From: Bacillota bacterium | Lineage (GTDB): Bacteria; Bacillota; DTU030; DUMP01 | NCBI GenBank assembly: GCA_030154105.1 | Contig: JASKKP010000001.1 | Location: 145,967-209,966, forward strand | Direction: 5' to 3' | DNA: 64,000 bases | In this document: positions 1 through 64,000 of the stretch, piece by piece | Layout: each line of letters opens with the position of its first letter | Position numbering within the stretch: position 1 is the first letter of the stretch | Position numbers and translations under genes: made by a program | Notes under the pieces: generated by a model | What the model was told of the DNA's origin: nothing | Databases searched by the model: none | What the model saw: the letters and a program-made list of their open reading frames with translations, nothing else

Positions 1-2
1 TG

Positions 3-224
3 GCCCTGATGCTGGGAACCATGCTGCATTCCATCGCCGTCGGGAACCTCCTTCCTGCGCGGGTGCGGTTGGTGTGTGTGGACATCAACCCGGCCGTGGT
101 CACCAAGCTCGTCGACCGGGGGAGCTTTCAGGCCGTGGGTGTGGTGAGCGATGTGGAATGGTTCCTAAGGCAGCTGGCCTTGGAGATTTTGGATAAAGAA
201 AACGAAGAGGCAAAGGGGGTTTAA
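3..224 (+). CDS. Ornithine cyclodeaminase-type protein, TIGR00300 (LOR/SDH) family, C-terminal end
   Basis: This is the 3' end of a gene that enters from the left edge; the frame is open to base 3. The stretch [12 protein letters not shown] followed by [17 protein letters not shown] is the conserved C-terminal NAD-binding signature of the LOR/SDH (TIGR00300) family, found in archaeal ornithine cyclodeaminases and in the C-terminal half of cyanobacterial ArgZ/AgrE. Family members convert ornithine to proline and ammonia. Only about 73 residues are visible, so substrate and full length cannot be judged. The stop is two bases before the next start, suggesting co-transcription with the downstream regulator. 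The family call is from memory of the motif, not from a search. Confidence 0.75.
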
Positions 225-226
225 AG

Positions 227-859
227 TTGGCTCCGCACAAGAGTTTGAGTGTACTTTCTCGCTACGAGCAGATTGCTCTAGACATCGCTTCCCGCATTTT
301 GCGGGACGAGTACAAGGTGGGGGACAAAATCTTCGGCCGATCCACGCTGGCCGGCCGGTATAAAGTATCGCCGGAGACCATCCGCCGGGCGGTCTCCCTA
401 CTAGAGGATGCGGGCGTGGTGGAGACCGCGGCGGGTATGGGCGTGATTATCAAGTCAAAGAAGGCTGCGGAGTCGTACTTTCACCAGTTCCGCGGGCAGC
501 AGGCCCTGGCCGAGCTACAGGAGAAGCTGAGCCAGCTCTTCGCCGAGAAACGCCGGCTGGACGAGGAAATTGAGAACACGGCCCGGCAGATGGTGAGCTA
601 CCTCTGGGGCATGCTGAACAACCTCCAGTACCTAGAAAAAATAGAGATACCGGAGAACTCGTGGCTGGTCGGCCAGTCTCTTTCCTCGAGCCGCATTCGC
701 TCCGAAACCGGGGCCACGGTGGTGGCCATTGAGCGGGACGGCAAGGAATATTACTCGCCTTCCTCGGATATGGTTTTTCAGGCCGGCGATCTCTTGCACG
801 TAGTGGGTACGGTGGAGGCCAAAGGACTGCTCCGGCGGCTGGTGGAACGGGAGGCTTGA
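227..859 (+). CDS. BusR-like transcriptional regulator (GntR-type winged HTH plus RCK_C domain)
   Basis: This is a 210-residue cytoplasmic DNA-binding protein. Residues about 10-75 form a GntR-type winged helix (YKVSPETIRRAVSLLEDAGV). Residues about 85-125 are a charged, probably coiled-coil linker. Residues about 130-208 form an RCK_C (TrkA_C) domain ending PSSDMVFQAGDLLHVVGT. This architecture and length match BusR, a c-di-AMP-responsive repressor of osmolyte uptake; c-di-AMP binding here is inferred from the RCK_C domain. The TTG start follows an AAGGGGG ribosome-binding site by about 8 bases. It sits between an ornithine cyclodeaminase-type gene and ireB-murA. No osmolyte transporter lies in the window, so its target is unknown. 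Confidence 0.8.
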   Translation: MAPHKSLSVLSRYEQIALDIASRILRDEYKVGDKIFGRSTLAGRYKVSPETIRRAVSLLEDAGVVETAAGMGVIIKSKKAAESYFHQFRGQQALAELQEKLSQLFAEKRRLDEEIENTARQMVSYLWGMLNNLQYLEKIEIPENSWLVGQSLSSSRIRSETGATVVAIERDGKEYYSPSSDMVFQAGDLLHVVGTVEAKGLLRRLVEREA

Positions 860-862
860 CAA

Positions 863-1156
863 GTGGCGGCGAGAGATGAACGGCAAGATACCAGGCTCTT
901 TTCTCCCCGCACGCCGGACAGCCCGGCGCGTTCCGTACTTCTCGCCGTGAGCGCGGCTCTAGAGGAACGGGGTTACGACCCGGTGGATCAGCTGGTGGGT
1001 TATCTGCTTTCTGGCGACCCTGCTTACGTTACCAGCTACGGCAACGCGCGCAGCCTTATCCGCGGCCTTGGGCGGGAAGAAGTGTTGGAGGAAATTGTCC
1101 GCGGCTACCTGACGGCGGCGAAAGGGGGGCGTGCGGATGGAAAAGCTGGTGATTGA
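863..1156 (+). CDS. ireB: IreB family regulatory phosphoprotein
   Basis: This 97-residue protein carries the IreB (UPF0297/DUF965) core: YDPVDQLVGYLLSGDPAYV followed by NARSLIRGLGREEVLEEIV. In Enterococcus, IreB is phosphorylated by the PASTA kinase IreK and limits cell-wall stress resistance. The acidic N-terminal tail with several Thr and Ser residues fits the phosphorylation site. The GTG start has a GGGAGG site close upstream. The 3' end overlaps murA by 20 bases, consistent with a cell-envelope operon. In most Firmicutes the gene lies between alaS and ruvX, so the murA neighbour is unusual but functionally sensible. Confidence 0.9.
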   Translation: MAARDERQDTRLFSPRTPDSPARSVLLAVSAALEERGYDPVDQLVGYLLSGDPAYVTSYGNARSLIRGLGREEVLEEIVRGYLTAAKGGRADGKAGD

Positions 1157-2393
1157 AGGCGGGCGCGCCTTGAATGGTTCCGTCGTGGCCAGCGGAGCAA
1201 AAAACAGCGCCCTTCCGCTGCTTGTTGCCGCAGCTCTGTCCGAGGAGGAATCGATTCTTGAAAACGTGCCCCAGGATACGGACGTAGAGGTAATGTGTTC
1301 TATCCTGCGGGCCCTGGGGGCCAGGGTGACGAGCGATGCCCCCGGGCGCGTAAGGGTAAGTGGGGCAGGCTTGAAAGAGCCGCAGGCACCGTACGAGCTG
1401 GTGCGCCGCATGCGGGCTTCTTTTTATGTTGCCGGACTGCTTCTCGGACGCCTCGGACGGGCGGTAGTGGCCCTTCCCGGGGGCTGCTCCATCGGGTCGC
1501 GACCGGTAGATTACCACATTAAAGGCTTTGAGGCCCTGGGGGCCAAGGTTTCGCTCGAGCACGGTTTTATGAAGGCCGAAGCGCCGCGCCTGACCGGGGC
1601 CAAGTACTACGTCGGCCGGGCCAGCGTAGGGGCCACCATCAACACCATGCTGGCGGCAGTGCTGGCCGAGGGCACCACCATCCTAGAGAACGCCGCCCGC
1701 GAACCGGAAGTGGTGGACGTGGCTAATTTCTTAAACAGCATGGGGGCCCGAATTAAAGGCGCCGGCATGGACGTGATCCGCATTGAAGGGGTGCGGAAAC
1801 TCCACGGTGCCGAACACGAAATAATCCCCGACCGGATTGAAGCCGGGTCCTATCTCATCCTGGGCGCCGTGGCCGGCGGGGAAGTCACGGTGGAGAATGC
1901 CATAGCCGAGCACCTACGGGCGCTCCTTTCCAGCCTGGAGGCCATTGGGGTGGAGGTCAAGGAGAGCACTACGGCCATTACGGTAAAGAAAAAGGAGCCC
2001 TTGGCTCCCCTAAACGTAGTTACCCAACCTTATCCCGGCTTTCCAACCGATCTGCAGGCGCCGCTTGCGGTGCTCCTTACGCAGGCCGATGGGGTGAGCA
2101 CCCTGCGCGAGACCATCTTCGACGGACGCTTTAAGTATGTGGACGAACTGAGGCGCATGGGGGCCGACATAAAAGTAGAACGCGACACGGCCATTATTAC
2201 GGGACCTGTCAAGCTTACTGGGGCACCCGTGGAGGCGACAGACCTGAGGGGCGGCATGGCCCTGGTGATAGCCGCGCTCGCCGCTGAGGGAAGGAGCGAG
2301 GTAACCGGTCTGGAACACATCGACCGCGGTTACGAGCACCTGACCGCGAAACTTCAAGCGTTGGGGGCAAAAGTTGAGCGCGTCGGGAGCTAG
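1137..2393 (+). CDS. murA: UDP-N-acetylglucosamine 1-carboxyvinyltransferase MurA
   Basis: MurA transfers enolpyruvate from PEP to UDP-GlcNAc in the cytoplasm, the first committed step of peptidoglycan synthesis. The product is 418 residues, normal for the family. The substrate motif SGAKNSALP is near the N-terminus, and the catalytic cysteine lies in LPGGCSIGSRPVD at position 117, matching Cys115 of E. coli. A cysteine here predicts fosfomycin sensitivity at this target. I chose ATG 1137 over GTG 1131 because the AGGGGGG site is better spaced and the cysteine numbering fits. It overlaps ireB by 20 bases. Confidence 0.95.
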   Translation: MEKLVIEGGRALNGSVVASGAKNSALPLLVAAALSEEESILENVPQDTDVEVMCSILRALGARVTSDAPGRVRVSGAGLKEPQAPYELVRRMRASFYVAGLLLGRLGRAVVALPGGCSIGSRPVDYHIKGFEALGAKVSLEHGFMKAEAPRLTGAKYYVGRASVGATINTMLAAVLAEGTTILENAAREPEVVDVANFLNSMGARIKGAGMDVIRIEGVRKLHGAEHEIIPDRIEAGSYLILGAVAGGEVTVENAIAEHLRALLSSLEAIGVEVKESTTAITVKKKEPLAPLNVVTQPYPGFPTDLQAPLAVLLTQADGVSTLRETIFDGRFKYVDELRRMGADIKVERDTAIITGPVKLTGAPVEATDLRGGMALVIAALAAEGRSEVTGLEHIDRGYEHLTAKLQALGAKVERVGS

Positions 2394-2424
2394 GGCGGCT
2401 GAAGCTGTGACCGGGAGATTTTTC

Positions 2425-2670
2425 TTAACGCAGTGGCAGGCTGGCCGCGGTTACGCCGGGGATGGCGCTTAGGTCCGCTACAATCGCTTCGGCGCGTTTC
2501 CGGTCGGCATCGAGGGTGAGGGTGATGATGCCGTTTTCTTTGTTGCCGTCCGGGAGCCCGGTACGGCTCAAAATGGCGTCGCCGTGGCGCGTAAGGACTT
2601 CCTGGACCCGCGGCCCGAGCTCTGCGCGACGGGGGACGAGAATGCCTACTATGCTGATATGATCGAACAC
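2425..2670 (-). CDS. TM1266-family (iron-only hydrogenase system regulator-like) small protein
   Basis: This 81-residue protein resembles the TM1266 family, a ferredoxin-like/ACT-like fold related to the C-terminal domain of NikR. Visible features are an HISIVGILV strand, an invariant-type GDAILSRTGLP turn and a NGIITLTLDADR strand. Members are often encoded beside HydE/F/G maturases of [FeFe] hydrogenase, but none is in this window. The start is GTG 2670 because AGGAGGTGGG lies about 7 bases upstream; an upstream in-frame GTG at 2700 lacks such a site. It is convergent with murA, leaving about 30 bases between the stops. Function is unproven. Confidence 0.75.
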   Translation of the reverse strand: MFDHISIVGILVPRRAELGPRVQEVLTRHGDAILSRTGLPDGNKENGIITLTLDADRKRAEAIVADLSAIPGVTAASLPLR

Positions 2671-2735
2671 CTTCCCACCTCCTACTCTGAAAACTGCCAC
2701 CGTTCAACTTACTGCCCCGGGGCCATCCTCCGCAC

Positions 2736-2840
2736 GGCGCATTAGGCCCGAAGGGCCGATCCCAGCCTGAGCCCCGAGCGAGCCGAGTTCGTTCGTCCTC
2801 AGGTCGTTCGCGCCCCAGGGAGATGCCCGAGGGGGCATGG
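2736..2840 (-). repeat. Dispersed GC-rich repeat, right arm plus tail, inverted copy
   Basis: Read on the minus strand, this intergenic segment matches the right half and tail of the repeat at 19137-19240. Shared blocks are CGACCTGAGGACGAACGAAC, then CTCGG and TCGCTCGGGG, then a CGGCCCT..CGGGCCT block. It lies between the TM1266-family gene and the metallo-beta-lactamase gene. It is one of at least six copies or fragments in this window. Confidence 0.6.
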
Positions 2841-2865
2841 AAAAAAGAAACAAGGGGAGAGACGT

Positions 2866-3606
2866 GTGGAACTTACCGTCCTGGGCCGGTACGGACCTTA
2901 TCCGGCGGCAAAAGGTGCCTGTTCCGGTTACCTGGTTACTTTAGGCGAAACCCGGTTACTCCTCGACTGCGGCGCAGGCGTGCTCGGCCGGCTGGTGAGT
3001 TTTGTTTCTTTGGACAACCTTACGGGCATTATCCTCTCCCATCTGCATAGCGATCATACCAGCGACTATTTCGTTTTGCGCTACGCGTTGGAAGTGGCCT
3101 ACTTACAGGGCCGGCAGCGCGAGCCTCTGCCGGTTTGGGCGCCGGCCGAACCGGCGGAAGAATTCGCCCGCCTTGATTACCGCGGATTAGTAAGCGTACA
3201 CGAAGTAGAGGAGGGGCAGGCCGTAGAGATCGGCGGGATTAGGGCTGTGCCCTTCGCCGGCCGGCACAGCGTGCCGAGTTACGGCTGGCTTTTGACGGGC
3301 GGTGGAGCTACCCTCGCCTATTCGGCCGACACCGAGCCCTTTCCGGAACTGGAAGAGAAAGTCCGCGGGGCAGATCTTTTTCTCTGCGAGGCCACCTACA
3401 CCCAGGCGCAGCTCGCCCAGGGGGCGCGCAACCACCTGACGGCAGCTCAGGCGGCCGGGGTGGCGCGGGCGGCAGGGGTGGGCCGACTCCTTCTCACCCA
3501 CCTTTCTCCGCTCCAGGATCTCGATGTTCTTCTGCGCGAGGCCGGGCGCGAATTTCCGGCCGTGGCCCTGGCCGAGGAAGGAAGGACTTACCGAGTTCGG
3601 GCATAG
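2866..3606 (+). CDS. MBL-fold metallohydrolase (RNase Z-like)
   Basis: This 246-residue protein has the full metallo-beta-lactamase metal set: HLHSDH (HxHxDH) near residue 60, a histidine in GRHSVPSYGW, an aspartate in SADTEPF, and a final histidine in LTHLSP. The short length and the absence of an RNase Z exosite insertion place it in the general RNase Z-like hydrolase group of unknown substrate. The GTG start follows AGGGGAGA by five bases. It has its own leader, which contains a GC-rich repeat, and a 74-base gap before the VanW gene. Possible substrates include phosphodiesters; none can be named from sequence. Confidence 0.85.
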   Translation: MELTVLGRYGPYPAAKGACSGYLVTLGETRLLLDCGAGVLGRLVSFVSLDNLTGIILSHLHSDHTSDYFVLRYALEVAYLQGRQREPLPVWAPAEPAEEFARLDYRGLVSVHEVEEGQAVEIGGIRAVPFAGRHSVPSYGWLLTGGGATLAYSADTEPFPELEEKVRGADLFLCEATYTQAQLAQGARNHLTAAQAAGVARAAGVGRLLLTHLSPLQDLDVLLREAGREFPAVALAEEGRTYRVRA

Positions 3607-3680
3607 ATATTAACAGGCCGCCTGGCGAAGGCGGGACCCTGGCGCCCAAGCAGGGAGAATTCGTAGGAAGGGTGGACGGT

Positions 3681-5096
3681 GTGCCGGAACCAATGAAGCG
3701 CATTCCCCGTTATTATCCCTTGGCGGCTTTGGTGCTGGCGCTCCTTTTTTCCCTGAGCTTCGGCACGGCGCTGGCGCTGAAGAGCCTGCTTGCACCGGAC
3801 CGCATTGTGCCCGGAGTAAGGGTGGAGGGGATCGATCTTTCTCATCTTACGGCTGAGGAAGCCGAGCGGCTCCTCGCGCCGCGGGCGGAGGCCATTGAGG
3901 GCACCGTGCTCTTTCTCCAAGCTAGGGAGCGCACCTATACCGTAAAGGCAAAGGACATCGGGATTGGCGCGGATGTAAAGCTTACGGTTAAGAACGCTTT
4001 GGCCGTAGGGCATAGAGGTAACCTGTTGGAAATGCTGCGCGAGCGCTATAAGATCAAACAAACAGGCTACACCCTGCCTTTAGAACTCAGCCTGGACACC
4101 CGGAAACTTCAAGGTTACCTGGCCCAGCTGGCGCAGGAGATAAATGTTCCGCCACGCGATGCCTACCTGACCTTAAATGAGAAGAACGAAGCCGAGCCGG
4201 TGGCCGGCAAAGCCGGGCGTGCTTTGGACGTGGCTGAATCTGAGGAGCGGATCGTGGCGGCGGTGCGGCGTGGCGGCGGTTACGTGGCCCTGGTAGTGAA
4301 GGAAATCCCGCCCAAGCGCACCGTAGAGGACCTGTGGCGCCTGGGCATCCGCGACGTGGTGGCTCTTTACACCACCCGGTTCAAGGCGAGCGACCGGGAC
4401 AGGACGTACAACCTAAAACTAGGCGCAGAGGCACTTAACGGCCATGTGGTAGCCCCCGACGAGGTGTTTTCTTTCAACGAAGTGGTCGGGCCGCGCGAAG
4501 CCCGGCAGGGTTACCGCGAGGCGCCGGTGATTATCAAGAACGAGTTAGTACCCGGCATCGGCGGGGGGATCTGCCAGGTGTCCAGCACGCTTTACAACGC
4601 GGTACTCTTGGCCGGCATGGACCCGGTAGAGCGCAGCAACCACTCCCTCCCCAGCGCCTACGTGGGACTAGGCAGGGATGCCACCGTAGCCTACGGCAGC
4701 ATCGACTTCAAGTTTAAGAATACCCGGCCCGAGCCGGTGATGCTTGGGAGCCGGGTCCACGGGAACGAGCTGACCATCGCCATTTTCGGCACCCCGCGCG
4801 AGGAAAAGGTCGAGATAAACACCACCGTGGAAGAGGAGATACCGTTTCCCGTCCTGTTCAAAGAGGACCCCACCCTGAAGCCGGGCGAAGATAAACTCAA
4901 GCAGGAAGGAAGGCCTGGCTACAAGGTGGTCGTCCGGCGGCGCATCTGGCGCGCAGGCCGGCTGGTGCGAGACGAGATCCTCTCGCGCGACACCTACCAG
5001 CCACAGCCCGAGGTTCACCTGGTCGGCGCGGTGCCGGGACCTGAAGTCCCCTTTTCCCCGGCGCGGGTTTCACCTCAGCCGAAGGCGAGCCGGTAG
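3681..5096 (+). CDS. VanW family protein with N-terminal membrane anchor
   Basis: This protein of about 471 residues starts with a basic stretch and a single membrane segment (about residues 12-33), so it is probably membrane-anchored and extracytoplasmic. A peptidoglycan-binding-type (YoaR) domain follows to about residue 215. A VanW domain follows, with FSFNEVVGPR, GGGICQVSSTLYNA and ERSNHSLPSAYV. The C-terminal region (VVVRRRIWRAGR) resembles a G5 domain. VanW function is unknown; homologues accompany vancomycin resistance and sporulation or cell-wall genes. I chose GTG 3681, about 8 bases after AGGAAGGG; GTG 3672 and ATG 3693 are alternatives. No Van resistance genes are adjacent. Confidence 0.85.
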   Translation: MPEPMKRIPRYYPLAALVLALLFSLSFGTALALKSLLAPDRIVPGVRVEGIDLSHLTAEEAERLLAPRAEAIEGTVLFLQARERTYTVKAKDIGIGADVKLTVKNALAVGHRGNLLEMLRERYKIKQTGYTLPLELSLDTRKLQGYLAQLAQEINVPPRDAYLTLNEKNEAEPVAGKAGRALDVAESEERIVAAVRRGGGYVALVVKEIPPKRTVEDLWRLGIRDVVALYTTRFKASDRDRTYNLKLGAEALNGHVVAPDEVFSFNEVVGPREARQGYREAPVIIKNELVPGIGGGICQVSSTLYNAVLLAGMDPVERSNHSLPSAYVGLGRDATVAYGSIDFKFKNTRPEPVMLGSRVHGNELTIAIFGTPREEKVEINTTVEEEIPFPVLFKEDPTLKPGEDKLKQEGRPGYKVVVRRRIWRAGRLVRDEILSRDTYQPQPEVHLVGAVPGPEVPFSPARVSPQPKASR

Positions 5097-5097
5097 C

Positions 5098-5136
5098 CGC
5101 CATCCGGCGCGCCGCAGGGGATGCCCGAGTGCCGAA
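5098..5136 (+). repeat. Dispersed GC-rich repeat, short left-arm fragment
   Basis: This fragment lies immediately after the VanW stop codon. It contains GCGCGCCGC followed by AGGGGATGCCCGAG, matching the left arm of the repeat at 19082. It is only about 40 bases long, so confidence depends on the other copies. Confidence 0.45.
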
Positions 5137-5326
5137 GCTTTTCCACTACTGCCGCTGCCGCGCGCGGCAGGGGAGTCTTAGAAAAAAAGAGGAGCAGTTC
5201 AAGCCTGCTCCGCCAAGAAAAGGGGGAGGCTTAGTAGAACTAAGCCCAAGGAAATTAAGTGCCCCCATTGTAACAAATCCTCCGTGAAAAGTCAACAAAG
5301 CTTACTGAATAATTTTCACCGCTTTC

Positions 5327-5355
5327 TTGACAGCCAAGGGCCGGTCCGTTATCAT
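5327..5355 (+). promoter_or_regulatory. Sigma-A-type promoter of guaA
   Basis: A perfect -35 TTGACA (5327-5332) is separated by 17 bases from TATCAT (5350-5355). It lies about 40 bases before the guaA ATG, leaving a short leader with no visible riboswitch. The rest of the 300-base gap upstream (5097-5326) holds a repeat fragment and an AGGAGCAG..CTGCTCC hairpin near 5200, with nothing else recognised. Confidence 0.8.
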
Positions 5356-5396
5356 CGGGAAGGTAGAACAGCGAAACCGTGAAGGGAAGATCAAGC

Positions 5397-6935
5397 ATGG
5401 CTTTAGAGGACCAGGAGCGAATTATAATTTTAGACTTTGGTGGCCAGTACGCACAGCTCATTGCCCGGCGGGTGCGCGAACAAAAGGTGTACGCGGAGAT
5501 CCTGCCTTTCGATACTCCACTGGCCGAAATCAAAGCGCGCCAACCGCGCGGGATTATTTTTTCCGGCGGGCCGGCAACGGTGTTTGTGCCGGGCGCGCCC
5601 AAGTGCGACCCGGGAGTCCTTGCGCTGGGCGTTCCCGTGCTCGGGATCTGTTACGGGCACCAACTGATGGCCTATCTTTTGGGCGGGAAGGTAGGGCCGG
5701 CCGAGCGGCGAGAATACGGCCGGACCATCGTTACCGTGGACGAACCGCGGGGGATTCTCCAAGACTGGGAACGACAGGAACAGTGCTGGATGAGCCACGG
5801 GGTGGAGGTGGACGAGCCTCCGGCCGGCTTCACCGTTCTTGCCCATACCGCAACCACGCCGGTGGCGGCCATGGGGGATTTTACGCGCAACCTTTACGGC
5901 GTACAATTTCACCCCGAGGTAGTTCACACCCCCAAGGGAGAGCTCCTCATCCGGCGCTTCCTGTACGATATCTGCGGCTGCACGGGGAAGTGGGACCTCG
6001 GCTCTTTTGCCGAAGAGGCCATCGCGGCGATTAAAGAGCAGGTAGGAAACGGGCAGGTTATCTGCGCTTTGAGCGGCGGCGTGGACTCTTCGGTGGCGGC
6101 CACCCTTGTCCACTGGGCGGTCGGCGACCAGCTCACGAGCATATTCGTGGACCACGGTCTCCTACGCCAGGGGGAGGCGGAGCAGGTGGTGACCACGTTC
6201 CGTAAGCGCGGCTTTAAGCTTATCCATGTGGACGCCCGCGAACGCTTCCTGAAGCGGCTGGCCGGGGTTGTCGACCCGGAAAAGAAGCGGAAAATCATCG
6301 GCGAGGAATTCATCCGCGTTTTTGAAGAAGAGGCGCGGCGTCTGGGTCGGGTCGACTTTTTGGTGCAGGGCACGGTGTATCCCGACGTGATCGAGAGCGG
6401 CACGGCTACGGCGGCCACCATCAAATCGCACCACAACGTGGGCGGGCTGCCGGAGAAGATGAACCTGAAGCTGATCGAGCCGCTGCGCCTGCTCTTTAAG
6501 GATGAGGTGCGGCGCTTGGGCGAAGAACTGGGACTGCCGGAGGAGATCGTCTGGCGCCATCCCTTCCCGGGTCCCGGGCTGGCCATCCGCATTTTGGGGG
6601 AGGTAACGGCCGAGAAGCTGGCCATCCTGCGGCAGGCCGATGCCATCGTCACCGAAGAGGTGCGCGCGGCCGGCCTTTACCGTAAAGTTTGGCAGGCCTT
6701 TGCGGTGCTGCCGGACATTAAAAGTGTTGGCGTGATGGGCGACGAGCGCACCTACGCCTATACCGTAGCCGTGCGTGCTGTGGAGAGCACCGACGGCATG
6801 ACGGCGGACTGGGTCCGTCTTCCTTATGAAGTTCTAGAGAAGATAGCGGCGCGCATCGTCGGCGAGGTGCCGCACGTGAACCGCGTTGTCTACGACATCA
6901 CCTCTAAGCCGCCGGCCACCATTGAGTGGGAATAG
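5397..6935 (+). CDS. guaA: GMP synthase (glutamine-hydrolysing)
   Basis: GuaA aminates XMP to GMP using ATP and glutamine in the cytoplasm. The 512-residue protein has an N-terminal class I glutamine amidotransferase domain with nucleophile Cys85 (GICYGHQ) and His172/Glu174 in VQFHPEVV. An ATP pyrophosphatase domain follows with the P-loop SGGVDSS near residue 226. The C-terminal dimerisation domain ends in the usual [11 protein letters not shown] 5397 is preceded by GAAGGGAAG; an upstream in-frame GTG at 5379 would add non-conserved residues. It has its own promoter and terminator, so it is monocistronic and separate from the purine operon 9.5 kb downstream. Confidence 0.97.
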
Positions 6936-6951
6936 AGGCTGCTACGCTGAA

Positions 6952-6991
6952 GTGGGCCCTGAGGGAGTTCCCGGGGCCCACATACTTTTTT
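6952..6991 (+). terminator. Intrinsic terminator of guaA
   Basis: GTGGGCCC (6952-6959) pairs with GGGCCCAC (6974-6981), followed by ATAC and six T. It lies 16 bases after the guaA stop. Confidence 0.8.
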
Positions 6992-7169
6992 GTTTCCAGG
7001 CAGCGGATCACCATACAGTCTAAAATTGCCACATTAATGCTGTCACAAAATAGTCTGCCGTCGGCAATAAACCGTGCTAGAATGAAGGGCGAAAAGGAAC
7101 TTAAAAGACGCGAAAAAGAAAAAGCGATTTTATTCCAGACCAGATTTGCCACATTGGGGAGTGGCGGCT

Positions 7170-9239
7170 TTGAGCCTGAACTGGAGACAACGAAGGCTGG
7201 CCCAAGTACTGTTGACATCCTGCAAACGTTGGACCATTGCTGAGTTGGCCGACCGGCTTCAGGTTAGCCCGCGAACGGTCCGCTACGACCTGGATGCTTT
7301 AACGACTTGGCTTAAAGCCCGAAGCGTCAACCTTTTGCGCAAGCCGAAACGGGGGGTATGGCTAGAAGGCGACCCTTGCGCGTTGTCTGCGCTGCAATAT
7401 GAATTAGGGCCGGCAGTTTCCTATGATTGCTCTTTGTCGCCCAAAGAAAGAGAACAACTACTCGTTGCCTGGCTTTTGCGGTCCGACCAGCCTCTGACGG
7501 CGGAGGACCTTGCAGAGAAGCTTATGGTCAGCCGGGCGACGGTTCTATCCGACCTTCGCCGCGCGGGGAGCTGGCTTGCCGGCCGAGGTATTGCCTTGCG
7601 AGGAAAACCCAACGTGGGTTACTGGTTGGCGTGCGCAGAAAAGGACTGGCGTCGTGCAGTTTGTGATCTTCTCGCCGAATCGGCAGGAGAAGAGCATCTG
7701 ATTCGTTACCTGGCAGATATCGGCGCCGGCGGCGGGCAATGGAGACGGCCAGGTCCGGACGGGGTTATTGCCCACGTTCTTGGCTTGTTTCGGGAAGTGG
7801 ATTTGGCCGGGCTTGAAGCAATTGTAACCGAAGTATGCCGGCGCCACGGGCTGGCCCTAAATGACAGCTCAACTGTTGGCCTGGTGGTTCATCTGGCCCT
7901 GGCCGTTACACGTTTGAAGCAAAACAAAGACATAGTTATGCCCCGGTCGGATTTGGAGGAAATAAAGAAGGCTCCTGAGTTTCGAGTGGCTGAAGAAGTG
8001 GCCCGAGCGGTATCCAAAGCCTACGGGTTGGAACTGCCGCCGGCCGAGATCGGCTACATCAGTTTGCACCTTGTGGGCGCGAAATTGCGGTCGCGCCGGA
8101 AAGAAACTTTATGGCAGGCAGATAAGATTAAGGCTCTGGCTACCGAGTTTATACGCCGGGCCGAGACTATGCTGGGAGTGGAACTTTCAAGCGATACCCA
8201 GCTCTTGGACGGGCTGACAATACATCTGGAACCTGTGCAAAGCCGGGTGAAATTTGGGCTGCCGTTTCGCAACCCGATCCTCGATGAAATCAAACAGAAG
8301 TTATCCTTCCTGTTTTTCGTGGCTAAGCAGGCGTCAAAGGTGTTTACGGAAGCCTGGGGCAATGAGCTCCCGGAAGAGGAGATCGGCTACCTCGCCCTGC
8401 ATTTAGGAGCGGCAATGGAACGCCTCAAGCTCAAGTATCGGTCGCAGCCAAGAGCGCTCGTGGTGTGCAGCAGTGGCGTGGGCACCTCGCAGCTTATAGC
8501 CAGTATTTTGGAAAGCGAAATACCAGAGATCCAGATCGTAGGTTTCAGCTCGGCGTTTTCTTTGGCCCAGCAGATAGCCGATCTCCATCCGGACTTAATT
8601 CTTTCAACTGTTCCTCTTAAGAATTGCGGAGTTCAAACCGTCATCCTATCCAGCATACCGACGGCTGAAGAGATCCAGGAACTCAGGACGGCCCTTGGTT
8701 TCGGTTTCAAGGAGAAGAAAGTGGGCGAGGGAAAAGCGGCAAAGAAAAAAAGCGGCTTGTTATCCAGAGGGGGAGAACCGGTGCTTTCAGATGTGTTGGT
8801 TGCAGAAACCGTACTCCTAGATGCAGAAGCCAAAGATTGGCGCGAGGCCGTTTTCCTGGCGGGAAGCCTGCTGGTCAAAAGCGGCGCCGTAGAAGAGCGT
8901 TTCGTAGACAGCATGATTCGGGCCGTCCAAGAATTGGGACCGTACATTGTGATAGCGCCCGGCATTGCGATGCCGCACGCCCGGCCGGAGGACGGAGCGC
9001 GCAAGGTCGGGCTTAGTCTGGTGCGGCTCAAGAGCCCGGTTAGCTTTGGTAACCCGGCCAACGATCCCGTCGATTTGATCATCGGCTTGAGCGCGGTCGA
9101 CAGCGACTCCCATCTCAAGCTTTTGGCACAGCTTTCCAAACTGCTCAATAACCAAGATTACCTTAGAATCATCCGCGAAACAGGCAGCAAAGAAGGTGTT
9201 CTGGCGCTGATTAACCGTGTTTGTGAGGACGAAGAATGA
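7170..9239 (+). CDS. PRD-containing BglG/LicR-type transcriptional regulator with EIIB and EIIA domains
   Basis: This is a regulator of about 689 residues for the adjacent PTS cluster. Two N-terminal HTH domains (WTIAELADRLQVSPRTVRYD and LTAEDLAEKLMVSRATVLSD) show it is a DNA-binding activator rather than an RNA antiterminator. Two PRD domains follow (EIGYISLHLVGAKL and EEIGYLALHLGAA). Next come a GatB-like EIIB domain (VVCSSGVGTSQLI) and a C-terminal EIIA of the fructose/mannitol type, with the phosphorylatable histidine in GIAMPHARPED. Start choice is uncertain: TTG 7170 lies about 8 bases after GGGGAG, while GTG 7161 and TTG 7146 are in frame upstream. It overlaps agaS by 23 bases. No separate EIIA gene exists in the cluster. 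Confidence 0.88.
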   Translation: MSLNWRQRRLAQVLLTSCKRWTIAELADRLQVSPRTVRYDLDALTTWLKARSVNLLRKPKRGVWLEGDPCALSALQYELGPAVSYDCSLSPKEREQLLVAWLLRSDQPLTAEDLAEKLMVSRATVLSDLRRAGSWLAGRGIALRGKPNVGYWLACAEKDWRRAVCDLLAESAGEEHLIRYLADIGAGGGQWRRPGPDGVIAHVLGLFREVDLAGLEAIVTEVCRRHGLALNDSSTVGLVVHLALAVTRLKQNKDIVMPRSDLEEIKKAPEFRVAEEVARAVSKAYGLELPPAEIGYISLHLVGAKLRSRRKETLWQADKIKALATEFIRRAETMLGVELSSDTQLLDGLTIHLEPVQSRVKFGLPFRNPILDEIKQKLSFLFFVAKQASKVFTEAWGNELPEEEIGYLALHLGAAMERLKLKYRSQPRALVVCSSGVGTSQLIASILESEIPEIQIVGFSSAFSLAQQIADLHPDLILSTVPLKNCGVQTVILSSIPTAEEIQELRTALGFGFKEKKVGEGKAAKKKSGLLSRGGEPVLSDVLVAETVLLDAEAKDWREAVFLAGSLLVKSGAVEERFVDSMIRAVQELGPYIVIAPGIAMPHARPEDGARKVGLSLVRLKSPVSFGNPANDPVDLIIGLSAVDSDSHLKLLAQLSKLLNNQDYLRIIRETGSKEGVLALINRVCEDEE

Positions 9240-10308
9240 ACTTCAGGAAAGGATGTTTGCTGTGGCGCAATTGGTTGGCGAGAAAACCCGCAAAGAAATC
9301 ATGGACCAGCCGGTAACTTGGAGGAGCATCATCGGGCGGCTGGAGGGGGATCTGGGTAGTGCTGCAGACTGGCTGCAGAAAAGGGCACCGGAAACCATCG
9401 TGCTCACCGGTTGCGGAAGCTCTTATTATCTCTCCCTGGCCGCCGCGGCAGCCCTGCGTGGCATGGCCGGGCAGCCGGCTCAAGGAGTTCCCGCCTCGGA
9501 GGTTTTCCTGCACCCGGAGACTACCCTGCCGGTGACCGGGCGACCGCTCGTCATCGGTGTTTCCCGGTCCGGGGAGAGCAGCGAGACGGTAATGGCGCTT
9601 TCGTATGTAAGGGGTAAGCGGCTTGGAACAACCGCCGCGCTCTCCTGCCATCCTGAAAGCAGCCTTACCCACGAGGCAGATACGGCTTGGTTGCTTCCCG
9701 AAGCTCAAGAAGAAAGCGTGGTGATGACCAAGTCGTTTTCCGGCATGCTGCTATTTTTCGACTTGCTGGCGGCCGCCCTTGGAAGACAAAAGGCCATTTT
9801 AGACGAACTGGCGTCCCTTCCTCTCCTCGCCGAGCAACTCATAGCTCGCTATGAGCAAATGGTCGTTGCTTTGGCTTCCGGCCGCACGATTAAGCGCTTT
9901 GTTTTTCTGGGGTCGGGCCCTTTCTACGGCTTAGCTTTGGAAGGAATGTTAAAGGTTAAAGAACAGGCCATTGCTTGGTCGGAGGCCTACCACTTCCTTG
10001 AGGTACGCCACGGCCCCAAATCGATTGTTGATGAAGAGACCTTGGTAGTGGCCTTTGTTTCACCGCATGCTTGGCGTTTTGAGGCTGGCGTCTTGGAAGA
10101 ACTGCAGGGCTATGGGGCGAAAGTGCTGACCCTTGGAGCGGACGATGAGGGCGGCGAATGGAATGTTGCTCTACCGAGAGGTCTGAGTCCCTTTAGCCGC
10201 GGTTTGGCGGTGATGCCGCTTGTGCAGTTGCTCGGCTACCACCACTCTATGGCGAAGGGGCTTAACCCCGATATGCCGCAGCATTTAACCCAAGTTGTCA
10301 AGCTATAA
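9217..10308 (+). CDS. agaS: AgaS-type SIS-domain sugar-phosphate isomerase/deaminase
   Basis: This protein of about 363 residues has two SIS domains. The first holds LTGCGSSYYLSLAAAAALRG and GVSRSGESSETV; the second holds FLGSGPFYGLALEGMLKVKE and EVRHGPKS. AgaS enzymes convert galactosamine-6-phosphate to tagatose-6-phosphate with release of ammonia. That fits its place with NagA, a PfkB kinase and an aldolase. No NagB-type deaminase is present, so AgaS probably does the deamination. Start is uncertain: GTG 9217 overlaps the regulator, and ATG 9253 would shorten the protein by 12 residues. A glucosamine-type substrate cannot be excluded. Confidence 0.85.
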   Translation: MFVRTKNELQERMFAVAQLVGEKTRKEIMDQPVTWRSIIGRLEGDLGSAADWLQKRAPETIVLTGCGSSYYLSLAAAAALRGMAGQPAQGVPASEVFLHPETTLPVTGRPLVIGVSRSGESSETVMALSYVRGKRLGTTAALSCHPESSLTHEADTAWLLPEAQEESVVMTKSFSGMLLFFDLLAAALGRQKAILDELASLPLLAEQLIARYEQMVVALASGRTIKRFVFLGSGPFYGLALEGMLKVKEQAIAWSEAYHFLEVRHGPKSIVDEETLVVAFVSPHAWRFEAGVLEELQGYGAKVLTLGADDEGGEWNVALPRGLSPFSRGLAVMPLVQLLGYHHSMAKGLNPDMPQHLTQVVKL

Positions 10309-10329
10309 CAGGGGGAAAGGGGGTGGAGC

Positions 10330-10599
10330 ATGAGAATAGTCACAGTGTGCGGTATGGGCTTTGGTACGAGCTTGATGCTGAAGATGACCATCGACGACAT
10401 TCTGAAGGAAGAGGGGATAAAGGCCAGCACGGAAGCCTGTGATGTTGGTTCGGCAAAAAGTAGGCAGGCAGACCTTGTCGTGGCTTCGACGGACATCGGC
10501 AAACACCTGCTGACCAGTTTCCGCAAAGTGGTGCTTATCAATAATTTAACTGATAAAAACGAGATTCGCGCAAAGCTCTTGGCCGAATTGCCCAAATAG
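10330..10599 (+). CDS. PTS EIIB component, ascorbate/galactitol (SgaB/GatB) type
   Basis: This 89-residue cytoplasmic phosphocarrier has the EIIB signature VCGMGFGTSLMLKM, with phosphorylatable Cys7. It is of the lactose/galactitol/ascorbate fold and is paired with the UlaA-type EIIC encoded 18 bases downstream. It should take phosphate from an EIIA and pass it to the incoming sugar. The only EIIA seen nearby is fused to the PRD regulator. ATG follows AAAGGGGGTGGAGC. Confidence 0.92.
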   Translation: MRIVTVCGMGFGTSLMLKMTIDDILKEEGIKASTEACDVGSAKSRQADLVVASTDIGKHLLTSFRKVVLINNLTDKNEIRAKLLAELPK

Positions 10600-10617
10600 C
10601 AAGAAGGGGGGATTTGG

Positions 10618-11886
10618 GTGGTTAAAGCGCTGGTGGAAATATTTACGACCCCGGCCATAATGCTCGGCATTGTGGCCCTGATTGGCCTCCTCCTCCAAGG
10701 GAAGTCTACTTCCGAATGCATAAGTGGAACGTTCAAGACGATACTGGGGGTGCTCATCCTAAGCAGCGGGGCGGGTGTTATCGTACAATCCCTTGGGCCT
10801 TTTAGCGACCTTTTCACCAAGGCCTTCAATCTTACCGGGGTCGTGCCGTTCGATGAAGCGGTAACGGGGGCCGTCATTCAAAAGATTGCCGTGGTGGCCA
10901 AGACGTCTTCGCTAATCATTGCCTTCGGGTTCGTTGTTAACCTTGTCCTGGCCCGGCTGACCCCTTTCAAGTATATCTTCCTTACCGGTCATATGATCTG
11001 GATTCTGGCCGGGTTCCTGGCCTTTGCCCTCTACGACCTTGGCCTTTCGGAAACTAACATTGTGGTGGTCGGCTCCTTGGTACAGGGCGCAGTCTTAACG
11101 CTGCTACCGGCCATTGCCCAACCGATCATGCGGCAGGTCACCGGGTCGAACGAGTTCGGCTACGGGCACCTTACTACGCTGGGCGTAGTGGCCGGGGCGT
11201 TGGTAGGCAAAATGGTGGGCAACCCCAGCGAGAGCAGTGAAGATTTGAAAGTGCCGCAAAGCCTTGAGTTTTTTAGAGACACCGCGATCTCCATTTCCGT
11301 CGTCATGCTCGTCATATACCTGGTGACCGTTCTCGTCGCCGGTCCGGCAGCCGTGGCCAAGGTATCCCAAGGGCAGTCGCCGGTCACTTACGCCGTCGTT
11401 CAAGCGCTGACCTTCACGGCGGGAGTGCTTATCCTCCTCCAGGGCGTAAGAATGTTCTTGGGCGAGATCATCCCTTCATTCCGGGGTATTGCGCTCAAAG
11501 TTGTCCCTGGGGCAATTCCTGCTCTAGACTGCCCGGTGGTTTTTCCCTATGCTCCTACGGCATTGATGCTCGGGTTTGTCAGTTCAGTAATCGGTATGAT
11601 CGTCGGCATGTTGGTATCTCGGCTATTTGGGACCGTAATACCGCTTCCTTCAATCATCGGTGGTTTTTTTACCGGCGGAACCTCAGGCATTTTTGGCAAT
11701 GCGGTGGGAGGAAGGCGAGGGGCGATAGTCGCCGGCTTCGTTTACGGCTTAATTCTCACCATCCCGGTAGCGCTCTTTTATCCCCTCTATGATCTTCCCA
11801 AGTACGGGATTACCGGCGTGGCCATGCTCGTGCCCGATGGATTGGCGGTTTTAGCAATTATTAAAGCCGTCGCCAGTATCTTCTAG
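10618..11886 (+). CDS. PTS EIIC permease, UlaA/SgaT (ascorbate) family
   Basis: This 422-residue, very hydrophobic protein has about ten predicted membrane segments. It matches the UlaA family, with an N-terminal IFTTPAIMLGIVALIGLLLQ, an internal TSECISGTFKTILGVLILSSGAG and a C-terminal region rich in GGFFTGGTSGIFGNAVGG. The best-known member transports L-ascorbate. Here the enzymes around it point to an amino sugar, so the substrate is more likely an N-acetylhexosamine; this is inference. The GTG start follows AAGGGGGG. No ascorbate-degradation genes (UlaD/E/F/G) are present. Confidence 0.9.
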   Translation: MVKALVEIFTTPAIMLGIVALIGLLLQGKSTSECISGTFKTILGVLILSSGAGVIVQSLGPFSDLFTKAFNLTGVVPFDEAVTGAVIQKIAVVAKTSSLIIAFGFVVNLVLARLTPFKYIFLTGHMIWILAGFLAFALYDLGLSETNIVVVGSLVQGAVLTLLPAIAQPIMRQVTGSNEFGYGHLTTLGVVAGALVGKMVGNPSESSEDLKVPQSLEFFRDTAISISVVMLVIYLVTVLVAGPAAVAKVSQGQSPVTYAVVQALTFTAGVLILLQGVRMFLGEIIPSFRGIALKVVPGAIPALDCPVVFPYAPTALMLGFVSSVIGMIVGMLVSRLFGTVIPLPSIIGGFFTGGTSGIFGNAVGGRRGAIVAGFVYGLILTIPVALFYPLYDLPKYGITGVAMLVPDGLAVLAIIKAVASIF

Positions 11887-11901
11887 CTCAGCTGAAGAAA
11901 G

Positions 11902-11927
11902 GGGGAAACTGGCTTACCAGTTTCCCC
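11902..11927 (+). other. Perfect 11-bp hairpin in the PTS operon
   Basis: GGGGAAACTGG pairs with CCAGTTTCCCC around a CTTA loop, 15 bases after the EIIC stop. No T-run follows, so it is more likely an mRNA stability or processing element, or a weak attenuator, than a full terminator. Confidence 0.6.
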
Positions 11928-11958
11928 TGCAACATCTATGAGGGGGCGATGTAAACCC

Positions 11959-12693
11959 ATGAAGGGCAAAGAGTATCTAGAGAAGGTCGAAGAGATACTG
12001 AAGAAGGTCAAGGAAACCCAGCTTAAAGCCATCGGGCAGGCGGCCGAGCTTGTAGCCGATACCATCGCCGGCGGGGGACTACTTCATGTTTTCGGCTGTG
12101 GCCATTCGCAAATGTATGCCGAAGAACTCTTTTACCGCGCCGGCGGTCTGGTACCGGTGAACGCCATCTTAGAACCGGCCCTTTCCCTTCGGCCGGAGGC
12201 GCCCAAAAGCACTTGGTTTGAGCGCTGTCCAGAATACGGGAAAGAAATCATGAGGAATGAACCCGTCCGGCCCGGCGATACGCTCATCATAGCTTCCACT
12301 TCGGGGAGAAACGCCGTACCCATCGATGCCGCCCTGCAGGCCAAAGAAATGGGCTTAAAAGTGATTGCGCTGACTTCCATGGCCTTTACGCGAAGCGTAA
12401 AGTCCCGCCACGCAAGCGGCAAATTACTGTACGAACTCGCGGACGTTGTGCTGGATAACTGCGGTATTGAGGGTGATGCCGTAGTGGAGTTTGATGGCCT
12501 GCCGTTTAAGGCCGGGCCGACCTCAACGGTAAGCGGCTGCGCGATCCTTCAGGCGGTGGTCGTCGAAGCCATAGAAAAACTATTGGCCAGAGGAATAACG
12601 CCGCCGGTGTGGGTCAGCTCCAATCTTGACCAGGGCGATCAAATCAATGCTCGCTATATTAAGGAGTACAGAGGAAGGGTGAAGTGCCTGTAG
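11959..12693 (+). CDS. SIS-domain protein, UPF0309 family
   Basis: This 244-residue cytoplasmic protein has one SIS domain of the UPF0309 type: FGCGHSQMYAEELFYRAGGL, IIASTSGRNAVPIDAAL and GPTSTVSGCAILQAVVVEA. The family is commonly encoded in PTS and amino-sugar clusters but has no firm activity. A sugar-phosphate isomerase or binding role is likely. ATG 11959 lies about 10 bases after AGGGGGCG; ATG 11938 would add seven residues with no better site. It follows the EIIC gene and abuts nagA with one base between stop and start, so it is part of the operon. Confidence 0.82.
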   Translation: MKGKEYLEKVEEILKKVKETQLKAIGQAAELVADTIAGGGLLHVFGCGHSQMYAEELFYRAGGLVPVNAILEPALSLRPEAPKSTWFERCPEYGKEIMRNEPVRPGDTLIIASTSGRNAVPIDAALQAKEMGLKVIALTSMAFTRSVKSRHASGKLLYELADVVLDNCGIEGDAVVEFDGLPFKAGPTSTVSGCAILQAVVVEAIEKLLARGITPPVWVSSNLDQGDQINARYIKEYRGRVKCL

Positions 12694-12694
12694 A

Positions 12695-13891
12695 ATGCGC
12701 CAAACTGAAAGCGGGGCCGTAGTTGTTCTAACCAACGGACGTGTGGTTACACCTTTTGTGGAAATAGAATCCGGGACCGTGGTCATCAGCGGAGAAAAGA
12801 TCGTTGAGGTAAAACCTTCTCGCCCTGGCAGCCTCCCGCCCAATGCCCGCGTCATTGACCTCGGTGGGCTGACAGTGGTTCCTGGTTTTATCGACGTGCA
12901 CATCCATGGCGCCCATGGGGCGGACGCGCTGGACGCCACGGCCGAGGCTATTCTAACCATGGCGCGCTTTTTGGCCCAAAATGGGACCACGGCGTTTGTG
13001 CCGACCACGGCCAGCGCCGGCTGGGAGCAGCTGGCAAACGTTGCGGCTGCAGCGGCGGAGGTTAAGAAGCTCGGAGCTAGGGGGGCGGAGGTTTTAGGGT
13101 TACACCTCGAAGGCCCCTTTTTAAACCCTGAGCGTTTGGGCGCGCAAAACCCGGCGGCCGTCCAGGATGTGGACTTGGGACGGGTGGCGACGTTCTTGGA
13201 GCATTTTCCCGGTCTGGTGCGGATTATCACCCTCGCTCCTGAACTTCCAGGGGCGCTGGGCCTCATAAGGTACCTGCGGCAACAAGGGGTCGTTGCCGCG
13301 GCGGGACACACCAATGCAGATTTCGACACCATGAACGCGGCGTTCCAGGCCGGGCTCACCCATGCAGTTCATCTTTTTAACGGCATGGCCCAGCTGCACC
13401 ACCGTGAGCCCGGGCCGGTGGGAGCGATTCTTACTACGCCGGGGGTCAGCTGTGAAGTGATCTGTGACGGACATCATCTTCACCCGGCAGCGGTAAGGCT
13501 GGCGGCGTTTCTCAAAGCTCCTTCCGATCTCATCCTTGCCACAGATGCCATGCGGGCAACTGGCCTGCCTGACGGGGAGTACGACCTGGGCGGGCTAAGC
13601 GTCCGCGTTGCGGGGGGCGTGGCAAGATTGCCGGCGGGCTCCCTGGCCGGGAGCACGCTTACCCTGGCGGAGGCGGTAAGGAACGCTGCCGCATTTACCG
13701 GTTTTCCGCTGGCCGAGGTCGTCCGGTGGGCGACGGCCAACCCTGCTCGGCTGCTAAAAATAAGCGACCGCAAAGGGCATATCGCCCCGGGAAAAGATGC
13801 GGACATTGTGGCGCTGGATTCCGACTTCAATGTGGTGCTCACGCTGGTTAGAGGAAAAGTGGTTTGGGATGCGCGGGGGAGACACCAGTAG
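12695..13891 (+). CDS. nagA: N-acetylhexosamine-6-phosphate deacetylase
   Basis: NagA removes acetate from GlcNAc-6-phosphate or GalNAc-6-phosphate. The 398-residue amidohydrolase-fold protein shows PGFIDVHIHGAHGAD (metal-binding HxH), HLEGPFLNP (catalytic-site Glu), AAGHTNADF, HLFNGMAQLHHREPG and LATDAMRATG (catalytic Asp). All key residues appear present. Given AgaS downstream in the route, the GalNAc variant (AgaA) is possible; sequence alone does not separate them. Start ATG 12695 is one base after the preceding stop. Confidence 0.93.
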   Translation: MRQTESGAVVVLTNGRVVTPFVEIESGTVVISGEKIVEVKPSRPGSLPPNARVIDLGGLTVVPGFIDVHIHGAHGADALDATAEAILTMARFLAQNGTTAFVPTTASAGWEQLANVAAAAAEVKKLGARGAEVLGLHLEGPFLNPERLGAQNPAAVQDVDLGRVATFLEHFPGLVRIITLAPELPGALGLIRYLRQQGVVAAAGHTNADFDTMNAAFQAGLTHAVHLFNGMAQLHHREPGPVGAILTTPGVSCEVICDGHHLHPAAVRLAAFLKAPSDLILATDAMRATGLPDGEYDLGGLSVRVAGGVARLPAGSLAGSTLTLAEAVRNAAAFTGFPLAEVVRWATANPARLLKISDRKGHIAPGKDADIVALDSDFNVVLTLVRGKVVWDARGRHQ

Positions 13892-13910
13892 GGCAGAGGA
13901 GGCTTATTCT

Positions 13911-14183
13911 TTGGTACAAATTGTGGTCACGATAAAAAACCCCACGGGTTTACATGCACGACCGGCGGCAGCCTTCGTCCAAGCCGCGGAGCGTTTCAAA
14001 GCCGATATTTGGATAGAGAAAGAAGGGCGTAGGGTCAACGCCAAGAGCATTTTGTCGGTGATGTCGCTCGGTGCAAAACAGGGAACCACTTTAGAGATAG
14101 TGGCGGACGGCGAAGACGAGGATATGGCCGTAGCTACCTTAAGAGACCTTATCGATGGCGGGTTGGGGGAAATTGCCGGATGA
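13911..14183 (+). CDS. ptsH: Phosphocarrier protein HPr
   Basis: HPr relays phosphate from Enzyme I to EIIA proteins. With TTG 13911 as start, which has AGAGGAGG 8 bases upstream, the protein is 90 residues. The active histidine is then exactly His15 (GLHARPA) and the HPr-kinase site is Ser46 (NAKSILSVMSLGA), the canonical numbering. His15 excludes Crh, and Ser46 implies carbon-catabolite control through HPr kinase. No Enzyme I gene is in this window. The stop overlaps the kinase start by four bases (ATGA). Confidence 0.95.
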   Translation: MVQIVVTIKNPTGLHARPAAAFVQAAERFKADIWIEKEGRRVNAKSILSVMSLGAKQGTTLEIVADGEDEDMAVATLRDLIDGGLGEIAG

Positions 14184-15112
14184 TCCTGTGCGTCACTTTG
14201 AACGCGGCCGTCGATAAGACCTACATTGTAGAAGGGTTCAGAGCGGGGGAAATTTTTCGGGTCAAGGAAGTGCAGGTTCTGCCTGGGGGCAAAGGGATCA
14301 ACGTAGCCCGGGCCATCCGGGTACTGGGCGGTGACGTGCTTGCTACCGGTTTCATCGGCGGCCATAACGGTGCCTTTATCGAAGAAAGACTGGCCGCGGA
14401 GGGTATCCCTTCAGACTTTGTGCAGATACCTGCCGAATCCCGGCTTACGGTCAGTATAATTGACCCGATCAATTCTTCTGAGACGGGGCTGTACGAGCAG
14501 GGTCCTGCCGTTTGTGCAGAAGATTGGGAAAGATTCAAGGAGCATTTTGCCGTTCTCCTGGAAAAGGCAGAAATAGCGATATTATCCGGAAGCCTTCCCC
14601 GCGGCTTGGCGGCGGACGCTTATGCAGAACTCATCGAAATGGCCAGAGGCACGGGGTGTTCCGTAATCCTGGATACGAGCGGGGAAGCACTAAAAACTGG
14701 TTTGGCGGCGCATCCGTGGCTGATAAAGCCGAACCGTTCCGAAGCAGAAGGGCTCCTTGAACGTCCGCTTGAAGGGGTATCGGCAGTGGTGGAGGGCATA
14801 AAGAAGCTTCTGGCCGACGGCCAAGAGGCCGTGGCGATATCGCTTGGTAAAGATGGGGTCATCGGTGGGTGTGGGTACGGCATTTGGCGTGTCCGGGCAC
14901 CGCAGGTGCATGCTGCCAGCAGTGTGGGCGCAGGTGACGCGTTCGTGGCCGGGTTTACCTTAGCGTGGTTAAGGAAGGGCGACTTTGCCGAAGCTCTCCG
15001 CTACGGGACGGCCTGCGCTGCTGCCAGCGTTACTAGAGTGGGGGCGGGCATGTTGTCGCCCTCGGATGTGGAGTATTTGAGCAGGACGATAAAGGCTGAA
15101 AAAATTACTTAA
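14180..15112 (+). CDS. PfkB-family sugar-phosphate kinase (tagatose-6-phosphate / fructose-1-phosphate kinase type)
   Basis: This 310-residue ribokinase-fold enzyme shows TLNAAVDKTY at the start, the PGGKGINVARAIRVLGG signature, and the catalytic SSVGAGDAFVAGF anion-hole motif near residue 250. LacC (tagatose-6-P kinase) and FruK (fructose-1-P kinase) share this sequence type. The gene order AgaS, kinase, aldolase supports tagatose-6-phosphate as substrate. No fructose EII gene lies alongside, which argues against FruK. It is translationally coupled to HPr. Confidence 0.85.
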   Translation: MILCVTLNAAVDKTYIVEGFRAGEIFRVKEVQVLPGGKGINVARAIRVLGGDVLATGFIGGHNGAFIEERLAAEGIPSDFVQIPAESRLTVSIIDPINSSETGLYEQGPAVCAEDWERFKEHFAVLLEKAEIAILSGSLPRGLAADAYAELIEMARGTGCSVILDTSGEALKTGLAAHPWLIKPNRSEAEGLLERPLEGVSAVVEGIKKLLADGQEAVAISLGKDGVIGGCGYGIWRVRAPQVHAASSVGAGDAFVAGFTLAWLRKGDFAEALRYGTACAAASVTRVGAGMLSPSDVEYLSRTIKAEKIT

Positions 15113-15140
15113 TTCTCTTTTGCTGAGAGGAGTATCCGGC

Positions 15141-15989
15141 ATGAGGGAGAACGCGAGCTCTATCCTGCAAGATGCCCGGCAGGGCGGATACGCGGTTGGG
15201 GCGTTCAATATACACAATCTGGAAACGTTTCGGGCGGTGGTCGACGCCTCAGCGGAAATGGGCAGGCCGGTTTACGTCCAAACGACGCCGGGCACGGTAC
15301 GCTTCATCGGCGCGGGGTACCTAGTTGCCCTGGCCAGGGAGGCGGCGAAGCAGGTGCCGGTTCCCGTCATATTACACCTGGACCACGGGAACAGCCTCGA
15401 AATAGTGCAAGAGTGCTTGGAGGCAGGCTACCCTTCGGTGATGATCGATGGCTCCAGGCTGCCTTACGACGAAAACGTGGCTTTGGTGCGTCAGGTTGTC
15501 GCCCTGGCCCGGAAATACGGGGCTGCGGTGGAGGCGGAACTAGGGGAGGTGGGCGGCGCGGAAGAACAAGAGATGGCCAAAAGCGGAACCGGCCGCCTCA
15601 CCGATCCTTTACAGGCGCAGAGATTTGTGGCCGAAACGGGAGTGGACAGCCTGGCCGTAGCGATCGGCACGGCACACGGGGTTTACACGGCTGAACCGGA
15701 GCTGGATCTGGAACGCCTTTCTTTAATCAGGTCTTTGGTTGGCGTTCCTTTGGTCCTCCACGGCGCCTCTGGGGTACCCGATACTAAGCTGCGGGAGGCC
15801 ATTCGCCGGGGCATTTCAAAGGTGAACATTGCCACGGACCTGAAACTTACCTGGGCCCGAGAGCTCAGGCGGTCTTTGACCGTCCAACCGGGCGAAACCG
15901 ACCCGCGAAACGTGCTAAGGCCGGTAATAGACGCTTTGAAGCGAGCGGTGCGGGAAAAGATTGCCTTATTCAGCGGCGAGCCCAACTGA
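15141..15989 (+). CDS. Class II fructose/tagatose-bisphosphate aldolase
   Basis: This 282-residue zinc aldolase cleaves a ketohexose 1,6-bisphosphate to DHAP and glyceraldehyde-3-phosphate. Visible residues are the catalytic Asp and zinc His in ILHLDHGNSLE, the zinc ligands in AIGTAHGVY and LVLHGASGVPD, and the phosphate-binding NIATDLK. Length and motifs suit GatY/KbaY-type tagatose-bisphosphate aldolase as well as short FbaA; context favours tagatose. ATG 15141 follows GAGAGGAG by about 9 bases. It is the last gene of the PTS operon. I saw no convincing terminator after it. Confidence 0.88.
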   Translation: MRENASSILQDARQGGYAVGAFNIHNLETFRAVVDASAEMGRPVYVQTTPGTVRFIGAGYLVALAREAAKQVPVPVILHLDHGNSLEIVQECLEAGYPSVMIDGSRLPYDENVALVRQVVALARKYGAAVEAELGEVGGAEEQEMAKSGTGRLTDPLQAQRFVAETGVDSLAVAIGTAHGVYTAEPELDLERLSLIRSLVGVPLVLHGASGVPDTKLREAIRRGISKVNIATDLKLTWARELRRSLTVQPGETDPRNVLRPVIDALKRAVREKIALFSGEPN

Positions 15990-16020
15990 AATTCAGAGGC
16001 CGGACACCAGGACGGGCCGT

Positions 16021-16066
16021 AAATGTGCGAACGTTAAAGATAAAAAGATGTGTATCGTTCGGTTTT
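16021..16066 (+). promoter_or_regulatory. Putative PurR operator (pair of inverted PurBox-like sites)
   Basis: Two inverted PurBox-like sequences lie just upstream of the purine promoter: TGTGCGAACGTT (16024-16035) and, on the minus strand, AAAACCGAACGAT (16054-16066). They share the CGAAC core of the Firmicute PurBox and are separated by 18 bases, similar to the Bacillus arrangement. No purR gene is in the window. Confidence 0.6.
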
Positions 16067-16070
16067 CTTG

Positions 16071-16099
16071 TTGACAAAGAAGATTACGTTTGGTAGGAT
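16071..16099 (+). promoter_or_regulatory. Sigma-A-type promoter of the purine operon
   Basis: TTGACA (16071-16076), a 17-base spacer and TAGGAT (16094-16099). Transcription would begin near 16106, giving a leader of about 335 bases that contains the ykkC-type aptamer. Confidence 0.85.
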
Positions 16100-16194
16100 A
16101 ACTTTTGGCAGGGCAAGGAAAAACAACATTGGGATATAGACCTCAGGCATAAAAGGGGATGGCGGCGGGAAGGAATGCGCCGACAAACCAAGAT

Positions 16195-16296
16195 TGCTCT
16201 GAGGGAAAGTGTGCCTAGGGTTCCGCGCGCAGGCGGTCTGGACCAAGTGGCACAGGCGCACGGGCGCTACACCGGAGGGAGAAAAGCCCAGGCGGG
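16195..16296 (+). ncRNA. ykkC-type riboswitch, probably the PRPP-sensing subtype
   Basis: The leader carries the ykkC aptamer blocks in order: CCTAGGGTTCCG, GTCTGGACCAAGTGGCACAG, GCGCTACACCGGAGGGAGAA and AAAGCCC. These match the conserved core of ykkC RNAs. The location before a purine operon, rather than guanidine or branched-chain amino acid genes, favours the PRPP subtype (2b). PRPP binding is known to favour read-through in such leaders. The 3' AAGCCC segment is shared with the terminator stem that follows, so the switch is visible. Ligand assignment is by context; the subtype-specific nucleotides were not checked. Confidence 0.85.
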
Positions 16297-16345
16297 GAGG
16301 TTTCACTCAAGAGTTGAAAACCACCCGTCTGGGCTTGCGCTTTTT
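16284..16345 (+). terminator. Riboswitch-controlled terminator before purE
   Basis: AAGCCCAGGCGGG pairs with CCCGTCTGGGCTT (16324-16336), with a lower AGGTTT/AAACC extension, followed by GCGC and TTTTT. The 5' arm includes the aptamer's last conserved pairing segment, so ligand binding would block terminator formation. Confidence 0.82.
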
Positions 16346-16441
16346 GCCTTTAACCGAGGATGGGAGAACGGGGTGTGGTGCCGGCGGACTTCAGGGGAAA
16401 CGGGCAACATAACCTGGCGGAAACGATAAGGAGGAAAACAT

Positions 16442-16945
16442 ATGGCCGAGCCGAAGGTAGGAATTGTTCTAGGCAGCGACTCGGATCTGTCTTTGGGCCG
16501 GGAGGCGGCGAAGGTGCTGGCCGGGTTCGGCGTGCCTTACGAAGTGGTGCTGGCCTCGGCGCACCGCTCGCCGGATAAGGCGTCCCGTTATGCCCGCGAG
16601 GCGGCGGGACGGGGTCTTAAGGTTATCATTGCGGTGGCCGGTCTGGCCGCCCACCTGCCCGGGGTGCTGGCGGCGCAGACGACGCTCCCGGTGATCGGCG
16701 TGCCGGCGGCGGCCGGGACCCTAGGGGGCCTGGATGCGCTCTTCGCCACGGTCCAGATGCCGAGCGGGGTACCGGTGGCCACGGTGGGTATCGGCGCGGC
16801 GAAGAACGCGGCGCTTCTGGCCGTGGCCGTCCTGGCCACCGCGGACCCTGAGCTGGCCGCGCGCCTGGCGAGATACCGGGAGGAGCTGGCGCGAGAGGTG
16901 GAAGCAAAGGAAGAGAAGCTTAAGGAACAGGGGCTCGAGTTTTAG
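16442..16945 (+). CDS. purE: N5-carboxyaminoimidazole ribonucleotide mutase PurE
   Basis: PurE carries out the carboxylation step of AIR to CAIR in purine synthesis. The 167-residue protein shows [18 protein letters not shown] and AGLAAHLPG motifs, the last being the usual active-site loop. No purK lies in the operon, so PurE may act on CO2 directly (class II-like) or PurK may be elsewhere. High CO2 in an acetogen would make direct carboxylation plausible. ATG follows AGGAGGAAAACAT. It is the first gene of the operon. The C-terminal tail is lysine/glutamate rich. Confidence 0.93.
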
Positions 16946-16956
16946 GGGGGAAGAGC

Positions 16957-18249
16957 ATGATCGAGCGTTACACCTATCCGGAGATGGCGCACATCTGGAC
17001 GGAAGAGAACAAGATGCAAAAGTGGCTGGAAGTGGAAATCCTCGCCTGCGAGGCGATGGCCGAGCTGGGGGAGATCCCGCGGGAGGCGGCAAAGGCCATC
17101 CGCGAGCGCGCCGGCTTTGACGTGGCGCGGGTCAAGGAGATCGAGCAGGTGACCAGGCACGACGTGGCCGCCTTTGTCGAGTGCGTAGCCGAGCGGGTGG
17201 GCGAGGCCGGGAAGTACGTGCACCGCGGCCTAACTTCCTCCGACGTGCTGGATACCGGGCTGGCCCTGCAGATGAAAGAGGCGGGAGAACTCCTTATCAA
17301 GGACGTGGAAAGGCTTCTTTTCGTGCTCAAAGAGAAGGCACTCCAGCACAAGTACACGGTGATGATCGGGCGGACGCACGGGGTACATGCCGAGCCTACC
17401 ACCTGGGGGTTAAAGCTCCTCCTTTGGGCGGCGGAGATGGAGCGGGCGCGCGACCGGCTCGGCCATGCCCTGGCCACCATCAGCGTGGGGAAAATCTCCG
17501 GTGCGGTGGGCACGTACGCCAACGTGGACCCGCGCGTGGAAAGTTACGTCTGCGAGCGCCTGGGGCTTAGGCCGGCTAAGGTTTCTACGCAGATCCTGCA
17601 GCGCGACCGGCATGCTGAGTACCTGACGGCCTTGGCCCTGGTGGGGAGCTCGCTGGAGAAGTTTGCCACTGAGATCCGCAGCCTGCAGCGCACGGAAATT
17701 CTGGAAGTGGAGGAGTCCTTCCACAAAGGACAAAAAGGATCGTCGGCCATGCCGCACAAGCGCAACCCGGTAAACTGCGAGCGTATCGCTGGCCTGGCCC
17801 GGCTGCTCCGGGCGAACGCCCAGGCGGCCATGGAGAATGTGAGCCTCTGGCACGAACGGGACATCAGCCACTCCTCGGTGGAACGAGTGATCATCCCCGA
17901 CTCCTGCCTGGTGCTGGACTTCATGCTGCGCCAGTTCACGGCCATCATGGAGAACCTCATCGTCTACCCGGAGCACATGCGCGCCAATTTGGAACGAACC
18001 GGCGGGCTGATTTTCTCGCAGAGGGTTTTGCTGGCCTTGGTGGATAAGGGTGTTTCCCGCAGCGATGCCTATGCCTGGGTGCAGGAGGCGGCCATGGCCA
18101 CCTGGCAGGAGGGGGGCAGCTTCAAGGAGCGGGTGCTGGGCGATGCCCGCATCCGCGGCTACCTTACCGCCGAGGAGATCGAGGGCCTTTTCGACTACCG
18201 CTACCACCTGCGCCACGTGGACGAGATTTTTGCCCGCTTCGGATTGTAA
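16957..18249 (+). CDS. purB: Adenylosuccinate lyase
   Basis: PurB performs two fumarate-releasing steps: SAICAR to AICAR and adenylosuccinate to AMP. The 430-residue protein carries the superfamily signature SSAMPHKRNPVNCE near residue 265, plus GRTHGVHAEPTTWG and TSSDVLDTGLALQ, which hold catalytic histidine and substrate-binding residues. Length matches the short bacterial form. ATG follows AGGGGGGAAGAGC, 11 bases after purE. Confidence 0.97.
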   Translation: MIERYTYPEMAHIWTEENKMQKWLEVEILACEAMAELGEIPREAAKAIRERAGFDVARVKEIEQVTRHDVAAFVECVAERVGEAGKYVHRGLTSSDVLDTGLALQMKEAGELLIKDVERLLFVLKEKALQHKYTVMIGRTHGVHAEPTTWGLKLLLWAAEMERARDRLGHALATISVGKISGAVGTYANVDPRVESYVCERLGLRPAKVSTQILQRDRHAEYLTALALVGSSLEKFATEIRSLQRTEILEVEESFHKGQKGSSAMPHKRNPVNCERIAGLARLLRANAQAAMENVSLWHERDISHSSVERVIIPDSCLVLDFMLRQFTAIMENLIVYPEHMRANLERTGGLIFSQRVLLALVDKGVSRSDAYAWVQEAAMATWQEGGSFKERVLGDARIRGYLTAEEIEGLFDYRYHLRHVDEIFARFGL

Positions 18250-18258
18250 GGCCTTCAC

Positions 18259-18298
18259 GGTACCTAAGGCGCCGTGCGGGGGATGCCCCTCGGCCTCA
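18259..18298 (+). repeat. Dispersed GC-rich repeat, left-arm fragment between purB and purC
   Basis: GGTACCTAAGGCGCC, then TGCGGGGGATGCCC and TCGGCCT, starting 10 bases after the purB stop. It is closely similar to the copy after purF at 23932 and to the left arm at 19281. It is transcribed within the operon. Confidence 0.6.
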
Positions 18299-18374
18299 CT
18301 TGTGGCAGAACAACTGTACCGAATAGCGTTGTCCAAGGTACGTGTGCCCAGATTGACTGAGAAGGAGGATCGGC

Positions 18375-19079
18375 ATGGAAAAGCGCGAGCAGGTTTACGA
18401 GGGTAAGGCCAAGATAGTCTACCGCACCGATGATCCCGAGCGCTACATCTTGTATTTTAAAGACGACGCTACCGCCTTCAACGGCCTGAAAAAGGGCACC
18501 ATCTCCGGCAAGGGCGAGTTAAATAACCGCATCTCCGCTCATTTCTTCGCCCTGCTCGAGGAGCACGGCATCCCCACGCACTTCGAAAAACTTCTTTCCC
18601 CCCGCGAGATGCTGGTAAAAAAGGTCACCATTCTCCCCATTGAGGTTGTGGTGCGCAACATCGCCGCCGGGAGTCTCGCCAAGCGTTTGGGGCTGGCCGA
18701 AGGCACGCCCATGCGCCGGCCCGTCCTCGAGTTTTACTTGAAGAGCGACGAGCTGGGCGACCCGATGATCAACGAATATCACATCTACGCCCTTAGTCTG
18801 GCCAGCGAGGACGAACTTAAGACCCTTGCCGATTACGCTTTAAAGATAAACTCCATACTGAGCGCCTACTTGGCCGAGCGAAAGCTGGAGCTGGTAGACT
18901 TCAAGCTCGAGTTCGGGCGCACCGCCGGGGGCGCGATCATTCTCGCCGACGAGATCTCCCCGGACACCTGCCGTTTCTGGGATGCCGAGACGAAGGAGAA
19001 GCTGGACAAGGATCGTTTCCGCCGCGACCTGGGCGGCGTGGAAGAAGCCTACCAGGAAATTTGGCGCCGGCTGTCTTGA
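18375..19079 (+). CDS. purC: SAICAR synthetase
   Basis: PurC ligates aspartate to CAIR using ATP. The 234-residue protein shows the family motifs YEGKAKIVY at the start, the glycine-rich [23 protein letters not shown] in the form [16 protein letters not shown], and [10 protein letters not shown] near residue 178. ATG follows GAAGGAGGATCGGC. It is separated from purB by 125 bases holding a repeat fragment, and from purS by 327 bases holding two larger repeat units. Confidence 0.97.
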
Positions 19080-19081
19080 TA

Positions 19082-19245
19082 GGCGCCGCTTGGGGGATGC
19101 CCGCGGCCAAGGGGTTTGGGTACCGAACGGGGGCCGGCGGGTATCCCCACGCGGCGCCGGCGACCTCCCGACGAACGAACTCGGTTCGCTCGGGGCGCGG
19201 GCAGAACTCGGCCCTAGCGGGCCTCAGACACCGCCCGCGCTTTCC
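19082..19245 (+). repeat. Dispersed GC-rich hairpin repeat, full unit 1
   Basis: This is the most complete copy. Its left arm GGCGCCGC (19082-19089), GGGGGAT and CCCGC pair with the right arm GCGGG, ATCCCC and GCGGCGCC (19151-19158), giving a long imperfect hairpin. A conserved tail follows: CGACCTCCCGACGAACGAAC, CTCGG, TTCGCTCGGGG. It starts three bases after the purC stop and lies inside the purine operon. Confidence 0.65.
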
Positions 19246-19280
19246 CTCGCTCACCTCGTTCTTTGAATGGCGGTACGCAA

Positions 19281-19382
19281 GGCGCCGCTTAGGGGATGAC
19301 CCGCGGCCCCTGGGTGTTGGGTGCCGAGGTTGATCCGGCGGGTATTTCTGCCGCGGTGCCGACGACCTGAGGACGAACGAAG
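19281..19382 (+). repeat. Dispersed GC-rich hairpin repeat, unit 2 (tandem)
   Basis: A second, more diverged unit sits 199 bases after the first in the same orientation: GGCGCCGCTTAGGGGATGAC, CCGCGG, CCGGCGGGTAT, GCGGTGCC, and the tail CGACCTGAGGACGAACGAAG. It ends just before purS. The two units fill most of the purC-purS gap. Confidence 0.62.
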
Positions 19383-19406
19383 ACGATGACACAAGGAGGG
19401 CATGAA

Positions 19407-19661
19407 GTGTACCTGGTCAAGGTCTATGTCACCTTGAAGAAGGGGATTCTCGACCCCCAGGGGGTGACCATTCGGGGAGCGCTGGAGGCGCTTGACTATA
19501 AAAACGTTCGCGAAGTGCGTACCGGCAAGTACATGGAGCTCGAGTTGGATGCGCCCACGGCCGAGGCGGCGCGGGAAGAAGCGGCCGAAATGGCGCGGCG
19601 GCTCCTGGCCAATCCGGTGATCGAGGACTACCGGTTGGAAGTGGAGGAGGCGCGGGCATGA
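19407..19661 (+). CDS. purS: FGAM synthetase subunit PurS
   Basis: PurS is the small structural subunit of the PurS-PurQ-PurL complex and channels ammonia to PurL. It is 84 residues: [20 protein letters not shown], then a [13 protein letters not shown] turn and an ACT-like helix-strand end. GTG 19407 is chosen because AGGAGGG lies six bases upstream. An upstream ATG at 19386 would add seven non-conserved residues and put the ribosome-binding site inside the gene. The stop overlaps purQ by four bases. Confidence 0.95.
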
Positions 19662-20358
19662 AGTTCGGGGTGGTCGTTTTTCCCGGCTCCAACTGCGATG
19701 CCGACTGCTACCACGCAGTGAAGAACGTCCTCGGCGTCGAGTGCGACTACCTCTGGCATGAGGACACCGACGTTGCCGGTTACGACGCGATCATCCTGCC
19801 CGGCGGCTTTTCCTACGGCGATTACTTGCGTACGGGGGCCATTGCCCGCTTTTCACCCATCATGGCGGCGGTGGCCGACTTCGCTCGAGCGGGCGGGCTG
19901 GTTCTGGGAATCTGCAACGGCTTCCAGATCCTCCTCGAGGCCGGCCTGCTTCCCGGGGCCATGCGCCGCAACGTCGGCCTTTCCTTCCGCTGTGAGTTCA
20001 TCCACGTGCGGGTGGAAAATGCGGACACGCCCTTTACCGGTGCTTACCGCCCCGGCCAGGTGCTGCGCCTGCCCATCGCCCACGGCGAAGGCAACTACTA
20101 CGCGGACCCGGAAACCCTGGCAGCTCTCGAGGCGGGCGGGCAGGTGGTGCTGCGCTACTCCGAACCCGACGGGCGCATAAGCGAGGCCGCCAACCCCAAC
20201 GGTTCCCTTCACAACATTGCCGCCCTCATCAATAAGGAAGGCAATGTTTTAGGGATGATGCCGCATCCCGAGCGGGCTTCCGAGGCCATCTTGGGTTCTG
20301 AGGACGGCCGCGGCATCTTCACTTCCATGCTCCGGTACCTAGAAAGGAGGCGGGGAAG

Positions 20359-20362
<4 letters not shown>
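19658..20362 (+). CDS. purQ: FGAM synthetase glutaminase subunit PurQ
   Basis: PurQ hydrolyses glutamine to supply ammonia for FGAR amidation. The 234-residue class I amidotransferase shows the nucleophile cysteine in [17 protein letters not shown] and the oxyanion region [15 protein letters not shown]. The catalytic His/Glu are in MMPHPERA near residue 205. It begins within the purS stop (ATGA) and overlaps purL by four bases, so all three subunits are translationally coupled. Confidence 0.97.
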
Positions 20363-22535
<2,173 letters not shown>

Positions 22536-22548
<13 letters not shown>

Positions 22549-23912
22549 GCGACGACAAATTCCACGAGGAGTGCGGCATTTTCGGCATCTACGCGCCGGG
22601 CGAGGATGTCGCCCGCTTAACCTACATGGGGCTTTTCGCCCTGCAGCACCGCGGCCAGGAAAGTGCCGGCATTGCCGTCACCGACGGCCGCAGCATCGCC
22701 CTGGAAAAAGGGCTGGGGTTGGTGGGCGAGGTGTTCGGCGAAGATCGCCTGGCCCGGCTCAAGGGAAAAGTGGCCATCGGCCATGTGCGCTACTCCACGG
22801 CCGGGGGCGGGGGCCTCAACAACGCCCAGCCGCTGGCCGCAACTTCCCGGCGCGGGTCGCTGGCCTTGGCCCATAACGGCAACCTGGTAAACGCGGCGGA
22901 GCTCCGCGAAGAGTTAAGCGAGCGCGGCTATCTCTTTCAGACCACGAGCGATACCGAAGTGATCGCCAGCCTTACCGCGCAGGCGGAGGCGCGGGACGTG
23001 ACCACCGCCCTGATCAGCGCCCTGGGGCGGGTGACCGGTTCCTACGCCCTGGTGGTGCTTACCCCCGGCGGCCTGCTGGGGGTGCGCGACCCGCACGGCA
23101 TGCGCCCTCTGTGCCTGGGGCGCCTGGGTTCGGGTTACGTGCTCGCCTCAGAAAGTTGCGCGCTGGATACGGTGGGGGCCGAGTTCGTCCGCGACCTGGA
23201 GCCCGGGGAGCTGGTGCGCATCGGGCCCGAGGGCGTGGAGTCCCTGCACTTTGCCCGGGAAAAGAAGGCGTTTTGCATTTTTGAATTCATCTACTTCGCC
23301 CGGCCGGACAGCCGCCTCGAAGGGGTCAACGTCCACGAGGCCAGGCGGCGGGCGGGTATCCTGCTCGCCCGGGAACATCCGGCCACGGCCGACCTGGTGG
23401 TTCCGGTGCCGGATTCAGGTATTTCCGCCGCCCTGGGATACGCGGAGGCCTCCGGCATCCCGTACGCCGTCGGCCTCATTAAGAACCGCTACGTGGGCCG
23501 CACCTTCATCCAGCCGGCGCAGAAAACGCGGGAATTCGGAGTACACCTGAAGCTCAACCCCATCCGGGAGGTGCTGGCCGGCAAGCGCATTGTCCTGGTG
23601 GACGACTCCATCGTGCGCGGGACCACCAGCCGGCGTATCGTGCGCCTCCTAAGGGGCGCCGGGGCGCGCGAGGTACATGTGCGCATAAGCTCGCCGCCCA
23701 TCGTGAGCCCCTGCTACTACGGCATCGATACGCCGACCCACGCCGAGCTTATCGGGGCGCGCTACAACGTGGAGGAGATACGGCAGGCCATCGGTGCCGA
23801 TTCCCTCGGTTATCTCAGCCTTGCGGCGCTCAAGGAGGCGGTGGGACTACCTGGAGAGCCGTACTGCCTGGCCTGTTTTACCGGCCGCTACCCGGCCGGC
23901 CGGTGCGCCTAA
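22536..23912 (+). CDS. purF: Amidophosphoribosyltransferase
   Basis: PurF makes phosphoribosylamine from PRPP and glutamine, the first committed step of purine synthesis. GTG 22536 follows AGGAGGGG. From it, a 12-residue propeptide precedes the N-terminal nucleophile cysteine in EECGIFGIY, as in Bacillus PurF. The PRPP motif [15 protein letters not shown] is near residue 355. Cysteines in [21 protein letters not shown] and YCLACF match the four 4Fe-4S ligands of the oxygen-labile form. This suits an anaerobe. It overlaps purL by 13 bases. Confidence 0.96.
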
Positions 23913-23931
23913 GAAGTTTGCGAGGGGAAAC

Positions 23932-23972
23932 TTCGGTACGTAACGCTCCTGCGGGGGATGCCCTCGGCCTTA
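23932..23972 (+). repeat. Dispersed GC-rich repeat, left-arm fragment between purF and purM
   Basis: TTCGGTACGTAACGCTCC, then TGCGGGGGATGCCC and TCGGCCTTA, shortly after the purF stop. It is closest to the copy at 18259-18298. Confidence 0.6.
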
Positions 23973-24032
23973 GTCGGCTTTGGTGCTAAGACATATTTGC
24001 GCTTTCAAAGTAAGGGAAGGAGGGGGAAGCCG

Positions 24033-25085
24033 GTGCCCGAAGGAGGTTGGAGCTACGAGCGGGCCGGAGTAGATATCGATGCCGGGAATGAAGCCGTGGA
24101 GCGCATCAAGCCGCACGTGGCCTCTACAGTTCGCTCCGGCGTTGTCGGCGGTATCGGCGGTTTCGCCGGGCTCTTCCAGCTGGATCTTAAGCGTTTTAGG
24201 GAACCGGTTCTGGTCTCCGGCTGCGACGGCGTAGGGACCAAGCTCAAGGTGGCCTTTGCCCTGGGGAAGCACGACACGGTAGGGATAGATGCCGTGGCCA
24301 TGTGTGTAAACGACATCTTGGTACAGGGGGCAGAGCCGCTCTTTTTCCTGGACTATCTGGCGGTGGGGAAGCTTGTCCCGGAGCAGGTGGAGCAGGTGGT
24401 TGCGGGCGTGGCGGCCGGCTGCCGCGCGGCAGGCTGTGCCCTTTTGGGTGGGGAGACGGCGGAGATGCCCGGGTTTTATCCGCCCGGGGAGTACGATTTG
24501 GCCGGGTTTGCCGTAGGGGCCGTGGAAAGGAGCCGGTTGGTAGATGGCAGCGGCATCAGGCCGGGGGACGTAGTGCTGGGTCTTGCCTCCAGCGGCCTTC
24601 ACAGCAACGGGTTTTCCCTGGCCCGGCGGGTGCTCTTGGAGGAGGCGGGGTTAAATTTGTGGGACTCGCTACCCGAGCTGGGCTGTACCCTGGGGGAGGA
24701 GATGCTGCGGCCCACGCGGATCTACGTCCGCCCGGTGTTAGACCTCCTGCCCGAGGTGCGGGTTAAAGGTATGGCCCACATCACGGGGGGCGGACTCCTG
24801 GAAAACATCCCGCGCGTCCTGCCGCCCGGAACGCGGGTGCGCCTTGTGGCCGGGGCCTGGCCGGTGCCGCCCATCTTTTCTCTCATCCAAGAGAAAGGCA
24901 ACGTCGCCGAGGCGGAGATGCTGCGCACCTTTAACCTGGGAATCGGCTACGTGCTCATCGTCGGGCCGGAGGATGAGGAGCGCACCCTCGAACTTCTCGC
25001 CGCTTTAGGAGAAAAAGCCTGGCCCATCGGTACGGTGGTGGCTGGCGAGCCGGGGGTGGAAGTGGAAGGGAGGATTTTCCCGTGA
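24033..25085 (+). CDS. purM: Phosphoribosylformylglycinamidine cyclo-ligase (AIR synthetase)
   Basis: PurM closes the imidazole ring, forming AIR from FGAM with ATP. The 350-residue protein starts [20 protein letters not shown] and carries [40 protein letters not shown] and [12 protein letters not shown] chose GTG 24033, about 8 bases after AAGGAGGGGG; in-frame starts further upstream run through the repeat fragment and add no conserved sequence. The stop overlaps purN by four bases. Confidence 0.96.
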
Positions 25086-25696
25086 CGGCGAATTTGGCCG
25101 TGCTGGTTTCCGGGCGCGGGACTAATCTTCAGGCCATCATCGATGCCTGGGAGGCGGGTGAGCTGCCGGTAAACATCGTCGGGGTCTTGAGCGATAACCC
25201 CGGGGCCAAAGCCCTGGAACGGGCGTCGGCGCACGGGCTGCGCACGGCGGTGCTGGTAGCGGCCTCCTACCCAGACCGCCGGGCGTACGGGGAAGCCGTT
25301 GTGGGGCTTCTAGAGTCTTGGGGGACGGAGATTGTGGCCCTGGCCGGGTTTATGCGCCTCCTCGATCCGGTAGTGATCCGCGCCTTCCCGGGGCGTATTC
25401 TAAACATTCACCCTTCGCTTCTTCCCGCTTTCCCCGGCCTTCATGCCCAGCGCCAGGCCCTGGAGTACGGCGTGCGCGTGTCGGGCTGCACCGTACACCT
25501 GGTGGATGAGGGGATGGACACGGGACCGATTGTGCTCCAGGCGGCGGTGCCGGTGCTGCCGGAGGATACCGAAGAGACTCTCGCCGCGCGCATCCTCAAG
25601 GAGGAGCACCGCCTCTACCCCGAGGCCATCCGCCTCCTGGCCACCGGACGCTTAAAGGTTGAAGGCCGGCGCGTGATCATTTTGCCCGAGCGTTGA
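25082..25696 (+). CDS. purN: Phosphoribosylglycinamide formyltransferase (10-formyl-THF dependent)
   Basis: PurN transfers a formyl group from 10-formyl-THF to GAR. The 204-residue protein shows [16 protein letters not shown] (phosphate loop), [13 protein letters not shown], and the catalytic [17 protein letters not shown]-type segment with Asn, His and a later Asp in [14 protein letters not shown] 25082 overlaps the purM stop. It depends on formyl-THF, which Fhs (31.7 kb) supplies. Confidence 0.96.
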
Positions 25697-25757
25697 TTCG
25701 GGCGCGGAAGAAACAAATGTGAAAATCGGCGATTGGCAAAATCTAGGAGGTATCCAG

Positions 25758-27290
25758 ATGATCAGCGTCAAGCGCGCCCTGCTTTCGGTTTCGGATAAGG
25801 GCGGGATTGTGGAGTTCGCCCGCGGGCTTGCCGAACTGGGCGTCGAAATCGTCTCTTCGGGCGGGACGGCGCGGGTACTGGCGGAGGCCGGCGTGCCGGT
25901 CCGCCGGGTAGAGGAGGTTACCGGGTTTCCGGAAATCCTGGACGGGCGCGTGAAAACCTTACATCCGGCCATTCACGCCGGCATCCTCGCCCGGCGCGAC
26001 GTCCCCGAACACCTGGCGAAACTTGAGGAGCTCGGCATCCGGCCGATCGACCTCGTGGCGGTGAACCTTTATCCCTTCGCGGCCACCATCGCCCGCCCGG
26101 ACGTTACCCTGGAAGAAGCCGTCGAAAACATCGATATCGGCGGGCCGACCCTCATTCGGGCGGCGGCCAAGAATCACCGGGGCGTAGTGGTGGTAGTTAA
26201 CCCCCTGCACTACGAAGAGATTCTTAAGGAACTCCGTGAAAAAGGCGGGGTCAGTTTCGAGACGGCCTACCGCCTGGCGGCCGAGGCCTTCGCCCACACG
26301 GCCGAGTACGACAGCGTTATTGCCGCTTATCTGGCCGGGCGTAACGAAGTCTTCCCGGCGAGCCTGCCCCTTGCCTATACCAAGGTGCGAGACCTGCGCT
26401 ACGGGGAAAACCCGCACCAGAGGGCGGCCCTTTACGCCCGGCCCGGGGCAGAGAAGGGGATTGCCTTTGCCCGCCGGCTCCACGGCAAGGAGCTTTCCTT
26501 CAACAACATCGCCGACGCCAACGCCGCCTGGGAGCTGGTGCAGGAGTTTAGCGCACCGTGCGCCGTGGGCGTCAAACACATGAACCCGTGCGGCGTGGGG
26601 ATAGGCCCGGACCTTCTTCAGGCTTGGCGGAAGGCCTACGCGGGCGATCCGGTCTCCATCTTCGGCGGCATCGTCGCCTTTAACCGAGAAGTTACGGCAG
26701 ACTTGGCCGCGGCCCTAAACGAGATCTTTTTGGAGGTGGTGATCGCCCCCGGCTTTAGCGACGAGGCACTGGCGATTCTCAAAGAAAAGAAAAACCGTAT
26801 CCTGCTCGAAGCCAAAAGCGGCCGGGCGCAGCCGGGTTGGGATCTTAGAACGGTGCGCGGCGGGCTTTTGGTGCAGGAACTGGATGTTCGGGATTACGAC
26901 CCGGCCGACCTAAAGGTGGTGACGCGGCGCGCGCCGACGGAAAAGGAAATGGCGGACCTCGCCTTCGCCTGGAAAGTGGTGAAGTACGTAAAGTCCAACG
27001 CCATCGTCCTGGCGCGGGACGGGGGCACGGTAGGCGTGGGTGCCGGGCAGATGAACCGCGTCGGGGCGGTGGAGATTGCGGTGCGCCAGGCGGGAGAGAA
27101 GGCCCGCGGTGCGGTGCTGGCTTCCGACGCGTTCTTCCCCATGCCGGATTCGGTCGAGGCGGCAGCGCGGGCCGGGGTGACGGCCATCATCCAGCCGGGC
27201 GGTTCCGTCCGCGATGCGGATTCCATCCGCGCGGCGGATGAAGCCGGCATGGCCATGGTCTTCACCGGCATCCGCCACTTCCGGCACTAA
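25758..27290 (+). CDS. purH: Bifunctional AICAR transformylase / IMP cyclohydrolase
   Basis: PurH carries out the last two steps to IMP, using 10-formyl-THF. The 510-residue protein has an N-terminal MGS-like cyclohydrolase domain ([29 protein letters not shown]). The transformylase domain follows from about residue 200, with [11 protein letters not shown] (Lys-His pair) and [14 protein letters not shown] 25758 has AGGAGGTATCCAG directly upstream. A 61-base gap precedes it. Confidence 0.97.
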
Positions 27291-27307
27291 TTTCGGAGGT
27301 GAGCGAC

Positions 27308-28588
27308 ATGAAGGTCCTCGTGGTTGGTGCTGGCGGACGGGAACATGCGCTGGTTTGGAAGCTGGCCGCGAGCCCGCGGGTGGATAAAGTTTACTGTGCC
27401 CCAGGGAATGCCGGGACGGCGGAGCTGGCCGAGAACGTGCCTATCGGCGCTACAGAGATCAATGCCCTCGCCGACTGGGCGGCGGCGCACGACATCGACC
27501 TGACCGTGGTCGGGCCGGAAGCGCCGCTTACGGCGGGACTGGTGGACGCCTTCAGCGCCCGGGGGCTTGTGGCTTACGGGCCTACCCAAAAGGCGGCGGC
27601 CATCGAGGGGAGCAAGGCCTTCAGCAAAAAGCTAATGGAAAAGTACGGCATACCCACCGCCCGCTACCGGGTCTTTACCGACGCGGAAGAGGCACGCCGC
27701 TATGTAAAAGAAAAAGGAGCTCCGCTCGTTCTTAAAGCCGACGGGCTGGCCGCCGGGAAAGGCGTCACCGTAGCCTTGACGGAAGAGGAGGCCCTCGGCG
27801 CCGTACACGCCATCTTGGAAGAACGGGCCTTCGGCGCCGCCGGCGAGCGCCTCATCATCGAGGAGTATCTGGAAGGCGAAGAGGTGACCGTGCTGGCCTT
27901 CGCCGATGGCGAACACGTGCTCATGCTGGAGCCCTCCCAGGACCACAAGCGGGCGCTGGACGGCGACCGCGGGCCCAACACCGGCGGCATGGGCGCCTAC
28001 TCTCCTGTGCCGGCGCTCACCCCGGAGCTTGCCCGGCGCGTGGAGGCCGAAATCCTAAGGCCCACCGTGGCCGCCCTCGCGGAAGAGGGCCGGCCGTACC
28101 GGGGCGTGCTGTACGCCGGCCTAATGCTTACGGCGGACGGCCCCAAAGTGCTCGAGTTCAACGCCCGCTTCGGCGACCCGGAGGCTGAGGCCCTGCTGCC
28201 GCGCCTGATGACCGACTTGGTAGAGGTGGCCGAAGCCACCGCCGCCGGGCGCCTCGACCGGCTGTCCCTGGCCTGGCGGCCTGAGGCTGCCCTGACGGTA
28301 GTGCTGGCCTCCGGCGGATATCCCGGCCACTACGAGACGGGGATTCCCATCCAGGGGCTGAAGGAGGCGGCAGCGCAGCCGGAGTCGCTGGTTTTTCACG
28401 CCGGGACGCGCCGGGAAGGAAACCAGGTTGTGACCGCCGGCGGCCGCGTTCTGGCGGTGACCGCCCTTGGGCCGGACCTCAGGACCGCGCGAGAGCGCGC
28501 GTACCGGGCGGCAGACCTGATTTCCTTTCGCGGCCGCCACTTGCGCCGCGATATTGGCTGGCGGGCCTTTAAATTGGGATCTTGCTAA
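27308..28588 (+). CDS. purD: Phosphoribosylamine-glycine ligase
   Basis: PurD ligates glycine to phosphoribosylamine. The 426-residue ATP-grasp enzyme begins VLVVGAGGREHALVWKLAAS and shows VVGPEAPLTAGLVDAF, LKADGLAAGKGVTVA, and the metal-binding KVLEFNARFGDPEAEALLP near residue 285. ATG 27308 is 8 bases after CGGAGG. It is the last gene of the operon. A weak terminator-like hairpin with a T-run lies at its stop. Confidence 0.97.
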   Translation: MKVLVVGAGGREHALVWKLAASPRVDKVYCAPGNAGTAELAENVPIGATEINALADWAAAHDIDLTVVGPEAPLTAGLVDAFSARGLVAYGPTQKAAAIEGSKAFSKKLMEKYGIPTARYRVFTDAEEARRYVKEKGAPLVLKADGLAAGKGVTVALTEEEALGAVHAILEERAFGAAGERLIIEEYLEGEEVTVLAFADGEHVLMLEPSQDHKRALDGDRGPNTGGMGAYSPVPALTPELARRVEAEILRPTVAALAEEGRPYRGVLYAGLMLTADGPKVLEFNARFGDPEAEALLPRLMTDLVEVAEATAAGRLDRLSLAWRPEAALTVVLASGGYPGHYETGIPIQGLKEAAAQPESLVFHAGTRREGNQVVTAGGRVLAVTALGPDLRTARERAYRAADLISFRGRHLRRDIGWRAFKLGSC

Positions 28589-28606
28589 CCCGCCTCATTT
28601 TTTCAG
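28560..28606 (+). terminator. Possible terminator of the purine operon
   Basis: GGCGGG near 28560 can pair with CCCGCC near 28590, with a long loop, followed by TCATTTTTT. The stem overlaps the end of purD and the loop is over 20 bases, so it is a weak candidate. Confidence 0.4.
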
Positions 28607-28736
28607 TGATTGAAAGGAATTCTGCCCCAAAGGGCGAATAGAGAAAGCCAACAAGGACGAAAGGAGGGTACGGAGGAAAAAGGAAACGAGCCGACCGCGA
28701 GCGACGAAAAAAGGAAAGAGTCAGGAGGTGGAAAAC

Positions 28737-29753
28737 ATGCGCTTTAGGAAAACGGTTGCAACGATAGGAGTTGTATCCGCCCTACTTGCCCTCGCCCTCA
28801 CCGGTTGCCAGAGCAGTGCGCCTAAAGGCGGCGAGGGCGGCAAAGCCCAAACCCTCACCCTAAAGGCGGGCCATGCGGTGGCCGAGACGCATCCGTATCA
28901 CCTGGGCTTGGTGAAATTTGCCGAGCTGGTGAACCAAAGGACAAACGGCCAAGTCAAGATTGACATTTACGCCAACGGCCAGCTCGGCAACGAGCGCGAC
29001 ATGATCGAAGGCCTGCAGATCGGTACCCTGGACCTCGTCGTAACTTCCACCGGCCCGGTAAGCAACTTCGTTCCGGAGATGGGCGTGGTAGACCTGCCCT
29101 TCCTCTTCCGCGACCGCCAGCATGCGTATAAAGTCCTCGACGGCCCCATAGGGCAGGACCTGCTCAAGAAGTTCGATGCCAAAAACATCGTCGGCCTGGC
29201 CTTCTGGGAGAACGGCTTCCGGCACCTTACCAATTCCAAGCGCCCGGTGAATACTCCGGAGGACGTCAAGGGACTTAAGATCCGCACCATGGAGAACCCA
29301 GTGCACCAGGAGACCTTCCGCGTTCTCGGCGCCGACCCCACGCCCATGGCTTGGAGCGAGGTCTTTACGGCCCTGCAGCAGAAGACCATCGACGGCCAGG
29401 AAAACCCCATCCCCATCATCTACAACCAGAAGATTTACGAGGCCCAGAAATACTTGGCCCTTACTGGCCACTTCTACTCCCCGGCGCTTCTTTTGATGAG
29501 CAAAGGGACATTCGATAAGCTCACGCCGGACGAGCAACAAATCTTCCGCGAGGCGGCGGTGGAAGCCGCGGGCTACGAGCGCGACCAAATCAAGAAGCAG
29601 GAAGATGAGCAGGTAGACAAGCTTAAGGCTCTTGGCATGGAGATTACCCAGCCGGACCGGGCGGCCTTCCAGGAAGCTACGAAAAGCGTTTACCAGAAGT
29701 TTGAGCCCCAGTTTGGCAAGGAACTTATTCAACAAATTCTGGATACCAATTAA
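28737..29753 (+). CDS. dctP: TRAP transporter solute-binding lipoprotein (DctP family)
   Basis: This is the extracytoplasmic substrate-binding subunit of a tripartite ATP-independent transporter, 338 residues. The N-terminus has a signal peptide ending in the lipobox LALTGC, so it is membrane-tethered. The body shows LKAGHAVAETHPYHLGLVKF, NGQLGNERDMIEGLQIG and the arginine-bearing GLKIRTMENPVHQE, which in DctP proteins holds the carboxylate-binding Arg. A C4-dicarboxylate or other organic acid is likely; the exact ligand cannot be told. ATG 28737 follows CAGGAGGTGGAAAAC. A stable hairpin separates it from dctQ. Confidence 0.92.
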   Translation: MRFRKTVATIGVVSALLALALTGCQSSAPKGGEGGKAQTLTLKAGHAVAETHPYHLGLVKFAELVNQRTNGQVKIDIYANGQLGNERDMIEGLQIGTLDLVVTSTGPVSNFVPEMGVVDLPFLFRDRQHAYKVLDGPIGQDLLKKFDAKNIVGLAFWENGFRHLTNSKRPVNTPEDVKGLKIRTMENPVHQETFRVLGADPTPMAWSEVFTALQQKTIDGQENPIPIIYNQKIYEAQKYLALTGHFYSPALLLMSKGTFDKLTPDEQQIFREAAVEAAGYERDQIKKQEDEQVDKLKALGMEITQPDRAAFQEATKSVYQKFEPQFGKELIQQILDTN

Positions 29754-29764
29754 GCCGTGGTGGA

Positions 29765-29790
29765 GGGGGCGGGCCGCGCCGCCCGCCCCC
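29765..29790 (+). other. Perfect GC hairpin between dctP and dctQ
   Basis: GGGGGCGGGC pairs with GCCCGCCCCC around a six-base loop, about 10 bases after the dctP stop. There is no T-run. Such structures in binding-protein operons usually protect the upstream message, so the binding protein outnumbers the membrane subunits. Confidence 0.7.
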
Positions 29791-29809
29791 AAAGGAGCGT
29801 GACTTTAGC

Positions 29810-30289
29810 GTGCAGCTACTCTGCAACTTAAGCCGGAAGTTAGAGGTAGTTTCTGAAGGCCTTCTTTATCTCCTCCTTCTGGTGATGGTAATTACGACTT
29901 TCCTGCAGGTGTTTTTTCGCTACGTCATCTTTCATTCTCTTCCCTGGTCCGAAGAGGTTTCCCGTTATGCCCTGGTATGGCTCACCTTTATCGGGGCCAG
30001 CTACGGCCTAAAGCGCGGGGTTCATGTGGCAGTGGAGGCGCTGGTCCGGACCTTACCTCCGGGACCTAAGCGAGGCCTTAAAGCCCTAAGTTACCTGCTC
30101 ATGGCTCTTTTAGGTTTGGTTCTCTTGGTGTACGGGGCCAAGCTGGCACAGGTCAATATGAGCCAACTTTCCCCGTCGCTACACATCCCCATTGGCCTGG
30201 CCTACGCGGCGCTCCCGGTGGGAGGGCTGACCATGTTCATTCATGCTCTTGCCCTCCTTTCAGCTGAGGCGAAGGAGGTGGAGGGCTGA
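29810..30289 (+). CDS. dctQ: TRAP transporter small membrane subunit (DctQ family)
   Basis: This 159-residue membrane protein has four predicted helices. The family pattern is present: VSEGLLYLLLLVMVITTFLQVFFRYV then SLPWSEEVSRYALVWLTFIG, GLKRGVHVAVEAL, and a last helix LPVGGLTMFIHALALL. DctQ bridges the binding protein and DctM. GTG 29810 is the start; AAAGGAG lies a little further upstream than usual. Its stop overlaps the dctM ATG by one base. Confidence 0.9.
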   Translation: MQLLCNLSRKLEVVSEGLLYLLLLVMVITTFLQVFFRYVIFHSLPWSEEVSRYALVWLTFIGASYGLKRGVHVAVEALVRTLPPGPKRGLKALSYLLMALLGLVLLVYGAKLAQVNMSQLSPSLHIPIGLAYAALPVGGLTMFIHALALLSAEAKEVEG

Positions 30290-31575
30290 TGTCGGCGGTG
30301 GCCGTAGTTCTCTTGACGCTTTTAGTGGTGCTTATTGCCCTAGGCGTGCCCATCGCTTTCGCCTTGGCGCTGGCTTCCCTGGGGGCGATTCTGGTGCAGG
30401 GACAGATTCCCCTTCTTGCCGTTCCTCAGCGCCTGTTTACCTCGACGGACTCATTCGCCCTCCTGGCGGTGCCTTTCTTCATCTTGGCCGGTGAGATCAT
30501 GCAACAGGGCGGGATATCGCGGCGACTGGTGGCCTTTGCCAACGATCTCTTAGGCTGGGTCAGCGGCGGATTGGCTCTGGTGTCCATCGCGGCCTGCGCC
30601 TTTTTTGCTGCCATCTCCGGCTCCGGCGCGGCTACCACGGCGGCCATCGGCGGAGTCATGTACCCGGAGATGAAAAAGCGCGGTTACCACCCGGACTTCG
30701 CCGCGGCCGTCCAGGCTCTAGGCGGGACGCTGGGCATCGTCATTCCTCCTAGCATTCCGTTTGTCGTCTACGGCATAATTACCGGAGCATCGGTGGGGGC
30801 GCTCTTTCTCGCAGGGGTCATTCCCGGCATGTTGGGAGCTCTGGCCTACATGTTCCTAGCCTTCGCCCTAAGCCGCCGCGCCGGATACAGGAGCGGTGAG
30901 CTGGCCGGGCTAGGACAGCTTTGGCATTCGTTCCGCGAGGCTTTCTGGGGACTGCTTATGCCTCTTATCATCTTGGGCGGTATTTACGGAGGAGTTTTCA
31001 CGCCGACGGAGGCAGCCGTCGTGGCCGTGGTTTATGCCCTGGCCGTAGCGCTCTTCATCTACCGCGAGATAGGGCTGAAAGACCTAAAGCGGATTTTTGT
31101 CGGGGCCAGTATTACCAGCGCCATGGTAATGTTCCTTATCGCCACGGCGGCTCTCTTCGGCTGGGTGATGACGCGCGAAAACATCCCGCAGCAGCTGGCG
31201 CGGGCCATCGTTGCCGTGGCCGGCACTCCACTTACTTTCCTTCTTTTAGTTAACGTCATCTACTTTGTGGCGGGTATGCTGCTCGACACTGTGGCCATCA
31301 TTCTCCTCCTCGTGCCCATCCTGTATCCCATCGCGGCCCAACTGGGTATCGACCCGGTGCATTTTGGGCTGGTGACCGTTTTCAACCTGGGCATCGGCCA
31401 GATTACGCCGCCCTTCGGCGTCTGCCTCTTTGTCTCCTCGGGCATCTCGGGCATTTCTCTGGAACGGATTGCCCGGGCCATCTGGCCGTTTTTCATCCTG
31501 GCCGTGCTTCTTACCCTCCTTTACACTTACGTCCCGTCGCTGAGCCTGTGGCTCCCGGCCTTTCTAAAAGGGTAA
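30289..31575 (+). CDS. dctM: TRAP transporter large permease (DctM family)
   Basis: This 428-residue polytopic membrane protein, with about 12 helices, forms the transport channel and sodium-coupled elevator. Family features include FALLAVPFFILAGEIMQQGG, SGSGAATTAAIGGVMYPEM, GTLGIVIPPSIPFVVYG, GGIYGGVFTPTEAAVVAV and NLGIGQITPPFGV. It completes the three-gene system. No substrate enzyme is encoded alongside. The next gene, fhs, follows a 167-base gap with no clear terminator or riboswitch. Confidence 0.94.
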   Translation: MSAVAVVLLTLLVVLIALGVPIAFALALASLGAILVQGQIPLLAVPQRLFTSTDSFALLAVPFFILAGEIMQQGGISRRLVAFANDLLGWVSGGLALVSIAACAFFAAISGSGAATTAAIGGVMYPEMKKRGYHPDFAAAVQALGGTLGIVIPPSIPFVVYGIITGASVGALFLAGVIPGMLGALAYMFLAFALSRRAGYRSGELAGLGQLWHSFREAFWGLLMPLIILGGIYGGVFTPTEAAVVAVVYALAVALFIYREIGLKDLKRIFVGASITSAMVMFLIATAALFGWVMTRENIPQQLARAIVAVAGTPLTFLLLVNVIYFVAGMLLDTVAIILLLVPILYPIAAQLGIDPVHFGLVTVFNLGIGQITPPFGVCLFVSSGISGISLERIARAIWPFFILAVLLTLLYTYVPSLSLWLPAFLKG

Positions 31576-31742
31576 TGATAAAGACCGGCCCAGACACGAA
31601 GGGTGGCGCTTAAGCGTTCTCGAGAAGCCTGGGAATACTCTTACCGGGCGTTGCCGCTTTTTCAGTGGGCGAAACAGCGTAGGTGAATCGCCGGCGAGGG
31701 CGAAGAGGGAAGTTGAAGTAACATCTAGAAAGAGGTGCAAGT

Positions 31743-33410
31743 ATGCTTTCCGACATGGAAATCGCCCGGGCGACTAAGCTTAAGCCGATCGAGGAGGTGG
31801 GCGCCACCCTCGGTATCGCGCCTGAAGAGCTGGAACTTTACGGCCGGTACAAGGCCAAGGTAAGTCCCGCGGTCTGGGAGAGGGTGAAAGGGCGGCCCGA
31901 CGGCAAACTCATCCTGGTTACGGCCATCAACCCCACCCCGGCCGGCGAGGGTAAGACCACCACCACCGTGGGCCTGGGGCAGGCCCTGGCCCGCTTGGGG
32001 AAGAGGGTGGCCATCGCCCTGCGCGAACCCTCCTTGGGCCCCATCTTCGGCGTCAAGGGCGGCGCGACGGGGGGCGGGTACTCGCAGGTGGTGCCCATGG
32101 AGGACATCAACCTGCATTTCACCGGCGACATCCACGCCGTAACCACGGCCCACAACCTTCTTTCCGCCCTCATCGACAATCACCTGCAGCAGGGGAATGC
32201 CCTCGGGCTGGACCCGCGGCGTATCACCTGGAAGCGGGTTCTCGACATGAACGACCGGGCGCTCAGGCACATCGTGATCGGCTTGGGGGGCAGGGCCCAG
32301 GGCGTGCCGCGTGAGGACGGCTTCGACATCTCCGTGGCCTCCGAGGTTATGGCTATCCTCTGCCTGGCCGGGAGCCTTACCGAGCTCAAGGAGCGCCTTT
32401 CCCGGATCGTGGTGGGCTATACCTATGACGGCCGGCCTGTTACTGCCGGCGACCTGAAGGCTCAAGGCGCCATGGCCCTCCTTTTGAAGGACGCCTTGAA
32501 ACCGAACCTGGTCCAGACCTTAGAGCACGTCCCGGCCTTCATCCACGGCGGACCCTTCGCCAACATCGCCCATGGGTGTAGCAGCATACAGGCCACGCGG
32601 CTGGGGCTCAAACTTTGCGATTACCTCGTTACGGAGGCCGGCTTCGGCGCCGACCTCGGTGCGGAGAAGTTCTTCGACATCAAGTGCCGCGTGGCCGGCC
32701 TTAAGCCCAGCGCGGCCGTCATCGTGGCCACCGTGCGGGCCCTTAAGCTCCACGGCGGGGTGCCGCGAGGCGAGCTTACAGAGGAGAACCTCGCCGCCCT
32801 CGAGGCCGGCTTTCAAAATCTGGAAAAGCAAGTGGAAAACGTGCGCCTCTTCGGCGTGCCGGCAGTGGTGGCCATAAACCGGTTCCCCACCGACAGCGAT
32901 AGAGAGCTTTCCCTCATGGCGGAGCTCTGCGGGCGGCTCAACGTGCCCTTTGCCCTTTCCGAGGTTTGGGCGAAGGGAGGGGCAGGAGGATTGGAGCTCG
33001 CTGAGAAGGTGCTGGCGGCCTGCCGGGAGCCGGCCTCCTTCCGCTTCCTCTACGACGAAGCGGCGAGCCCGAAGGAAAAGATCGAGACGATCGCCCGGAA
33101 GGTGTACGGGGCGGCGCGGGTAGAGTATACCCTTGAAGCCGAGCGCGACCTCAAGGACATCCACGACCAGGGCCTGGACCGCCTACTCGTCTGCATGGCC
33201 AAGACCCAGTACTCGCTGTCCGACGACCCTATGCTTTTGGGACGCCCGCAGGGGTTCACGCTCACCGTGCGCGAGGTGCGCCTCTCTGCCGGCGCAGGTT
33301 TCATCATTCCCGTCACGGGCCAAATCATGACCATGCCGGGCCTGCCGCAGCACCCGGCGGCGCTCGACATGGATATCGACGAGACCGGCCGCATAACGGG
33401 CCTTTTCTGA
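31743..33410 (+). CDS. fhs: Formate-tetrahydrofolate ligase
   Basis: Fhs makes 10-formyl-THF from formate, ATP and THF in the methyl branch of the Wood-Ljungdahl pathway. The 555-residue protein, normal for the family, has the P-loop [18 protein letters not shown] near residue 65, the [19 protein letters not shown] motif and the C-terminal [20 protein letters not shown] 31743 follows AGAGGTGCAAG. It is followed 13 bases later by folD. The upstream 167 bases hold no ZTP- or THF-type riboswitch that I could recognise. Confidence 0.97.
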
Positions 33411-33422
33411 GGAGGGACTGAG

Positions 33423-34289
33423 GTGGCGGCGGAGATCCTGGACGGGAAAAAGGTGGCGCAGGAGGTCAGGGCAGCCCTGAAAGAAGAAGTGGCCCGGTTA
33501 AAGGCCGGTGGGCTTACTCCCGGCCTGGCCGTGGTGCTGGTGGGGGAGGACCCGGCCTCCAAGGTGTACGTGAAGCAGAAAGAAAAGGCATGCCGGGAAA
33601 TAGGCTTTGCCTCGCAGGTTCACCGGCTGCCGGAAGACACGGGCGAGGAGCGCCTGCTGCGGCTCATCCACGAACTTAACGCCGACCGGGCCGTGCACGG
33701 GATCCTGGTGCAACTTCCCCTGCCGAAACAGCTTGATGCGAACCGGGTGGTCCAGGCCATCGATCCGGCGAAAGACGTGGACGGGTTTCACCCCTTCAAC
33801 GCCGGCCGGCTGGCGGCAGGGCTCCCGACAGTAGTTCCCTGCACGCCCCGCGGCATCATCCATTTGCTCGACGCCTACGGCATACCCATCGCCGGGCGGC
33901 ATGCCGTGGTGGTAGGGCGGAGCAACATCGTGGGGAAGCCTCTGGCGCAGCTCCTTTTGGGGCGGGATGCTACCGTTACGGTCTGCCACAGCAAAACCGA
34001 CGATCTGGCCGCCTTCACCCGCACGGCCGATATCCTGGTGGCGGCGGTGGGCAGGCCGCGCCTCATTACCCGCGACATGGTAAAACCGGGAGCAGTGGTG
34101 GTGGACGTGGGCATTAACCGCCTACCCGAGGGGATAGTCGGCGACGTAGATTTCAAGGCGGTGCGCGAGGTGGCGCATTACATTACCCCCGTTCCGGGTG
34201 GTGTAGGCCCACTGACCATTGCCATGCTGCTTAAAAACACGCTTGAGGCGGCCCTGGCCGGCCGAGGCGGCGGGCCGCGGGGCGAGTAG
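33423..34289 (+). CDS. folD: Methylene-THF dehydrogenase / methenyl-THF cyclohydrolase
   Basis: FolD interconverts methylene-, methenyl- and formyl-THF, the step after Fhs. The 288-residue protein shows [15 protein letters not shown] (active-site Tyr and Lys), [26 protein letters not shown] and the cofactor loop [18 protein letters not shown]. The C-terminus ends in [20 protein letters not shown] follows GAGGAGGGACTGAG. It forms an operon with fhs. Confidence 0.97.
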
Positions 34290-34415
34290 AATTCGTCGGC
34301 CCTGACCGCTTATACCGGCATGCGGAGAATTGGGCTTGGCCGCGCGCCGCTCGGGCGCCTACGCCGGTGCATATAAAGAGCCGGCAAGCCAGCACATTAC
34401 AGGAGGCGAAAAAAT

Positions 34416-35276
34416 ATGGAAAAGCGTAAAGTGGCGATCCCGCAGCTTAAGGAAATGAAAAAGGCCGGGCAGAAAATCAAGATGGTCACGGCCTATGATT
34501 ACCCTACCGCCGTGCTCATCGACAAGACTCCCATTGAGCTGATCCTGGTGGGCGATTCGCTGGGCATGGTCGTTCTCGGCTATGACGGCACCGTACCCGT
34601 GACCATGGAAGACATGATCCACCACCTTCGGCCGGTGGTAAAGGGCGCGCCGCATACCCTGGTGGTCGGCGACATGCCCTTCATGTCCTACAACGTAAGC
34701 CGCGAAGAAGCCATCCGGAACGCCGGCCGGCTGATGAAGGAGGGCGGGGCAGACTGTGTAAAGCTTGAAGGCGGCCAAGTGGTGGCGCCGACGGTGCGGG
34801 CCATCGTGGATGCCGGCATTCCGGTGATGGGGCATATCGGCCTTACGCCGCAAACGGCCTCGGCCCTGGGAGGGTTCAAGGTACAGGGCAAAGACGCCGC
34901 CGTGGCCGCGAAGCTCCTAGCCGATGCCCAGGCCCTGGAGGAAGCCGGGGCGTTTGCCGTTGTCCTCGAGTGCATCCCGGCCCAGCTGGCCCGACTTATT
35001 ACAGAGAAGCTCACCATTCCCACCATCGGCATCGGCGCCGGTCCCTGGTGCGACGGCCAGGTGCTGGTGACCCAGGATATGATGGGGCTCTTTGACCGTT
35101 TTATCCCGAAATTTGTGAAGCAGTACGCCAACATAGGCAAGATCATGCTGGAGGCGTTTGAGAGATACGCGCAAGAGGTGGATGCCGGCGTTTTCCCCGA
35201 CCTGGATCACTCCTTCACCATGAAGGAAGAGGAGTTGGCGAAGCTGACTAGAGATGCTGAATCAAACGCCCTGTAA
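34416..35276 (+). CDS. panB: 3-methyl-2-oxobutanoate hydroxymethyltransferase
   Basis: PanB makes ketopantoate from ketoisovalerate and methylene-THF, the first step of pantothenate synthesis. The 286-residue protein has KIKMVTAYDYPTAVLID, VGDSLGMVVLGYD (metal and substrate site), and VLVTQDMMGLF. The catalytic Glu is in the GAFAVVLECIPAQLA stretch near residue 180. ATG follows AGGAGGCGAAAAAAT. Use of methylene-THF links it to the upstream fhs-folD pair. No panC or panD follows; panE does. Confidence 0.97.
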   Translation: MEKRKVAIPQLKEMKKAGQKIKMVTAYDYPTAVLIDKTPIELILVGDSLGMVVLGYDGTVPVTMEDMIHHLRPVVKGAPHTLVVGDMPFMSYNVSREEAIRNAGRLMKEGGADCVKLEGGQVVAPTVRAIVDAGIPVMGHIGLTPQTASALGGFKVQGKDAAVAAKLLADAQALEEAGAFAVVLECIPAQLARLITEKLTIPTIGIGAGPWCDGQVLVTQDMMGLFDRFIPKFVKQYANIGKIMLEAFERYAQEVDAGVFPDLDHSFTMKEEELAKLTRDAESNAL

Positions 35277-35306
35277 AGCTGTTGCGTGCGGGAGGAGGAG
35301 CTAGGG

Positions 35307-36221
35307 ATGCGCATTGCGGTGGTGGGCGCTGGGGCCATGGGCTGCATTTTCGGCGGCCTCTTAGCTGAAGGCGGCCACGAGGTGACCCTGATCGACGTTT
35401 GGGCGGAGCACGTTCAGGCCCTGAATGAGCGGGGCCTCAGGCTCACAGGCGTAAGCGGGGACCGGACGATTCCGGTCCACGCCGTGACAAGCCCTGAAGG
35501 ACTACCGGTACAGAACCTGGTAATCGTTTTTGTTAAGTCGGCCCATACGGAGACGGCGGTGCGCCAGGCGGCCGCGCTGATCGGCCCGGAGACAATAGTG
35601 CTCACGCTGCAGAACGGCTTGGGCAACGCAGAGAAGATCGCGGCGCTAGTTGGGGCCGAAAAGGTAGTTGCCGGCGTTACGTCCCATGGCGGTACCATGC
35701 TTGGCCCCGGAGAAGTGCGCCATGCCGGACGTGGGGAAACGGTGCTGGGCGAGTTTACGGGCGGCCTCACGCCCAGGGTGGAACGCTTGGCCGCCATCCT
35801 TACGGCGGCCGGCCTGGAAGCGCGGGCGGTGGAGAACGTAGACAGCCTTGTGTGGAGCAAGCTCCTGGTGAACGTGGGGATCAACGCCATAACGGCCATC
35901 CTGCGGGTTACCAACGGGGAACTGCCGAAACACGAGGCCACGCGAGAGCTGGTGCGTTTGGCGGTGGAAGAAGGGGCGCGCGTGGCGGCGGCGAAAGGCA
36001 TAAAGCTTATCCACGCCGACCCGGTGGCCAACTGTCTTAAGGTGGCCGAGCTCACCGGCCCCAACCTGTCTTCCATGCATCAAGACGTGCGGGCCAAACG
36101 GCGGACGGAAGTAGACGTGATCAACGGCGCCATCGTGGCCGAAGGAGAGAAACTCGGCATCCCCACACCGGTGAATAAGGTCCTCACCAACCTGATCAAG
36201 GCCATTGAGGCCACGTACTAG
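35307..36221 (+). CDS. panE: 2-dehydropantoate 2-reductase
   Basis: PanE reduces ketopantoate to pantoate with NADPH. The 304-residue protein begins IAVVGAGAMGCIFGGLLAEGG, a Rossmann loop, and shows LQNGLGNAEKI. The catalytic Lys is in LVWSKLLVNVGINAITAI, followed by SSMHQDVRAKRRTEVDVING. ATG 35307 is six bases after GGAGGAGGAG; in-frame codons upstream overlap that site. It is 30 bases after panB and is followed by a strong terminator. Confidence 0.95.
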   Translation: MRIAVVGAGAMGCIFGGLLAEGGHEVTLIDVWAEHVQALNERGLRLTGVSGDRTIPVHAVTSPEGLPVQNLVIVFVKSAHTETAVRQAAALIGPETIVLTLQNGLGNAEKIAALVGAEKVVAGVTSHGGTMLGPGEVRHAGRGETVLGEFTGGLTPRVERLAAILTAAGLEARAVENVDSLVWSKLLVNVGINAITAILRVTNGELPKHEATRELVRLAVEEGARVAAAKGIKLIHADPVANCLKVAELTGPNLSSMHQDVRAKRRTEVDVINGAIVAEGEKLGIPTPVNKVLTNLIKAIEATY

Positions 36222-36258
36222 GCGTGGTTTCCTCTTTTACCGGCAGCCCGGCGGGTAC

Positions 36259-36295
36259 AAAAAAGCAGCTCAGGCTTTTTCCTGGCTGCTTTTTT
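36259..36295 (+). terminator. Intrinsic terminator after panE (bidirectional shape)
   Basis: A-rich AAAAAAGCAGC and CAGG pair with CCTG and GCTGCTTTTTT. Because the A-run mirrors the T-run, it can also end the minus-strand DUF2933 transcript. Confidence 0.85.
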
Positions 36296-36310
36296 CGCCC
36301 GAAAACAGAT

Positions 36311-36550
36311 TCAGTCCTGTTGTTCGGCAGGCCTTTTATCCAGCTGGGCCGGCGCCTTTTCATGGCAGTTTCCTGGCTGGTGCTGTCCGCCGTGCAGGCC
36401 GTGCATCATGAAGACGTGCATGAGCGGGCAGAGCAGGAAAAGACCGTACGGCAGGAGGCGGGCGAAGACGCTCGGCCCGGCCAGGAAGAGAGCTCCGCCA
36501 AGGATGATGGCCCCGAGGAGCAGAGGCACCAGGTAGCGGTTACGGTTCAT
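36311..36550 (-). CDS. DUF2933-type small membrane protein, His/Met-rich tail
   Basis: This 79-residue protein has two hydrophobic segments (about residues 8-25 and 31-45). The second runs into CPLMHVFMMHGLHGGQHQPG and a further Cys-His, a pattern of the DUF2933 family. The His, Met and Cys residues could bind copper or another soft metal. ATG 36550 has GGGGGT 8 bases upstream; ATG 36565 is an alternative. It has its own consensus promoter with an operator-like sequence just downstream. Function is unknown; relatives are often near metal-efflux genes, none of which lie here. Confidence 0.7.
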   Translation of the reverse strand: MNRNRYLVPLLLGAIILGGALFLAGPSVFARLLPYGLFLLCPLMHVFMMHGLHGGQHQPGNCHEKAPAQLDKRPAEQQD

Positions 36551-36573
36551 CGTTTCTACCCCCATTCGGCTGC

Positions 36574-36598
36574 TCAAATACCCATACCATCTAGGGGT
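36574..36598 (-). promoter_or_regulatory. CsoR-like operator in front of the DUF2933 gene
   Basis: Read on the plus strand, ATACCCATACCATCTAGGGG and the following TAGTAT form a G-tract palindrome-like site (ATACC ... GGGGTA) similar to CsoR-family operators. It overlaps the start region and -10 box, where a repressor would block transcription. Assignment is by pattern only. Confidence 0.4.
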
Positions 36599-36627
36599 AG
36601 TATAGCCGACCCGAAACCTAAAGTCAA
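36599..36627 (-). promoter_or_regulatory. Sigma-A-type promoter of the DUF2933 gene
   Basis: On the minus strand, TTGACT (36622-36627), a 17-base spacer and TATACT (36599-36604). Confidence 0.75.
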
Positions 36628-36673
36628 GGGATAGCGGCGCCTCCTCGCTTTTTAAAATGCCGCACCAATTAGT

Positions 36674-37807
36674 TTATCGGATCGCTGCCCGGATGTCTTC
36701 TTTTAGATCCTCCACATTTTCTATGCCGACGGAAAGCCGCACCAGAGCCTTTTTTATTCCTCGCCTTTCGCGTTCCTCTTCAGGTATGGAGGCATGGGTC
36801 ATAAGAGAGGGTATGCTGATAAGGCTTTCCACCGCTCCCAGGCTTTCGGCCAGGGTTATGAGCTTCAAATTGCGTACCATCCGTTCTGCCAGTTCTTCCG
36901 ACTCGAGCTCAAAGGAGATCATGCCTCCGAATCCGCCGGCCTGACTTTTGTGAAGGTCATGGCCCGGGTGTTCCGGAAGGCCGGGGTAATAGACTTTTTT
37001 GACCTGGGGGAGGGTCTTAAGCCACCGGGCGAGTTCCTGTGCGTTCTTTTCGTGGCGTTCCATCCGGATTCCCAGCGTTTTTATACCCCTCATCAACAGC
37101 CACGAATCGAAGGGACCCAAAACGCCGCCGGTGGCGTTCTGAATGAAGTGAAGCTGCTCCGCCAACCTGCCGTCCTTCACTGCTGCCAGGCCAGCTACCA
37201 CGTCGCTGTGCCCGCCGAGATATTTCGTGGCGCTGTGGACCACGATGTCGGCCCCGAGCGTCAGCGGCTTCTGCCAATAAGGCGTCATGAAGGTGTTGTC
37301 GACGACGAGCAGAAAGTTGCGGGGTTTGCAGAATTGGGCCACGGCCCTTATATCGGTTATCCTGAGCAGGGGATTGGTAGGCGTTTCAATAAATACGGCC
37401 CGGGTATTCTTCCTGATGGCTTTTTCTATATTTGACACCTCCGAGGTATCCACGTAAGAAACCTCAAGGCCCGACCTAGAAAAGACTTTACTCAGCACCC
37501 GGTAGGTTCCGCCGTAAACGTCCTCGGAGACCACCAGGTGATCTCCAGCGGAAAAAAGAGAGAGAACTGCCGAAATGGCGGCCATTCCCGAAGAAAAGGC
37601 AAATCCCCTTACGCCTTCTTCAAGGGAAGCTACTATGTTTTCCAGAGCTTCTCTAGTCGGGTTGCCGGTTCGGGAATATTCGTATCCCTTGTGTACCCCA
37701 GGGCTTTCCTGCTTGAAAGTAGAGGTCTGATAAATGGGGTAGCTTACGGCCCCGGTCTTTATATCTACCTCGAAACCGGTATGGAGGACTTTTGTATCGG
37801 GCTTCAC
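36674..37807 (-). CDS. Cystathionine gamma-lyase / gamma-synthase family PLP enzyme (MccB/MetB-like)
   Basis: This 377-residue Cys/Met-metabolism enzyme has YEYSRTGNPTREALE, FSSGMAAISAVLSLF and VDNTFMTPYWQKPLTLGAD. The PLP lysine is in VHSATKYLGGHSDV, and the tail SLGAVESLISIPSLMTHASI is typical. Family members cleave cystathionine to cysteine or condense homoserine esters with cysteine. The gene directly upstream resembles MccA, so the pair probably performs reverse transsulfuration (homocysteine to cysteine). GTG 37807 is 8 bases after AAGGAGGAA. It is last in the corrinoid methyltransferase operon, two bases after the MccA-like stop. Confidence 0.88.
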   Translation of the reverse strand: MKPDTKVLHTGFEVDIKTGAVSYPIYQTSTFKQESPGVHKGYEYSRTGNPTREALENIVASLEEGVRGFAFSSGMAAISAVLSLFSAGDHLVVSEDVYGGTYRVLSKVFSRSGLEVSYVDTSEVSNIEKAIRKNTRAVFIETPTNPLLRITDIRAVAQFCKPRNFLLVVDNTFMTPYWQKPLTLGADIVVHSATKYLGGHSDVVAGLAAVKDGRLAEQLHFIQNATGGVLGPFDSWLLMRGIKTLGIRMERHEKNAQELARWLKTLPQVKKVYYPGLPEHPGHDLHKSQAGGFGGMISFELESEELAERMVRNLKLITLAESLGAVESLISIPSLMTHASIPEEERERRGIKKALVRLSVGIENVEDLKEDIRAAIR

Positions 37808-37809
37808 GG

Positions 37810-38739
37810 TTAAATTCCTCCTTGGTAAATTTTCTTGCTCAAGTACCTTTCGCTGCCGTCGGGAAAGATGGTCACGATGCTGGCCGGACCTTTGATTCTT
37901 TTGGCGATCTGATAGGCTGCAAAAAAGGCCGCTCCCGAGGAACTGCCCACCAGCACCCCTTCCCTCCGGGCAAGTTCCTTGACCATTAAAAAGGCATCTT
38001 CGTCCCTGACGGTGACCACTTCATCGATTAAGCCCACGTCCAGGGTTTTCGGTATAAATTCCACACCGATTCCCTCGGTCTTATGCGGTCCTTTCGGACC
38101 TCCGCCGAGGATCGATCCCTCCGGCTCTACGGCTACGGCTTTTACCGCCGAATTTTTCTCCTTAAGGTAGCGGGCTACGCCGGAAAAGGTGCCGCCGCTT
38201 CCCACCCCGGCCACGAAATAGTCTATCTTCCCTCTAAGCTGCTCGTAAATTTCCGGGCCGGTGGTACTGTAGTGGGCCAGGGGGTTAGCCCGGTTTTCGA
38301 ATTGGTTCGGTATATAGGCTCCATCTATTTGCCGGGCAAGTTCCAGGGCTTTCTCAATGGCGCCCTCCATGCCTGCCTCAGTAGGGGTGTGAACGATTTC
38401 CGCACCTAAAGCCTTCATGAGCTCTTGTTTTTCTACCGAGAATTTTTGGGGCACCACTAATACAACCCTGTACCCCTTGCCCAGGGCGGCCATAGCCAGA
38501 CCTATACCGGTGTTGCCGGCCGTAGGTTCTATTATCGTACCTCCAGGTTTTAAGAGCCCGGCTCTTTCGGCTTCTTCCAGCATGAAAATCCCTATTCTGT
38601 CCTTTACACTGCCCCCCGGGTTAAAATACTCCAGCTTGGCGTACACGTTGACCCCTTCCGGCATAGGAAAACGGGTTATTTTCAATATTGGAGTATTGCC
38701 TATGAGCTCTTTGATATCATCGACTACCGGTCCGGGCAT
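37810..38739 (-). CDS. Cysteine synthase / O-acetylserine-dependent cystathionine beta-synthase (MccA-like)
   Basis: This 309-residue fold-type II PLP enzyme has the PLP lysine in NPGGSVKDRIG, the phosphate-binding region [15 protein letters not shown], and VAGVGSGGTFSGVARYL. Together with the MccB-like gene it resembles the Bacillus mccA-mccB pair. There, MccA joins O-acetylserine and homocysteine to cystathionine. A plain O-acetylserine sulfhydrylase role remains possible. ATG 38739 follows AGGAGGCAAGGAAA. It is clearly distinct from the second paralogue at 44362-45288, which is under cysteine T-box control. Confidence 0.87.
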   Translation of the reverse strand: MPGPVVDDIKELIGNTPILKITRFPMPEGVNVYAKLEYFNPGGSVKDRIGIFMLEEAERAGLLKPGGTIIEPTAGNTGIGLAMAALGKGYRVVLVVPQKFSVEKQELMKALGAEIVHTPTEAGMEGAIEKALELARQIDGAYIPNQFENRANPLAHYSTTGPEIYEQLRGKIDYFVAGVGSGGTFSGVARYLKEKNSAVKAVAVEPEGSILGGGPKGPHKTEGIGVEFIPKTLDVGLIDEVVTVRDEDAFLMVKELARREGVLVGSSSGAAFFAAYQIAKRIKGPASIVTIFPDGSERYLSKKIYQGGI

Positions 38740-38761
38740 TTTCCTTGCCTCCTTTGTCGTC

Positions 38762-39781
38762 CTATTTCGTGGCGAGCCCGTGGCCGACATCTAAGAATGT
38801 CTTTATATTTTCAAGAGGTGTATCCGGCGATATTTCGCAGCCGGGCATCAACAGAAACCTGCGGTTACCGGCTTTCTCCATACACTCTAGGGCCTTCCTT
38901 TCTACTTCCTCCCTGCTGCCGTATTCCATCACTTGCGACGGGTCCACGTTGCCGGCAAGGCAAATCCTTTGGCCTAAAATTTCTCCGGCTTTTTCCAAGT
39001 CCACCTTGTGGTCGACCGACATTATGTCCGGCTCGATTTCCCTGATCAGATCAAGGCGATCAGCGGTATCCCCGCAGATGTGGAGTAGGACCGGGGTTCC
39101 AAGCCTCTTGATCTCCGCCACAATCTTTTTGAGGTATGGGTAAACGTACCTTTCGAAGTGTTTCCGGGATATGAGGTCGCCGGAAGCCACGGGGTCTGAA
39201 ACATAGATCATCTCCGCGCCGCTTTCTACAAACGGGAGCCCGTACGCCAAGAATATTTCCGTAGATATTTCCAAGAGCTCGAACACAAATCTTTCATCCC
39301 TGTACAAAAGTCTCATGAAATTTTCAGAACCCACCATCTGGGCAGCCTGAGTGAAAGGCGCCCTGATATTTACCGCCACCATTGCTCTGTCCCTTAAGAT
39401 CCGCTTTAATTCGACGGACGCCTGCCGGAGCTGATTCACCCTCGCATCACTGGCTATTTTCTTAAGGTCCAGCTCCTTGAGATCATCCCTGTCCTCTACC
39501 AGAGGCGCTTCGGCAAAAGGTGCCCCCTTTTCGGGGAATTCAAACCTGCCCCCCAGGACCATCAGAGGCACGCTGGTGAGGCCCGCCAGAAAGAAGAATA
39601 TATCCGAATCGATATTTTGCGCTTCTTCGGCGACGACGGGCAACAGCCCTTCAGGATCTTCCAGCAAGCTCTTGATGCCGTACCCTCTACGGTTTAAGGC
39701 CCAGAACTCGGTGGCGAAAACGGAACAGGCCCGAACCCGGGCGCCCTTTAGCAGCTTTAAGACCCGCTGTCTTCCTTCCAT
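38762..39781 (-). CDS. URO-D superfamily methyltransferase (MtaA/CmuA-like), copy C
   Basis: This 339-residue protein of the uroporphyrinogen decarboxylase superfamily has the zinc-thiolate pattern HxC...C of methylcorrinoid methyltransferases. LLHICGD lies near residue 240 and LMPGCEIS near residue 315. Such enzymes move methyl groups between corrinoid proteins and thiol or folate acceptors. There are no heme-synthesis genes nearby, which argues against true HemE. It overlaps the RACE gene by 25 bases and precedes the MccA-like gene. Acceptor and donor are unknown; homocysteine or coenzyme-like thiols are candidates by context. Confidence 0.82.
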   Translation of the reverse strand: MEGRQRVLKLLKGARVRACSVFATEFWALNRRGYGIKSLLEDPEGLLPVVAEEAQNIDSDIFFFLAGLTSVPLMVLGGRFEFPEKGAPFAEAPLVEDRDDLKELDLKKIASDARVNQLRQASVELKRILRDRAMVAVNIRAPFTQAAQMVGSENFMRLLYRDERFVFELLEISTEIFLAYGLPFVESGAEMIYVSDPVASGDLISRKHFERYVYPYLKKIVAEIKRLGTPVLLHICGDTADRLDLIREIEPDIMSVDHKVDLEKAGEILGQRICLAGNVDPSQVMEYGSREEVERKALECMEKAGNRRFLLMPGCEISPDTPLENIKTFLDVGHGLATK

Positions 39782-41601
39782 GGCCGATCTCCTTCCGGAA
39801 ATCTCAAACTTCTTGCAAACAGGCCGTCAAAACCTTCCAGCGTGGAAAGCTCCAGGTACCTCACCCTGCTGGCAATATTCTCGGCTTCTTTTCTCTTGGC
39901 TCCGGAAAACAGGCAGAGCGTGGCCCCGGCTATAGAAGTGTTTCCTGCGAACGTGAGGCGTTCCGTCCATTCCCCGGCTATCATGCCTATCCGCGAGAGG
40001 CTTTCGGGGCGCAGGTGTGCACCAAAAGCTCCTGCCACGTAGACCCGGCGTACGTCCTTCAGGGAAATTCCTTTTTTCTCGAGCAACGCCCTTATGCCGG
40101 CCCAGATGGCCCCTTTCGCCAGCTGCACCTGGCGGATGTCCCGGGAGGTGATGAAAACATCGTCCTGCGGTTCATGACCGTAAGCGATGACGAAAGCGGT
40201 TGATCCTTCTTTTTCAACCAGGCGGGCCGCCAGGTTCGGACCGGCGATTTGCTGCGCTTTAGCTGGGGATACCATTTTGCCGCTGGGCTCCACAAAACCG
40301 ATTTTCAACAGTTCCGCCACCAGGTCTACTATGCCGCTGCCGCATACCCCTTTAGGCTTGTCATCGCCGATCGTCCTGATAAACACATCTTCGCCTATTC
40401 TAACCTCTTCGACGGCGCCGTCGGCCGCCTTCATCCCGCAGCTGATGTTACCACCTTCCAGGGCAGGTCCTGCGGCGCATGAACAGGCTACCATTTCGCG
40501 GCCGTCAAAGAGCACTATCTCCCCGTTGGTACCGATGTCCACGAGCAGGGCGGCTCCATCTTCCTCGTAGATCTGACTGGCGAGAATCCCGGCCACTATA
40601 TCTCCACCAACATACCCGGAAATTGCGGGCAGGCAGTAAATCCTGCCGAAGGGAGAGATCCAGATCCCCAGGTCGAAAGCTTTGACGTCAATACCTCCGG
40701 CCAGAACCGGGGTATAGGGGGCAGAACCTATGGATTCGGGATTTATGCCCAGGAACAAGTGGGTCATAGTAGTATTGGCGGCCACCGCCATTTCGTAGAT
40801 GTCTTTTTTATCGATTCCTGTCTTTTGGGCGGCTTTTTCGAGCAGGCTGTTTACGCAGTCTACTATCGATTTTTGCAGCTCGGCCAGAAACGGCTCTCCC
40901 TTTTGCGCGTGGGAAATGCGGGACAGTACATCCTGGCCGAATTCTTTCTGGGGGTTTAAGGCGGAAACTACAGCTTCTTCCTTTCCGCTTAACATATTGA
41001 CCAAAGACAGAACGACCGTCGTCGTACCTATGTCGAGGGCGGCTCCATATAATTTCCCGGTTGTATCGCCCTCCTCAATGCCGACTATCCGCTCGTTTCT
41101 GATTACCGCGGTGCCTTCTTCGGGCAGCCCCCTGGCTATGGAGCGAAGTATTTCCGGCCTGCAATTTTGGTCCAAGGGGCGGCCAACGGCCAGCGTAAGT
41201 TGCTCCTCTAAAGACCGGGCGTTCGCTGCATTCCTCAGGAAAAAGCGCCGTTTTTTTACCGGCGGAGCGATGGTCAAGCCGCCCATGATGCCCCGTTCCA
41301 GCACCCTGGCCCCTTCGTCTTTGAACAGGACTTCCACTTCCACATCGGAGGCCACCTGATAAAGGCAGGCCAAACGAACGCCTTCTTTTAATTCTCGCGC
41401 CGGTATGAGCTTTATCTCTTCCTCTTTGGGAGGATGGGCTCGGGATGTTATTTTCACCCTGCATTTCCCGCAGGTGCCGCAGCCTCCGCAGGGAGAATCC
41501 ATTTTTATTCCGGCTCTTCGCAGCACTTCTTTCAAGTTTTCTCCGGCCCGGGCTTTTATTATCCTGCCGTCGGGTTTTAGAGTTATCGAGACTTCAGGCA
41601 T
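39757..41601 (-). CDS. Reductive activator of corrinoid proteins (RACE), 2Fe-2S plus DUF4445 ASKHA domain
   Basis: This 614-residue protein is a RACE/RamA-like factor that reduces inactive Co(II) corrinoid to Co(I) using ATP. Residues 1-95 form a 2Fe-2S ferredoxin domain with CGGCGTCGKCRV and a later Cys in LACLYQVA. A linker follows, then an ASKHA ATPase-type domain from about residue 190 (GAALDIGTTTVVLSLV, LVDIGTNGEIVLF, VCGSGIVDLVAELL). ATG 41601 has GGGAGGGAGAAA upstream; upstream codons extend into the previous gene. It overlaps the upstream gene by 8 bases. Its presence shows the corrinoid protein is redox-sensitive and used catalytically. Confidence 0.93.
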   Translation of the reverse strand: MPEVSITLKPDGRIIKARAGENLKEVLRRAGIKMDSPCGGCGTCGKCRVKITSRAHPPKEEEIKLIPARELKEGVRLACLYQVASDVEVEVLFKDEGARVLERGIMGGLTIAPPVKKRRFFLRNAANARSLEEQLTLAVGRPLDQNCRPEILRSIARGLPEEGTAVIRNERIVGIEEGDTTGKLYGAALDIGTTTVVLSLVNMLSGKEEAVVSALNPQKEFGQDVLSRISHAQKGEPFLAELQKSIVDCVNSLLEKAAQKTGIDKKDIYEMAVAANTTMTHLFLGINPESIGSAPYTPVLAGGIDVKAFDLGIWISPFGRIYCLPAISGYVGGDIVAGILASQIYEEDGAALLVDIGTNGEIVLFDGREMVACSCAAGPALEGGNISCGMKAADGAVEEVRIGEDVFIRTIGDDKPKGVCGSGIVDLVAELLKIGFVEPSGKMVSPAKAQQIAGPNLAARLVEKEGSTAFVIAYGHEPQDDVFITSRDIRQVQLAKGAIWAGIRALLEKKGISLKDVRRVYVAGAFGAHLRPESLSRIGMIAGEWTERLTFAGNTSIAGATLCLFSGAKRKEAENIASRVRYLELSTLEGFDGLFARSLRFPEGDRPWKEDSGS

Positions 41602-42457
41602 TTTCTCCCTCCCAATACTGGTGAAAATACCGATAGAGGGCAACCAAGTTTTCGATAGAATCCGGCGTAAAACCGCCGTCGCTGGAGAATATATAACCGC
41701 TTCCGGCAAAAAGTTCCATGACAAAGCGCATATCGGCCCGCAAAGCTCCATTGCCTTGGCCGTCAAAATGGAGATTAAAATTGCCCATAAAAGCGGCTTG
41801 GCCGGCGATAAGCCGTTTTATATCCTTTAAGGCTTCGTAATCCAAGCCGTCAAATCCGTGAAGGACGTCTACCTTAAGGGCCAGCAAATCCGGCAGGATG
41901 GGCTTTATGAATCCGTCCGAGTGAAAGAAGGCCGGTTTCCCTAGCTGGTGTATGATGTCAACCAGCTCTTTGAGTTCGGGAAATAGAAATTCCCTTAAGG
42001 CTTTCGGTGAAAACAAAGGTCCGTTTTTTCCCGCCAGATCATCCAGAATAAAGATCCCGTCCACCTCAAATTGCGCCAGCTGCTCTAAAAGGGATTCGCG
42101 CCTTTTTCTTATCTGCCCCAGGACCCGACGGTACTTTTCCGGCTCCTTTTTAATCATCCGGGCGGCCACTTCCAGGGTGAGTTCCGTAAGGCTCTGCCAG
42201 AATATACCTGGAAGGGCTGCAAGTACGAAGTAATCCGTATACATTAGAAAGTACCTCAGTTCATCCAACGCTGAGGATAAACCGTCATTTCCCGGCAAAT
42301 CAGGGTTTAAATGTACCACGACCAGGTCGGCCCCGAGGGCCCGGAGCAATCTCGCTTTGTCTTCGAGAGATAAACCTAAAAGCGCCATCTCACCACAGGG
42401 GGGCCTGTCTAAAATCTTCCTTTCCAGTGCGGCCCTTACCCTGTCTTTTTTCTTCAC
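41594..42457 (-). CDS. URO-D superfamily protein lacking zinc-ligand cysteines, copy B
   Basis: This 287-residue protein is related to uroporphyrinogen decarboxylase-type methyltransferases. Where active copies have HxCG, this one reads FFHSDGF, and the second site reads SSDGGF. The sequence has only one cysteine, near the N-terminus (RPPCGEMA), and none at the zinc positions. It may therefore be a substrate-specific MT1 component that does not need zinc-thiolate chemistry, a structural partner or a degenerate copy. GTG 42457 has GAGAGGGG upstream and lies inside copy A. Position between the two canonical partners and RACE implies a role in the same pathway. Confidence 0.75.
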   Translation of the reverse strand: MKKKDRVRAALERKILDRPPCGEMALLGLSLEDKARLLRALGADLVVVHLNPDLPGNDGLSSALDELRYFLMYTDYFVLAALPGIFWQSLTELTLEVAARMIKKEPEKYRRVLGQIRKRRESLLEQLAQFEVDGIFILDDLAGKNGPLFSPKALREFLFPELKELVDIIHQLGKPAFFHSDGFIKPILPDLLALKVDVLHGFDGLDYEALKDIKRLIAGQAAFMGNFNLHFDGQGNGALRADMRFVMELFAGSGYIFSSDGGFTPDSIENLVALYRYFHQYWEGENA

Positions 42458-43478
42458 TCGGCCCCTCTCCCTTCGCCGCTCGAACCATGGCCCGGATGTT
42501 TGCTACAGGCGTCCTCGGGCCTATGCCACAGGCAGGGGCTAAAATGCCGGCGCCTTGCTTGATGGAAGTCATTGCCGCTACCGCCACCTTTTCCGGAGTT
42601 CCTTTTTCCAGCAGATAGGAGCTCACGTTGCCCATAACGACCTTTCCGGGCAGGCTTTCCTTCACCTCGCGCAGGCTCGTAACGGCGTCGATGCTGAGGA
42701 CGGGTGATTTCAATTTGCTGAGCTCGGCCAGCACCGGCCCAAGCCTACCGCAGATGTGTACCATGGCATACCCAGAAGAGGCCTCTACCGCCTCCGTTAT
42801 TTTGTTGATATACGGTACGACTACTTCCGAAAAGGCCCTTGGTCCCAAGATCTCGCCGGTACCGCTGGGATCGGCTATATTAATTACATCCGCTCCGGCC
42901 CTCAGCATGGCTCCGGCAAAGAATATTAGGTTGTCGGTGACAAAATCGAGGAACCTCAAAGCAATCTCCGGCTTTCGCCTAAGGGCCTTGTAGAATTCCA
43001 TAGGCTCGATAAGGGAAGTGGCGAGACTTATAGGCCCGGTGATATTCCCAATAACCGGGGTCTCGGGGCAGCTTCCTTTCAATATCCGTACCGCTTCCAG
43101 CACGGTGGAAACCCGGTAGTGTTCTTCGGTTATTGACGGCAGGTTTTCCCAATCCTCAATTCTTTTCAACGGGTATTCCACTATCCGCGGCTCGGTAGAT
43201 TCGGTGCCCAGGAAGACTTTGGCGCCGAGGGCCTCGGCCTCTACCGTCATGCAGAAGGGCACGCCCACATTTTCGATTTCCCCGAGGTGCTTCACGCCCA
43301 GAGAAAGCATGGCCATTTCTTTCGGGTCGATATGGGCCTGCGGCCACCTGTGCCCTGTGGCCATCATCACCTCCAGGACCGCCATATTCATCATACCCCC
43401 GGGGCATATCGCAGGCACCCGGTCTACCGGCCTGCCTTCCAGCACGCTTATGAGCCTCGTCTTTTCGCTGACCGTCAT
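42390..43478 (-). CDS. URO-D superfamily methyltransferase (MtaA/MtbA-like), copy A
   Basis: This protein of 362 residues shows the methylcorrinoid methyltransferase pattern, with zinc ligands in MVHICGRLGP and LAPACGIGPRTPVANI. The N-terminus EKTRLISVLEGRPVDRVP and the PVIGNITGPISLATSLI strand are typical of the MtaA/MtbA group. ATG 43478 follows AAGGAGGAGGACG and overlaps the corrinoid-protein stop by four bases, so the two are translationally coupled and likely partners. Its 3' end overlaps copy B by 68 bases, with a basic tail that may be dispensable. Confidence 0.85.
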   Translation of the reverse strand: MTVSEKTRLISVLEGRPVDRVPAICPGGMMNMAVLEVMMATGHRWPQAHIDPKEMAMLSLGVKHLGEIENVGVPFCMTVEAEALGAKVFLGTESTEPRIVEYPLKRIEDWENLPSITEEHYRVSTVLEAVRILKGSCPETPVIGNITGPISLATSLIEPMEFYKALRRKPEIALRFLDFVTDNLIFFAGAMLRAGADVINIADPSGTGEILGPRAFSEVVVPYINKITEAVEASSGYAMVHICGRLGPVLAELSKLKSPVLSIDAVTSLREVKESLPGKVVMGNVSSYLLEKGTPEKVAVAAMTSIKQGAGILAPACGIGPRTPVANIRAMVRAAKGEGPSEEKRQGKGRTGKEDFRQAPLW

Positions 43479-44152
43479 CGTCCTCCTCCTTGCGACGCCT
43501 TGGCCTGTGTTATTCCGAGCATTTCTTTGGCGACCCTCACGGCGCGGGCGGCATTTTCGCCGTATCCGTCGGCACCTATGGAACTGGCAAAGCTCGGGGA
43601 TATAGGTGCGCCGCCAACCAGAACCTTTACCCTTCCCCTTAAGTTTTCTTTTTCCAGCAGATCGATGACCTTTTTCATCTCTCCCATGGTGGTCGTCATG
43701 AGGGTAGAAAGGCACAGCAAGTCGGCATTAACTTCCCTGACCTTCTCGACAAAAGCCTTGGCCGGCACATTCCTGCCCAGGTCATGCACGGAAAAACCCG
43801 ACGCTTCGAGCATTACCTTCACCAGGTTTTTCCCTATGTCATGGGTGTCCCCTTCTACCACCCCGATCACGACCGACCCAAGGTAGAGATTTTCCTCTCT
43901 TTCGATATGCGGGGTCACCACACTGAGCCCCGCGTACATGGCATCCGAGCAGAGCAGCAGTTCCGGCACGAAATACTCGTTTTCTTCAAAAAGCTTACCG
44001 GCCTGGTTCATGCCGGCTACTAGACCTTCGTTGATTATCACCAGCGGATCGATGCCGGCCGCCAGCGCTTCTTGTGTGCGTTCTGCTGTAGCTTCTTCGT
44101 CCATGGAGAGAACGCTGTTGGCAATGGCTTTTAACAATCCTTCAAATTCCAA
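43475..44152 (-). CDS. Corrinoid-binding methyltransferase protein (MtaC/MtbC/OdmC-like)
   Basis: This 225-residue protein carries the methyl group on a bound corrinoid. An N-terminal four-helix cap (residues 1-85) precedes a B12-binding Rossmann domain. The lower cobalt ligand histidine is in EGDTHDIGKNL, followed by STLMTTTMGEM and the SIGADGYGENA end, matching DxHxxG...SxL...GG. TTG 44152 is chosen, about 7 bases after GAGGGG; ATG further upstream would add a non-conserved hydrophobic piece. It is the first gene of the operon and lies below a pair of palindromic sites. No MtaB- or MttB-type substrate methyltransferase is nearby. Confidence 0.92.
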   Translation of the reverse strand: MEFEGLLKAIANSVLSMDEEATAERTQEALAAGIDPLVIINEGLVAGMNQAGKLFEENEYFVPELLLCSDAMYAGLSVVTPHIEREENLYLGSVVIGVVEGDTHDIGKNLVKVMLEASGFSVHDLGRNVPAKAFVEKVREVNADLLCLSTLMTTTMGEMKKVIDLLEKENLRGRVKVLVGGAPISPSFASSIGADGYGENAARAVRVAKEMLGITQAKASQGGGR

Positions 44153-44236
44153 AGGAGAACCCCCTCTTAATTCCAAGTATTTCAATATGAATAATAGGGT
44201 TATGGCGCGGAACATAGGTCGGGTCGTGGGCGTGGG

Positions 44237-44330
44237 GGTGACATTGTCACCCTGAAGCTCGTCTGAGAAAATACCACCTATGAGCGTGCCGGTGACATAT
44301 CAAAGACTAGTTTCGGGTGACAAAGTCACT
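44237..44330. promoter_or_regulatory. Pair of palindromic operator-like sites upstream of the corrinoid operon
   Basis: GGTGACATTGTCACC (44237-44251) and GGTGACAAAGTCACT (44316-44330) share a GTGAC-N3-GTCAC palindrome, with a half-site GGTGACAT at 44291. They lie 85-180 bases before the corrinoid-protein start in a gap with no other recognised feature. No regulator gene is adjacent, and no clear promoter was found between them. Confidence 0.6.
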
Positions 44331-44361
44331 GACGCCCTATAGGGATGAAGGTACGTTGCGC

Positions 44362-45288
44362 CTACACGTCGGCGAAAAGCGGAGTGGAGAGATACCGCTC
44401 CCCTGTATCTGGGAAGATGGCCACGATTAGCTTCCCCTTGTTCTCCGGCCGGGCGGCGAGCTTGGCGGCCGCCCAAGCGGCGGCGCCGGCCGAGATCCCG
44501 GTGAGGATGCCCTCTTCCCGGGCCAAGCGGCGGGCCATGGCGAAAGCGTCTTCGTCGGTGACGGGGATGATTTCGTCCAGAATGTCTCGGTTTAGCACCT
44601 TAGGCACGAATCCGGCGCCGATTCCTTGAATTCCATGCCTGCCTGGCGCGCCGCCGGAGAGAACGGGGGAGGCGGCCGGCTCGACGGCCACCGCCCGGAA
44701 ACCGGGTTTACGCGCCTTGATTACCTCGGCGATTCCGGTGATGGTGCCGCCTGTGCCCACTCCGGCGACGACAATGTCGACTTTACCGTCGGTATCCTGC
44801 CAGATCTCCTCCGCCGTGGTTTCTCGATGGGCGGCCGGGTTGGCGGCGTTTTCAAATTGCTGGGGAATGAAATACCGCGGGTCTTCGGCGGCCAGCTGCT
44901 GGGCGCGGGCAACGGCGCCTTTCATTCCCTCGTCGCCGGGCGTGAGGACGAGCTCGGCGCCCAAAGCCTTTAGGATTTGTTGCCGCTCGCGACTCATGGT
45001 CTCGGGCATCACCAAGACGCAGCGTATTCCGCGCGCGGCGCAGGCGAAGGCCAGCCCGATGCCGGTGTTGCCGCTGGTAGGTTCAACTACCACCGAGTCG
45101 GGGCCTAGTCTCCCGGCGCGAGCCGCCTCGTCTAACATGCGGACGGCGATGCGGTCCTTTACGCTCCCCAGCGGGTTGAAGAATTCGAGCTTAGCCGCAA
45201 CTGTAGCCCCGTCGGGCGGCACTACCCTCCTAAGGCGCACAAGCGGCGTTCGGCCGACAAGCTGGGTTATATCATCGGCAATCTTCAT
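44362..45288 (-). CDS. cysK: Cysteine synthase (O-acetylserine sulfhydrylase)
   Basis: CysK makes cysteine from O-acetylserine and sulfide. The 308-residue PLP enzyme has [10 protein letters not shown], the PLP lysine in [45 protein letters not shown] and the C-terminal [14 protein letters not shown]. It lies 102 bases downstream of cysE, and the two are probably transcribed together from the cysteine T-box leader. It is about half identical by eye to the MccA-like paralogue at 37810. ATG follows GGAGAACTGATA. Confidence 0.94.
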
Positions 45289-45390
45289 TATCAGTTCTCC
45301 TTCCCGAAATGGTTTTGTTCAGGCCCGTTCCGGATTCATTCCTCCTGTCCGTCTCATGCGGAAGGGGAAAATGCCGGGGCCGGTGAGGGC

Positions 45391-46068
45391 TTAGATGTAG
45401 TATTCCGGCTCGGCGCGACGGTGAGGCGGGCGCTCGCCGATATGCATTGGGGAGGTACCTAAGGAATTTAAGAAGGATTCCCAAGCGGCCACCCGCCGCT
45501 CCAGAAAAGCCAACCTCTCCGCCAGCGGTGCCCAGGCTTCGGCTTCGGCCAGGGCGCGCGGGCGCACGGCCCGTCCAGGTACGCCTACCACGGTAGTTCC
45601 GGGCGCAACGTCCTTGACCACTACCGCGCCCGCGCCGATTTTTGCCCCGTCGCCGATGCGGATGGGCCCCAGTATCTGTGCTCCGGCCCCGATGAAGACG
45701 TTATTACCGACCGTAGGGTGCCGTTTCCCCGTGTGTTTGCCGGTGCCTCCTAAGGTGACGCCGTGGTAAATCGTCACGTTATCGCCGATTTCGGCCGTTT
45801 CGCCGATAACGGTGCCGGCGCCGTGATCGATGAAGAGGTTTTTCCCTATCTTGGCTCCGGGATGGATTTCAATGCCGGTGAGGTGACGGCTGAGTTGGGA
45901 GACAAGCCGCGCTAAGAAACGCAGCTTCCGCTCATACAGCCAGTGGGCGATACGGTGAAAGAAAACAGCATGCAGTCCGGGATAGCAAAGGATAACCTCC
46001 GCTAGGCTGGGCCGTGCCGGGTCCCGGGCCTGGATGGCCCGCGCCAGTTGCCAGAGTTCGGCAATCAT
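45391..46068 (-). CDS. cysE: Serine O-acetyltransferase
   Basis: CysE acetylates serine with acetyl-CoA, the first step of cysteine synthesis. The 225-residue protein has a helical N-terminus, then left-handed beta-helix hexapeptide repeats ([35 protein letters not shown]). The catalytic His/Asp region [18 protein letters not shown] is present. ATG 46068 follows GGAGGAGCTCTTC. Expression is under the cysteine-specific T-box about 150 bases upstream. In many Firmicutes it sits with gltX and cysS; here it is paired with cysK alone. Confidence 0.95.
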
Positions 46069-46220
46069 GAAGAGCTCCTCCTTTCATGCCCCGCGTCCTA
46101 GAGAAGAACCGGAAGAACCGAGTAAAGCGGTCGGCGTAGCTGTGGCCTTCTTCGTCGTGTTTAGCGCGGGTTTCCGCCGGACATCGCGTGCGCTGCACCA
46201 GGCCCACCTCCTTTCCCAAA

Positions 46221-46252
46221 CAAAAACCTCCGCCTCGGTCAGAGGCGGAGGT
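46221..46252 (-). terminator. T-box terminator before cysE
   Basis: On the minus strand ACCTCCGCCTC pairs with GAGGCGGAGGT around a four-base loop, followed by five T. It competes with the antiterminator formed by the T-box. Confidence 0.88.
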
Positions 46253-46484
46253 CCACTCCGCGGTTCCACTCTGCTTGGGCAATACAAGCCCCGCTCGACA
46301 AGGGGACTACCATCCCCCGCGGCTTTAACGGGCCTTCCCGGCGGCACCTACTCCTTTCGGCGCCGCGGCTCCGGGGTGCACTTCAGCCGACCTTCCTGAG
46401 GGTTGCTTCCAGCCGCCGACAACCCCTCTCTGCCAGGAAGCCTTCAGCTTACTCTACCCCGTCTCTGCCTTCTTCAGCTGGTTT
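46221..46484 (-). ncRNA. T-box leader, cysteine-specific
   Basis: On the minus strand the leader contains a stem I region (CAGAGAGGGGTTG ... GGCTGGAAG) and a specifier loop reading GAAG-TGC-ACC; TGC at 46380-46378 is a Cys codon. The T-box AGAGTGGAACCGCGGAG (46272-46256) pairs with the uncharged tRNA end. A terminator follows. Specificity fits cysE-cysK downstream. Uncharged tRNA-Cys would favour read-through. Confidence 0.93.
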
Positions 46485-46490
46485 AGTAGC

Positions 46491-46519
46491 ATTATAGCAC
46501 TACGGCACAAGTACGTCAA
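46491..46519 (-). promoter_or_regulatory. Sigma-A-type promoter of cysE-cysK
   Basis: On the minus strand TTGACG (46514-46519), a 17-base spacer and a perfect TATAAT (46491-46496). Confidence 0.88.
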
Positions 46520-46530
46520 CCGGCAGGCCG

Positions 46531-46983
46531 CTAGTCTTCCACCTGCGCGATGGCCTGCTGGGGCGAGAGGTTGGCGTAAACCACACCCATAATGCCGGGC
46601 AGGTAACGATCCATGGTGCTCAGGTTGGCGTAAACCAGGTTTTTCACCAGGGCCGGAGTAAGTTCGTCGCCTTCCACGTCGATGGAAGTTTTGTAGCGAA
46701 TTTCTCCGTCGCTAAAATCCAGCTCAAAATTGCCGATGACGAGGCCGTAATTGGCCCGGGTAAGGTACTCGGCCACCGCCAGCCGTTTTGCTTCCGGAAC
46801 TTTAATCGGGCAGACGGAGTAGAAGATAAACTGCTGTTGCTCTTCGCGGGCTTCAGCCCAGCACTGCCAGTTCCCATTGCGGCCGCTGCACGGTAGGCTG
46901 AGAATCGGTTTGCCCTCGATGCGGGCGAACTTCCAGTCATCCTCGATAAAAAATTGGATGGCGGTCGCCAAGATTGGGCCCAT
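46531..46983 (-). CDS. YbjN domain-containing protein
   Basis: This 150-residue soluble protein is of the YbjN type, with a fold like type III secretion chaperones. It reads IQFFIEDDWKFARIEGKPIL, a central strand region with FYSVCPIKVPEAKR, and the typical VAEYLTRANYGLVIGNFELD. Family function is unclear; E. coli YbjN affects stress and motility. ATG 46983 follows TAGGAGGTGGAAAA; upstream in-frame codons are arginine-rich and not conserved. It is transcribed away from the cysteine genes' leader region, in tail-to-head order, and appears to be a single gene. Confidence 0.83.
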   Translation of the reverse strand: MGPILATAIQFFIEDDWKFARIEGKPILSLPCSGRNGNWQCWAEAREEQQQFIFYSVCPIKVPEAKRLAVAEYLTRANYGLVIGNFELDFSDGEIRYKTSIDVEGDELTPALVKNLVYANLSTMDRYLPGIMGVVYANLSPQQAIAQVED

Positions 46984-47180
46984 TTTTCCACCTCCTAGGA
47001 AGAGGGTAATACTCGCATAAGTAGTGACATGTATTCGCCGTCGTGGCGGCAGGTTCCTGCAAGGGGTCCTCTGCCTGTAGTATCGAGCGCGGTGAAGGGT
47101 GGTCTTCACACGGAGGGAAGGATTTTGGCGGCGCACAGCGAAGAACCACCTATAGTGCCAATAGAGCGAGGTGATAGCGC

Positions 47181-48197
47181 ATGGAAATGAGACGGCTCGG
47201 GCGCACGGGCCTTAAGGTTTCTCTTATCGGCTTCGGCGGCATTCCCATTCAAAGGGTAAAGCGGGAAGCAGCGGCGGAGGTTCTCCGGGCGGCGCTGGCG
47301 GCGGGCATCAACTTTTTTGACACGGCGCGGGGCTACACCGACAGTGAGGAAAAGTTCGGCCTGGTCTTGGGAAAGGAAGGGCCGCGCCCCGTCATCGCCA
47401 CGAAATCTATGGCCCGCACGAGAGAGGGTATGGCCGCCGATATTGACCGGAGCTTGAGCAGCCTTAAAGTGGACTATATTGACCTCTACCAGCTCCATAA
47501 CGTTCGCTCGCGGGAGGAACTCCGGCAGGTCCTCGCCCCCGACGGCGCCCTGGCCGCCCTGCGGGAGGCGCAGGCGGCAGGGAAGGTGCGGCACGTGGGC
47601 ATTACCGGGCATGTGGTAGACGTGCTGATGGAAGCCGTCCGGACGGGGGAGTTCGAGACGGTGCAGTTCCCCTTTAATGCGGTGGAAAAGGAAGGAGCGG
47701 CGCGGCTACTACCCCTGGCTGAAAAACTGGACCTGGGCGTGATTGTAATGAAACCCCTGGCCGGCGGGGCCTTGCGACCGGTGCGGTCGGCGCTACGCTT
47801 TCTCTTCGACTACCCGGTTTCCACCATCATTCCCGGCGCCGATTCCGTGGCCCAGGTGAAAGAAAATGCCGCCCTAGGGGTCGACCCCGTCCCGCTGACC
47901 CCAGCCGAGAGGGAGGAGTTGGCCCGGCAGATCGAGAGGCTGGGCAACCGTTTTTGCCGTCGCTGCGAGTACTGCTTGCCCTGCCCGCAGGGGATAAACA
48001 TCCCGTTCATTTTTGTGCTCGACGGGTATTGGACGCGCTACGGGCTGCAAGAGTGGGCGGAGGAACGGTATAGGGCGCTCGACGTCCGGGCGGATGCCTG
48101 CGTGGAGTGCGGTACCTGCGAAAGCCGCTGTCCGTACAATTTGCCCATCCGCGAGCTCTTAAAGGAAGCTCAAGACCATTTGAGCCGGGCCAAATGA
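47181..48197 (+). CDS. Aldo/keto reductase with C-terminal 4Fe-4S domain (copy 1)
   Basis: This 338-residue protein has an aldo/keto reductase barrel with the catalytic tetrad visible: Asp and Tyr in FFDTARGYTD, Lys in VIATKSMA, His in YQLHNV. The C-terminus holds cysteines in FCRRCEYCLPCPQG and CVECGTCESRCPYNLPI, a ferredoxin-like arrangement that probably binds one 4Fe-4S cluster. Such fusions are common in anaerobes; the substrate is unknown, and electrons may come from ferredoxin instead of NADPH. ATG 47181 follows GAGGTG; ATG 47187 is possible. A second fusion of the same type lies at 52796. Confidence 0.88.
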   Translation: MEMRRLGRTGLKVSLIGFGGIPIQRVKREAAAEVLRAALAAGINFFDTARGYTDSEEKFGLVLGKEGPRPVIATKSMARTREGMAADIDRSLSSLKVDYIDLYQLHNVRSREELRQVLAPDGALAALREAQAAGKVRHVGITGHVVDVLMEAVRTGEFETVQFPFNAVEKEGAARLLPLAEKLDLGVIVMKPLAGGALRPVRSALRFLFDYPVSTIIPGADSVAQVKENAALGVDPVPLTPAEREELARQIERLGNRFCRRCEYCLPCPQGINIPFIFVLDGYWTRYGLQEWAEERYRALDVRADACVECGTCESRCPYNLPIRELLKEAQDHLSRAK

Positions 48198-48262
48198 AAG
48201 GGGATGTCCCTATCTTTGCTACTTTGTACCTCGCTTCAGCCCGCTTTTAGCATTAGACGAGG

Positions 48263-48291
48263 TTGACAGGAGTTTACACGGGTAAAATAAT
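48263..48291 (+). promoter_or_regulatory. Sigma-A-type promoter of the MntA/HepT pair
   Basis: Perfect TTGACA (48263-48268), 17-base spacer, AATAAT (48286-48291), about 33 bases before the first gene. Confidence 0.72.
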
Positions 48292-48324
48292 AAAAGAGCA
48301 ACACTTTTGTAAAGAAGGGCCAAT

Positions 48325-48750
48325 ATGAATCAACTGGTTTTAAGTGGCGTATGTCAACGTTTGGGCGTAGCTCTGGTCTACCTGTTTGGTTCTCAGGCTG
48401 AAAACGGCCTAAAGCTTCTCCAGGGTGAAAAAGTCAGGATAACAGACCCGTTAGCGGATCTCGATGTCGGCATAGTAACTGAAAAGCCATTGCCTTCCGG
48501 AGCTGAGCGTTGTCGCTTGTACGCCGAGCTCCACAATGCCTTCCAAGATGTATTCGCGCCGTTCCCCGTAGACTTGACTTTGCTTGAGGAGAACCATGCT
48601 GTCTTCCAGGCTGAGGCGATAAAAGGAATATGCGTCTTCTCGAGCAGTCAGGAGCGTCGTGACCAATACGAAATGAACGTTCTGCGCCGAGCTGCCGATT
48701 TTCGACCTTTCCTTGAAAAGTTCTTTGAAGAGGCTCTGGAGGGGGTGTAG
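48325..48750 (+). CDS. MntA-like minimal nucleotidyltransferase (antitoxin)
   Basis: This 141-residue protein has the nucleotidyltransferase motif GS ... DLD: LVYLFGSQAENG followed, after an unusually long insert, by PLADLDVGIV. A third acidic strand lies in PVDLTLLEE. MntA antitoxins of the HepT-MntA type use this fold to transfer AMP groups to a tyrosine of HepT. The next gene, three bases downstream, is a HepT-like protein, which supports that role. ATG follows AAGAAGGGCCAAT. The antitoxin comes first, as in several described pairs. Confidence 0.85.
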   Translation: MNQLVLSGVCQRLGVALVYLFGSQAENGLKLLQGEKVRITDPLADLDVGIVTEKPLPSGAERCRLYAELHNAFQDVFAPFPVDLTLLEENHAVFQAEAIKGICVFSSSQERRDQYEMNVLRRAADFRPFLEKFFEEALEGV

Positions 48751-48753
48751 GGG

Positions 48754-49200
48754 GTGGAACTCAACCGGGTTTTGCTAGAACAACGGCTGGTGATGCTACA
48801 GGGTTATCTTGAGGAACTGGAGAAATTGGCCCAGATCGATAGGCAAGAGTTCGTTTCGAACAAGATTATAGTTGCCGCCGCTGAAAGCTACCTCCGGCGC
48901 TCCCTGGAAGTTGTCTTCGATATAGGCCGGCATATCCTGGCCAAGAGCGGCCTGGTTGACCTGGCCTCGGAATACAAAACTATAGCGCGTGGGCTGGTGA
49001 GCAAAGGTGTTGTAGCCCCGGAACTGGGCGAAAAGCTGACTCAGATGGCCGGATACCGCAACCGTCTGGTTCATCTCTACCACCAGGTAACTGACGAAGA
49101 ACTCTACGAAATAATCAGCCATGATTTACCTGATTTCCGCGCGTTCTTGCACGCGATCAAGAACATTTTGGCCGGGCCAGGCCGGCTGCCCGAAGCTTGA
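48754..49200 (+). CDS. HepT-like ribonuclease toxin (DUF86)
   Basis: This 148-residue helical protein of the HEPN/DUF86 family has the RX4-6HXY toxin motif near residue 110, in YRNRLVHLYHQVTDEELYEI. In HepT-MntA systems the Arg and His cut RNA and the Tyr is AMPylated by MntA to silence it. All three residues are present, so the toxin looks intact. GTG 48754 follows GGGGGTGTAGGG, three bases after the mntA-like stop, so the pair is one transcription unit. Confidence 0.87.
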   Translation: MELNRVLLEQRLVMLQGYLEELEKLAQIDRQEFVSNKIIVAAAESYLRRSLEVVFDIGRHILAKSGLVDLASEYKTIARGLVSKGVVAPELGEKLTQMAGYRNRLVHLYHQVTDEELYEIISHDLPDFRAFLHAIKNILAGPGRLPEA

Positions 49201-49225
49201 CGAAAATGGCCGATCGTGGTAAAAT
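49197..49225 (+). promoter_or_regulatory. Sigma-A-type promoter of the trpP T-box leader
   Basis: TTGACG (49197-49202), 17-base spacer, TAAAAT (49220-49225). The -35 overlaps the HepT stop codon. Confidence 0.82.
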
Positions 49226-49231
49226 GAAAAA

Positions 49232-49532
49232 CAATAAAGAGATAACTTCAATGATCGGGAAGAGTAGGCCGCGCTGACGCTTCCAGAGAGCCGGGGCGGG
49301 TGGGAATCCGGCAGCGCAAACGTCGGCCGAATGGACCCGGGAGAAGCAGATCGAAACGCGCCTTTAGCTCAGCTTGGCCGAGAGGCGCGGAGTAGTGGCT
49401 GCCGGCCGTCCGCCGTTAACCGGACAGGGTATCGGGCGTAAGCCCCGTACCCGGTGAGGGGGGCCTTTAGGGCCCAAGTAGGGTGGCACCGCGAGCAGAC
49501 CTCTCGTCCCTTTTCGGGGCGAGGGGTTTTTT
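49232..49532 (+). ncRNA. T-box leader, tryptophan-specific
   Basis: Stem I begins near 49280 (CCAGAGAGCCGGGG, GGTGGGAATCC). The specifier loop reads CGAATGGACC, with TGG (49332-49334) a Trp codon. The T-box AGGGTGGCACCGCG lies at 49480-49493. A terminator hairpin follows. The downstream gene is a TrpP-type transporter, matching the Trp codon. Confidence 0.94.
49500..49532 (+). terminator. T-box terminator before trpP
   Basis: CCTCTCGTCCC pairs with GGGGCGAGGGG (two G-U pairs) around TTTTC, followed by six T. Confidence 0.88.
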
Positions 49533-49619
49533 GTTACCCGTGGGGAGGTGAACGGCATGACGTGAAGGGCGGAGCGCGTACCGCCAATTATAGCCATTTC
49601 CGCTGGAGGAGGATTTACA

Positions 49620-50149
49620 TGAAGGTTAAAGAAATGGCCGTTACCGCCCTTTTCTTGGCCTTAGGTTTTGTGCTCCACCAAATTACGGTAGGGCTTTTGG
49701 CCGGGATGAAACCGGACTTCGTCATTACCATGCTGTTTGTTTCATTTCTCATCCTCCGCAACGCGCGCTTGACCTTGCCCGCCGGCCTGGCGGCTGGAAT
49801 CATCGCCGCCCTTACCACTTCCATGCCGGGTGGGCAACTACCGAACATCATCGATAAGCTGATAACCGCTGCGGTGGCCATGGGCATCATTAAGGCTCTG
49901 TCCGGGCACCTCAACGATTACCTGCTGGCGGCAGTCGTGGGCTTCGTCGGTACCATCGTCAGCGGCCTGGCCTTTATCAGCTCTCTGGCCGTCATTATCG
50001 GTTTGCCGGCCCCGTTCATGGCCCTCTTCGTGACCGTCGTACTTCCGACGGCGGCCATCAACACCTTCCTGACCCCCTTCCTGTACGGCATTGCCCTGGC
50101 CCCTGCGCGCTCCCTGGGCCTGGTAGGGCAAAGCAGGCATTCGGCGTAG
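49620..50149 (+). CDS. trpP: Tryptophan transporter TrpP (YhaG family)
   Basis: This 176-residue membrane protein has about five hydrophobic segments and the TrpP pattern: VKEMAVTALFLALGFVLHQI, GMKPDFVITMLFVSFLIL, and a TTSMPGGQLPNIIDKLITA loop. In Bacillus, TrpP takes up tryptophan under TRAP control. Here control is by a Trp T-box, which strongly supports the substrate. ATG 49620 follows GGAGGAGGATTTAC. The gene ends in a strong terminator and appears monocistronic. Confidence 0.92.
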
Positions 50150-50210
50150 GATGGTGTAAAAAGCTCCAGGCGAGCATTAAGCCCAACCGCATACTAAACC
50201 CGGTTCCATT

Positions 50211-50243
50211 GCCTCCGGATTGCTTCGGCCGGAGGCGTTTTTT
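50211..50243 (+). terminator. Intrinsic terminator of trpP
   Basis: GCCTCCGG pairs with CCGGAGGC (50229-50236), followed by G and six T. The remaining gap to 50460 holds no recognisable gene or RNA element. Confidence 0.88.
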
Positions 50244-50460
50244 CTTTCGCCTGCATCCTTGCTTGACCGGAAACTCGGCCAGCCTTTCCAGCTTCTGCGT
50301 TCAGCTGAGCGGTGCTGCCAGGGGTTTAGCCTGAAGTTGACCGAAACTCTTTTTCTCCCGGTGAGGGAACTTTTTTCTTTCTAAAGCGTCATATTGACGG
50401 TGGGCTTTTGTGGACAAGGGCGAATAACTAAAACGCCGGCCCGCGAAGGAGGCGAAAGAA

Positions 50461-50655
50461 GTGGACAAGACTTGCCTTTCCTGTGGTCAGCCGCTGGAGC
50501 TCCTCGGGCGGAGGCAATTCCGGGTGGGCGGAACGACCGGCGGCTGGAAACTGCTCTTCGGCGAATGGGCCGAGCTGGGGGAAGAGCTGGTCGACTTTGA
50601 AGTCTGGGCTTGCCCGGGGTGCCGCAAAGTGGAGTTCTACTTGCCGGAGAAATAA
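50461..50655 (+). CDS. Small zinc-ribbon protein
   Basis: This 64-residue protein has two CxxC knuckles: CLSCGQPLELLG at the start and ACPGCRKVEFYLPEK at the end, a single zinc-ribbon fold. The middle (GWKLLFGEWAELGEELVDFE) is aromatic and acidic. Similar small proteins are widespread in Clostridia and have no known role. GTG 50461 is preceded by AAGGAGGCGAAAGAA. It stands alone between trpP and the reverse-strand ylmH. Confidence 0.75.
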   Translation: MDKTCLSCGQPLELLGRRQFRVGGTTGGWKLLFGEWAELGEELVDFEVWACPGCRKVEFYLPEK

Positions 50656-50731
50656 GGTTCAAGGCCGGGGAAAAAGCGATTTTCAGCCTGCCTTTTTCCT
50701 GAGATTGCGGCGGGCAGAGCCTCGCTGCCTT

Positions 50732-51499
50732 TTAAAGATAGCGCTCGAGGATGGCGACTACCCGCCCTTTTTTGGTCGTGCCGCCGAGCTCAACCAGGCG
50801 GGCCCGGCCCAGGCCGCGCACGGAGAGGATGGCCCCCGGAGGAACCGGAAATGCCGGATCGGTCACCGGCTCGAAGTTTACCTCGACGCGTTCCCCGGTA
50901 ATAATTGGGACGGCTTTGGTGCGCGACAGCCCGAAGGCGGCCGCCACAATGCTATCGAGCCGCGGTGAGGCTAGCGTGGTGCGGATTTCCTTAACCCGGC
51001 GCGGTGGCGGGGTAAGTTCCGCCAGCGGCAGAGGGGCGACGTTTACCGGCGCGCGGCCGGCGCTTTTCAGATTGCCGGCTATATAAGGAGCGATTTCTTT
51101 AAGCACCAGCACCTGGGCGCGCTCCTCTTCTACCAGGATGTCGCCCACCTGCTCCCGCTTGATCCCCAACCCCAAGATGGCCCCCAGGAGGTCGCGGTGG
51201 CGGAGAGCGTAAAAGCGCGCCGGCCAAGTTAGGAGAAGGGCCGCAAAGGGCGGAGCAGCGGAGAGCTCCGCCTCCGGATCGAGGTATTCCGGGCAGAGGA
51301 GGAGCACCCGGCGCTCGGCGTCGGCATAGCCGCCGCTTAAGGCGAAGCGCAGGTCCGGGGCTTTGCGCTCCAGATAGCGGGTGGCATGAGCTACCTCGGC
51401 CGGGTCGAGAAAAGGCGTGCTGCGGGCCCGGCCCGTACGGCGTACCCAGGCGGCCATATCTTCCAGGCGCGCCTCAAGGAATTTCCGTTCTTCTTCCAC
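50732..51499 (-). CDS. ylmH: YlmH family RNA-binding S4-domain protein
   Basis: This 255-residue protein has a YlmH N-terminal region with FALSGGYADAERRVLLLCP and LGAILGLGIKREQVGDILV. A C-terminal S4 RNA-binding domain follows (RLDSIVAAAFGLSRTKAVPI, GERVEVNFEPV). YlmH acts on stalled 50S ribosomal subunits with peptidyl-tRNA and is otherwise linked to the ylm cell-division cluster. None of that cluster is beside it here. GTG 51499 has GAAGGGAAG upstream. Confidence 0.9.
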   Translation of the reverse strand: MEEERKFLEARLEDMAAWVRRTGRARSTPFLDPAEVAHATRYLERKAPDLRFALSGGYADAERRVLLLCPEYLDPEAELSAAPPFAALLLTWPARFYALRHRDLLGAILGLGIKREQVGDILVEEERAQVLVLKEIAPYIAGNLKSAGRAPVNVAPLPLAELTPPPRRVKEIRTTLASPRLDSIVAAAFGLSRTKAVPIITGERVEVNFEPVTDPAFPVPPGAILSVRGLGRARLVELGGTTKKGRVVAILERYL

Positions 51500-51568
51500 G
51501 GCTTCCCTTCTTTCTCCAATGGGAGTTGTGGTCTAAAAGCGGACTGCGGCCTTAGACCGTCCGAACCG

Positions 51569-52240
51569 TTAGTTTAGCCGGCGCCAGAGAAGGTAGGAAT
51601 GGACAACGGGAATAATCCCGGCGGCGGTGAGGGCGATAAGGAGCAGGGGAGTGCCTACGGCGGCCGGGAGAAATGCCGCTGCCGCCCCGGCCAGCCCGGC
51701 TACCACCCAGATGCGCGCCGCCGCGCGGTGGGTCTTCTGCCAGACCTCCTCGCTGGCCAGCGTCCAGGGGGTCTTGATGCCCACAAAGTAATTGTAACGG
51801 ATTTGCCCCATTACGTTGCCCAGGAGAATAAAGAGGAGCGGCAGTCCCAAGCGGAAGAACCACGTGGGGCCGGATATATACCCCAGTGCCGTCCCCAGAA
51901 TGGCCAGCTGCAGGAGACACATGAAGAGCACCAAGAGAGCCTTCAGGAACCGGTACGTACCGGCGAAGCGCGCGTAGTTCGCCCGGCGCGGATCAATAAG
52001 GGGCAGTACCAGGAACAACAGGTAGAGGCCGGCCGTAAGCATGGGTTGGAAAAATACGGCGAAGGTGCGGCTGGCATACCCGTCCACCTCGCCCCGCAGG
52101 TTCCAGTGGCTGGGCACTTGCTCCGGGAGACGGGGAGCGAGGTACAACCCCAGAAGGAATGTCCCTGCGATGATCAACCAAAGGGGCCAGTCTTTCTTGA
52201 TTTCCCTCCAGCTCAAACGGTAGGTGTTCTCAGAGTTCAC
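51569..52240 (-). CDS. sdpI: SdpI-family integral membrane protein
   Basis: This 223-residue membrane protein has about six helices. It shows the SdpI/DUF1648 features: an N-terminal helix, then RLPEQVPSHWNLRGEVDGYA, and later MGQIRYNYFVGIKTPWTLAS and VWQKTHRAAA. In Bacillus SdpI gives immunity to the SdpC toxin and sequesters SdpR at the membrane. Here it overlaps the sdpR-like gene by 11 bases, so the repressor-membrane sensor pair is conserved although no sdpABC toxin genes are present. The start is GTG 52240. Confidence 0.88.
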   Translation of the reverse strand: MNSENTYRLSWREIKKDWPLWLIIAGTFLLGLYLAPRLPEQVPSHWNLRGEVDGYASRTFAVFFQPMLTAGLYLLFLVLPLIDPRRANYARFAGTYRFLKALLVLFMCLLQLAILGTALGYISGPTWFFRLGLPLLFILLGNVMGQIRYNYFVGIKTPWTLASEEVWQKTHRAAARIWVVAGLAGAAAAFLPAAVGTPLLLIALTAAGIIPVVHSYLLWRRLN

Positions 52241-52562
52241 GTTTACCCTCCTCCTGCGGATTTTCCGGGGCCGTGGAATTGTCCTTCACTTTGGCTGCGG
52301 TAAGTTCCAGCAGCCAGGCCAGAGCTTCCTGGAAAACGGTGGTGTTCAGCGAATAGACGATGTTTTGGCCCTGGCGTTCGTCGCTCACCAGGCCGGCCTG
52401 TTTCAAGATGTTCAGGTGGTGCGAGATACTGGGTTTGGAGATGGAGAAGTGGGCGGCGATTTCCCCCGCCGTAAGATCCCTCTCCCGCAGGAGTTCCAGT
52501 ATGCGCCTGCGTGTACCGTCGGCCAGGGCCTTGAACATCAAATTAAACGGCGTAAGCACCAC
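52230..52562 (-). CDS. sdpR: ArsR-family repressor, SdpR-like
   Basis: This 110-residue winged-helix repressor reads MFKALADGTRRRILELLRER, LTAGEIAAHFSISKPSISHH (recognition helix) and LNILKQAGLV. There is no metal-binding CxC, which places it with SdpR and not with metal-sensing ArsR. GTG 52562 has AAGGGGG just upstream, and an internal Met (MFKALADG) is an alternative start. A consensus promoter and a palindromic operator lie 40-90 bases upstream, suggesting autoregulation. It is coupled to sdpI. Confidence 0.9.
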   Translation of the reverse strand: MVLTPFNLMFKALADGTRRRILELLRERDLTAGEIAAHFSISKPSISHHLNILKQAGLVSDERQGQNIVYSLNTTVFQEALAWLLELTAAKVKDNSTAPENPQEEGKREL

Positions 52563-52599
52563 GCCCCCTTCCTTGCCCGGTTTCCGGCGCCGAACTTAG

Positions 52600-52613
52600 A
52601 TGTTTAGAAACAT
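52600..52613 (-). promoter_or_regulatory. Palindromic operator of sdpRI
   Basis: ATGTTTAGAAACAT is a perfect 14-base palindrome inside a wider TTAGA...TCTAA frame, 15 bases downstream of the -10 box. A second, imperfect ACATGTTTGGTTAG lies upstream of the -35 near 52663. Autoregulation by SdpR is the simplest reading. Confidence 0.6.
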
Positions 52614-52627
52614 GTCTAACTAAGCCC

Positions 52628-52657
52628 ATTATACGGCGCCGGCTCATCGCCTGTCAA
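52628..52657 (-). promoter_or_regulatory. Sigma-A-type promoter of sdpRI
   Basis: On the minus strand TTGACA (52652-52657), an 18-base spacer and TATAAT (52628-52633), both perfect. Confidence 0.88.
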
Positions 52658-52795
52658 CGCCACATGTTTGGTTAGGCTTCCGGCAAAGTTCGGCGCGGGG
52701 GAGGAAGAACGGAAAGCAGCAGGAAATCACGCGGTACGGCGAGAATAGGGCGAAGAGGCCGGAAATGCCAACTTTCAGGAAAGGACGGGTGAGGG

Positions 52796-53749
52796 ATGGA
52801 ACTCCGAAAGCTGGGCCGGACGGGGCTTGAGGTGACAGAACTCTGCTTCGGCGTTCTGCCTTTAGGGCCGCTGCAGAAAAACATAGGCGAAGAGGCGGCG
52901 GTGGACCTCATTCGGGAAGCTCTGGATCTCGGGATCAACTTTTTTGATACTGCGGAAAGCTACCAGACTCAGGTCTACTTGGGCAAGGCTCTAAGGGGAA
53001 GGGAAAGGCAGAGCGTTGTCTTGGCGACCAAGTCGGCTGCCAAGACCTACGAGGAGATGCGCGCCAGCGTGGAAAAGTCCCTGGCCGAACTCCAGACCGA
53101 CTACATCGATATTTACCATTTACATGCTGCACGGGTTACGCCGGCCGTCTTCAGTGAGCGGGCCGGAGCGCTGGAGTGTCTTAAGGAATACAAGGCAAAG
53201 GGAAAAATCCGGGCCGTGGGAATATCGACGCACTCGGTGGAGGTGACCGCTGCCGCCGCCCGCCGGGACGATATTGACGTGATCTTCCCGCTCATCAATA
53301 AGCTCGGGCTCGGCATCCTCGGTGGAACCCGGGCGGAAATGGAGGCGGCCATTGAGGTTGCGGCAGCTCGGGGCAAGGGAGTTTACGCCATGAAGGCCCT
53401 GGCCGGCGGGCACTTGGTCGAGGAGATCCCGGAAGCGGTGAAGTATGTACGGGGTCTTACCGGCGTGAGCGCGGTGGCCGTGGGAATGGTGGACCGCAGC
53501 GAACTTTACTACAACGTCGAACTTTTCGAGCGGGGTGAAGTTTCACCGGCACGGGCTGCAGCCGCCACCAAGAAGCGCAAGCGCCTTATTGTTCTCGACT
53601 TTTGTCGCGGCTGCGGTACCTGCGTGCGCACCTGCCCCAACCGGGCTCTAAGCCTGGCCGGCGGCAAAGCGAAGGTGGATCCGGACCGCTGCCTCCTTTG
53701 CGGTTACTGCAATCCGGTTTGTCCGGAGTTTGCGCTGCGCCTGGTGTAA
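52796..53749 (+). CDS. Aldo/keto reductase with C-terminal 2x4Fe-4S ferredoxin domain (copy 2)
   Basis: This 317-residue protein has an aldo/keto reductase barrel with tetrad residues in FFDTAESYQT, LATKSAAK and YHLHAARV. The C-terminal 60 residues form a classic dicluster ferredoxin: CRGCGTCVRTCPNRAL and CLLCGYCNPVCPEFAL, binding two 4Fe-4S clusters. It could couple ferredoxin to carbonyl reduction; the substrate is unknown. It differs from copy 1, whose cysteines support a different, more irregular cluster. ATG follows GTGAGGG. It is followed by a broken ferredoxin-like gene 22 bases later. Confidence 0.88.
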   Translation: MELRKLGRTGLEVTELCFGVLPLGPLQKNIGEEAAVDLIREALDLGINFFDTAESYQTQVYLGKALRGRERQSVVLATKSAAKTYEEMRASVEKSLAELQTDYIDIYHLHAARVTPAVFSERAGALECLKEYKAKGKIRAVGISTHSVEVTAAAARRDDIDVIFPLINKLGLGILGGTRAEMEAAIEVAAARGKGVYAMKALAGGHLVEEIPEAVKYVRGLTGVSAVAVGMVDRSELYYNVELFERGEVSPARAAAATKKRKRLIVLDFCRGCGTCVRTCPNRALSLAGGKAKVDPDRCLLCGYCNPVCPEFALRLV

Positions 53750-53771
53750 GCGGGCGGGAGGGGGAGAACCA

Positions 53772-54160
53772 ATGACGTACGTCAATACGGAAAAATGCGT
53801 CGGCTGCGGCCTCTGCCTGCCCTACTGTCCGCTCGAAGCGATCAGCCTGAAAGCTGGCCATGCCTGGGTGGATCCCGATCGCTAGCCGGGGTAACGCCTC
53901 ATACCATCAATTACTCCCTCGGTGTTTGGGGGCGCAGAGATAAGCTTCCCTCCGACGATATTCTGGCCATCACCACCATGTGCGGCCACCACATGATTTC
54001 GCCGCGGCTGGTGGAGAAGCTGATCATAGAGGTGAAACAAGGTCGCTTTACACCTCGGGAAGCGGCGCTTAAGCTCTCCAGCTTTTGCCACTGCGGCATC
54101 TTCAACCACATCCGGGCGGAGAAGCTCATCCGCCGCTACGCCGGGCTGGAAGGCGAGTAG
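53772..54160 (+). pseudogene. Broken ferredoxin-like gene (frameshifted)
   Basis: ATG 53772 opens a reading frame with one complete 4Fe-4S motif, CVGCGLCLPYCPLEAISL, that stops at 53885 after only 37 residues (GHAWVDPDR then stop). That is exactly where a second cluster motif would normally begin. A second frame then runs to 54160 with a conserved-looking domain (DILAITTMCGHHMISPRLVE, SFCHCGIFNHIRAEKLIRRY). It has no plausible start of its own except one inside the ferredoxin. The two parts are most simply halves of one gene damaged by a frameshift and internal loss. Alternatively the first is a real 37-residue protein. I do not recognise the second domain. Confidence 0.6.
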
Positions 54161-54169
54161 TTGGGTCAG

Positions 54170-54208
54170 GGCAGGCACGGGCGGATATGCGGAGCCTGCC
54201 ATCTTTTT
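54170..54208 (+). terminator. Intrinsic terminator after the broken ferredoxin gene
   Basis: GGCAGGC (54170-54176) pairs with GCCTGCC (54194-54200), followed by ATC and five T. Confidence 0.75.
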
Positions 54209-54305
54209 AACAAATCTTCCCCGTGCCGGCTTCCCTTGGCAGGAAAGTAACAGAGGCATGCCGAAAGGGGAAAGTGGGAAAGTTTGTGTGTAGGAGGAAG
54301 GTAGT

Positions 54306-56069
54306 TTGCCTACACTGGAAGACCTGAAGCGCCGCCTGGTCGCCATTGACGGGCACGGTTACAAAGCCTACCAGACCCTAGAGGGAGCCTACGATTTTGG
54401 CCCTTTCACGCTCTACTTAGATCATGCCCAAAGCGACCCGTTTGCTCCGCCCTCCCGCCTCAGGGTGCGGCTGTCCCAGAAGGAAGCTGCCTTCCCGTCA
54501 AGCCTTTGGCAAACTCCGGAGCGGCGGCTGGGGCTGGAGGATTTTCTTACCCGCGCCTGTGCGCGGGCCTGCCAAGAAGTGGCCCGTGGCCACCGCGGAA
54601 CGGGTAAAAGCGGGCTTATAGCCGTGCAGCGGGCAGGCCAGGAAATCCTGGAGCGCACGGCGGTGGTTGTTACTCCGGACTACGTGGAAGCACGCCTCAG
54701 TGTGGGGCTGCCGGCCGCCGGCCGGCGCGTGCTCGCCCGCCAGGCGCTGGCCATTCTTACCGAAGAGATTCCGGCCATCGTGGAGCGGGCGCTGCGTTAT
54801 CGGAACCTGGACGCAAAGGCTCTGGCCCTACACGTGGATACTGCCGAGGACCAAGCGGTGCTGAGGAGGGCGCTGGATGAACTCGGGTTGGTGGCTTTTG
54901 TGGCCGACGGGGCCGTACTCCCCCGCGAAAGCGGCGCCAGCGACCGGCCGCTCAAGGAAGGCCGGGTGGTGCCCTTCCGCACGCCACCGGAGCTGGCGGT
55001 AGAAATCGACCTTCCGCACCGGGGCCGGGTGCGCGGCATGGGCATACCCCGCGGGGTGACGCTGATCGTGGGCGGCGGTTACCACGGCAAGTCAACGCTC
55101 CTTCGGGCCATCGAGCGCGGCGTCTACAACCACATCCCCGGAGACGGCCGGGAACTCGTGGTCACCGTGGCCGACGCGGTAAAGATCCGCGCCGAAGATG
55201 GCCGCAGCGTAGCCGGCGTAGATATCAGCCCCTTCATCAGCGACCTTCCTTTCGGCCAGGACACGCGGAACTTCTCCACTCCCAACGCCAGCGGCAGCAC
55301 CTCGCAGGCGGCCAACATCGTAGAGGCCTTGGAGGTGGGGACGAGGCTACTTCTCCTCGACGAAGATACCAGCGCCACCAATTTCATGATCCGCGATGCG
55401 CGCATGCAGGAGCTTATTCCCAAGGCGGGCGAACCCATTACGCCCTTCATTGACCGGGTGCGCGAACTTTACCAGCGCTTCGGCGTATCTACCATTCTGG
55501 TGGTGGGCGGGGCAGGCGACTACCTGGATGTAGCCGACCGGGTAATTCGCATGCAAAACTACCTCCCGGCCGAGGTAACCGGCCGTGCCCGGGCCATTGC
55601 CGCCGCGCGCCCGAGCGGCCGCCGCCCGGAACCCGGGCGCCCGCTTACCCGCGTGACGGAGCGTATTCCGCTGCCGGAAAGCTTTGCTCTTGGCGCCCGG
55701 GAAAAAGTGAAGGCCAAGGGGACGGATACCGTCCTCCTCGGCCATGAGGAACTGGACCTTGCCAACGTAGAACAACTGGTAGACCCGGCCCAAGCCAACG
55801 CCATTGCGGCCATGCTGCGCTATGCGGTCGGCCGTTACGTAGACGGGCGGCGGACGCTGCGCGAGGTGATTGCGGCCGTGTTTGGCGACTGCGCCCGGGA
55901 CGGGCTGGAGGTAATCTCGCCCTGGCGGGGACAGCACCCGGGCGAGCTGGCCATGCCGCGCCCGTACGAGGTAGCCGCAGCCATTAATCGTTTGCGCCGG
56001 CTAAAGGTGCGCCAGCTCAGGCGGTTAGCCGATCAAGATGCCGATGGCGGCGGCCAAGACCAGCGCTAG
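54306..56069 (+). CDS. ABC-ATPase domain protein (MRB1590/DUF2791-like)
   Basis: This 587-residue protein is a single-chain ATPase with an unusual order. An N-terminal domain of about 240 residues (LEDLKRRLVAIDGHGYKAYQ) precedes a P-loop GGGYHGKSTLLRAIERGVYN. Next come a signature-like STSQAANIVEALEVGTRLLL and a Walker B LLLDEDTSATNFMIRD. It matches the ABC-ATPase family related to the trypanosome editing protein MRB1590. Bacterial members are widespread and uncharacterised. TTG 54306 follows TAGGAGGAAGGTAG. Its last 45 bases overlap the convergent chromate transporter gene. Confidence 0.85.
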   Translation: MPTLEDLKRRLVAIDGHGYKAYQTLEGAYDFGPFTLYLDHAQSDPFAPPSRLRVRLSQKEAAFPSSLWQTPERRLGLEDFLTRACARACQEVARGHRGTGKSGLIAVQRAGQEILERTAVVVTPDYVEARLSVGLPAAGRRVLARQALAILTEEIPAIVERALRYRNLDAKALALHVDTAEDQAVLRRALDELGLVAFVADGAVLPRESGASDRPLKEGRVVPFRTPPELAVEIDLPHRGRVRGMGIPRGVTLIVGGGYHGKSTLLRAIERGVYNHIPGDGRELVVTVADAVKIRAEDGRSVAGVDISPFISDLPFGQDTRNFSTPNASGSTSQAANIVEALEVGTRLLLLDEDTSATNFMIRDARMQELIPKAGEPITPFIDRVRELYQRFGVSTILVVGGAGDYLDVADRVIRMQNYLPAEVTGRARAIAAARPSGRRPEPGRPLTRVTERIPLPESFALGAREKVKAKGTDTVLLGHEELDLANVEQLVDPAQANAIAAMLRYAVGRYVDGRRTLREVIAAVFGDCARDGLEVISPWRGQHPGELAMPRPYEVAAAINRLRRLKVRQLRRLADQDADGGGQDQR

Positions 56070-56543
56070 GATTGGATCGAGTTTGAAGTAGCGGATGGCC
56101 AAAAAAGCCAGCAGCGCGATGAGCAAGCCGGCAAAGTTGGTAATAGATGAAGGAAGGATGCTCAAGGTAGCCGCTACAATCAGGGCCACTACCGCGGGGC
56201 GGATGCCGGTAAACATGGCCTTGACCACAGCCAGCGAACGGTAGCGGAGAAAGGCCCAGGTGAGTCCCAGGCTCACGAGTACCGAAGGCATTACCACGCC
56301 GGCCGTAGCGGCCGCCGAACCCCAGACCCCGGCGACCTTGTAGCCGACAAAGGTCGCGGCATTGATGGCGATCGGCCCGGGCGTCACCTGCGAGATGGCG
56401 ATCACGTCAATAAACTGGGACATAGTCAGCCACCGGTGCAGGGTCACGATTTCCCTCTGGATTAACGGGATCATGGCGTAACCGCCGCCGAAGCTGAAAA
56501 GGCCGATCTTGAAGAAGGTGAGAAAAAGGTTGAGCACCATCAT
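56025..56543 (-). CDS. Chromate transporter, half-size (second of a pair)
   Basis: This 172-residue membrane protein of the CHR family, with about five helices, has FFKIGLFSFGGGYAMIPLIQ near the start, then VIAISQVTPGPIAINAATFVGYK and a helix-rich end. It is one of two adjacent half-size CHR proteins that function as a heterodimer in Bacillus (ChrA/ChrB) to export chromate. Start ATG 56543 is three bases after the first half's stop. It overlaps the convergent ATPase gene by 45 bases. Confidence 0.9.
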   Translation of the reverse strand: MMVLNLFLTFFKIGLFSFGGGYAMIPLIQREIVTLHRWLTMSQFIDVIAISQVTPGPIAINAATFVGYKVAGVWGSAAATAGVVMPSVLVSLGLTWAFLRYRSLAVVKAMFTGIRPAVVALIVAATLSILPSSITNFAGLLIALLAFLAIRYFKLDPILALVLAAAIGILIG

Positions 56544-56546
56544 GCC

Positions 56547-57206
56547 TTACCTGGTCTCCTTATTCTGCTCTTTTTGCTCGGCTCCGTTTGGAACTTGAGC
56601 CAGCCCAAGACGGGAAGCGGCCACGCCGGCGGCGGCCGCCGCGACGATGACGAGCACCGGATGCACGTTAAACACGGTGAGCGCCACCAGGGCGAGAAGG
56701 CCGAGAACGATGCTGAAACGACTCTTGACGGCCGTCTTTCCCACGTCGAGCACGGCTTGGGCCATGAGGGCGATCACCGCCGGGCGCATTCCCGCCATGG
56801 CGGCGCGTACATAGGAGTTGTGCTGGACGCCGAGAAAGATGGAGGCGACCACCAAAATAATAATGAAAGACGGGAGGGTGGCTCCCACCACGGAAAAGAG
56901 TGCGCCGCCCAGGCCGCTCAGCTTGTAACCTGTGAGGGTGGCTATGTTCACGGCGATGGGGCCGGGGGAGCTTTGGGCGATGGCGATGGCGTCTACGAAC
57001 TCTTCGTCTTCCATCCAACGGGGGCGCTCGACGATGGACTTTTTGATGAGGGGGATCATGGCATAGCCGCCGCCAAAGGTAAAGGCGCCGATGGCGAGAA
57101 ACGTCCAAAAAAGCCGCAAAGGTGTAGGAGGCAGCATCCTTTCCTTATCTTGTTCGGCCGGGGTTTGGTGGTTTACTGTAGGTTTAACACCTTTTTCGAC
57201 TGCCAC
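56547..57206 (-). CDS. Chromate transporter, half-size (first of a pair)
   Basis: This 219-residue CHR-family membrane protein has a 30-residue polar N-terminal tail before LFWTFLAIGAFTFGGGYAMI. Then comes the family motif AIAQSSPGPIAVNIATLTGYK. The parallel GGGYAMIPL and PGPIAVN motifs in both halves show ancient duplication. The pair may export chromate or another oxyanion; sulfate-like selectivity cannot be excluded. The GTG 57206 start has only a weak ribosome-binding site. Direct repeats lie just upstream. Confidence 0.9.
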   Translation of the reverse strand: MAVEKGVKPTVNHQTPAEQDKERMLPPTPLRLFWTFLAIGAFTFGGGYAMIPLIKKSIVERPRWMEDEEFVDAIAIAQSSPGPIAVNIATLTGYKLSGLGGALFSVVGATLPSFIIILVVASIFLGVQHNSYVRAAMAGMRPAVIALMAQAVLDVGKTAVKSRFSIVLGLLALVALTVFNVHPVLVIVAAAAAGVAASRLGLAQVPNGAEQKEQNKETR

Positions 57207-57227
57207 TCTTCTTACGCCCTTTCTTAA

Positions 57228-57246
57228 ACTTAATCGACACTTAATC
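57228..57246 (-). promoter_or_regulatory. Direct repeat upstream of the chromate transporter genes
   Basis: ACTTAATC occurs twice, 11 bases apart (57228-57235 and 57239-57246), about 25 bases before the first chromate gene. One helical turn spacing suits a protein-binding site. No regulator is adjacent. Confidence 0.4.
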
Positions 57247-57379
57247 TCAGTTTAGCATAACCCGACGGACGAAGACCAGACCCAACTCCAAAGCCGGCTG
57301 CGCTTCTACTTTTCTTCTGCCGTTTGGGGAACTTTAAACAGCTAAGGCGGCATGGCCCATCGGCAGGAGAAAATATCCC

Positions 57380-57408
57380 TTGACACGGCGGCTGGGGCCC
57401 GCTAAAAT
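57380..57408 (+). promoter_or_regulatory. Sigma-A-type promoter of the methionine operon
   Basis: Perfect TTGACA (57380-57385), 17-base spacer, TAAAAT (57403-57408). Transcription starts about 20 bases before the S-box. Confidence 0.85.
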
Positions 57409-57432
57409 AAGGCTAACTACAAGCGAATAGAA

Positions 57433-57539
57433 CTCTTATCAAGAGTGGCGGAGGGACTGGCCCTATGAAGCCCGGCAACCAATCGGAAGCGCCCGATCCG
57501 GTGCCAAGTCCAGCAGGAGTATTCCTGAAAGATAAGAGG
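57433..57539 (+). ncRNA. SAM-I (S-box) riboswitch
   Basis: All core S-box blocks are in order: CTCTTATCAAGAGTGGCGGA, GGGACTGGCCC, ATGAAGCCCGGCAACC, CGGTGCCAAGTCC and GAAAGATAAGAG, with P1 closed by CTCTTATC/GATAAGAG. SAM binding should turn off the operon through the terminator that follows. Confidence 0.96.
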
Positions 57540-57547
57540 AGCGTGAT

Positions 57548-57580
57548 GAGGCCTCTTCCTTTTGGGAAGGGGCCTCTTTT
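57548..57580 (+). terminator. S-box terminator
   Basis: GAGGCCTCTTCC pairs with GGAAGGGGCCTC (one G-U) around TTTTG, followed by TTTT. Its 5' arm continues directly from the S-box P1 3' strand, allowing the usual antiterminator exchange. Confidence 0.85.
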
Positions 57581-57599
57581 GACGCCGGGAGGAAAAAAG

Positions 57600-58259
57600 A
57601 TGCGGATTGACCGACGCGAGGTTGTGCGCTACCTGGGCCTGAGGAGCGGCAAAGAGTTGGATGCAAAGTGGAAGGAGCGGGTGGAAGAGGCGGTAGCGGA
57701 GGCGGAAGAGCTCCTCCGGCCGGCCTTGTCCTGGCGCACGTATCCGGTGGCGCAGGTTGGGGAGACCAAGATCACCCTTGCCGGGACGGAGCTCACCGTC
57801 ACCGGGCCGCGCATGGTGCGGCGCCTGGCCGGGGCGGAGAAAATTACGGCCCTCGCCGTTACCTGCGGGCCGGCGCTGGAGGAAGCGGCTGCCGCGGCTT
57901 TTGCCCGGGGAGAATATGTGCGCGGTGCCATCTTGGACGCCGCGGGCTCCGCGGCGGCGGAGGCCCTGGCCGACGAGGTGAACGATGCGGTAGCGGCCGA
58001 AGCGCAAAGCGAAGGGTACTGCCTTATTCCTCGGGTAAGCCCCGGCTATGCCGACTGGGACTTGGCGGTACAGCCACAGCTCATCAGGGCGGCGGGGGCG
58101 GAGGGGCTCGGCATCGGCCTCAGTAAGGCGCTACTTCTCATACCGAGAAAGTCGATTACGGCGGTGATTGCCTGGGTAAAGCCGCCGGGGGCAGGGGTGG
58201 GCGGCTGCCTGGCCTGCCCGCGTACAAACTGCCGTTACCGGAGGGAGGGAGAGCGGTGA
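57600..58259 (+). CDS. Stand-alone MetH reactivation (SAM-binding) domain protein
   Basis: This 219-residue protein corresponds to the C-terminal activation domain of cobalamin-dependent methionine synthase. It reads GAEKITALAVTCGPALEEAA, DAAGSAAAEALADEVNDAV, the SAM-contact stretch RVSPGYADWDL and ALLLIPRKSITAVIAWVKP. A Cys-rich end follows (GCLACPRTNCRY). It would reductively remethylate oxidised cobalamin in trans with SAM. The downstream MetH lacks this domain, so the two form a split enzyme. ATG 57600 follows GGGAGGAAAAAAG. The stop overlaps the metH start by four bases. Confidence 0.88.
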   Translation: MRIDRREVVRYLGLRSGKELDAKWKERVEEAVAEAEELLRPALSWRTYPVAQVGETKITLAGTELTVTGPRMVRRLAGAEKITALAVTCGPALEEAAAAAFARGEYVRGAILDAAGSAAAEALADEVNDAVAAEAQSEGYCLIPRVSPGYADWDLAVQPQLIRAAGAEGLGIGLSKALLLIPRKSITAVIAWVKPPGAGVGGCLACPRTNCRYRREGER

Positions 58260-60694
58260 ACTTATTTGACCTGCTGGCTGAAGGGAAAGCCGTGATCGCC
58301 GACGGGGCTATGGGAACGCTCCTTCAAGATCAAGGGCTCAAGCCGGGCGAGTGCCCGGAAAGCTGGAACCTCATCTACCCCGAGCGCGTGCAGGCCGTGC
58401 ATGCGGCCTATCTCGCCGCCGGAGCCCAGATCATCGAGACCAATACCTTCGGCGCCAATCGAGTTAAGCTCGCCGCCTGCGGGCTGGCGGCCAAGGCGCG
58501 GGAGATTAACGCGGCGGGCGTGCGCTTGGCGCGGGAGGCGGCCGGCGGGCGGGCGCTGGTGGCCGCGTCCATCGGCCCCACCGGGCGACTCTTTGCGCCC
58601 TGGGGGGACATTACTTTTGAGGAAGCATACGCCGTCTTTGCCGAGCAGGCTGAGGCCTGTGCCGCAGCCGGGGCGGACGTCCTGTGGATCGAGACCATGG
58701 GCGATCTGGCAGAGGCGCGGGCGGCGCTCCTGGCGGCGCGGGAGACCGGGCTTCCGGCGGTGGTTACCCTTACCTTCGGCGACGGTGCCCGTACGTTTAC
58801 CGGCACCGACCCCGTTACGGCCGCGGTGGTTCTCGGCCACCTGGGGGCGGCGGCAGTAGGGGCGAACTGCTCGGGCGGGCCGAAGGAACTCTGGCCGGTT
58901 CTCGCCGAAATGGCCCGGGCGACGGCCGTTCCCCTCGTGGTGCAGCCGAACGCAGGCCTGCCCCGGCTGGAGGGCGGCCGGAGCGTCTTCCCCGTAGGTC
59001 CAGAGGAGTTCGCCGCCTGGGGACGGCGCTTTCTCGAGCTGGGAGCTTTAATCCTCGGCGGCTGCTGCGGCACCACGCCGGCCCACATCCAGGCGTTGGC
59101 CGGGGCCGTGAAAGGGAGCAATGTACCCGGGCGTTCGGTTATCCCGGGCCTGGCCCTGAGCTCGCGGAGCCGCACCGTTTTCGTAGGGACCGGGCACCCG
59201 CCGCTTCTCATCGGCGAGCGCATCAATCCCACCGGCAAAAAGGCCCTGGCCGCGGCCCTAAAAGCCCGCGCCTGGGACGAGGTGGTGGCCCTGGGGCGGG
59301 CCCAGGAAGAAGAAGGGGCGCAAGCGCTGGACGTGAACGTAGGCCTTCCCGGCGGGCCGGAGCCCGAACTCCTTCAGGGTGCCGTGCGCGCGCTGGCCGC
59401 CCAACTGAGTAGCCCGCTCGTCCTCGACAGCGCCAACCCCCGGGCGCTGGCGGCGGCTCTGCCGGAGTACCCGGGGCGGGCCCTCATCAACAGCGTGAAC
59501 GGGCGACCGGAAAGCTTGGCGGCGATACTGCCGCTGGCCAAAAAGTACGGGGCGGCTGTGGTGGCCCTTACCCTAGACGAAAAGGGGATACCACCGCGGG
59601 CAGAAGAGAGGGTGGCCGTAGCCAAGAAGATCGTGGCGGCGGCAGAGAAGGCCGGCCTTTCGCGCGGGGACGTGCTGGTGGATTGCCTCACCCTGACGGC
59701 CGGGGCGGCCGAGGCCCTTCCCGAAGAGACGCTCCGGGCGGTGCGCCTCGTTAAAGACCTCGGCCTTTCTACGCTTTTGGGCGTAAGCAACGTCTCTCAC
59801 GGACTTCCCGAACGGGAGGCCATAAACAGCGCCTTTCTGGCCATGGCGCTGGCGGCCGGGCTCGACGCCGTGATCGCCAACCCGGCCAGCGCCCGCATCA
59901 AGGAAACTCTCCTCGCAGGCGCCGTGCTGACCGGGCGCGACCCGGGGGCAAAAAGGTACATTGAGATTCTGGCCGGGAAGGAGCCGGCGGGTCCAACTTC
60001 CAAGAAGGCGGCCCGGGAGGAAGGAACGGCCCGTACTCAAGAGATAAGCCTGGGGCGGGCCCTGCGCCTGGGCGAAAAAGAGACGCTCGTCAAAGGCGTG
60101 CGGCAGGCGCTTACCGCCGGGCGCGATCCCCTGGAGCTCTTAAACGCCGAGCTCCTCCCGGCCTTAAGCGCAGTAGGTGAAATGTATGCCCGGGGAGAGT
60201 ACTTTCTCCCCCAGCTTCTCCTCAGCGCCGAGGCCATGGAGGCCGCGCTTAAGCTCCTTGCGGAAGCCATCGGCACCTCTACGGTGGCCCGGGCGGGGCG
60301 CGTGGCCCTGGCCACCGTTGCCGGCGACATCCACGACATCGGGAAAAACATCGTGGCGGCGCTCCTACGGGCCAACGGCTTTCAGGTGGTGGACCTCGGC
60401 CGGGACGTTCCGGCGGAAAAGGTGGTGGCCGCGGTCAAAGACGGCGTGGATGCCGTGGGGCTAAGCGCCCTCATGACGACGACCCTGCCGAGCCTGGAAG
60501 AGACGGTACGAACGGTAAAAAAGGTCGCCCCGCACCTTCCGGTAATGGTGGGCGGGGCGGTGGTAACGGCGGAGTATGCCAAAAGCATCGGCGCCGACGG
60601 TTATGCAGCCGATGGGGTAGAAGCGGTGGCCCTGGCCCGGCGGCTCATCGCTCAGGCCAAGCGGAAGGAGGAAGCTAAGGATGGCCACGCTTAA
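58256..60694 (+). CDS. metH: Cobalamin-dependent methionine synthase, short form
   Basis: MetH moves the methyl of methyl-THF through cobalamin to homocysteine. The 812-residue protein has a homocysteine-binding barrel (residues 1-290; zinc Cys in LILGGCCGTTP). A pterin-binding barrel follows (about 310-580; INPTGKKALAAALK, DVNVGLPGG). The B12 cap and B12-binding domain (about 600-810) has the ligand His in AGDIHDIGKNIV. The activation domain of full-length MetH (about 1200 residues) is absent and is encoded by the gene before it. GTG 58256 overlaps that stop. The end overlaps metF by 14 bases. Confidence 0.95.
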   Translation: MNLFDLLAEGKAVIADGAMGTLLQDQGLKPGECPESWNLIYPERVQAVHAAYLAAGAQIIETNTFGANRVKLAACGLAAKAREINAAGVRLAREAAGGRALVAASIGPTGRLFAPWGDITFEEAYAVFAEQAEACAAAGADVLWIETMGDLAEARAALLAARETGLPAVVTLTFGDGARTFTGTDPVTAAVVLGHLGAAAVGANCSGGPKELWPVLAEMARATAVPLVVQPNAGLPRLEGGRSVFPVGPEEFAAWGRRFLELGALILGGCCGTTPAHIQALAGAVKGSNVPGRSVIPGLALSSRSRTVFVGTGHPPLLIGERINPTGKKALAAALKARAWDEVVALGRAQEEEGAQALDVNVGLPGGPEPELLQGAVRALAAQLSSPLVLDSANPRALAAALPEYPGRALINSVNGRPESLAAILPLAKKYGAAVVALTLDEKGIPPRAEERVAVAKKIVAAAEKAGLSRGDVLVDCLTLTAGAAEALPEETLRAVRLVKDLGLSTLLGVSNVSHGLPEREAINSAFLAMALAAGLDAVIANPASARIKETLLAGAVLTGRDPGAKRYIEILAGKEPAGPTSKKAAREEGTARTQEISLGRALRLGEKETLVKGVRQALTAGRDPLELLNAELLPALSAVGEMYARGEYFLPQLLLSAEAMEAALKLLAEAIGTSTVARAGRVALATVAGDIHDIGKNIVAALLRANGFQVVDLGRDVPAEKVVAAVKDGVDAVGLSALMTTTLPSLEETVRTVKKVAPHLPVMVGGAVVTAEYAKSIGADGYAADGVEAVALARRLIAQAKRKEEAKDGHA

Positions 60695-61559
60695 GGAGAA
60701 ACTGGCCCACGGCCAGTTTGTGGTGACGGTGGAACTCGACCCGCCGCGCGGGGCCGACCCGGCCCCCGTCCTGGCGCAGGCCCGGGAGCTCGCCGGGCAT
60801 GTGGATGCCGTGAACATTGCCGACTGTCCCATGGCGCGCCTCAAGATGAGCCCTATTGCCGTGGCGGCATTGGTGCAGCGGGAGCTGGGGCTTGAGACCA
60901 TCTTCCACCTCACCTGCCGCGACCGCAACCTCCTGGGCCTCCAAGCAGAACTCCTGGGCGCCTGGGCCTTGGGAGTGCGCAACATCCTGGCTTTAACCGG
61001 CGATGAGCCGGCCCGGGGCGACCACCCCCAGGCGACCGGCGTCTATGATGTGGACTCGACCGGCCTGGTGCGCATCGCCTCCGCCCTCAATGCCGGGCGG
61101 AGCCTGGCGGGGCGGGAGCTTCCGGGCACGGGCTTTCTCATCGGCGTAGTGGCCAACCCCGGGGCGAAGGACCGCGCACGCGAGCTTAAGCGCCTGGAGG
61201 AGAAGCTGGCTGCCGGCGCGCACTTTATCCAAACCCAGCCGGTCTTTGACCTGGGCCTGGCCGAGGCGTTTGCCCGGGCTGTCGAACCGTGGCGCGTTCC
61301 CGTGCTTTTCGGGCTCCTCCCGCTTACCGGCCCGAACATGGCCCGGAAGCTTGCCGAACACGTCCCCGGGATCGCCATTCCGGCAGGGGTGCTTGAGCGC
61401 CTGGCGAGGGGGCCTGCCTCCGGCCCCGCCCTCGCGCGCGAGCTCTTTGCCGAACTCGCTCCCTTAGGCGCCGGCATCCACTTCTTTCCCATGGGCCACC
61501 CCGAACGCGTTCTCGCCTGCCTGGCCGGGCAGGGCGAAGTCGCTGAGGGAGGTTTTTGA
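60681..61559 (+). CDS. metF: Methylenetetrahydrofolate reductase
   Basis: MetF reduces methylene-THF to methyl-THF, the donor for MetH and the end of the Wood-Ljungdahl methyl branch. The 292-residue FAD protein has FVVTVELDPPRG, NIADCPMARLKMSPIAVAAL, FHLTCRDRNLLGLQAELLG, ILALTGDEPARGDHPQATGV and a C-terminal HFIQTQPVFDL. Short length with no regulatory domain is typical of bacteria. ATG follows AAGGAGGAAGCTAAGG inside the metH end. No metV-type partner is adjacent. It ends 28 bases from the convergent DUF362 gene. Confidence 0.94.
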   Translation: MATLKEKLAHGQFVVTVELDPPRGADPAPVLAQARELAGHVDAVNIADCPMARLKMSPIAVAALVQRELGLETIFHLTCRDRNLLGLQAELLGAWALGVRNILALTGDEPARGDHPQATGVYDVDSTGLVRIASALNAGRSLAGRELPGTGFLIGVVANPGAKDRARELKRLEEKLAAGAHFIQTQPVFDLGLAEAFARAVEPWRVPVLFGLLPLTGPNMARKLAEHVPGIAIPAGVLERLARGPASGPALARELFAELAPLGAGIHFFPMGHPERVLACLAGQGEVAEGGF

Positions 61560-61587
61560 AGCGTACAGGCGCGCCGCACTTTTCTTT

Positions 61588-62691
61588 TCAATTACCCTTC
61601 CGGATGCGCGTCAGGGATTCCAAGAACAAAGCCATCTCGCGGGTGCGGGGCGGGCATCCGGGGAGATTATGCGTAAGGCCCACCGTGCAGGAACCTACCC
61701 CCACGCCGGAACCGACTTCGCCTTTAAAACCCTGGCCGATTTTGATCTTTTCCGGCAGGGCGGCGAGGGAACCGTTCTCCTTGAGCCGGGCGAGGGCGTG
61801 GAGGAGGTTGCCGTAGCAGATAGAGCAGGCCGCGCGTTCTTCCACCCAGCGGCCGAGCTCAAGGGCCAGCGGCGAGACCGGCGGCAAGGCCGGGGTGCGT
61901 TCGCCCGCCTGGAGTTCGATGATCTCTGCCCGGGTCAAGTCGGCGCTGCCGACGCCGAGTTCCTCGGCCAGGCGGATGTAGGCGATGGACCGCGGTTCGT
62001 AACCCAAAAGCTCGGCCGCATAGGCATCGGCCAACACCGGGTCGTAGGCGACAAAAATCCGGTTCATCGGAACGGGGTTGCCCCCTTCTTCGAACGTCAG
62101 GTCGCCGCAAAGGGCGTCCACCACTACAAGGCTTGAGCGTACGACCGTGTTCAAAAGCGCGATCGGCCGGTGTAATCCTAAACGGTGAAAGCGGCGCTTC
62201 TCGTCATCGGGCAGACAGCCCTTCAGGTTTTTAAGGGCGCAGGTGAGCTGAGTCTGGCAGTGGGCCTTGAGCACCGGGACATTGATGAGGTAGTCGAAAC
62301 CGAGAGCCCTGCCGGCGACGCAGAGGTCGAGCCCCTGCACCTTAATCGTTTGAGTTCTGTCGTGCTTGAGGTCGATGAGCTTTACCCCATAGCGGGAGGC
62401 CAACTCCTCGTACCCGCACACGCTGAAAGCCCGCTTCGTGCTGTGCCCGATGGCGCTGCTTTCCAAGATGGTGATGTCCCGGCATCCGGCCTCTTGGAGG
62501 TAAACGATTATTGCCTCAACGAGTTCCGGCGTGGTTGTGGCCCCCGACGAAGACGGCTTTTCTACCACGAGGTTGGGCTTAATGCCGATCCGGGCGTTGG
62601 GGGAGAGCGAATCTTTCACCTTTAGCCTATCGAGGGCCGGGCGTACCATCTCCTGCGGTTTGGTGCCGTAGACGACGATGAGTTTATTCAT
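61588..62691 (-). CDS. DUF362 domain-containing protein
   Basis: This 367-residue protein of the DUF362 family reads ARIGIKPNLVVEKPSSSGAT, TILESSAIGHSTKRAFSVCG, a FDYLINVPVLKAHCQTQLTC segment, ALKNLKGCLPD and a VVDALCGDLTFEEGG turn. Several members carry a C-terminal ferredoxin domain; this one does not, though it has conserved cysteines (ACSICYGNL, GSCTVGLTHNLPGCPP). DUF362 proteins are common in anaerobes and uncharacterised. ATG 62691 follows CGGAGGGAAGGAA. It is convergent with metF and lies downstream of etfA, separated by a terminator. Confidence 0.83.
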   Translation of the reverse strand: MNKLIVVYGTKPQEMVRPALDRLKVKDSLSPNARIGIKPNLVVEKPSSSGATTTPELVEAIIVYLQEAGCRDITILESSAIGHSTKRAFSVCGYEELASRYGVKLIDLKHDRTQTIKVQGLDLCVAGRALGFDYLINVPVLKAHCQTQLTCALKNLKGCLPDDEKRRFHRLGLHRPIALLNTVVRSSLVVVDALCGDLTFEEGGNPVPMNRIFVAYDPVLADAYAAELLGYEPRSIAYIRLAEELGVGSADLTRAEIIELQAGERTPALPPVSPLALELGRWVEERAACSICYGNLLHALARLKENGSLAALPEKIKIGQGFKGEVGSGVGVGSCTVGLTHNLPGCPPRTREMALFLESLTRIRKGN

Positions 62692-62814
62692 TTCCTTCCC
62701 TCCGGGTTGCCGGCTGATGTAGCGGTTGCCATTAGATTCGCCACCAACCGGCTTGATACCTTTACTTTTTATTCCCCGCCGGTCGCCGAAAGAAATTTGG
62801 GCAAAGAGCGGCAG

Positions 62815-62842
62815 AAAAAACCCCCGTGGGTTACGGGGGTTA
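62815..62842 (-). terminator. Intrinsic terminator of the etf operon
   Basis: On the minus strand AACCCCCGT pairs with ACGGGGGTT around a short loop, followed by a run of six T. It lies about 90 bases after the etfA stop and before the DUF362 gene. Confidence 0.8.
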
Positions 62843-62933
62843 ACATTGGAGGTAGTTCCAGGCAGTACCCGTTGACCGCTCCTGGCGCCTGCCGTGGAGT
62901 TTCCGGGGACCGGCAGCCGGCCCGCCCGATAGT

Positions 62934-63932
62934 TCATGCTCCCTTGGCCTTAAGTTCCTTGAAGCGGGCGGTGAGGGCGGGAACGATCTCTTTCACGTCG
63001 CCGACGATGCCGTAGGTGGCCAGGTCGAAGATGGGGGCATTAGGGTCCTTGTTGATGGCCACCACCACGTCGGCCTTTTGCATGCCTACGGTGTGCTGCA
63101 CCACGCCGGAGAGGCCGCAGGCGATGTAAAGGCGAGGGGCGACGGTTTTGCCGCTCTGGCCGATCTGGCGGTCGGGGCCGATCCATCCTTCGTCTACCGG
63201 CGGCCGCGTCGCGCCGACCACGCCGCCCAGTACTTGGGCCAGTTCTTCCAGCAGCTTAAAATTTTCCTTGGAGCCCATGCCGCGCCCGCCGGCTACGATC
63301 ACTGCCGCGTCCTCAAGGCGCACGGTGGGTTGGGGACGGGGAACGACCTCCAGCACCTTAAGGGGGATCTGATCTTCTACGAGGTTGACCGAAAGGCGCA
63401 CCAGTTTTCCCTGCCGCGCCCGGTCGAGCGGCGGCAGCGGGAAGACGCGCGGGCGAACGGTGGTCATCTGGGGCCGGTGCCGGGGGATGGTGATATGCAC
63501 CAGGACGTTGCCGCCGTAAGAGGGCTTGGTCTGTACCAGGAGGCCCTGAGGGTCCAGGGCAAGGTCCAGACAATCGGCGGTGAGGCCTGTGCCCAGGCGG
63601 GCGGCCAACCGTGGTGCCAGGTCGCGCCCGAGCGAGGTAGCTCCGAAAAGCACGATGTCCGGCTGCCGCTCCTTAAGCACGGGAAAGAGCACGTCCGCGT
63701 ACGGCTGGGTACGGTAAACCTTGAGCGTAGGGTGATCGGCCAGGAGGACTTCATCGGCGCCGGCGGCAAAGAGGTCGCCGGCCAATCCCTCAACACCGCT
63801 TCCGAGAAGCGCCGCAACTACGGGCCGGCTCCCGCCGGCCAGAGCGCGTGCTTTGCCCACAAGCTCCAAGGCCACGCGCTCTAGTTGCCCATCCCTTTGC
63901 TCGGCGAAAACCAGGATTTCTGCCTCGGCCAT
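62934..63932 (-). CDS. etfA: Electron transfer flavoprotein, alpha subunit
   Basis: EtfA is the FAD-binding subunit of an electron transfer flavoprotein. The 332-residue protein has an N-terminal nucleotide-binding-like domain (ILVFAEQRDGQLERVALEL). The FAD domain follows: VAGGRGMGSKENFKLLEELA, GATRPPVDEGWIGPDRQIGQ, GLSGVVQHTVGMQKADVVVA and FDLATYGIVGD. No extra ferredoxin domain is fused. Etf pairs in anaerobes may bifurcate electrons, but the partner dehydrogenase lies outside the window. ATG 63932 follows TAGGAGGTAAACAA. The upstream gene is the etfB end. Confidence 0.94.
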   Translation of the reverse strand: MAEAEILVFAEQRDGQLERVALELVGKARALAGGSRPVVAALLGSGVEGLAGDLFAAGADEVLLADHPTLKVYRTQPYADVLFPVLKERQPDIVLFGATSLGRDLAPRLAARLGTGLTADCLDLALDPQGLLVQTKPSYGGNVLVHITIPRHRPQMTTVRPRVFPLPPLDRARQGKLVRLSVNLVEDQIPLKVLEVVPRPQPTVRLEDAAVIVAGGRGMGSKENFKLLEELAQVLGGVVGATRPPVDEGWIGPDRQIGQSGKTVAPRLYIACGLSGVVQHTVGMQKADVVVAINKDPNAPIFDLATYGIVGDVKEIVPALTARFKELKAKGA

Positions 63933-63943
63933 TTGTTTACCTC

Positions 63944-64000
63944 CTAGAGGATTTTGGCCGCCTGCAGGCGCTCGGCCAGGGCGGCGGCGATCTCTTCCGG
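63944..64000 (-). CDS. etfB: Electron transfer flavoprotein, beta subunit (C-terminal end only)
   Basis: Only the last 18 codons are present; the gene runs off the right edge. The visible end EEIAAALAERLQAAKIL and stop, 11 bases before the etfA start, match the usual etfB-etfA order and the amphipathic C-terminal helix of EtfB. The assignment rests mainly on context. Confidence 0.65.
   Translation of the reverse strand, partial: PEEIAAALAERLQAAKIL

Follow-up and report, generated by a model that had tools for sequence, protein, structure and literature searches.

Gene content and regulator of the locus

The window, that is, the whole 64,000-nucleotide stretch of DNA analysed here, belongs to a draft genome of 2.10 Mb (48 contigs, 92.75% complete), and a single-contig congener with completeness given as 100 was used for comparison. 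The locus comprises nine genes and a direct repeat, as follows:

7026–7035, + strand: copy 1 of the direct repeat TTGCCACATT, a candidate operator site for the regulator
7146–7155, + strand: direct repeat TTGCCACATT, copy 2, overlapping the upstream TTG 7146
7170–9239, + strand: PRD activator, HTH2-PRD2-EIIB-EIIA, start TTG 7170 (Pfam/NCBIfam)
9253–10308, + strand: SIS-domain hexosamine-6-phosphate deaminase/isomerase (GlmD/AgaS-like)
10330–10599, + strand: EIIB, SgaB/UlaB-like (PF02302, 53 bits; Cys within VCGMGFGT)
10618–11886, + strand: EIIC, UlaA family (PF03611, 382 bits, cut-off 24.2, most of the length covered)
11959–12693, + strand: SIS_2 protein, UPF0309/PRK02947, NagS homologue (PRK02947, 325 bits; PDB 3cvj, 9eol; catalytic residues retained)
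12695–13891, + strand: NagA, N-acetylhexosamine-6-phosphate deacetylase (TIGR00221, 371 bits, cut-off 226)
13911–14183, + strand: HPr phosphocarrier (PF00381, 116 bits; start TTG 13911, Shine-Dalgarno −11.9)
14180–15112, + strand: PfkB-family hexose-phosphate kinase (TIGR03828, 307 bits, cut-off 292)
15141–15989, + strand: class II ketose-bisphosphate aldolase, GatY/Fba type (PF01116, F_bP_aldolase, 324 bits; nearest model GatY, 347 bits, cut-off 383)

Every gene named in the original prediction was recovered, in the same order and on the + strand, together with two that it had overlooked, the HPr gene and the second SIS-domain (UPF0309) gene. Its statement that the operon lacks Ula enzymes was borne out, no UlaG/D/E/F-type model being found among the nine operon proteins (Pfam/NCBIfam). 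The frame of the SIS deaminase is open from GTG 9217, ATG 9253 being the likelier start. A single EIIC-GAT domain is encoded in the source genome, and no relatives of the permease were found among viral contigs.

The regulator contains two HTH domains, two PRDs, an EIIB-like domain with its cysteine and a C-terminal EIIA_2 domain (PF00359, 106 bits). PRD residues H249, H308, H360 and H419, EIIB C441 and EIIA H611 (numbering from 7146) are invariant in the three regulators aligned, so that the protein possesses the HTH, paired PRDs with conserved histidines, EIIB cysteine and EIIA histidine of MtlR/LicR-type PRD activators. Its translation is likelier to start at TTG 7170 than at TTG 7146, on account of the Shine-Dalgarno energies (−9.3 vs. 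+0.2 kcal/mol) and because repeat copy 2 overlaps the latter codon. The same TTGCCACATT pair occurs in the congener (L011; 7138 and 7250) within poorly alignable intergenic DNA, and the repeats may function as an operator.

Source of EIIA and a predicted internal start of the regulator gene

The original prediction placed the only EIIA on the regulator, and proposed that regulator and transporter phosphorylation might physically be one step. The search for a stand-alone EIIA elsewhere in the genome returned no gene of the EIIA_2 family: the draft source genome encodes one EIIA_2 domain, on the regulator, and the single-contig congener and genome G064 likewise encode one each, again the regulator's. 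Since nothing but the regulator gene was seen to encode an EIIA of this family, it is most likely the source of the EIIA feeding this transporter. Among 86 UlaA loci, EIIA was present on the regulator only in 34, as a stand-alone protein only in 40, in both forms in 8 and in neither in 4, and every decided independent pair on the EIIC tree went in the expected direction (7 pairs; on average 6.4 in favour and none opposed; p about 0.03); L051 was scored as stand-alone-only, with a second, EIIA-bearing regulator (motif HASY) on the other strand.

Inside the regulator gene, two further features were recognised, the in-frame start having also escaped the original prediction:

8769–8775, + strand: Shine-Dalgarno GGGGGAG of the internal start (duplex −11.0 kcal/mol, within the values seen for the remaining starts of the operon)
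8781–9239, + strand: predicted free EIIA, 152 aa, internal start GTG 8781–8783 (conserved start codon; N-terminus as in stand-alone EIIAs)

GTG 8781 lies in frame downstream of this strong Shine-Dalgarno and falls exactly where the EIIA domain begins. In the first set of loci, the codon in this alignment column was a start codon in 35/35 fused-only regulators (ATG 26, GTG 9) and in none of the 8 accompanied by a neighbouring stand-alone EIIA, which have GAT, ACC, ACA or TCA. The column had been noticed in that data set itself, and a second search constituted the test: among newly sampled genomes, a start codon was present in 22/22 fused-only regulators (GTG 11, ATG 10, TTG 1; L224, a near-duplicate of L049, included) and in 0/32 with a neighbouring stand-alone EIIA. 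L117, the same gene as L044, was dropped before the counts were made. Across the fused-only classes of both sets, all 20 column valines are encoded by GTG and the single leucine by TTG, while the lone column valine among the 32 regulators with a stand-alone EIIA is GTT. The median Shine-Dalgarno energy at the column was −9.35 kcal/mol in fused-only regulators vs. −2.9 kcal/mol in those with a stand-alone EIIA, and the Shine-Dalgarno is encoded by different amino acids across lineages (RGGE, KEV, RGR, EED, RRG). Stand-alone EIIAs most commonly start 52 residues ahead of GPY (exactly in 22/48, within 5 residues in 39/48); the internal starts also lie 52 residues before GPY, and the start of E. 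coli UlaC lies at 54. An in-frame start and a Shine-Dalgarno are therefore found at the domain boundary, conserved beyond what the protein would need.

In a synonymous-recoding test, the Shine-Dalgarno of the window was no stronger than expected from the encoded residues and the codon usage (p 0.32), while 8/35 fused-only genes scored below 0.05, with a combined p of 4e-9 when relatedness is ignored. The rows are related to one another, and the regulator tree, computed without L020 (broken frame) and L114, offered only four well-supported independent pairs, all as expected, a number unable to reach 0.05 (p 0.125). In the EIIA tree, regulator-fused domains interleave with stand-alone transport EIIAs of sister operons, matching the EIIC tree: in both, fused L019 groups with stand-alone L023, and fused L020 with stand-alone L018, L024 and L031. 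Mirror-tree correlations told little: across 33 fused-only loci, the distances of EIIA, of the regulator and of EIIC are all correlated with one another, and where both forms occur (8 loci) the stand-alone EIIA tracks EIIC slightly better than the fused one (L012, L013 and L015 left out of the comparison).

Judging from sequence conservation, one regulator gene probably gives rise to two proteins, the full-length PRD activator and a predicted free EIIA of 152 aa from GTG 8781. The original view of a regulator-borne EIIA thus stands at the gene level, this being the sole EIIA_2 found in the genome, and probably fails at the protein level; the one-step proposal is disfavoured, since a free EIIA is also to be expected from the conserved internal start. 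We infer that ribosomes use the internal start and that the free EIIA serves transport. Internal initiation would yield this protein in the regulator's own frame; it would accept phosphate from HPr, which is operon-borne, with EI encoded elsewhere, and hand it to EIIB, while the fused EIIA, EIIB and PRD domains of the activator would enable it to monitor phosphorylation along that same chain. A literature search returned nothing relevant on an EIIA made via an internal start or internal initiation; a Ribo-RET study of S. pneumoniae is reported to show peaks at internal starts in general (PMC9426450).

That EIIB is phosphorylated solely by the EIIA domain within the full-length regulator, with no free EIIA, as in the original prediction and in the 2012 suggestion for S. 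pneumoniae SP2129-30, is unlikely. It would agree with the absence of any other EIIA_2 from the genome and with the HARP motif at the active histidine, retained in 33/34 fused-only regulators vs. 2/8 of those with a stand-alone EIIA, but it leaves unexplained why a start codon (GTG in 20/20 valines) and a Shine-Dalgarno sit at the exact stand-alone N-terminus, and why the start is confined to operons without a stand-alone EIIA. That the codon is an unused relic of gene fusion, or reflects a protein-level preference for Met, Val or Leu, appears improbable: fusion of an adjacent EIIA gene would indeed leave that gene's start behind, and the interleaved EIIA tree is compatible with repeated fusion, yet a relic would decay, whereas start and Shine-Dalgarno survive down to 38% regulator identity while the encoded residues vary, and a preference for the residue would tolerate GTT, GTC or GTA. 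The EIIA domain of MtlR-type regulators is usually viewed as a sensor, and loci L063 and L072, with no EIIA nearby at all, indicate that distant EIIA supply does occur; nevertheless, a purely sensory regulator EIIA with a transporter borrowing its EIIA from elsewhere is very improbable here, as no further EIIA_2 was found in the source genome, the congener or G064, and the EIIA-Man-type DhaM candidate (L010 8057–8452, read by eye) belongs to a family other than EIIA_2.

Permease clade, UPF0309 partner and substrate

Among the ascorbate contacts of E. coli UlaA (ecUlaA), five are replaced in the window EIIC (T86D, Y87E, I136M, Q139I, Q195L) and H135, H194 and D314 are retained; throughout the permease clade, the contact residues are replaced by the fixed set DE-HM-I-H. 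These residues support the conclusion that the window permease is not an ascorbate permease. L-ascorbate was accordingly rejected as a substrate: EIIC, EIIB and EIIA do match best the models of ascorbate systems or of UlaA-type systems left unspecified, but with the contacts replaced and neither a lactonase nor a decarboxylase nor epimerases among the operon's products, it is an exceedingly remote candidate. The idea of a new substrate class is supported in part: the clade has a fingerprint of its own and a constant partner gene, but UlaA relatives are widespread outside ascorbate operons, so that a substrate other than ascorbate is in itself no novelty. No paper pairing AgaS and NagA with "PTS ascorbate transporter" was retrieved in the literature search.

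The constant partner is UPF0309, present in 25/25 loci of the permease clade and in 2/61 other loci. Its homologue NagS is described as a Streptomyces GlcNAc-6P dehydratase in which H53, R64, E94 and D179 are essential and N228 is important, while three distant non-Streptomyces homologues are described as having no significant GlcNAc-6P activity (PMC12680351). All five residues are retained in the window UPF0309 and in 29/30 aligned rows (two L020 fragments excluded); the two proteins thus have family and catalytic residues in common, and differ at NagS S91, a Thr in the window.

The UlaA-type EIIC would import and phosphorylate an N-acetylhexosamine or a derivative, and the pathway order we infer would begin with the UPF0309 enzyme, continuing with deacetylation by NagA, deamination by the SIS protein, phosphorylation by the PfkB kinase and aldolase cleavage. 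Plain GalNAc (or GalN), degraded by the AgaS/LacC/GatY route, is a realistic though tentative substrate. The nearest sister operons, L017 and L024, score 462 and 427 bits for AgaS (cut-off 529), 459 and 447 for GatY (cut-off 383) and 347 and 350 for LacC (cut-off 410), L023 also has an AgaF EIIA (143 bits, cut-off 130), and, since an ordinary PFK is already in the genome, the extra kinase and aldolase suggest tagatose phosphates. The sister operons hence point to a galactosamine/tagatose route, and the tagatose-phosphate pathway originally proposed is well supported there. In the window, GatY (347), LacC (203, cut-off 410) and AgaS (129, cut-off 529) all remain below cut-off, the kinase looks 1-PFK-like and the deaminase is closer to models of GlmD-type glucosamine-6-P deaminases (217 bits, cut-off 580) than to AgaS; moreover, this route leaves no role for UPF0309, which is found in all 25 clade loci vs. 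NagA in 14. Plain GlcNAc or GlcN is rather doubtful: the NagA model is above its cut-off, the deaminase is closest to GlmD and PH0510, and NagB is absent from the source genome and the congener, but Fru-6P would need no dedicated kinase and aldolase, and UPF0309 is again left unexplained.

The sister operons also encode a secreted protein, whose predicted structure has a mean pLDDT of 60 and only weak jelly-roll/lectin matches in Foldseek (best E 0.012), too little to assign a function.

The family to which the permease belongs, its invariable association with UPF0309, the NagS residues of that protein and the failure of distant homologues to dehydrate GlcNAc-6P together suggest a speculative reading, to which we assign a low probability, namely that the sugar taken up by this clade may be an enol or a dehydrated amino sugar, for instance chromogen I, with UPF0309 reversing NagS/MurQ chemistry. 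Chromogen I, a 2,3-unsaturated, ascorbate-shaped furanose, arises on heating GlcNAc or GalNAc. UPF0309 would hydrate its 6-phosphate to an N-acetylhexosamine-6-phosphate, the substrate for NagA. No PTS is known to us that takes up an amino sugar in dehydrated form.

Significance and comparison with known systems

PTS inventories tally EIIA genes, and transporters without one are called "incomplete" or their EIIA is assumed to be borrowed. Should ribosomes use the internal start, then UlaA-type transporters of this class, carried by Bacilli, Clostridia and deep-branching Bacillota, would be complete, their EIIA hidden in a gene annotated as a regulator. How much sensor is made relative to transport protein would then depend on a pair of ribosome-binding sites within a single message. 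Three puzzles would become testable: EIIA-less operons, a low-copy regulator driving transport, and a regulator EIIA kept fit for transport. A start codon at a domain edge also offers a sequence rule for finding such hidden proteins.

The aga/gam GalNAc operons resemble the window in AgaS, a NagA/AgaA-type deacetylase, tagatose-6-P kinase and the GatY/KbaY logic; they employ a mannose-family EII instead of UlaA and, to our knowledge, contain no UPF0309. E. coli UlaABC has its EIIB and EIIC families in common with the window, and the UlaC N-terminus matches that of the predicted hidden EIIA, but UlaC is a separate gene, the contact residues differ and UlaR is not known to be a PRD protein. ArcB-C and short CheA are phosphotransfer proteins for which a start within the larger gene likewise gives an additional, shorter product; unlike the present case, they are not PTS proteins, and the internal-start domain does not supply a component that a transporter lacks. 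MtlR/LicR-type PRD regulators have the same HTH-PRD-EIIB-EIIA architecture, and the internal start is absent from those that have a stand-alone EIIA in the neighbourhood, as it is from L225, L226 and L228, taken to be MtlR distant from mtlF.

The closest parallel is Streptococcus pneumoniae SP2129-2131, for which Bidossi and colleagues suggested in 2012 that the regulator EIIA energises an ascorbate-type PTS (PMC3302838); a regulator EIIA feeding a UlaA-type PTS is therefore already a published suggestion. The account of this system in that report proposes no internal start, and the downstream enzymes are others, implying a substrate other than the window's. Locus L106 has an SP2129-2131-like layout, with transketolase halves downstream. 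As described there, the pneumococcal system, like the window, has a UlaA-type EIIC and an EIIB encoded downstream of an EIIA-bearing PRD regulator, with no EIIA gene (PMC3302838).

Operon layout and sources of EIIA

The amino-sugar PTS operon comprises nine genes in a single direction, separated by short gaps or overlapping, preceded by a direct repeat:

7170-15989, + strand: PRD regulator, SIS deaminase, EIIB, UlaA-type EIIC, UPF0309 (the second SIS protein), NagA, HPr, PfkB, class II aldolase
7026-7035 and 7146-7155: direct repeat TTGCCACATT, copies 120 bp apart (kept at 112 bp in the congener), candidate operator

An operon of the same genes in the same order was found in a single-contig congener (genome G001, locus L011). 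None of the four genes flanking the window operon (guaA, purE, purB and a VanW-like gene) occurred near the L011 operon, within ~7 kb on its upstream side or ~4 kb on its downstream side: one cassette at two genomic places. EIIC and UPF0309 were 91% and 89% identical between the two species, far above the SIS deaminase, NagA, PfkB and aldolase (70-77%), with HPr intermediate (79%). In the regulator itself, conservation was highest in PRD2 (83%) and EIIA (81%) and lowest in the EIIB-EIIA linker (32%).

At the gene level, the original prediction that the only EIIA is the one fused to the PRD activator held for this EIIA family: the genome has a single EIIA_2 domain, located on the regulator, and the congener likewise has one. 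The window's genome encodes one EI and three HPr domains, and the EI gene adjoins DhaK, DhaL and a DhaM-like gene (neighbours read by eye). Near this dhaKLM-HPr-EI cluster, on contig 18 (L010, 3511-5604), a 697-aa protein carries an N-terminal HPr domain followed by apparent PAS and sigma-54 activator domains, as judged by eye, and is a possible PTS-linked enhancer-binding protein. Four sister operons (L020, L021, L022, L040) include both HPr and EI, a complete phosphorelay within one operon.

Regulator-borne and stand-alone EIIAs substitute for one another across UlaA loci. Among 86 loci (80 from one search, the congener and five others), EIIA was fused only in 34, stand-alone only in 40, present in both forms in 8 and in neither in 4; two of the last (L036, L057) were truncated by contig ends, while L063 and L072, with UlaA-type EIIC and EIIB and no EIIA in the fetched flanks, are true exceptions. 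The replacement was upheld on the EIIC tree in seven independent pairs, with none contrary, and fused and stand-alone domains were interleaved in a quick EIIA tree (36/89 inner branches open) partly mirroring that of EIIC. By descent, then, the EIIA domain on the regulator most likely belongs to the transporter.

A predicted internal start in the regulator gene

An in-frame GTG at 8781 encodes the residue that opens the EIIA domain, and GGGGGAG precedes it, five bases away; Shine-Dalgarno energies were -11.0 kcal/mol at this codon and -9.3 kcal/mol at TTG 7170. An in-frame start with a good Shine-Dalgarno sequence recurs at the equivalent place in other regulators, and stand-alone EIIAs begin at the equivalent point. 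A start codon occupied this alignment column in 35/35 fused-only regulators (ATG 26, GTG 9) versus 0/8 of those where a stand-alone EIIA is encoded nearby. Three carrier genomes supplied additional regulators: one linked to UlaA without a stand-alone EIIA (L106), with GTG at the column, and eight others, with a start codon in 0/8; L110, from the same genome as L106 and adjoining a stand-alone EIIA, has Ser there in an otherwise similar context. Since every fused-only valine at the column is encoded by GTG (9 and 11 in two sets) and the sole leucine by TTG, the constraint appears to act on the RNA rather than on the residue.

The pattern was tested on new data by searching 291 genomes of the class of genome G065 and 151 of that of G066; 80 regions were fetched and 59 regulators with a C-terminal EIIA were classed by script. 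The start codon was present in 22/22 regulators lying within 5 kb of UlaA and lacking a stand-alone EIIA, in 0/32 with a stand-alone EIIA within 5 kb, and in 0/5 of the remainder (Fisher p 1e-15, relatedness of rows ignored). On a tree of regulator N-terminal parts, both traits change eight times each, and they agree in 4/4 well-supported independent pairs.

A single message would carry two ribosome-binding sites, giving the activator from TTG 7170 and a predicted free EIIA from GTG 8781. By analogy with known PRD regulators, the latter could exceed the DNA-bound activator in amount and supply EIIB, while the fused EIIA, EIIB-like domain and PRD histidines would report the same phosphate flow.

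Permease residues, UPF0309 and candidate substrates

Compared with the contact residues of E. coli UlaA, as given in PMC6048161, the window EIIC keeps H135, H194 and D314 and lacks T86, Y87, I136, Q139 and Q195. Within its clade (26 rows), D86, E87, H135, M136, H194 and D314 are invariant and I139 occurs in 25/26. Other UlaA clades have different fixed sets, so UlaA relatives include several non-ascorbate groups. A separate clade (L014, L038, L039, L041-L044, L047, L052, L053, L092) has the contact-residue set D-N-H-M-S-F-W and is accompanied by phosphotriesterase-related and creatininase genes.

UPF0309 was found in 25/25 clade loci versus 2/61 other UlaA loci. The other partners in the clade loci were SIS deaminase (18), NagA (14), PfkB (12) and aldolase (11). 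All absences in these counts are upper bounds, because contig ends truncate some of the loci and one query was used per gene. The nearest solved relatives of UPF0309 are 3cvj and NagS (9eol). According to PMC12680351, NagS converts GlcNAc-6P to 6P-chromogen I, and homologues from Clostridium, Paenibacillus and Acidothermus are inactive or nearly so. The NagS-essential residues are retained in the window's protein, which likely performs comparable chemistry on a different 2-acylamino sugar phosphate. In L012 (genome G056), the PRD regulator of a UlaA/UPF0309 cluster adjoins MurQ, creatininase and phosphotriesterase-like genes and a mannose-type PTS, a neighbourhood linking UPF0309 to amino-sugar ether chemistry.

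The galacto series is indicated by the AgaS-like, LacC-like and GatY-like enzymes of the nearest sister operons, one of which also has an AgaF EIIA. In the window's operon, by contrast, the deaminase is closer to GlmD and the kinase to 1-PFK. GalNAc-related sugars rank first as candidate substrates and GlcNAc-related ones second; the boldest candidate is an N-acetylhexosamine in modified or dehydrated form.

Nine loci encode, beside UlaA/UPF0309 operons, a family of proteins of ~430-560 aa whose N-terminus is hydrophobic and signal-like. Four of the five members scanned had no Pfam match and L031 only a FIMAH domain; the family may be an extracellular enzyme releasing the sugar.

Members of the signal-like family, by locus
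L017: 13192-14493
L018: 5704-7086
L019: 11473-12855
L024: 4808-6175
L026: 11449-12810
L028: 11449-12810
L029: 11396-12754
L031: 11417-13096
L089

Relation to known systems

The idea that the EIIA of a regulator may energise a UlaA-type PTS was put forward in 2012 for S. pneumoniae SP2129-30 (PMC3302838). No description of a free EIIA made from an internal start came up in a literature search of open-licence papers. Internal starts give separate phosphotransfer domains in ArcB-C and short CheA. Given these precedents, what is new here is the predicted transporter subunit hidden inside the gene of its regulator, together with the start-codon rule, which told the two regulator classes apart with no exceptions across the sets analysed.

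Follow-up and report, generated by a model that had tools for sequence, protein, structure and literature searches.

The window analysed here, a 64,000-nucleotide stretch of a Bacillota bacterium genome, contains a block of seven minus-strand genes that was acquired horizontally, as a unit, from a different group of thermophilic anaerobes and that now probably belongs to a transcription unit under cysteine control. We read this block as a variant type 1 mlp gene cluster for the demethylation of methionine and/or selenomethionine, with a dedicated MccA/MccB outlet to (seleno)cysteine, a reading to which we give just short of an even chance. The methyl-removing core is already known as a kind of cluster, and MccA as one of its accessory genes, from the available text of the Kountz and Balskus 2023 preprint (PMC10418091). 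New are the fixed seven-gene unit with both MccA and MccB, the H-D-G URO-D protein in the place of Mlp1, its transfer as a whole to a place where transcription is probably controlled by cysteine and the evidence from the host against folate as methyl acceptor.

Gene content of the block

The gene order given by the sequence-only reading, with neighbours overlapping or separated by fewer than 25 bases, was borne out, the spacing being 24 bp at most. The block opens with the corrinoid protein that acts as methyl carrier (43475..44152), probably starting from the TTG at 44152, with Pfam domains B12-binding and B12-binding_2 and a score of 227 bits against TIGR02370, above the cut-off. URO-D A (42390..43478) is an MtaA-like methyltransferase with the zinc ligands H-C-C (PRK06252, 415 bits for a cut-off of 244; MtaA of PDB 4ay7, 230 bits) and its likely ATG at 43478 gives a 4 bp overlap with the stop of the corrinoid gene. 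It is followed by URO-D B (41594..42457; PF01208, E 1e-14), a short protein of 287 aa with H-D-G replacing the zinc ligands, and by RACE, the ATP-dependent reductive activator of the corrinoid protein (39757..41601, likely ATG at 41601; domains RACo_C_ter, Raco_middle and Fer2). The third methyltransferase, URO-D C (38762..39781; PF01208, 220 bits), has again H-C-C. The host genome yielded no URO-D proteins besides these three.

The last two genes code for the transsulfuration enzymes. The MccA-like protein (37810..38739, likely ATG at 38739) is of the O-acetylserine-dependent cystathionine beta-synthase type, with 403 bits to the "O-acetylserine lyase" 5xw3 and 358 bits to the cystathionine beta-synthase 5b1h, while cysteine synthases reach at most 329 bits. 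The neighbouring cysK shows the opposite pattern, its best solved relatives being all cysteine synthases. MccA also scores above cut-off with the cysteine synthase model, and sulfide is therefore a possible substrate. MccB (36674..37807) is a cystathionine gamma-lyase / homocysteine desulfhydrase (PRK07671, 617 bits for a cut-off of 594; PDB 7d7o, 515 bits), and its scores with the gamma-synthase and beta-lyase models do not reach the cut-offs.

Transfer and conservation of the block

Comparison of the junctions by BLASTN with L149 and L150 delimited an inserted segment of 7,726 bp (36630..44355, minus strand) that comprises the seven genes and a leader of about 200 bp. It lies between cysK and a native gene, and at this site the genus-mate G001 has 27 bp. 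The GC content is 0.50-0.56 in the seven genes vs 0.60-0.68 in the flanking ones. Two genus-mates have the T-box for Cys, cysE and cysK in the same neighbourhood and an empty site, and neither URO-D A (E 1e-60) nor URO-D B (E 1e-12) was found in the other members of the genus and family that were sampled. The gene annotated by eye as DUF2933 (36311-36577) was considered as an eighth transferred gene, a similar gene following mccB in the relatives, and was discarded on account of its flank-like GC and its position within the stretch that is 97% identical in G001.

The same seven genes in the same order are present in six other genomes, all Thermosediminibacterales, making seven genomes and four genera in total; a failure of the order to recur elsewhere had been set as a refutation of the sequence-only reading. 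The other carriers are L024, L029 (T. litoriperuensis), L030 (Thermovorax), L031 (Fervidicola), L032 (a MAG) and L056 (same class). Their copies adjoin rnf genes as read by eye, and in L024 and L029-L032 the block is found just downstream of an rnfCDGEAB-like cluster. Every carrier has intact genes for the corrinoid protein, URO-D A, URO-D C, MccA and MccB. RACE is disrupted in L030 (9095-9998) and L031 (within 7723-10004), and URO-D B has frameshifts or stops in L031 (within 7723-10004) and L056 (8715-9627), which keep most of the other genes; these are draft genomes that may contain errors. The dN/dS values of 0.06-0.19 in the comparison with L024 (0.07 for the corrinoid protein, compared with L030 instead) indicate purifying selection on all the block genes tested. 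Among the genomes compared, orthologs of MccA (at least 79% identity) and of MccB (at least 73%) appear in carriers only, and related non-carriers hold paralogs at about 50% identity.

Cysteine T-box and expression of the block

The sequence-only reading was right in grouping the seven genes but set the upstream limit of the unit too early, since cysK, cysE and a T-box precede the block on the same strand. A sigma-70-type promoter (TTGACG-17-TATAAT, 46491..46519, minus strand), predicted from consensus only with 11 of 12 positions matching, stands upstream of a T-box leader (46238..46474, minus strand; Rfam RF00230, 97 bits, above the gathering score) with the specifier UGC (Cys) at about 46378-46380 and a terminator-like stem of 13 pairs (46254-46224). 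The genes behind it are native to the genus: cysE (45391..46068, minus strand; TIGR01172, 244 bits, above the cut-off), the serine O-acetyltransferase that makes O-acetylserine, is 82-91% identical in the genus-mates, where it is also preceded by the T-box, and the cysteine synthase gene cysK (44362..45288, minus strand; TIGR01139, 448 bits) is 96-97% identical. The window holds a second T-box leader on the plus strand (49242-49514), which overlaps the listed start of the ORF 49454-50149.

A consensus scan found neither a minus-strand promoter nor a clear terminator in the interval between cysK and the corrinoid gene. Inside the block the terminator-like sites of the minus strand fall within genes, and are no more numerous than chance allows; further down, the only minus-strand promoters were one weak intragenic match and the promoter of the native gene that follows mccB. 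Read-through of the seven genes from the T-box promoter is therefore the default inference, and as part of this transcription unit the block would be induced by a shortage of charged tRNA-Cys. The methionine-to-cysteine operon ubiGmccBA of C. perfringens, which has a Cys T-box, provides a regulatory precedent (PMC2940859). Compared with the Thermosediminibacterales copies scanned, the T-box context is limited to this host, no T-box or other known RNA element having been detected by the Rfam scan in five of the other copies of the block.

Separate control of the seven genes is also possible, given that a pair of palindromes in the inserted spacer of 203 bp is unlikely to be there by chance. The candidate operators GTGACTTTGTCAC (44317..44329) and GTGACAATGTCAC (44238..44250), both copies of GTGACNNNGTCAC, are 79 bp apart, and two or more in the spacer occurred in 0 of 200,000 resamples. 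The palindrome was not found in the Thermosediminibacterales copies of the block. A genome-wide regulon was rejected because the genome has just one further copy, inside a coding gene (dnaB, read by eye), and three copies per 2.1 Mb are, by our own estimate, close to chance.

URO-D proteins and the methyl acceptor

A tree of 82 URO-D proteins put the three members of the block in different places. URO-D A is in one clade with homologs located in corrinoid/RACE clusters, and its score is below the cut-offs of the MtaA and MtbA equivalog models. It is probably of Mlp3 type, judging from its position in the tree and its sister relation to short H-C-C proteins rather than from named references. 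URO-D C forms a deep branch and clade of its own that groups with Mlp2-like proteins (support 86), and its AlphaFold model (pLDDT 93.5) has the URO-D/MtaA fold. Outside the block, URO-D C has its closest relatives next to what were read by eye as nitrogenase-like genes (L105 10790-14714 and L114 8273-14322), the second of these loci having cysK genes too. URO-D B belongs to a widespread uncharacterised H-D family; its AlphaFold model (pLDDT 87) is closest in fold to MtaA (TM 0.78). Relatives of URO-D B are found in 69 of 399 genomes of the phylum (E 1e-12), and those of L043-L055, from many genera, share 24-33% identity with it and have mostly H-D replacing H-C.

H-C-C is the ligand set reported for S/Se-methyltransferases in the available sections of PMC10418091. 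Two of the URO-D proteins carry this site typical of enzymes acting on thiols or selenols, which supports the earlier suggestion that a URO-D protein may be the substrate enzyme. The related suggestion of a methylated sulfur compound whose thiol is passed to MccA/MccB gains support, extended to selenium, from the H-C-C sites, from the strict association of both PLP genes with the block and from the Cys T-box context.

The transfer of the methyl group to folate, also suggested from the sequence, did not hold. None of the seven genes codes for a folate methyltransferase, and MetH is the sole pterin-binding protein found in the host genome, which is 93% complete; folate was thus judged an unlikely methyl sink in this host, and for the same reason the second H-C-C enzyme probably hands the methyl to a thiol. 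The host MetH has 812 aa and no activation domain, and RACE or another separate protein might act as its activator. A SAM riboswitch (57433-57538) precedes the short MetH and a MetF-like gene (58256-61559), so that the URO-D proteins were discarded as the methionine synthase of the cell.

Proposed pathway and alternatives

The substrate of MccA and MccB would be (seleno)homocysteine, that is, demethylated (seleno)methionine, and this is why (seleno)methionine is proposed as the substrate of the block. RACE would keep the cobalt of the corrinoid protein reduced to Co(I), one of the two H-C-C zinc enzymes (URO-D A or C) would move the methyl from (seleno)methionine to the corrinoid leaving homocysteine or selenohomocysteine, and the remaining one would unload it onto another thiol, e.g. 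sulfide. MccA would then join (seleno)homocysteine and O-acetylserine, provided by the neighbouring CysE, into (seleno)cystathionine, which MccB would split, giving (seleno)cysteine along with ammonia and 2-oxobutyrate and thereby drawing the demethylation towards its products. This scheme leaves URO-D B without a role, which counts against it. No report was found in the literature of a homolog of a block gene demethylating methionine, and the only assayed relative that we found, Mlp2 of C. ljungdahlii, methylates selenide and, weakly, sulfide according to the accessible part of PMC10418091. That the block amounts to a mobile, corrinoid-dependent and SAM-independent route from methionine or selenomethionine to cysteine or selenocysteine, the selenium version being a salvage of selenomethionine from biomass, is a serious possibility against which we would lean slightly.

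The same enzymes might work in the reverse direction, taking the methyl of a methylated S/Se compound (a product of methylthioadenosine, methylselenol or dimethyl selenide) through the corrinoid to homocysteine and so making methionine, with MccA and MccB merely draining or supplying homocysteine. Methyl salvage of this kind is the scheme put forward for type 1 mlp clusters, homocysteine as a thiol would suit an H-C-C enzyme as acceptor, and URO-D C is sister to proteins encoded beside nitrogenase-like genes, which are markers of methionine salvage (PMC10418091, available text). Against this, the host needs no second methionine synthase because it has MetH and MetF behind the SAM riboswitch, its unit is wired to cysteine rather than to methionine, and reverse transsulfuration consumes the homocysteine while both of its genes strictly track the block; we consider this direction rather unlikely. 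Small methyl chalcogens as substrates (methanethiol, dimethyl sulfide, methylselenol or dimethyl selenide) would yield sulfide or selenide, from which MccA could make cysteine or selenocysteine with O-acetylserine, and MccB would take care of side products. The adjacent cysK would make a second sulfide enzyme redundant, the gamma-lyase would be superfluous and the closest solved relatives of MccA are the O-acetylserine lyase and cystathionine beta-synthases, all of which makes this quite improbable, even if the C. ljungdahlii Mlp2 acts on selenide (PMC10418091, in the sections available), related Methanococcus genes respond to selenium depletion (PMC11097638) and MccA passes the cysteine synthase model.

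An O-demethylase, in which URO-D B with its H-D-G would strip methoxy compounds and URO-D A and C would relay the methyl to thiols, leaves MccA and MccB unexplained. Furthermore, two carriers have a broken URO-D B with most of the other block genes preserved, and the published three-component demethylases use a pterin acceptor, for which the host has MetH only. We regard it as highly improbable in spite of the carboxylate or absent ligands described for O-demethylases of the UroD family in the available part of PMC10418091 and of the functioning without zinc of CdmB and a Moorella O-demethylase (PMC13222342).

Relation to described systems

The yrrT-mtnN-mccA-mccB genes of B. subtilis follow the same methionine-to-cysteine logic as the demethylation of (seleno)methionine proposed here. 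So does the Clostridium ubiG-mccB-mccA (PMC2940859), with MccA and MccB after a methyl-removing step, a Cys T-box and the sequence methionine, homocysteine, cysteine. Both make homocysteine through SAM, SAH and S-ribosylhomocysteine, whereas here the corrinoid methyltransferases would make it directly.

The sequence-only reading knew of no described system of this make-up, but the type 1 mlp clusters come close. According to the available text of the preprint (PMC10418091), these are found in anaerobic Firmicutes and combine two or more H-C-C proteins of the UroD family with RACE and a corrinoid protein, without a folate methyltransferase; MccA, CysK and MetB are among their accessory genes, and methyl-selenium recycling or methionine salvage has been proposed for them. 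The preprint notes a lack of conserved synteny, whereas the block has a fixed seven-gene order. It differs also in that it ends with the genes for MccA and MccB together, has a URO-D B of the H-D-G family in the place of Mlp1 and a URO-D C that branches deeply near Mlp2, and is inserted behind a Cys T-box. On the question of what the widespread type 1 mlp clusters act on, the version locked to MccA/MccB points to (seleno)homocysteine as the likely product and hence to the likely substrate, so that a small set of compounds, tried on cultured strains, could test it. If this is true, anaerobes convert methionine to cysteine without SAM, or recover selenium from selenomethionine, by a route missed by current pathway annotation. 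The parts are ordinary, and it is their combination that narrows the question.

SdmABC of Methanococcus resembles the block in using a corrinoid protein and UroD-type methyltransferases, in that case for methyl-selenium and induced by selenium depletion, but it is archaeal, with coenzyme M as the named acceptor and no transsulfuration genes named in the accessible text of the sources (PMC11097638, PMC10418091). The coenzyme M methyltransferases MtsA, MtaA and MtbA share the URO-D fold and the H-C-C zinc site, and URO-D A matches MtaA; they come from methanogens, while the carriers of the block are bacteria. The three-component O-demethylases of the MtvB/VdmB/MtoB type have a cognate methylcorrinoid:folate methyltransferase that is absent from the block, and the genome has only MetH.

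Sulfur and selenium

The T-box favours cysteine supply, and sulfur and selenium may both be used. A selD with an in-frame TGA was found in all seven carriers. Its presence was discarded as proof of selenium use since selD was found in all the genomes first compared, carriers or not. In a broader set, the five genomes that lack selD are all in the other URO-D A clade, and this split (7/7 vs 8/13 between the clades, p = 0.11) weakly favours a link with selenium. In the host, selD (L062 14356-17065) has as its neighbours, read by eye, a yedF-like gene and a LysR-type regulator, a setting that has been described in bacteria that use selenium.
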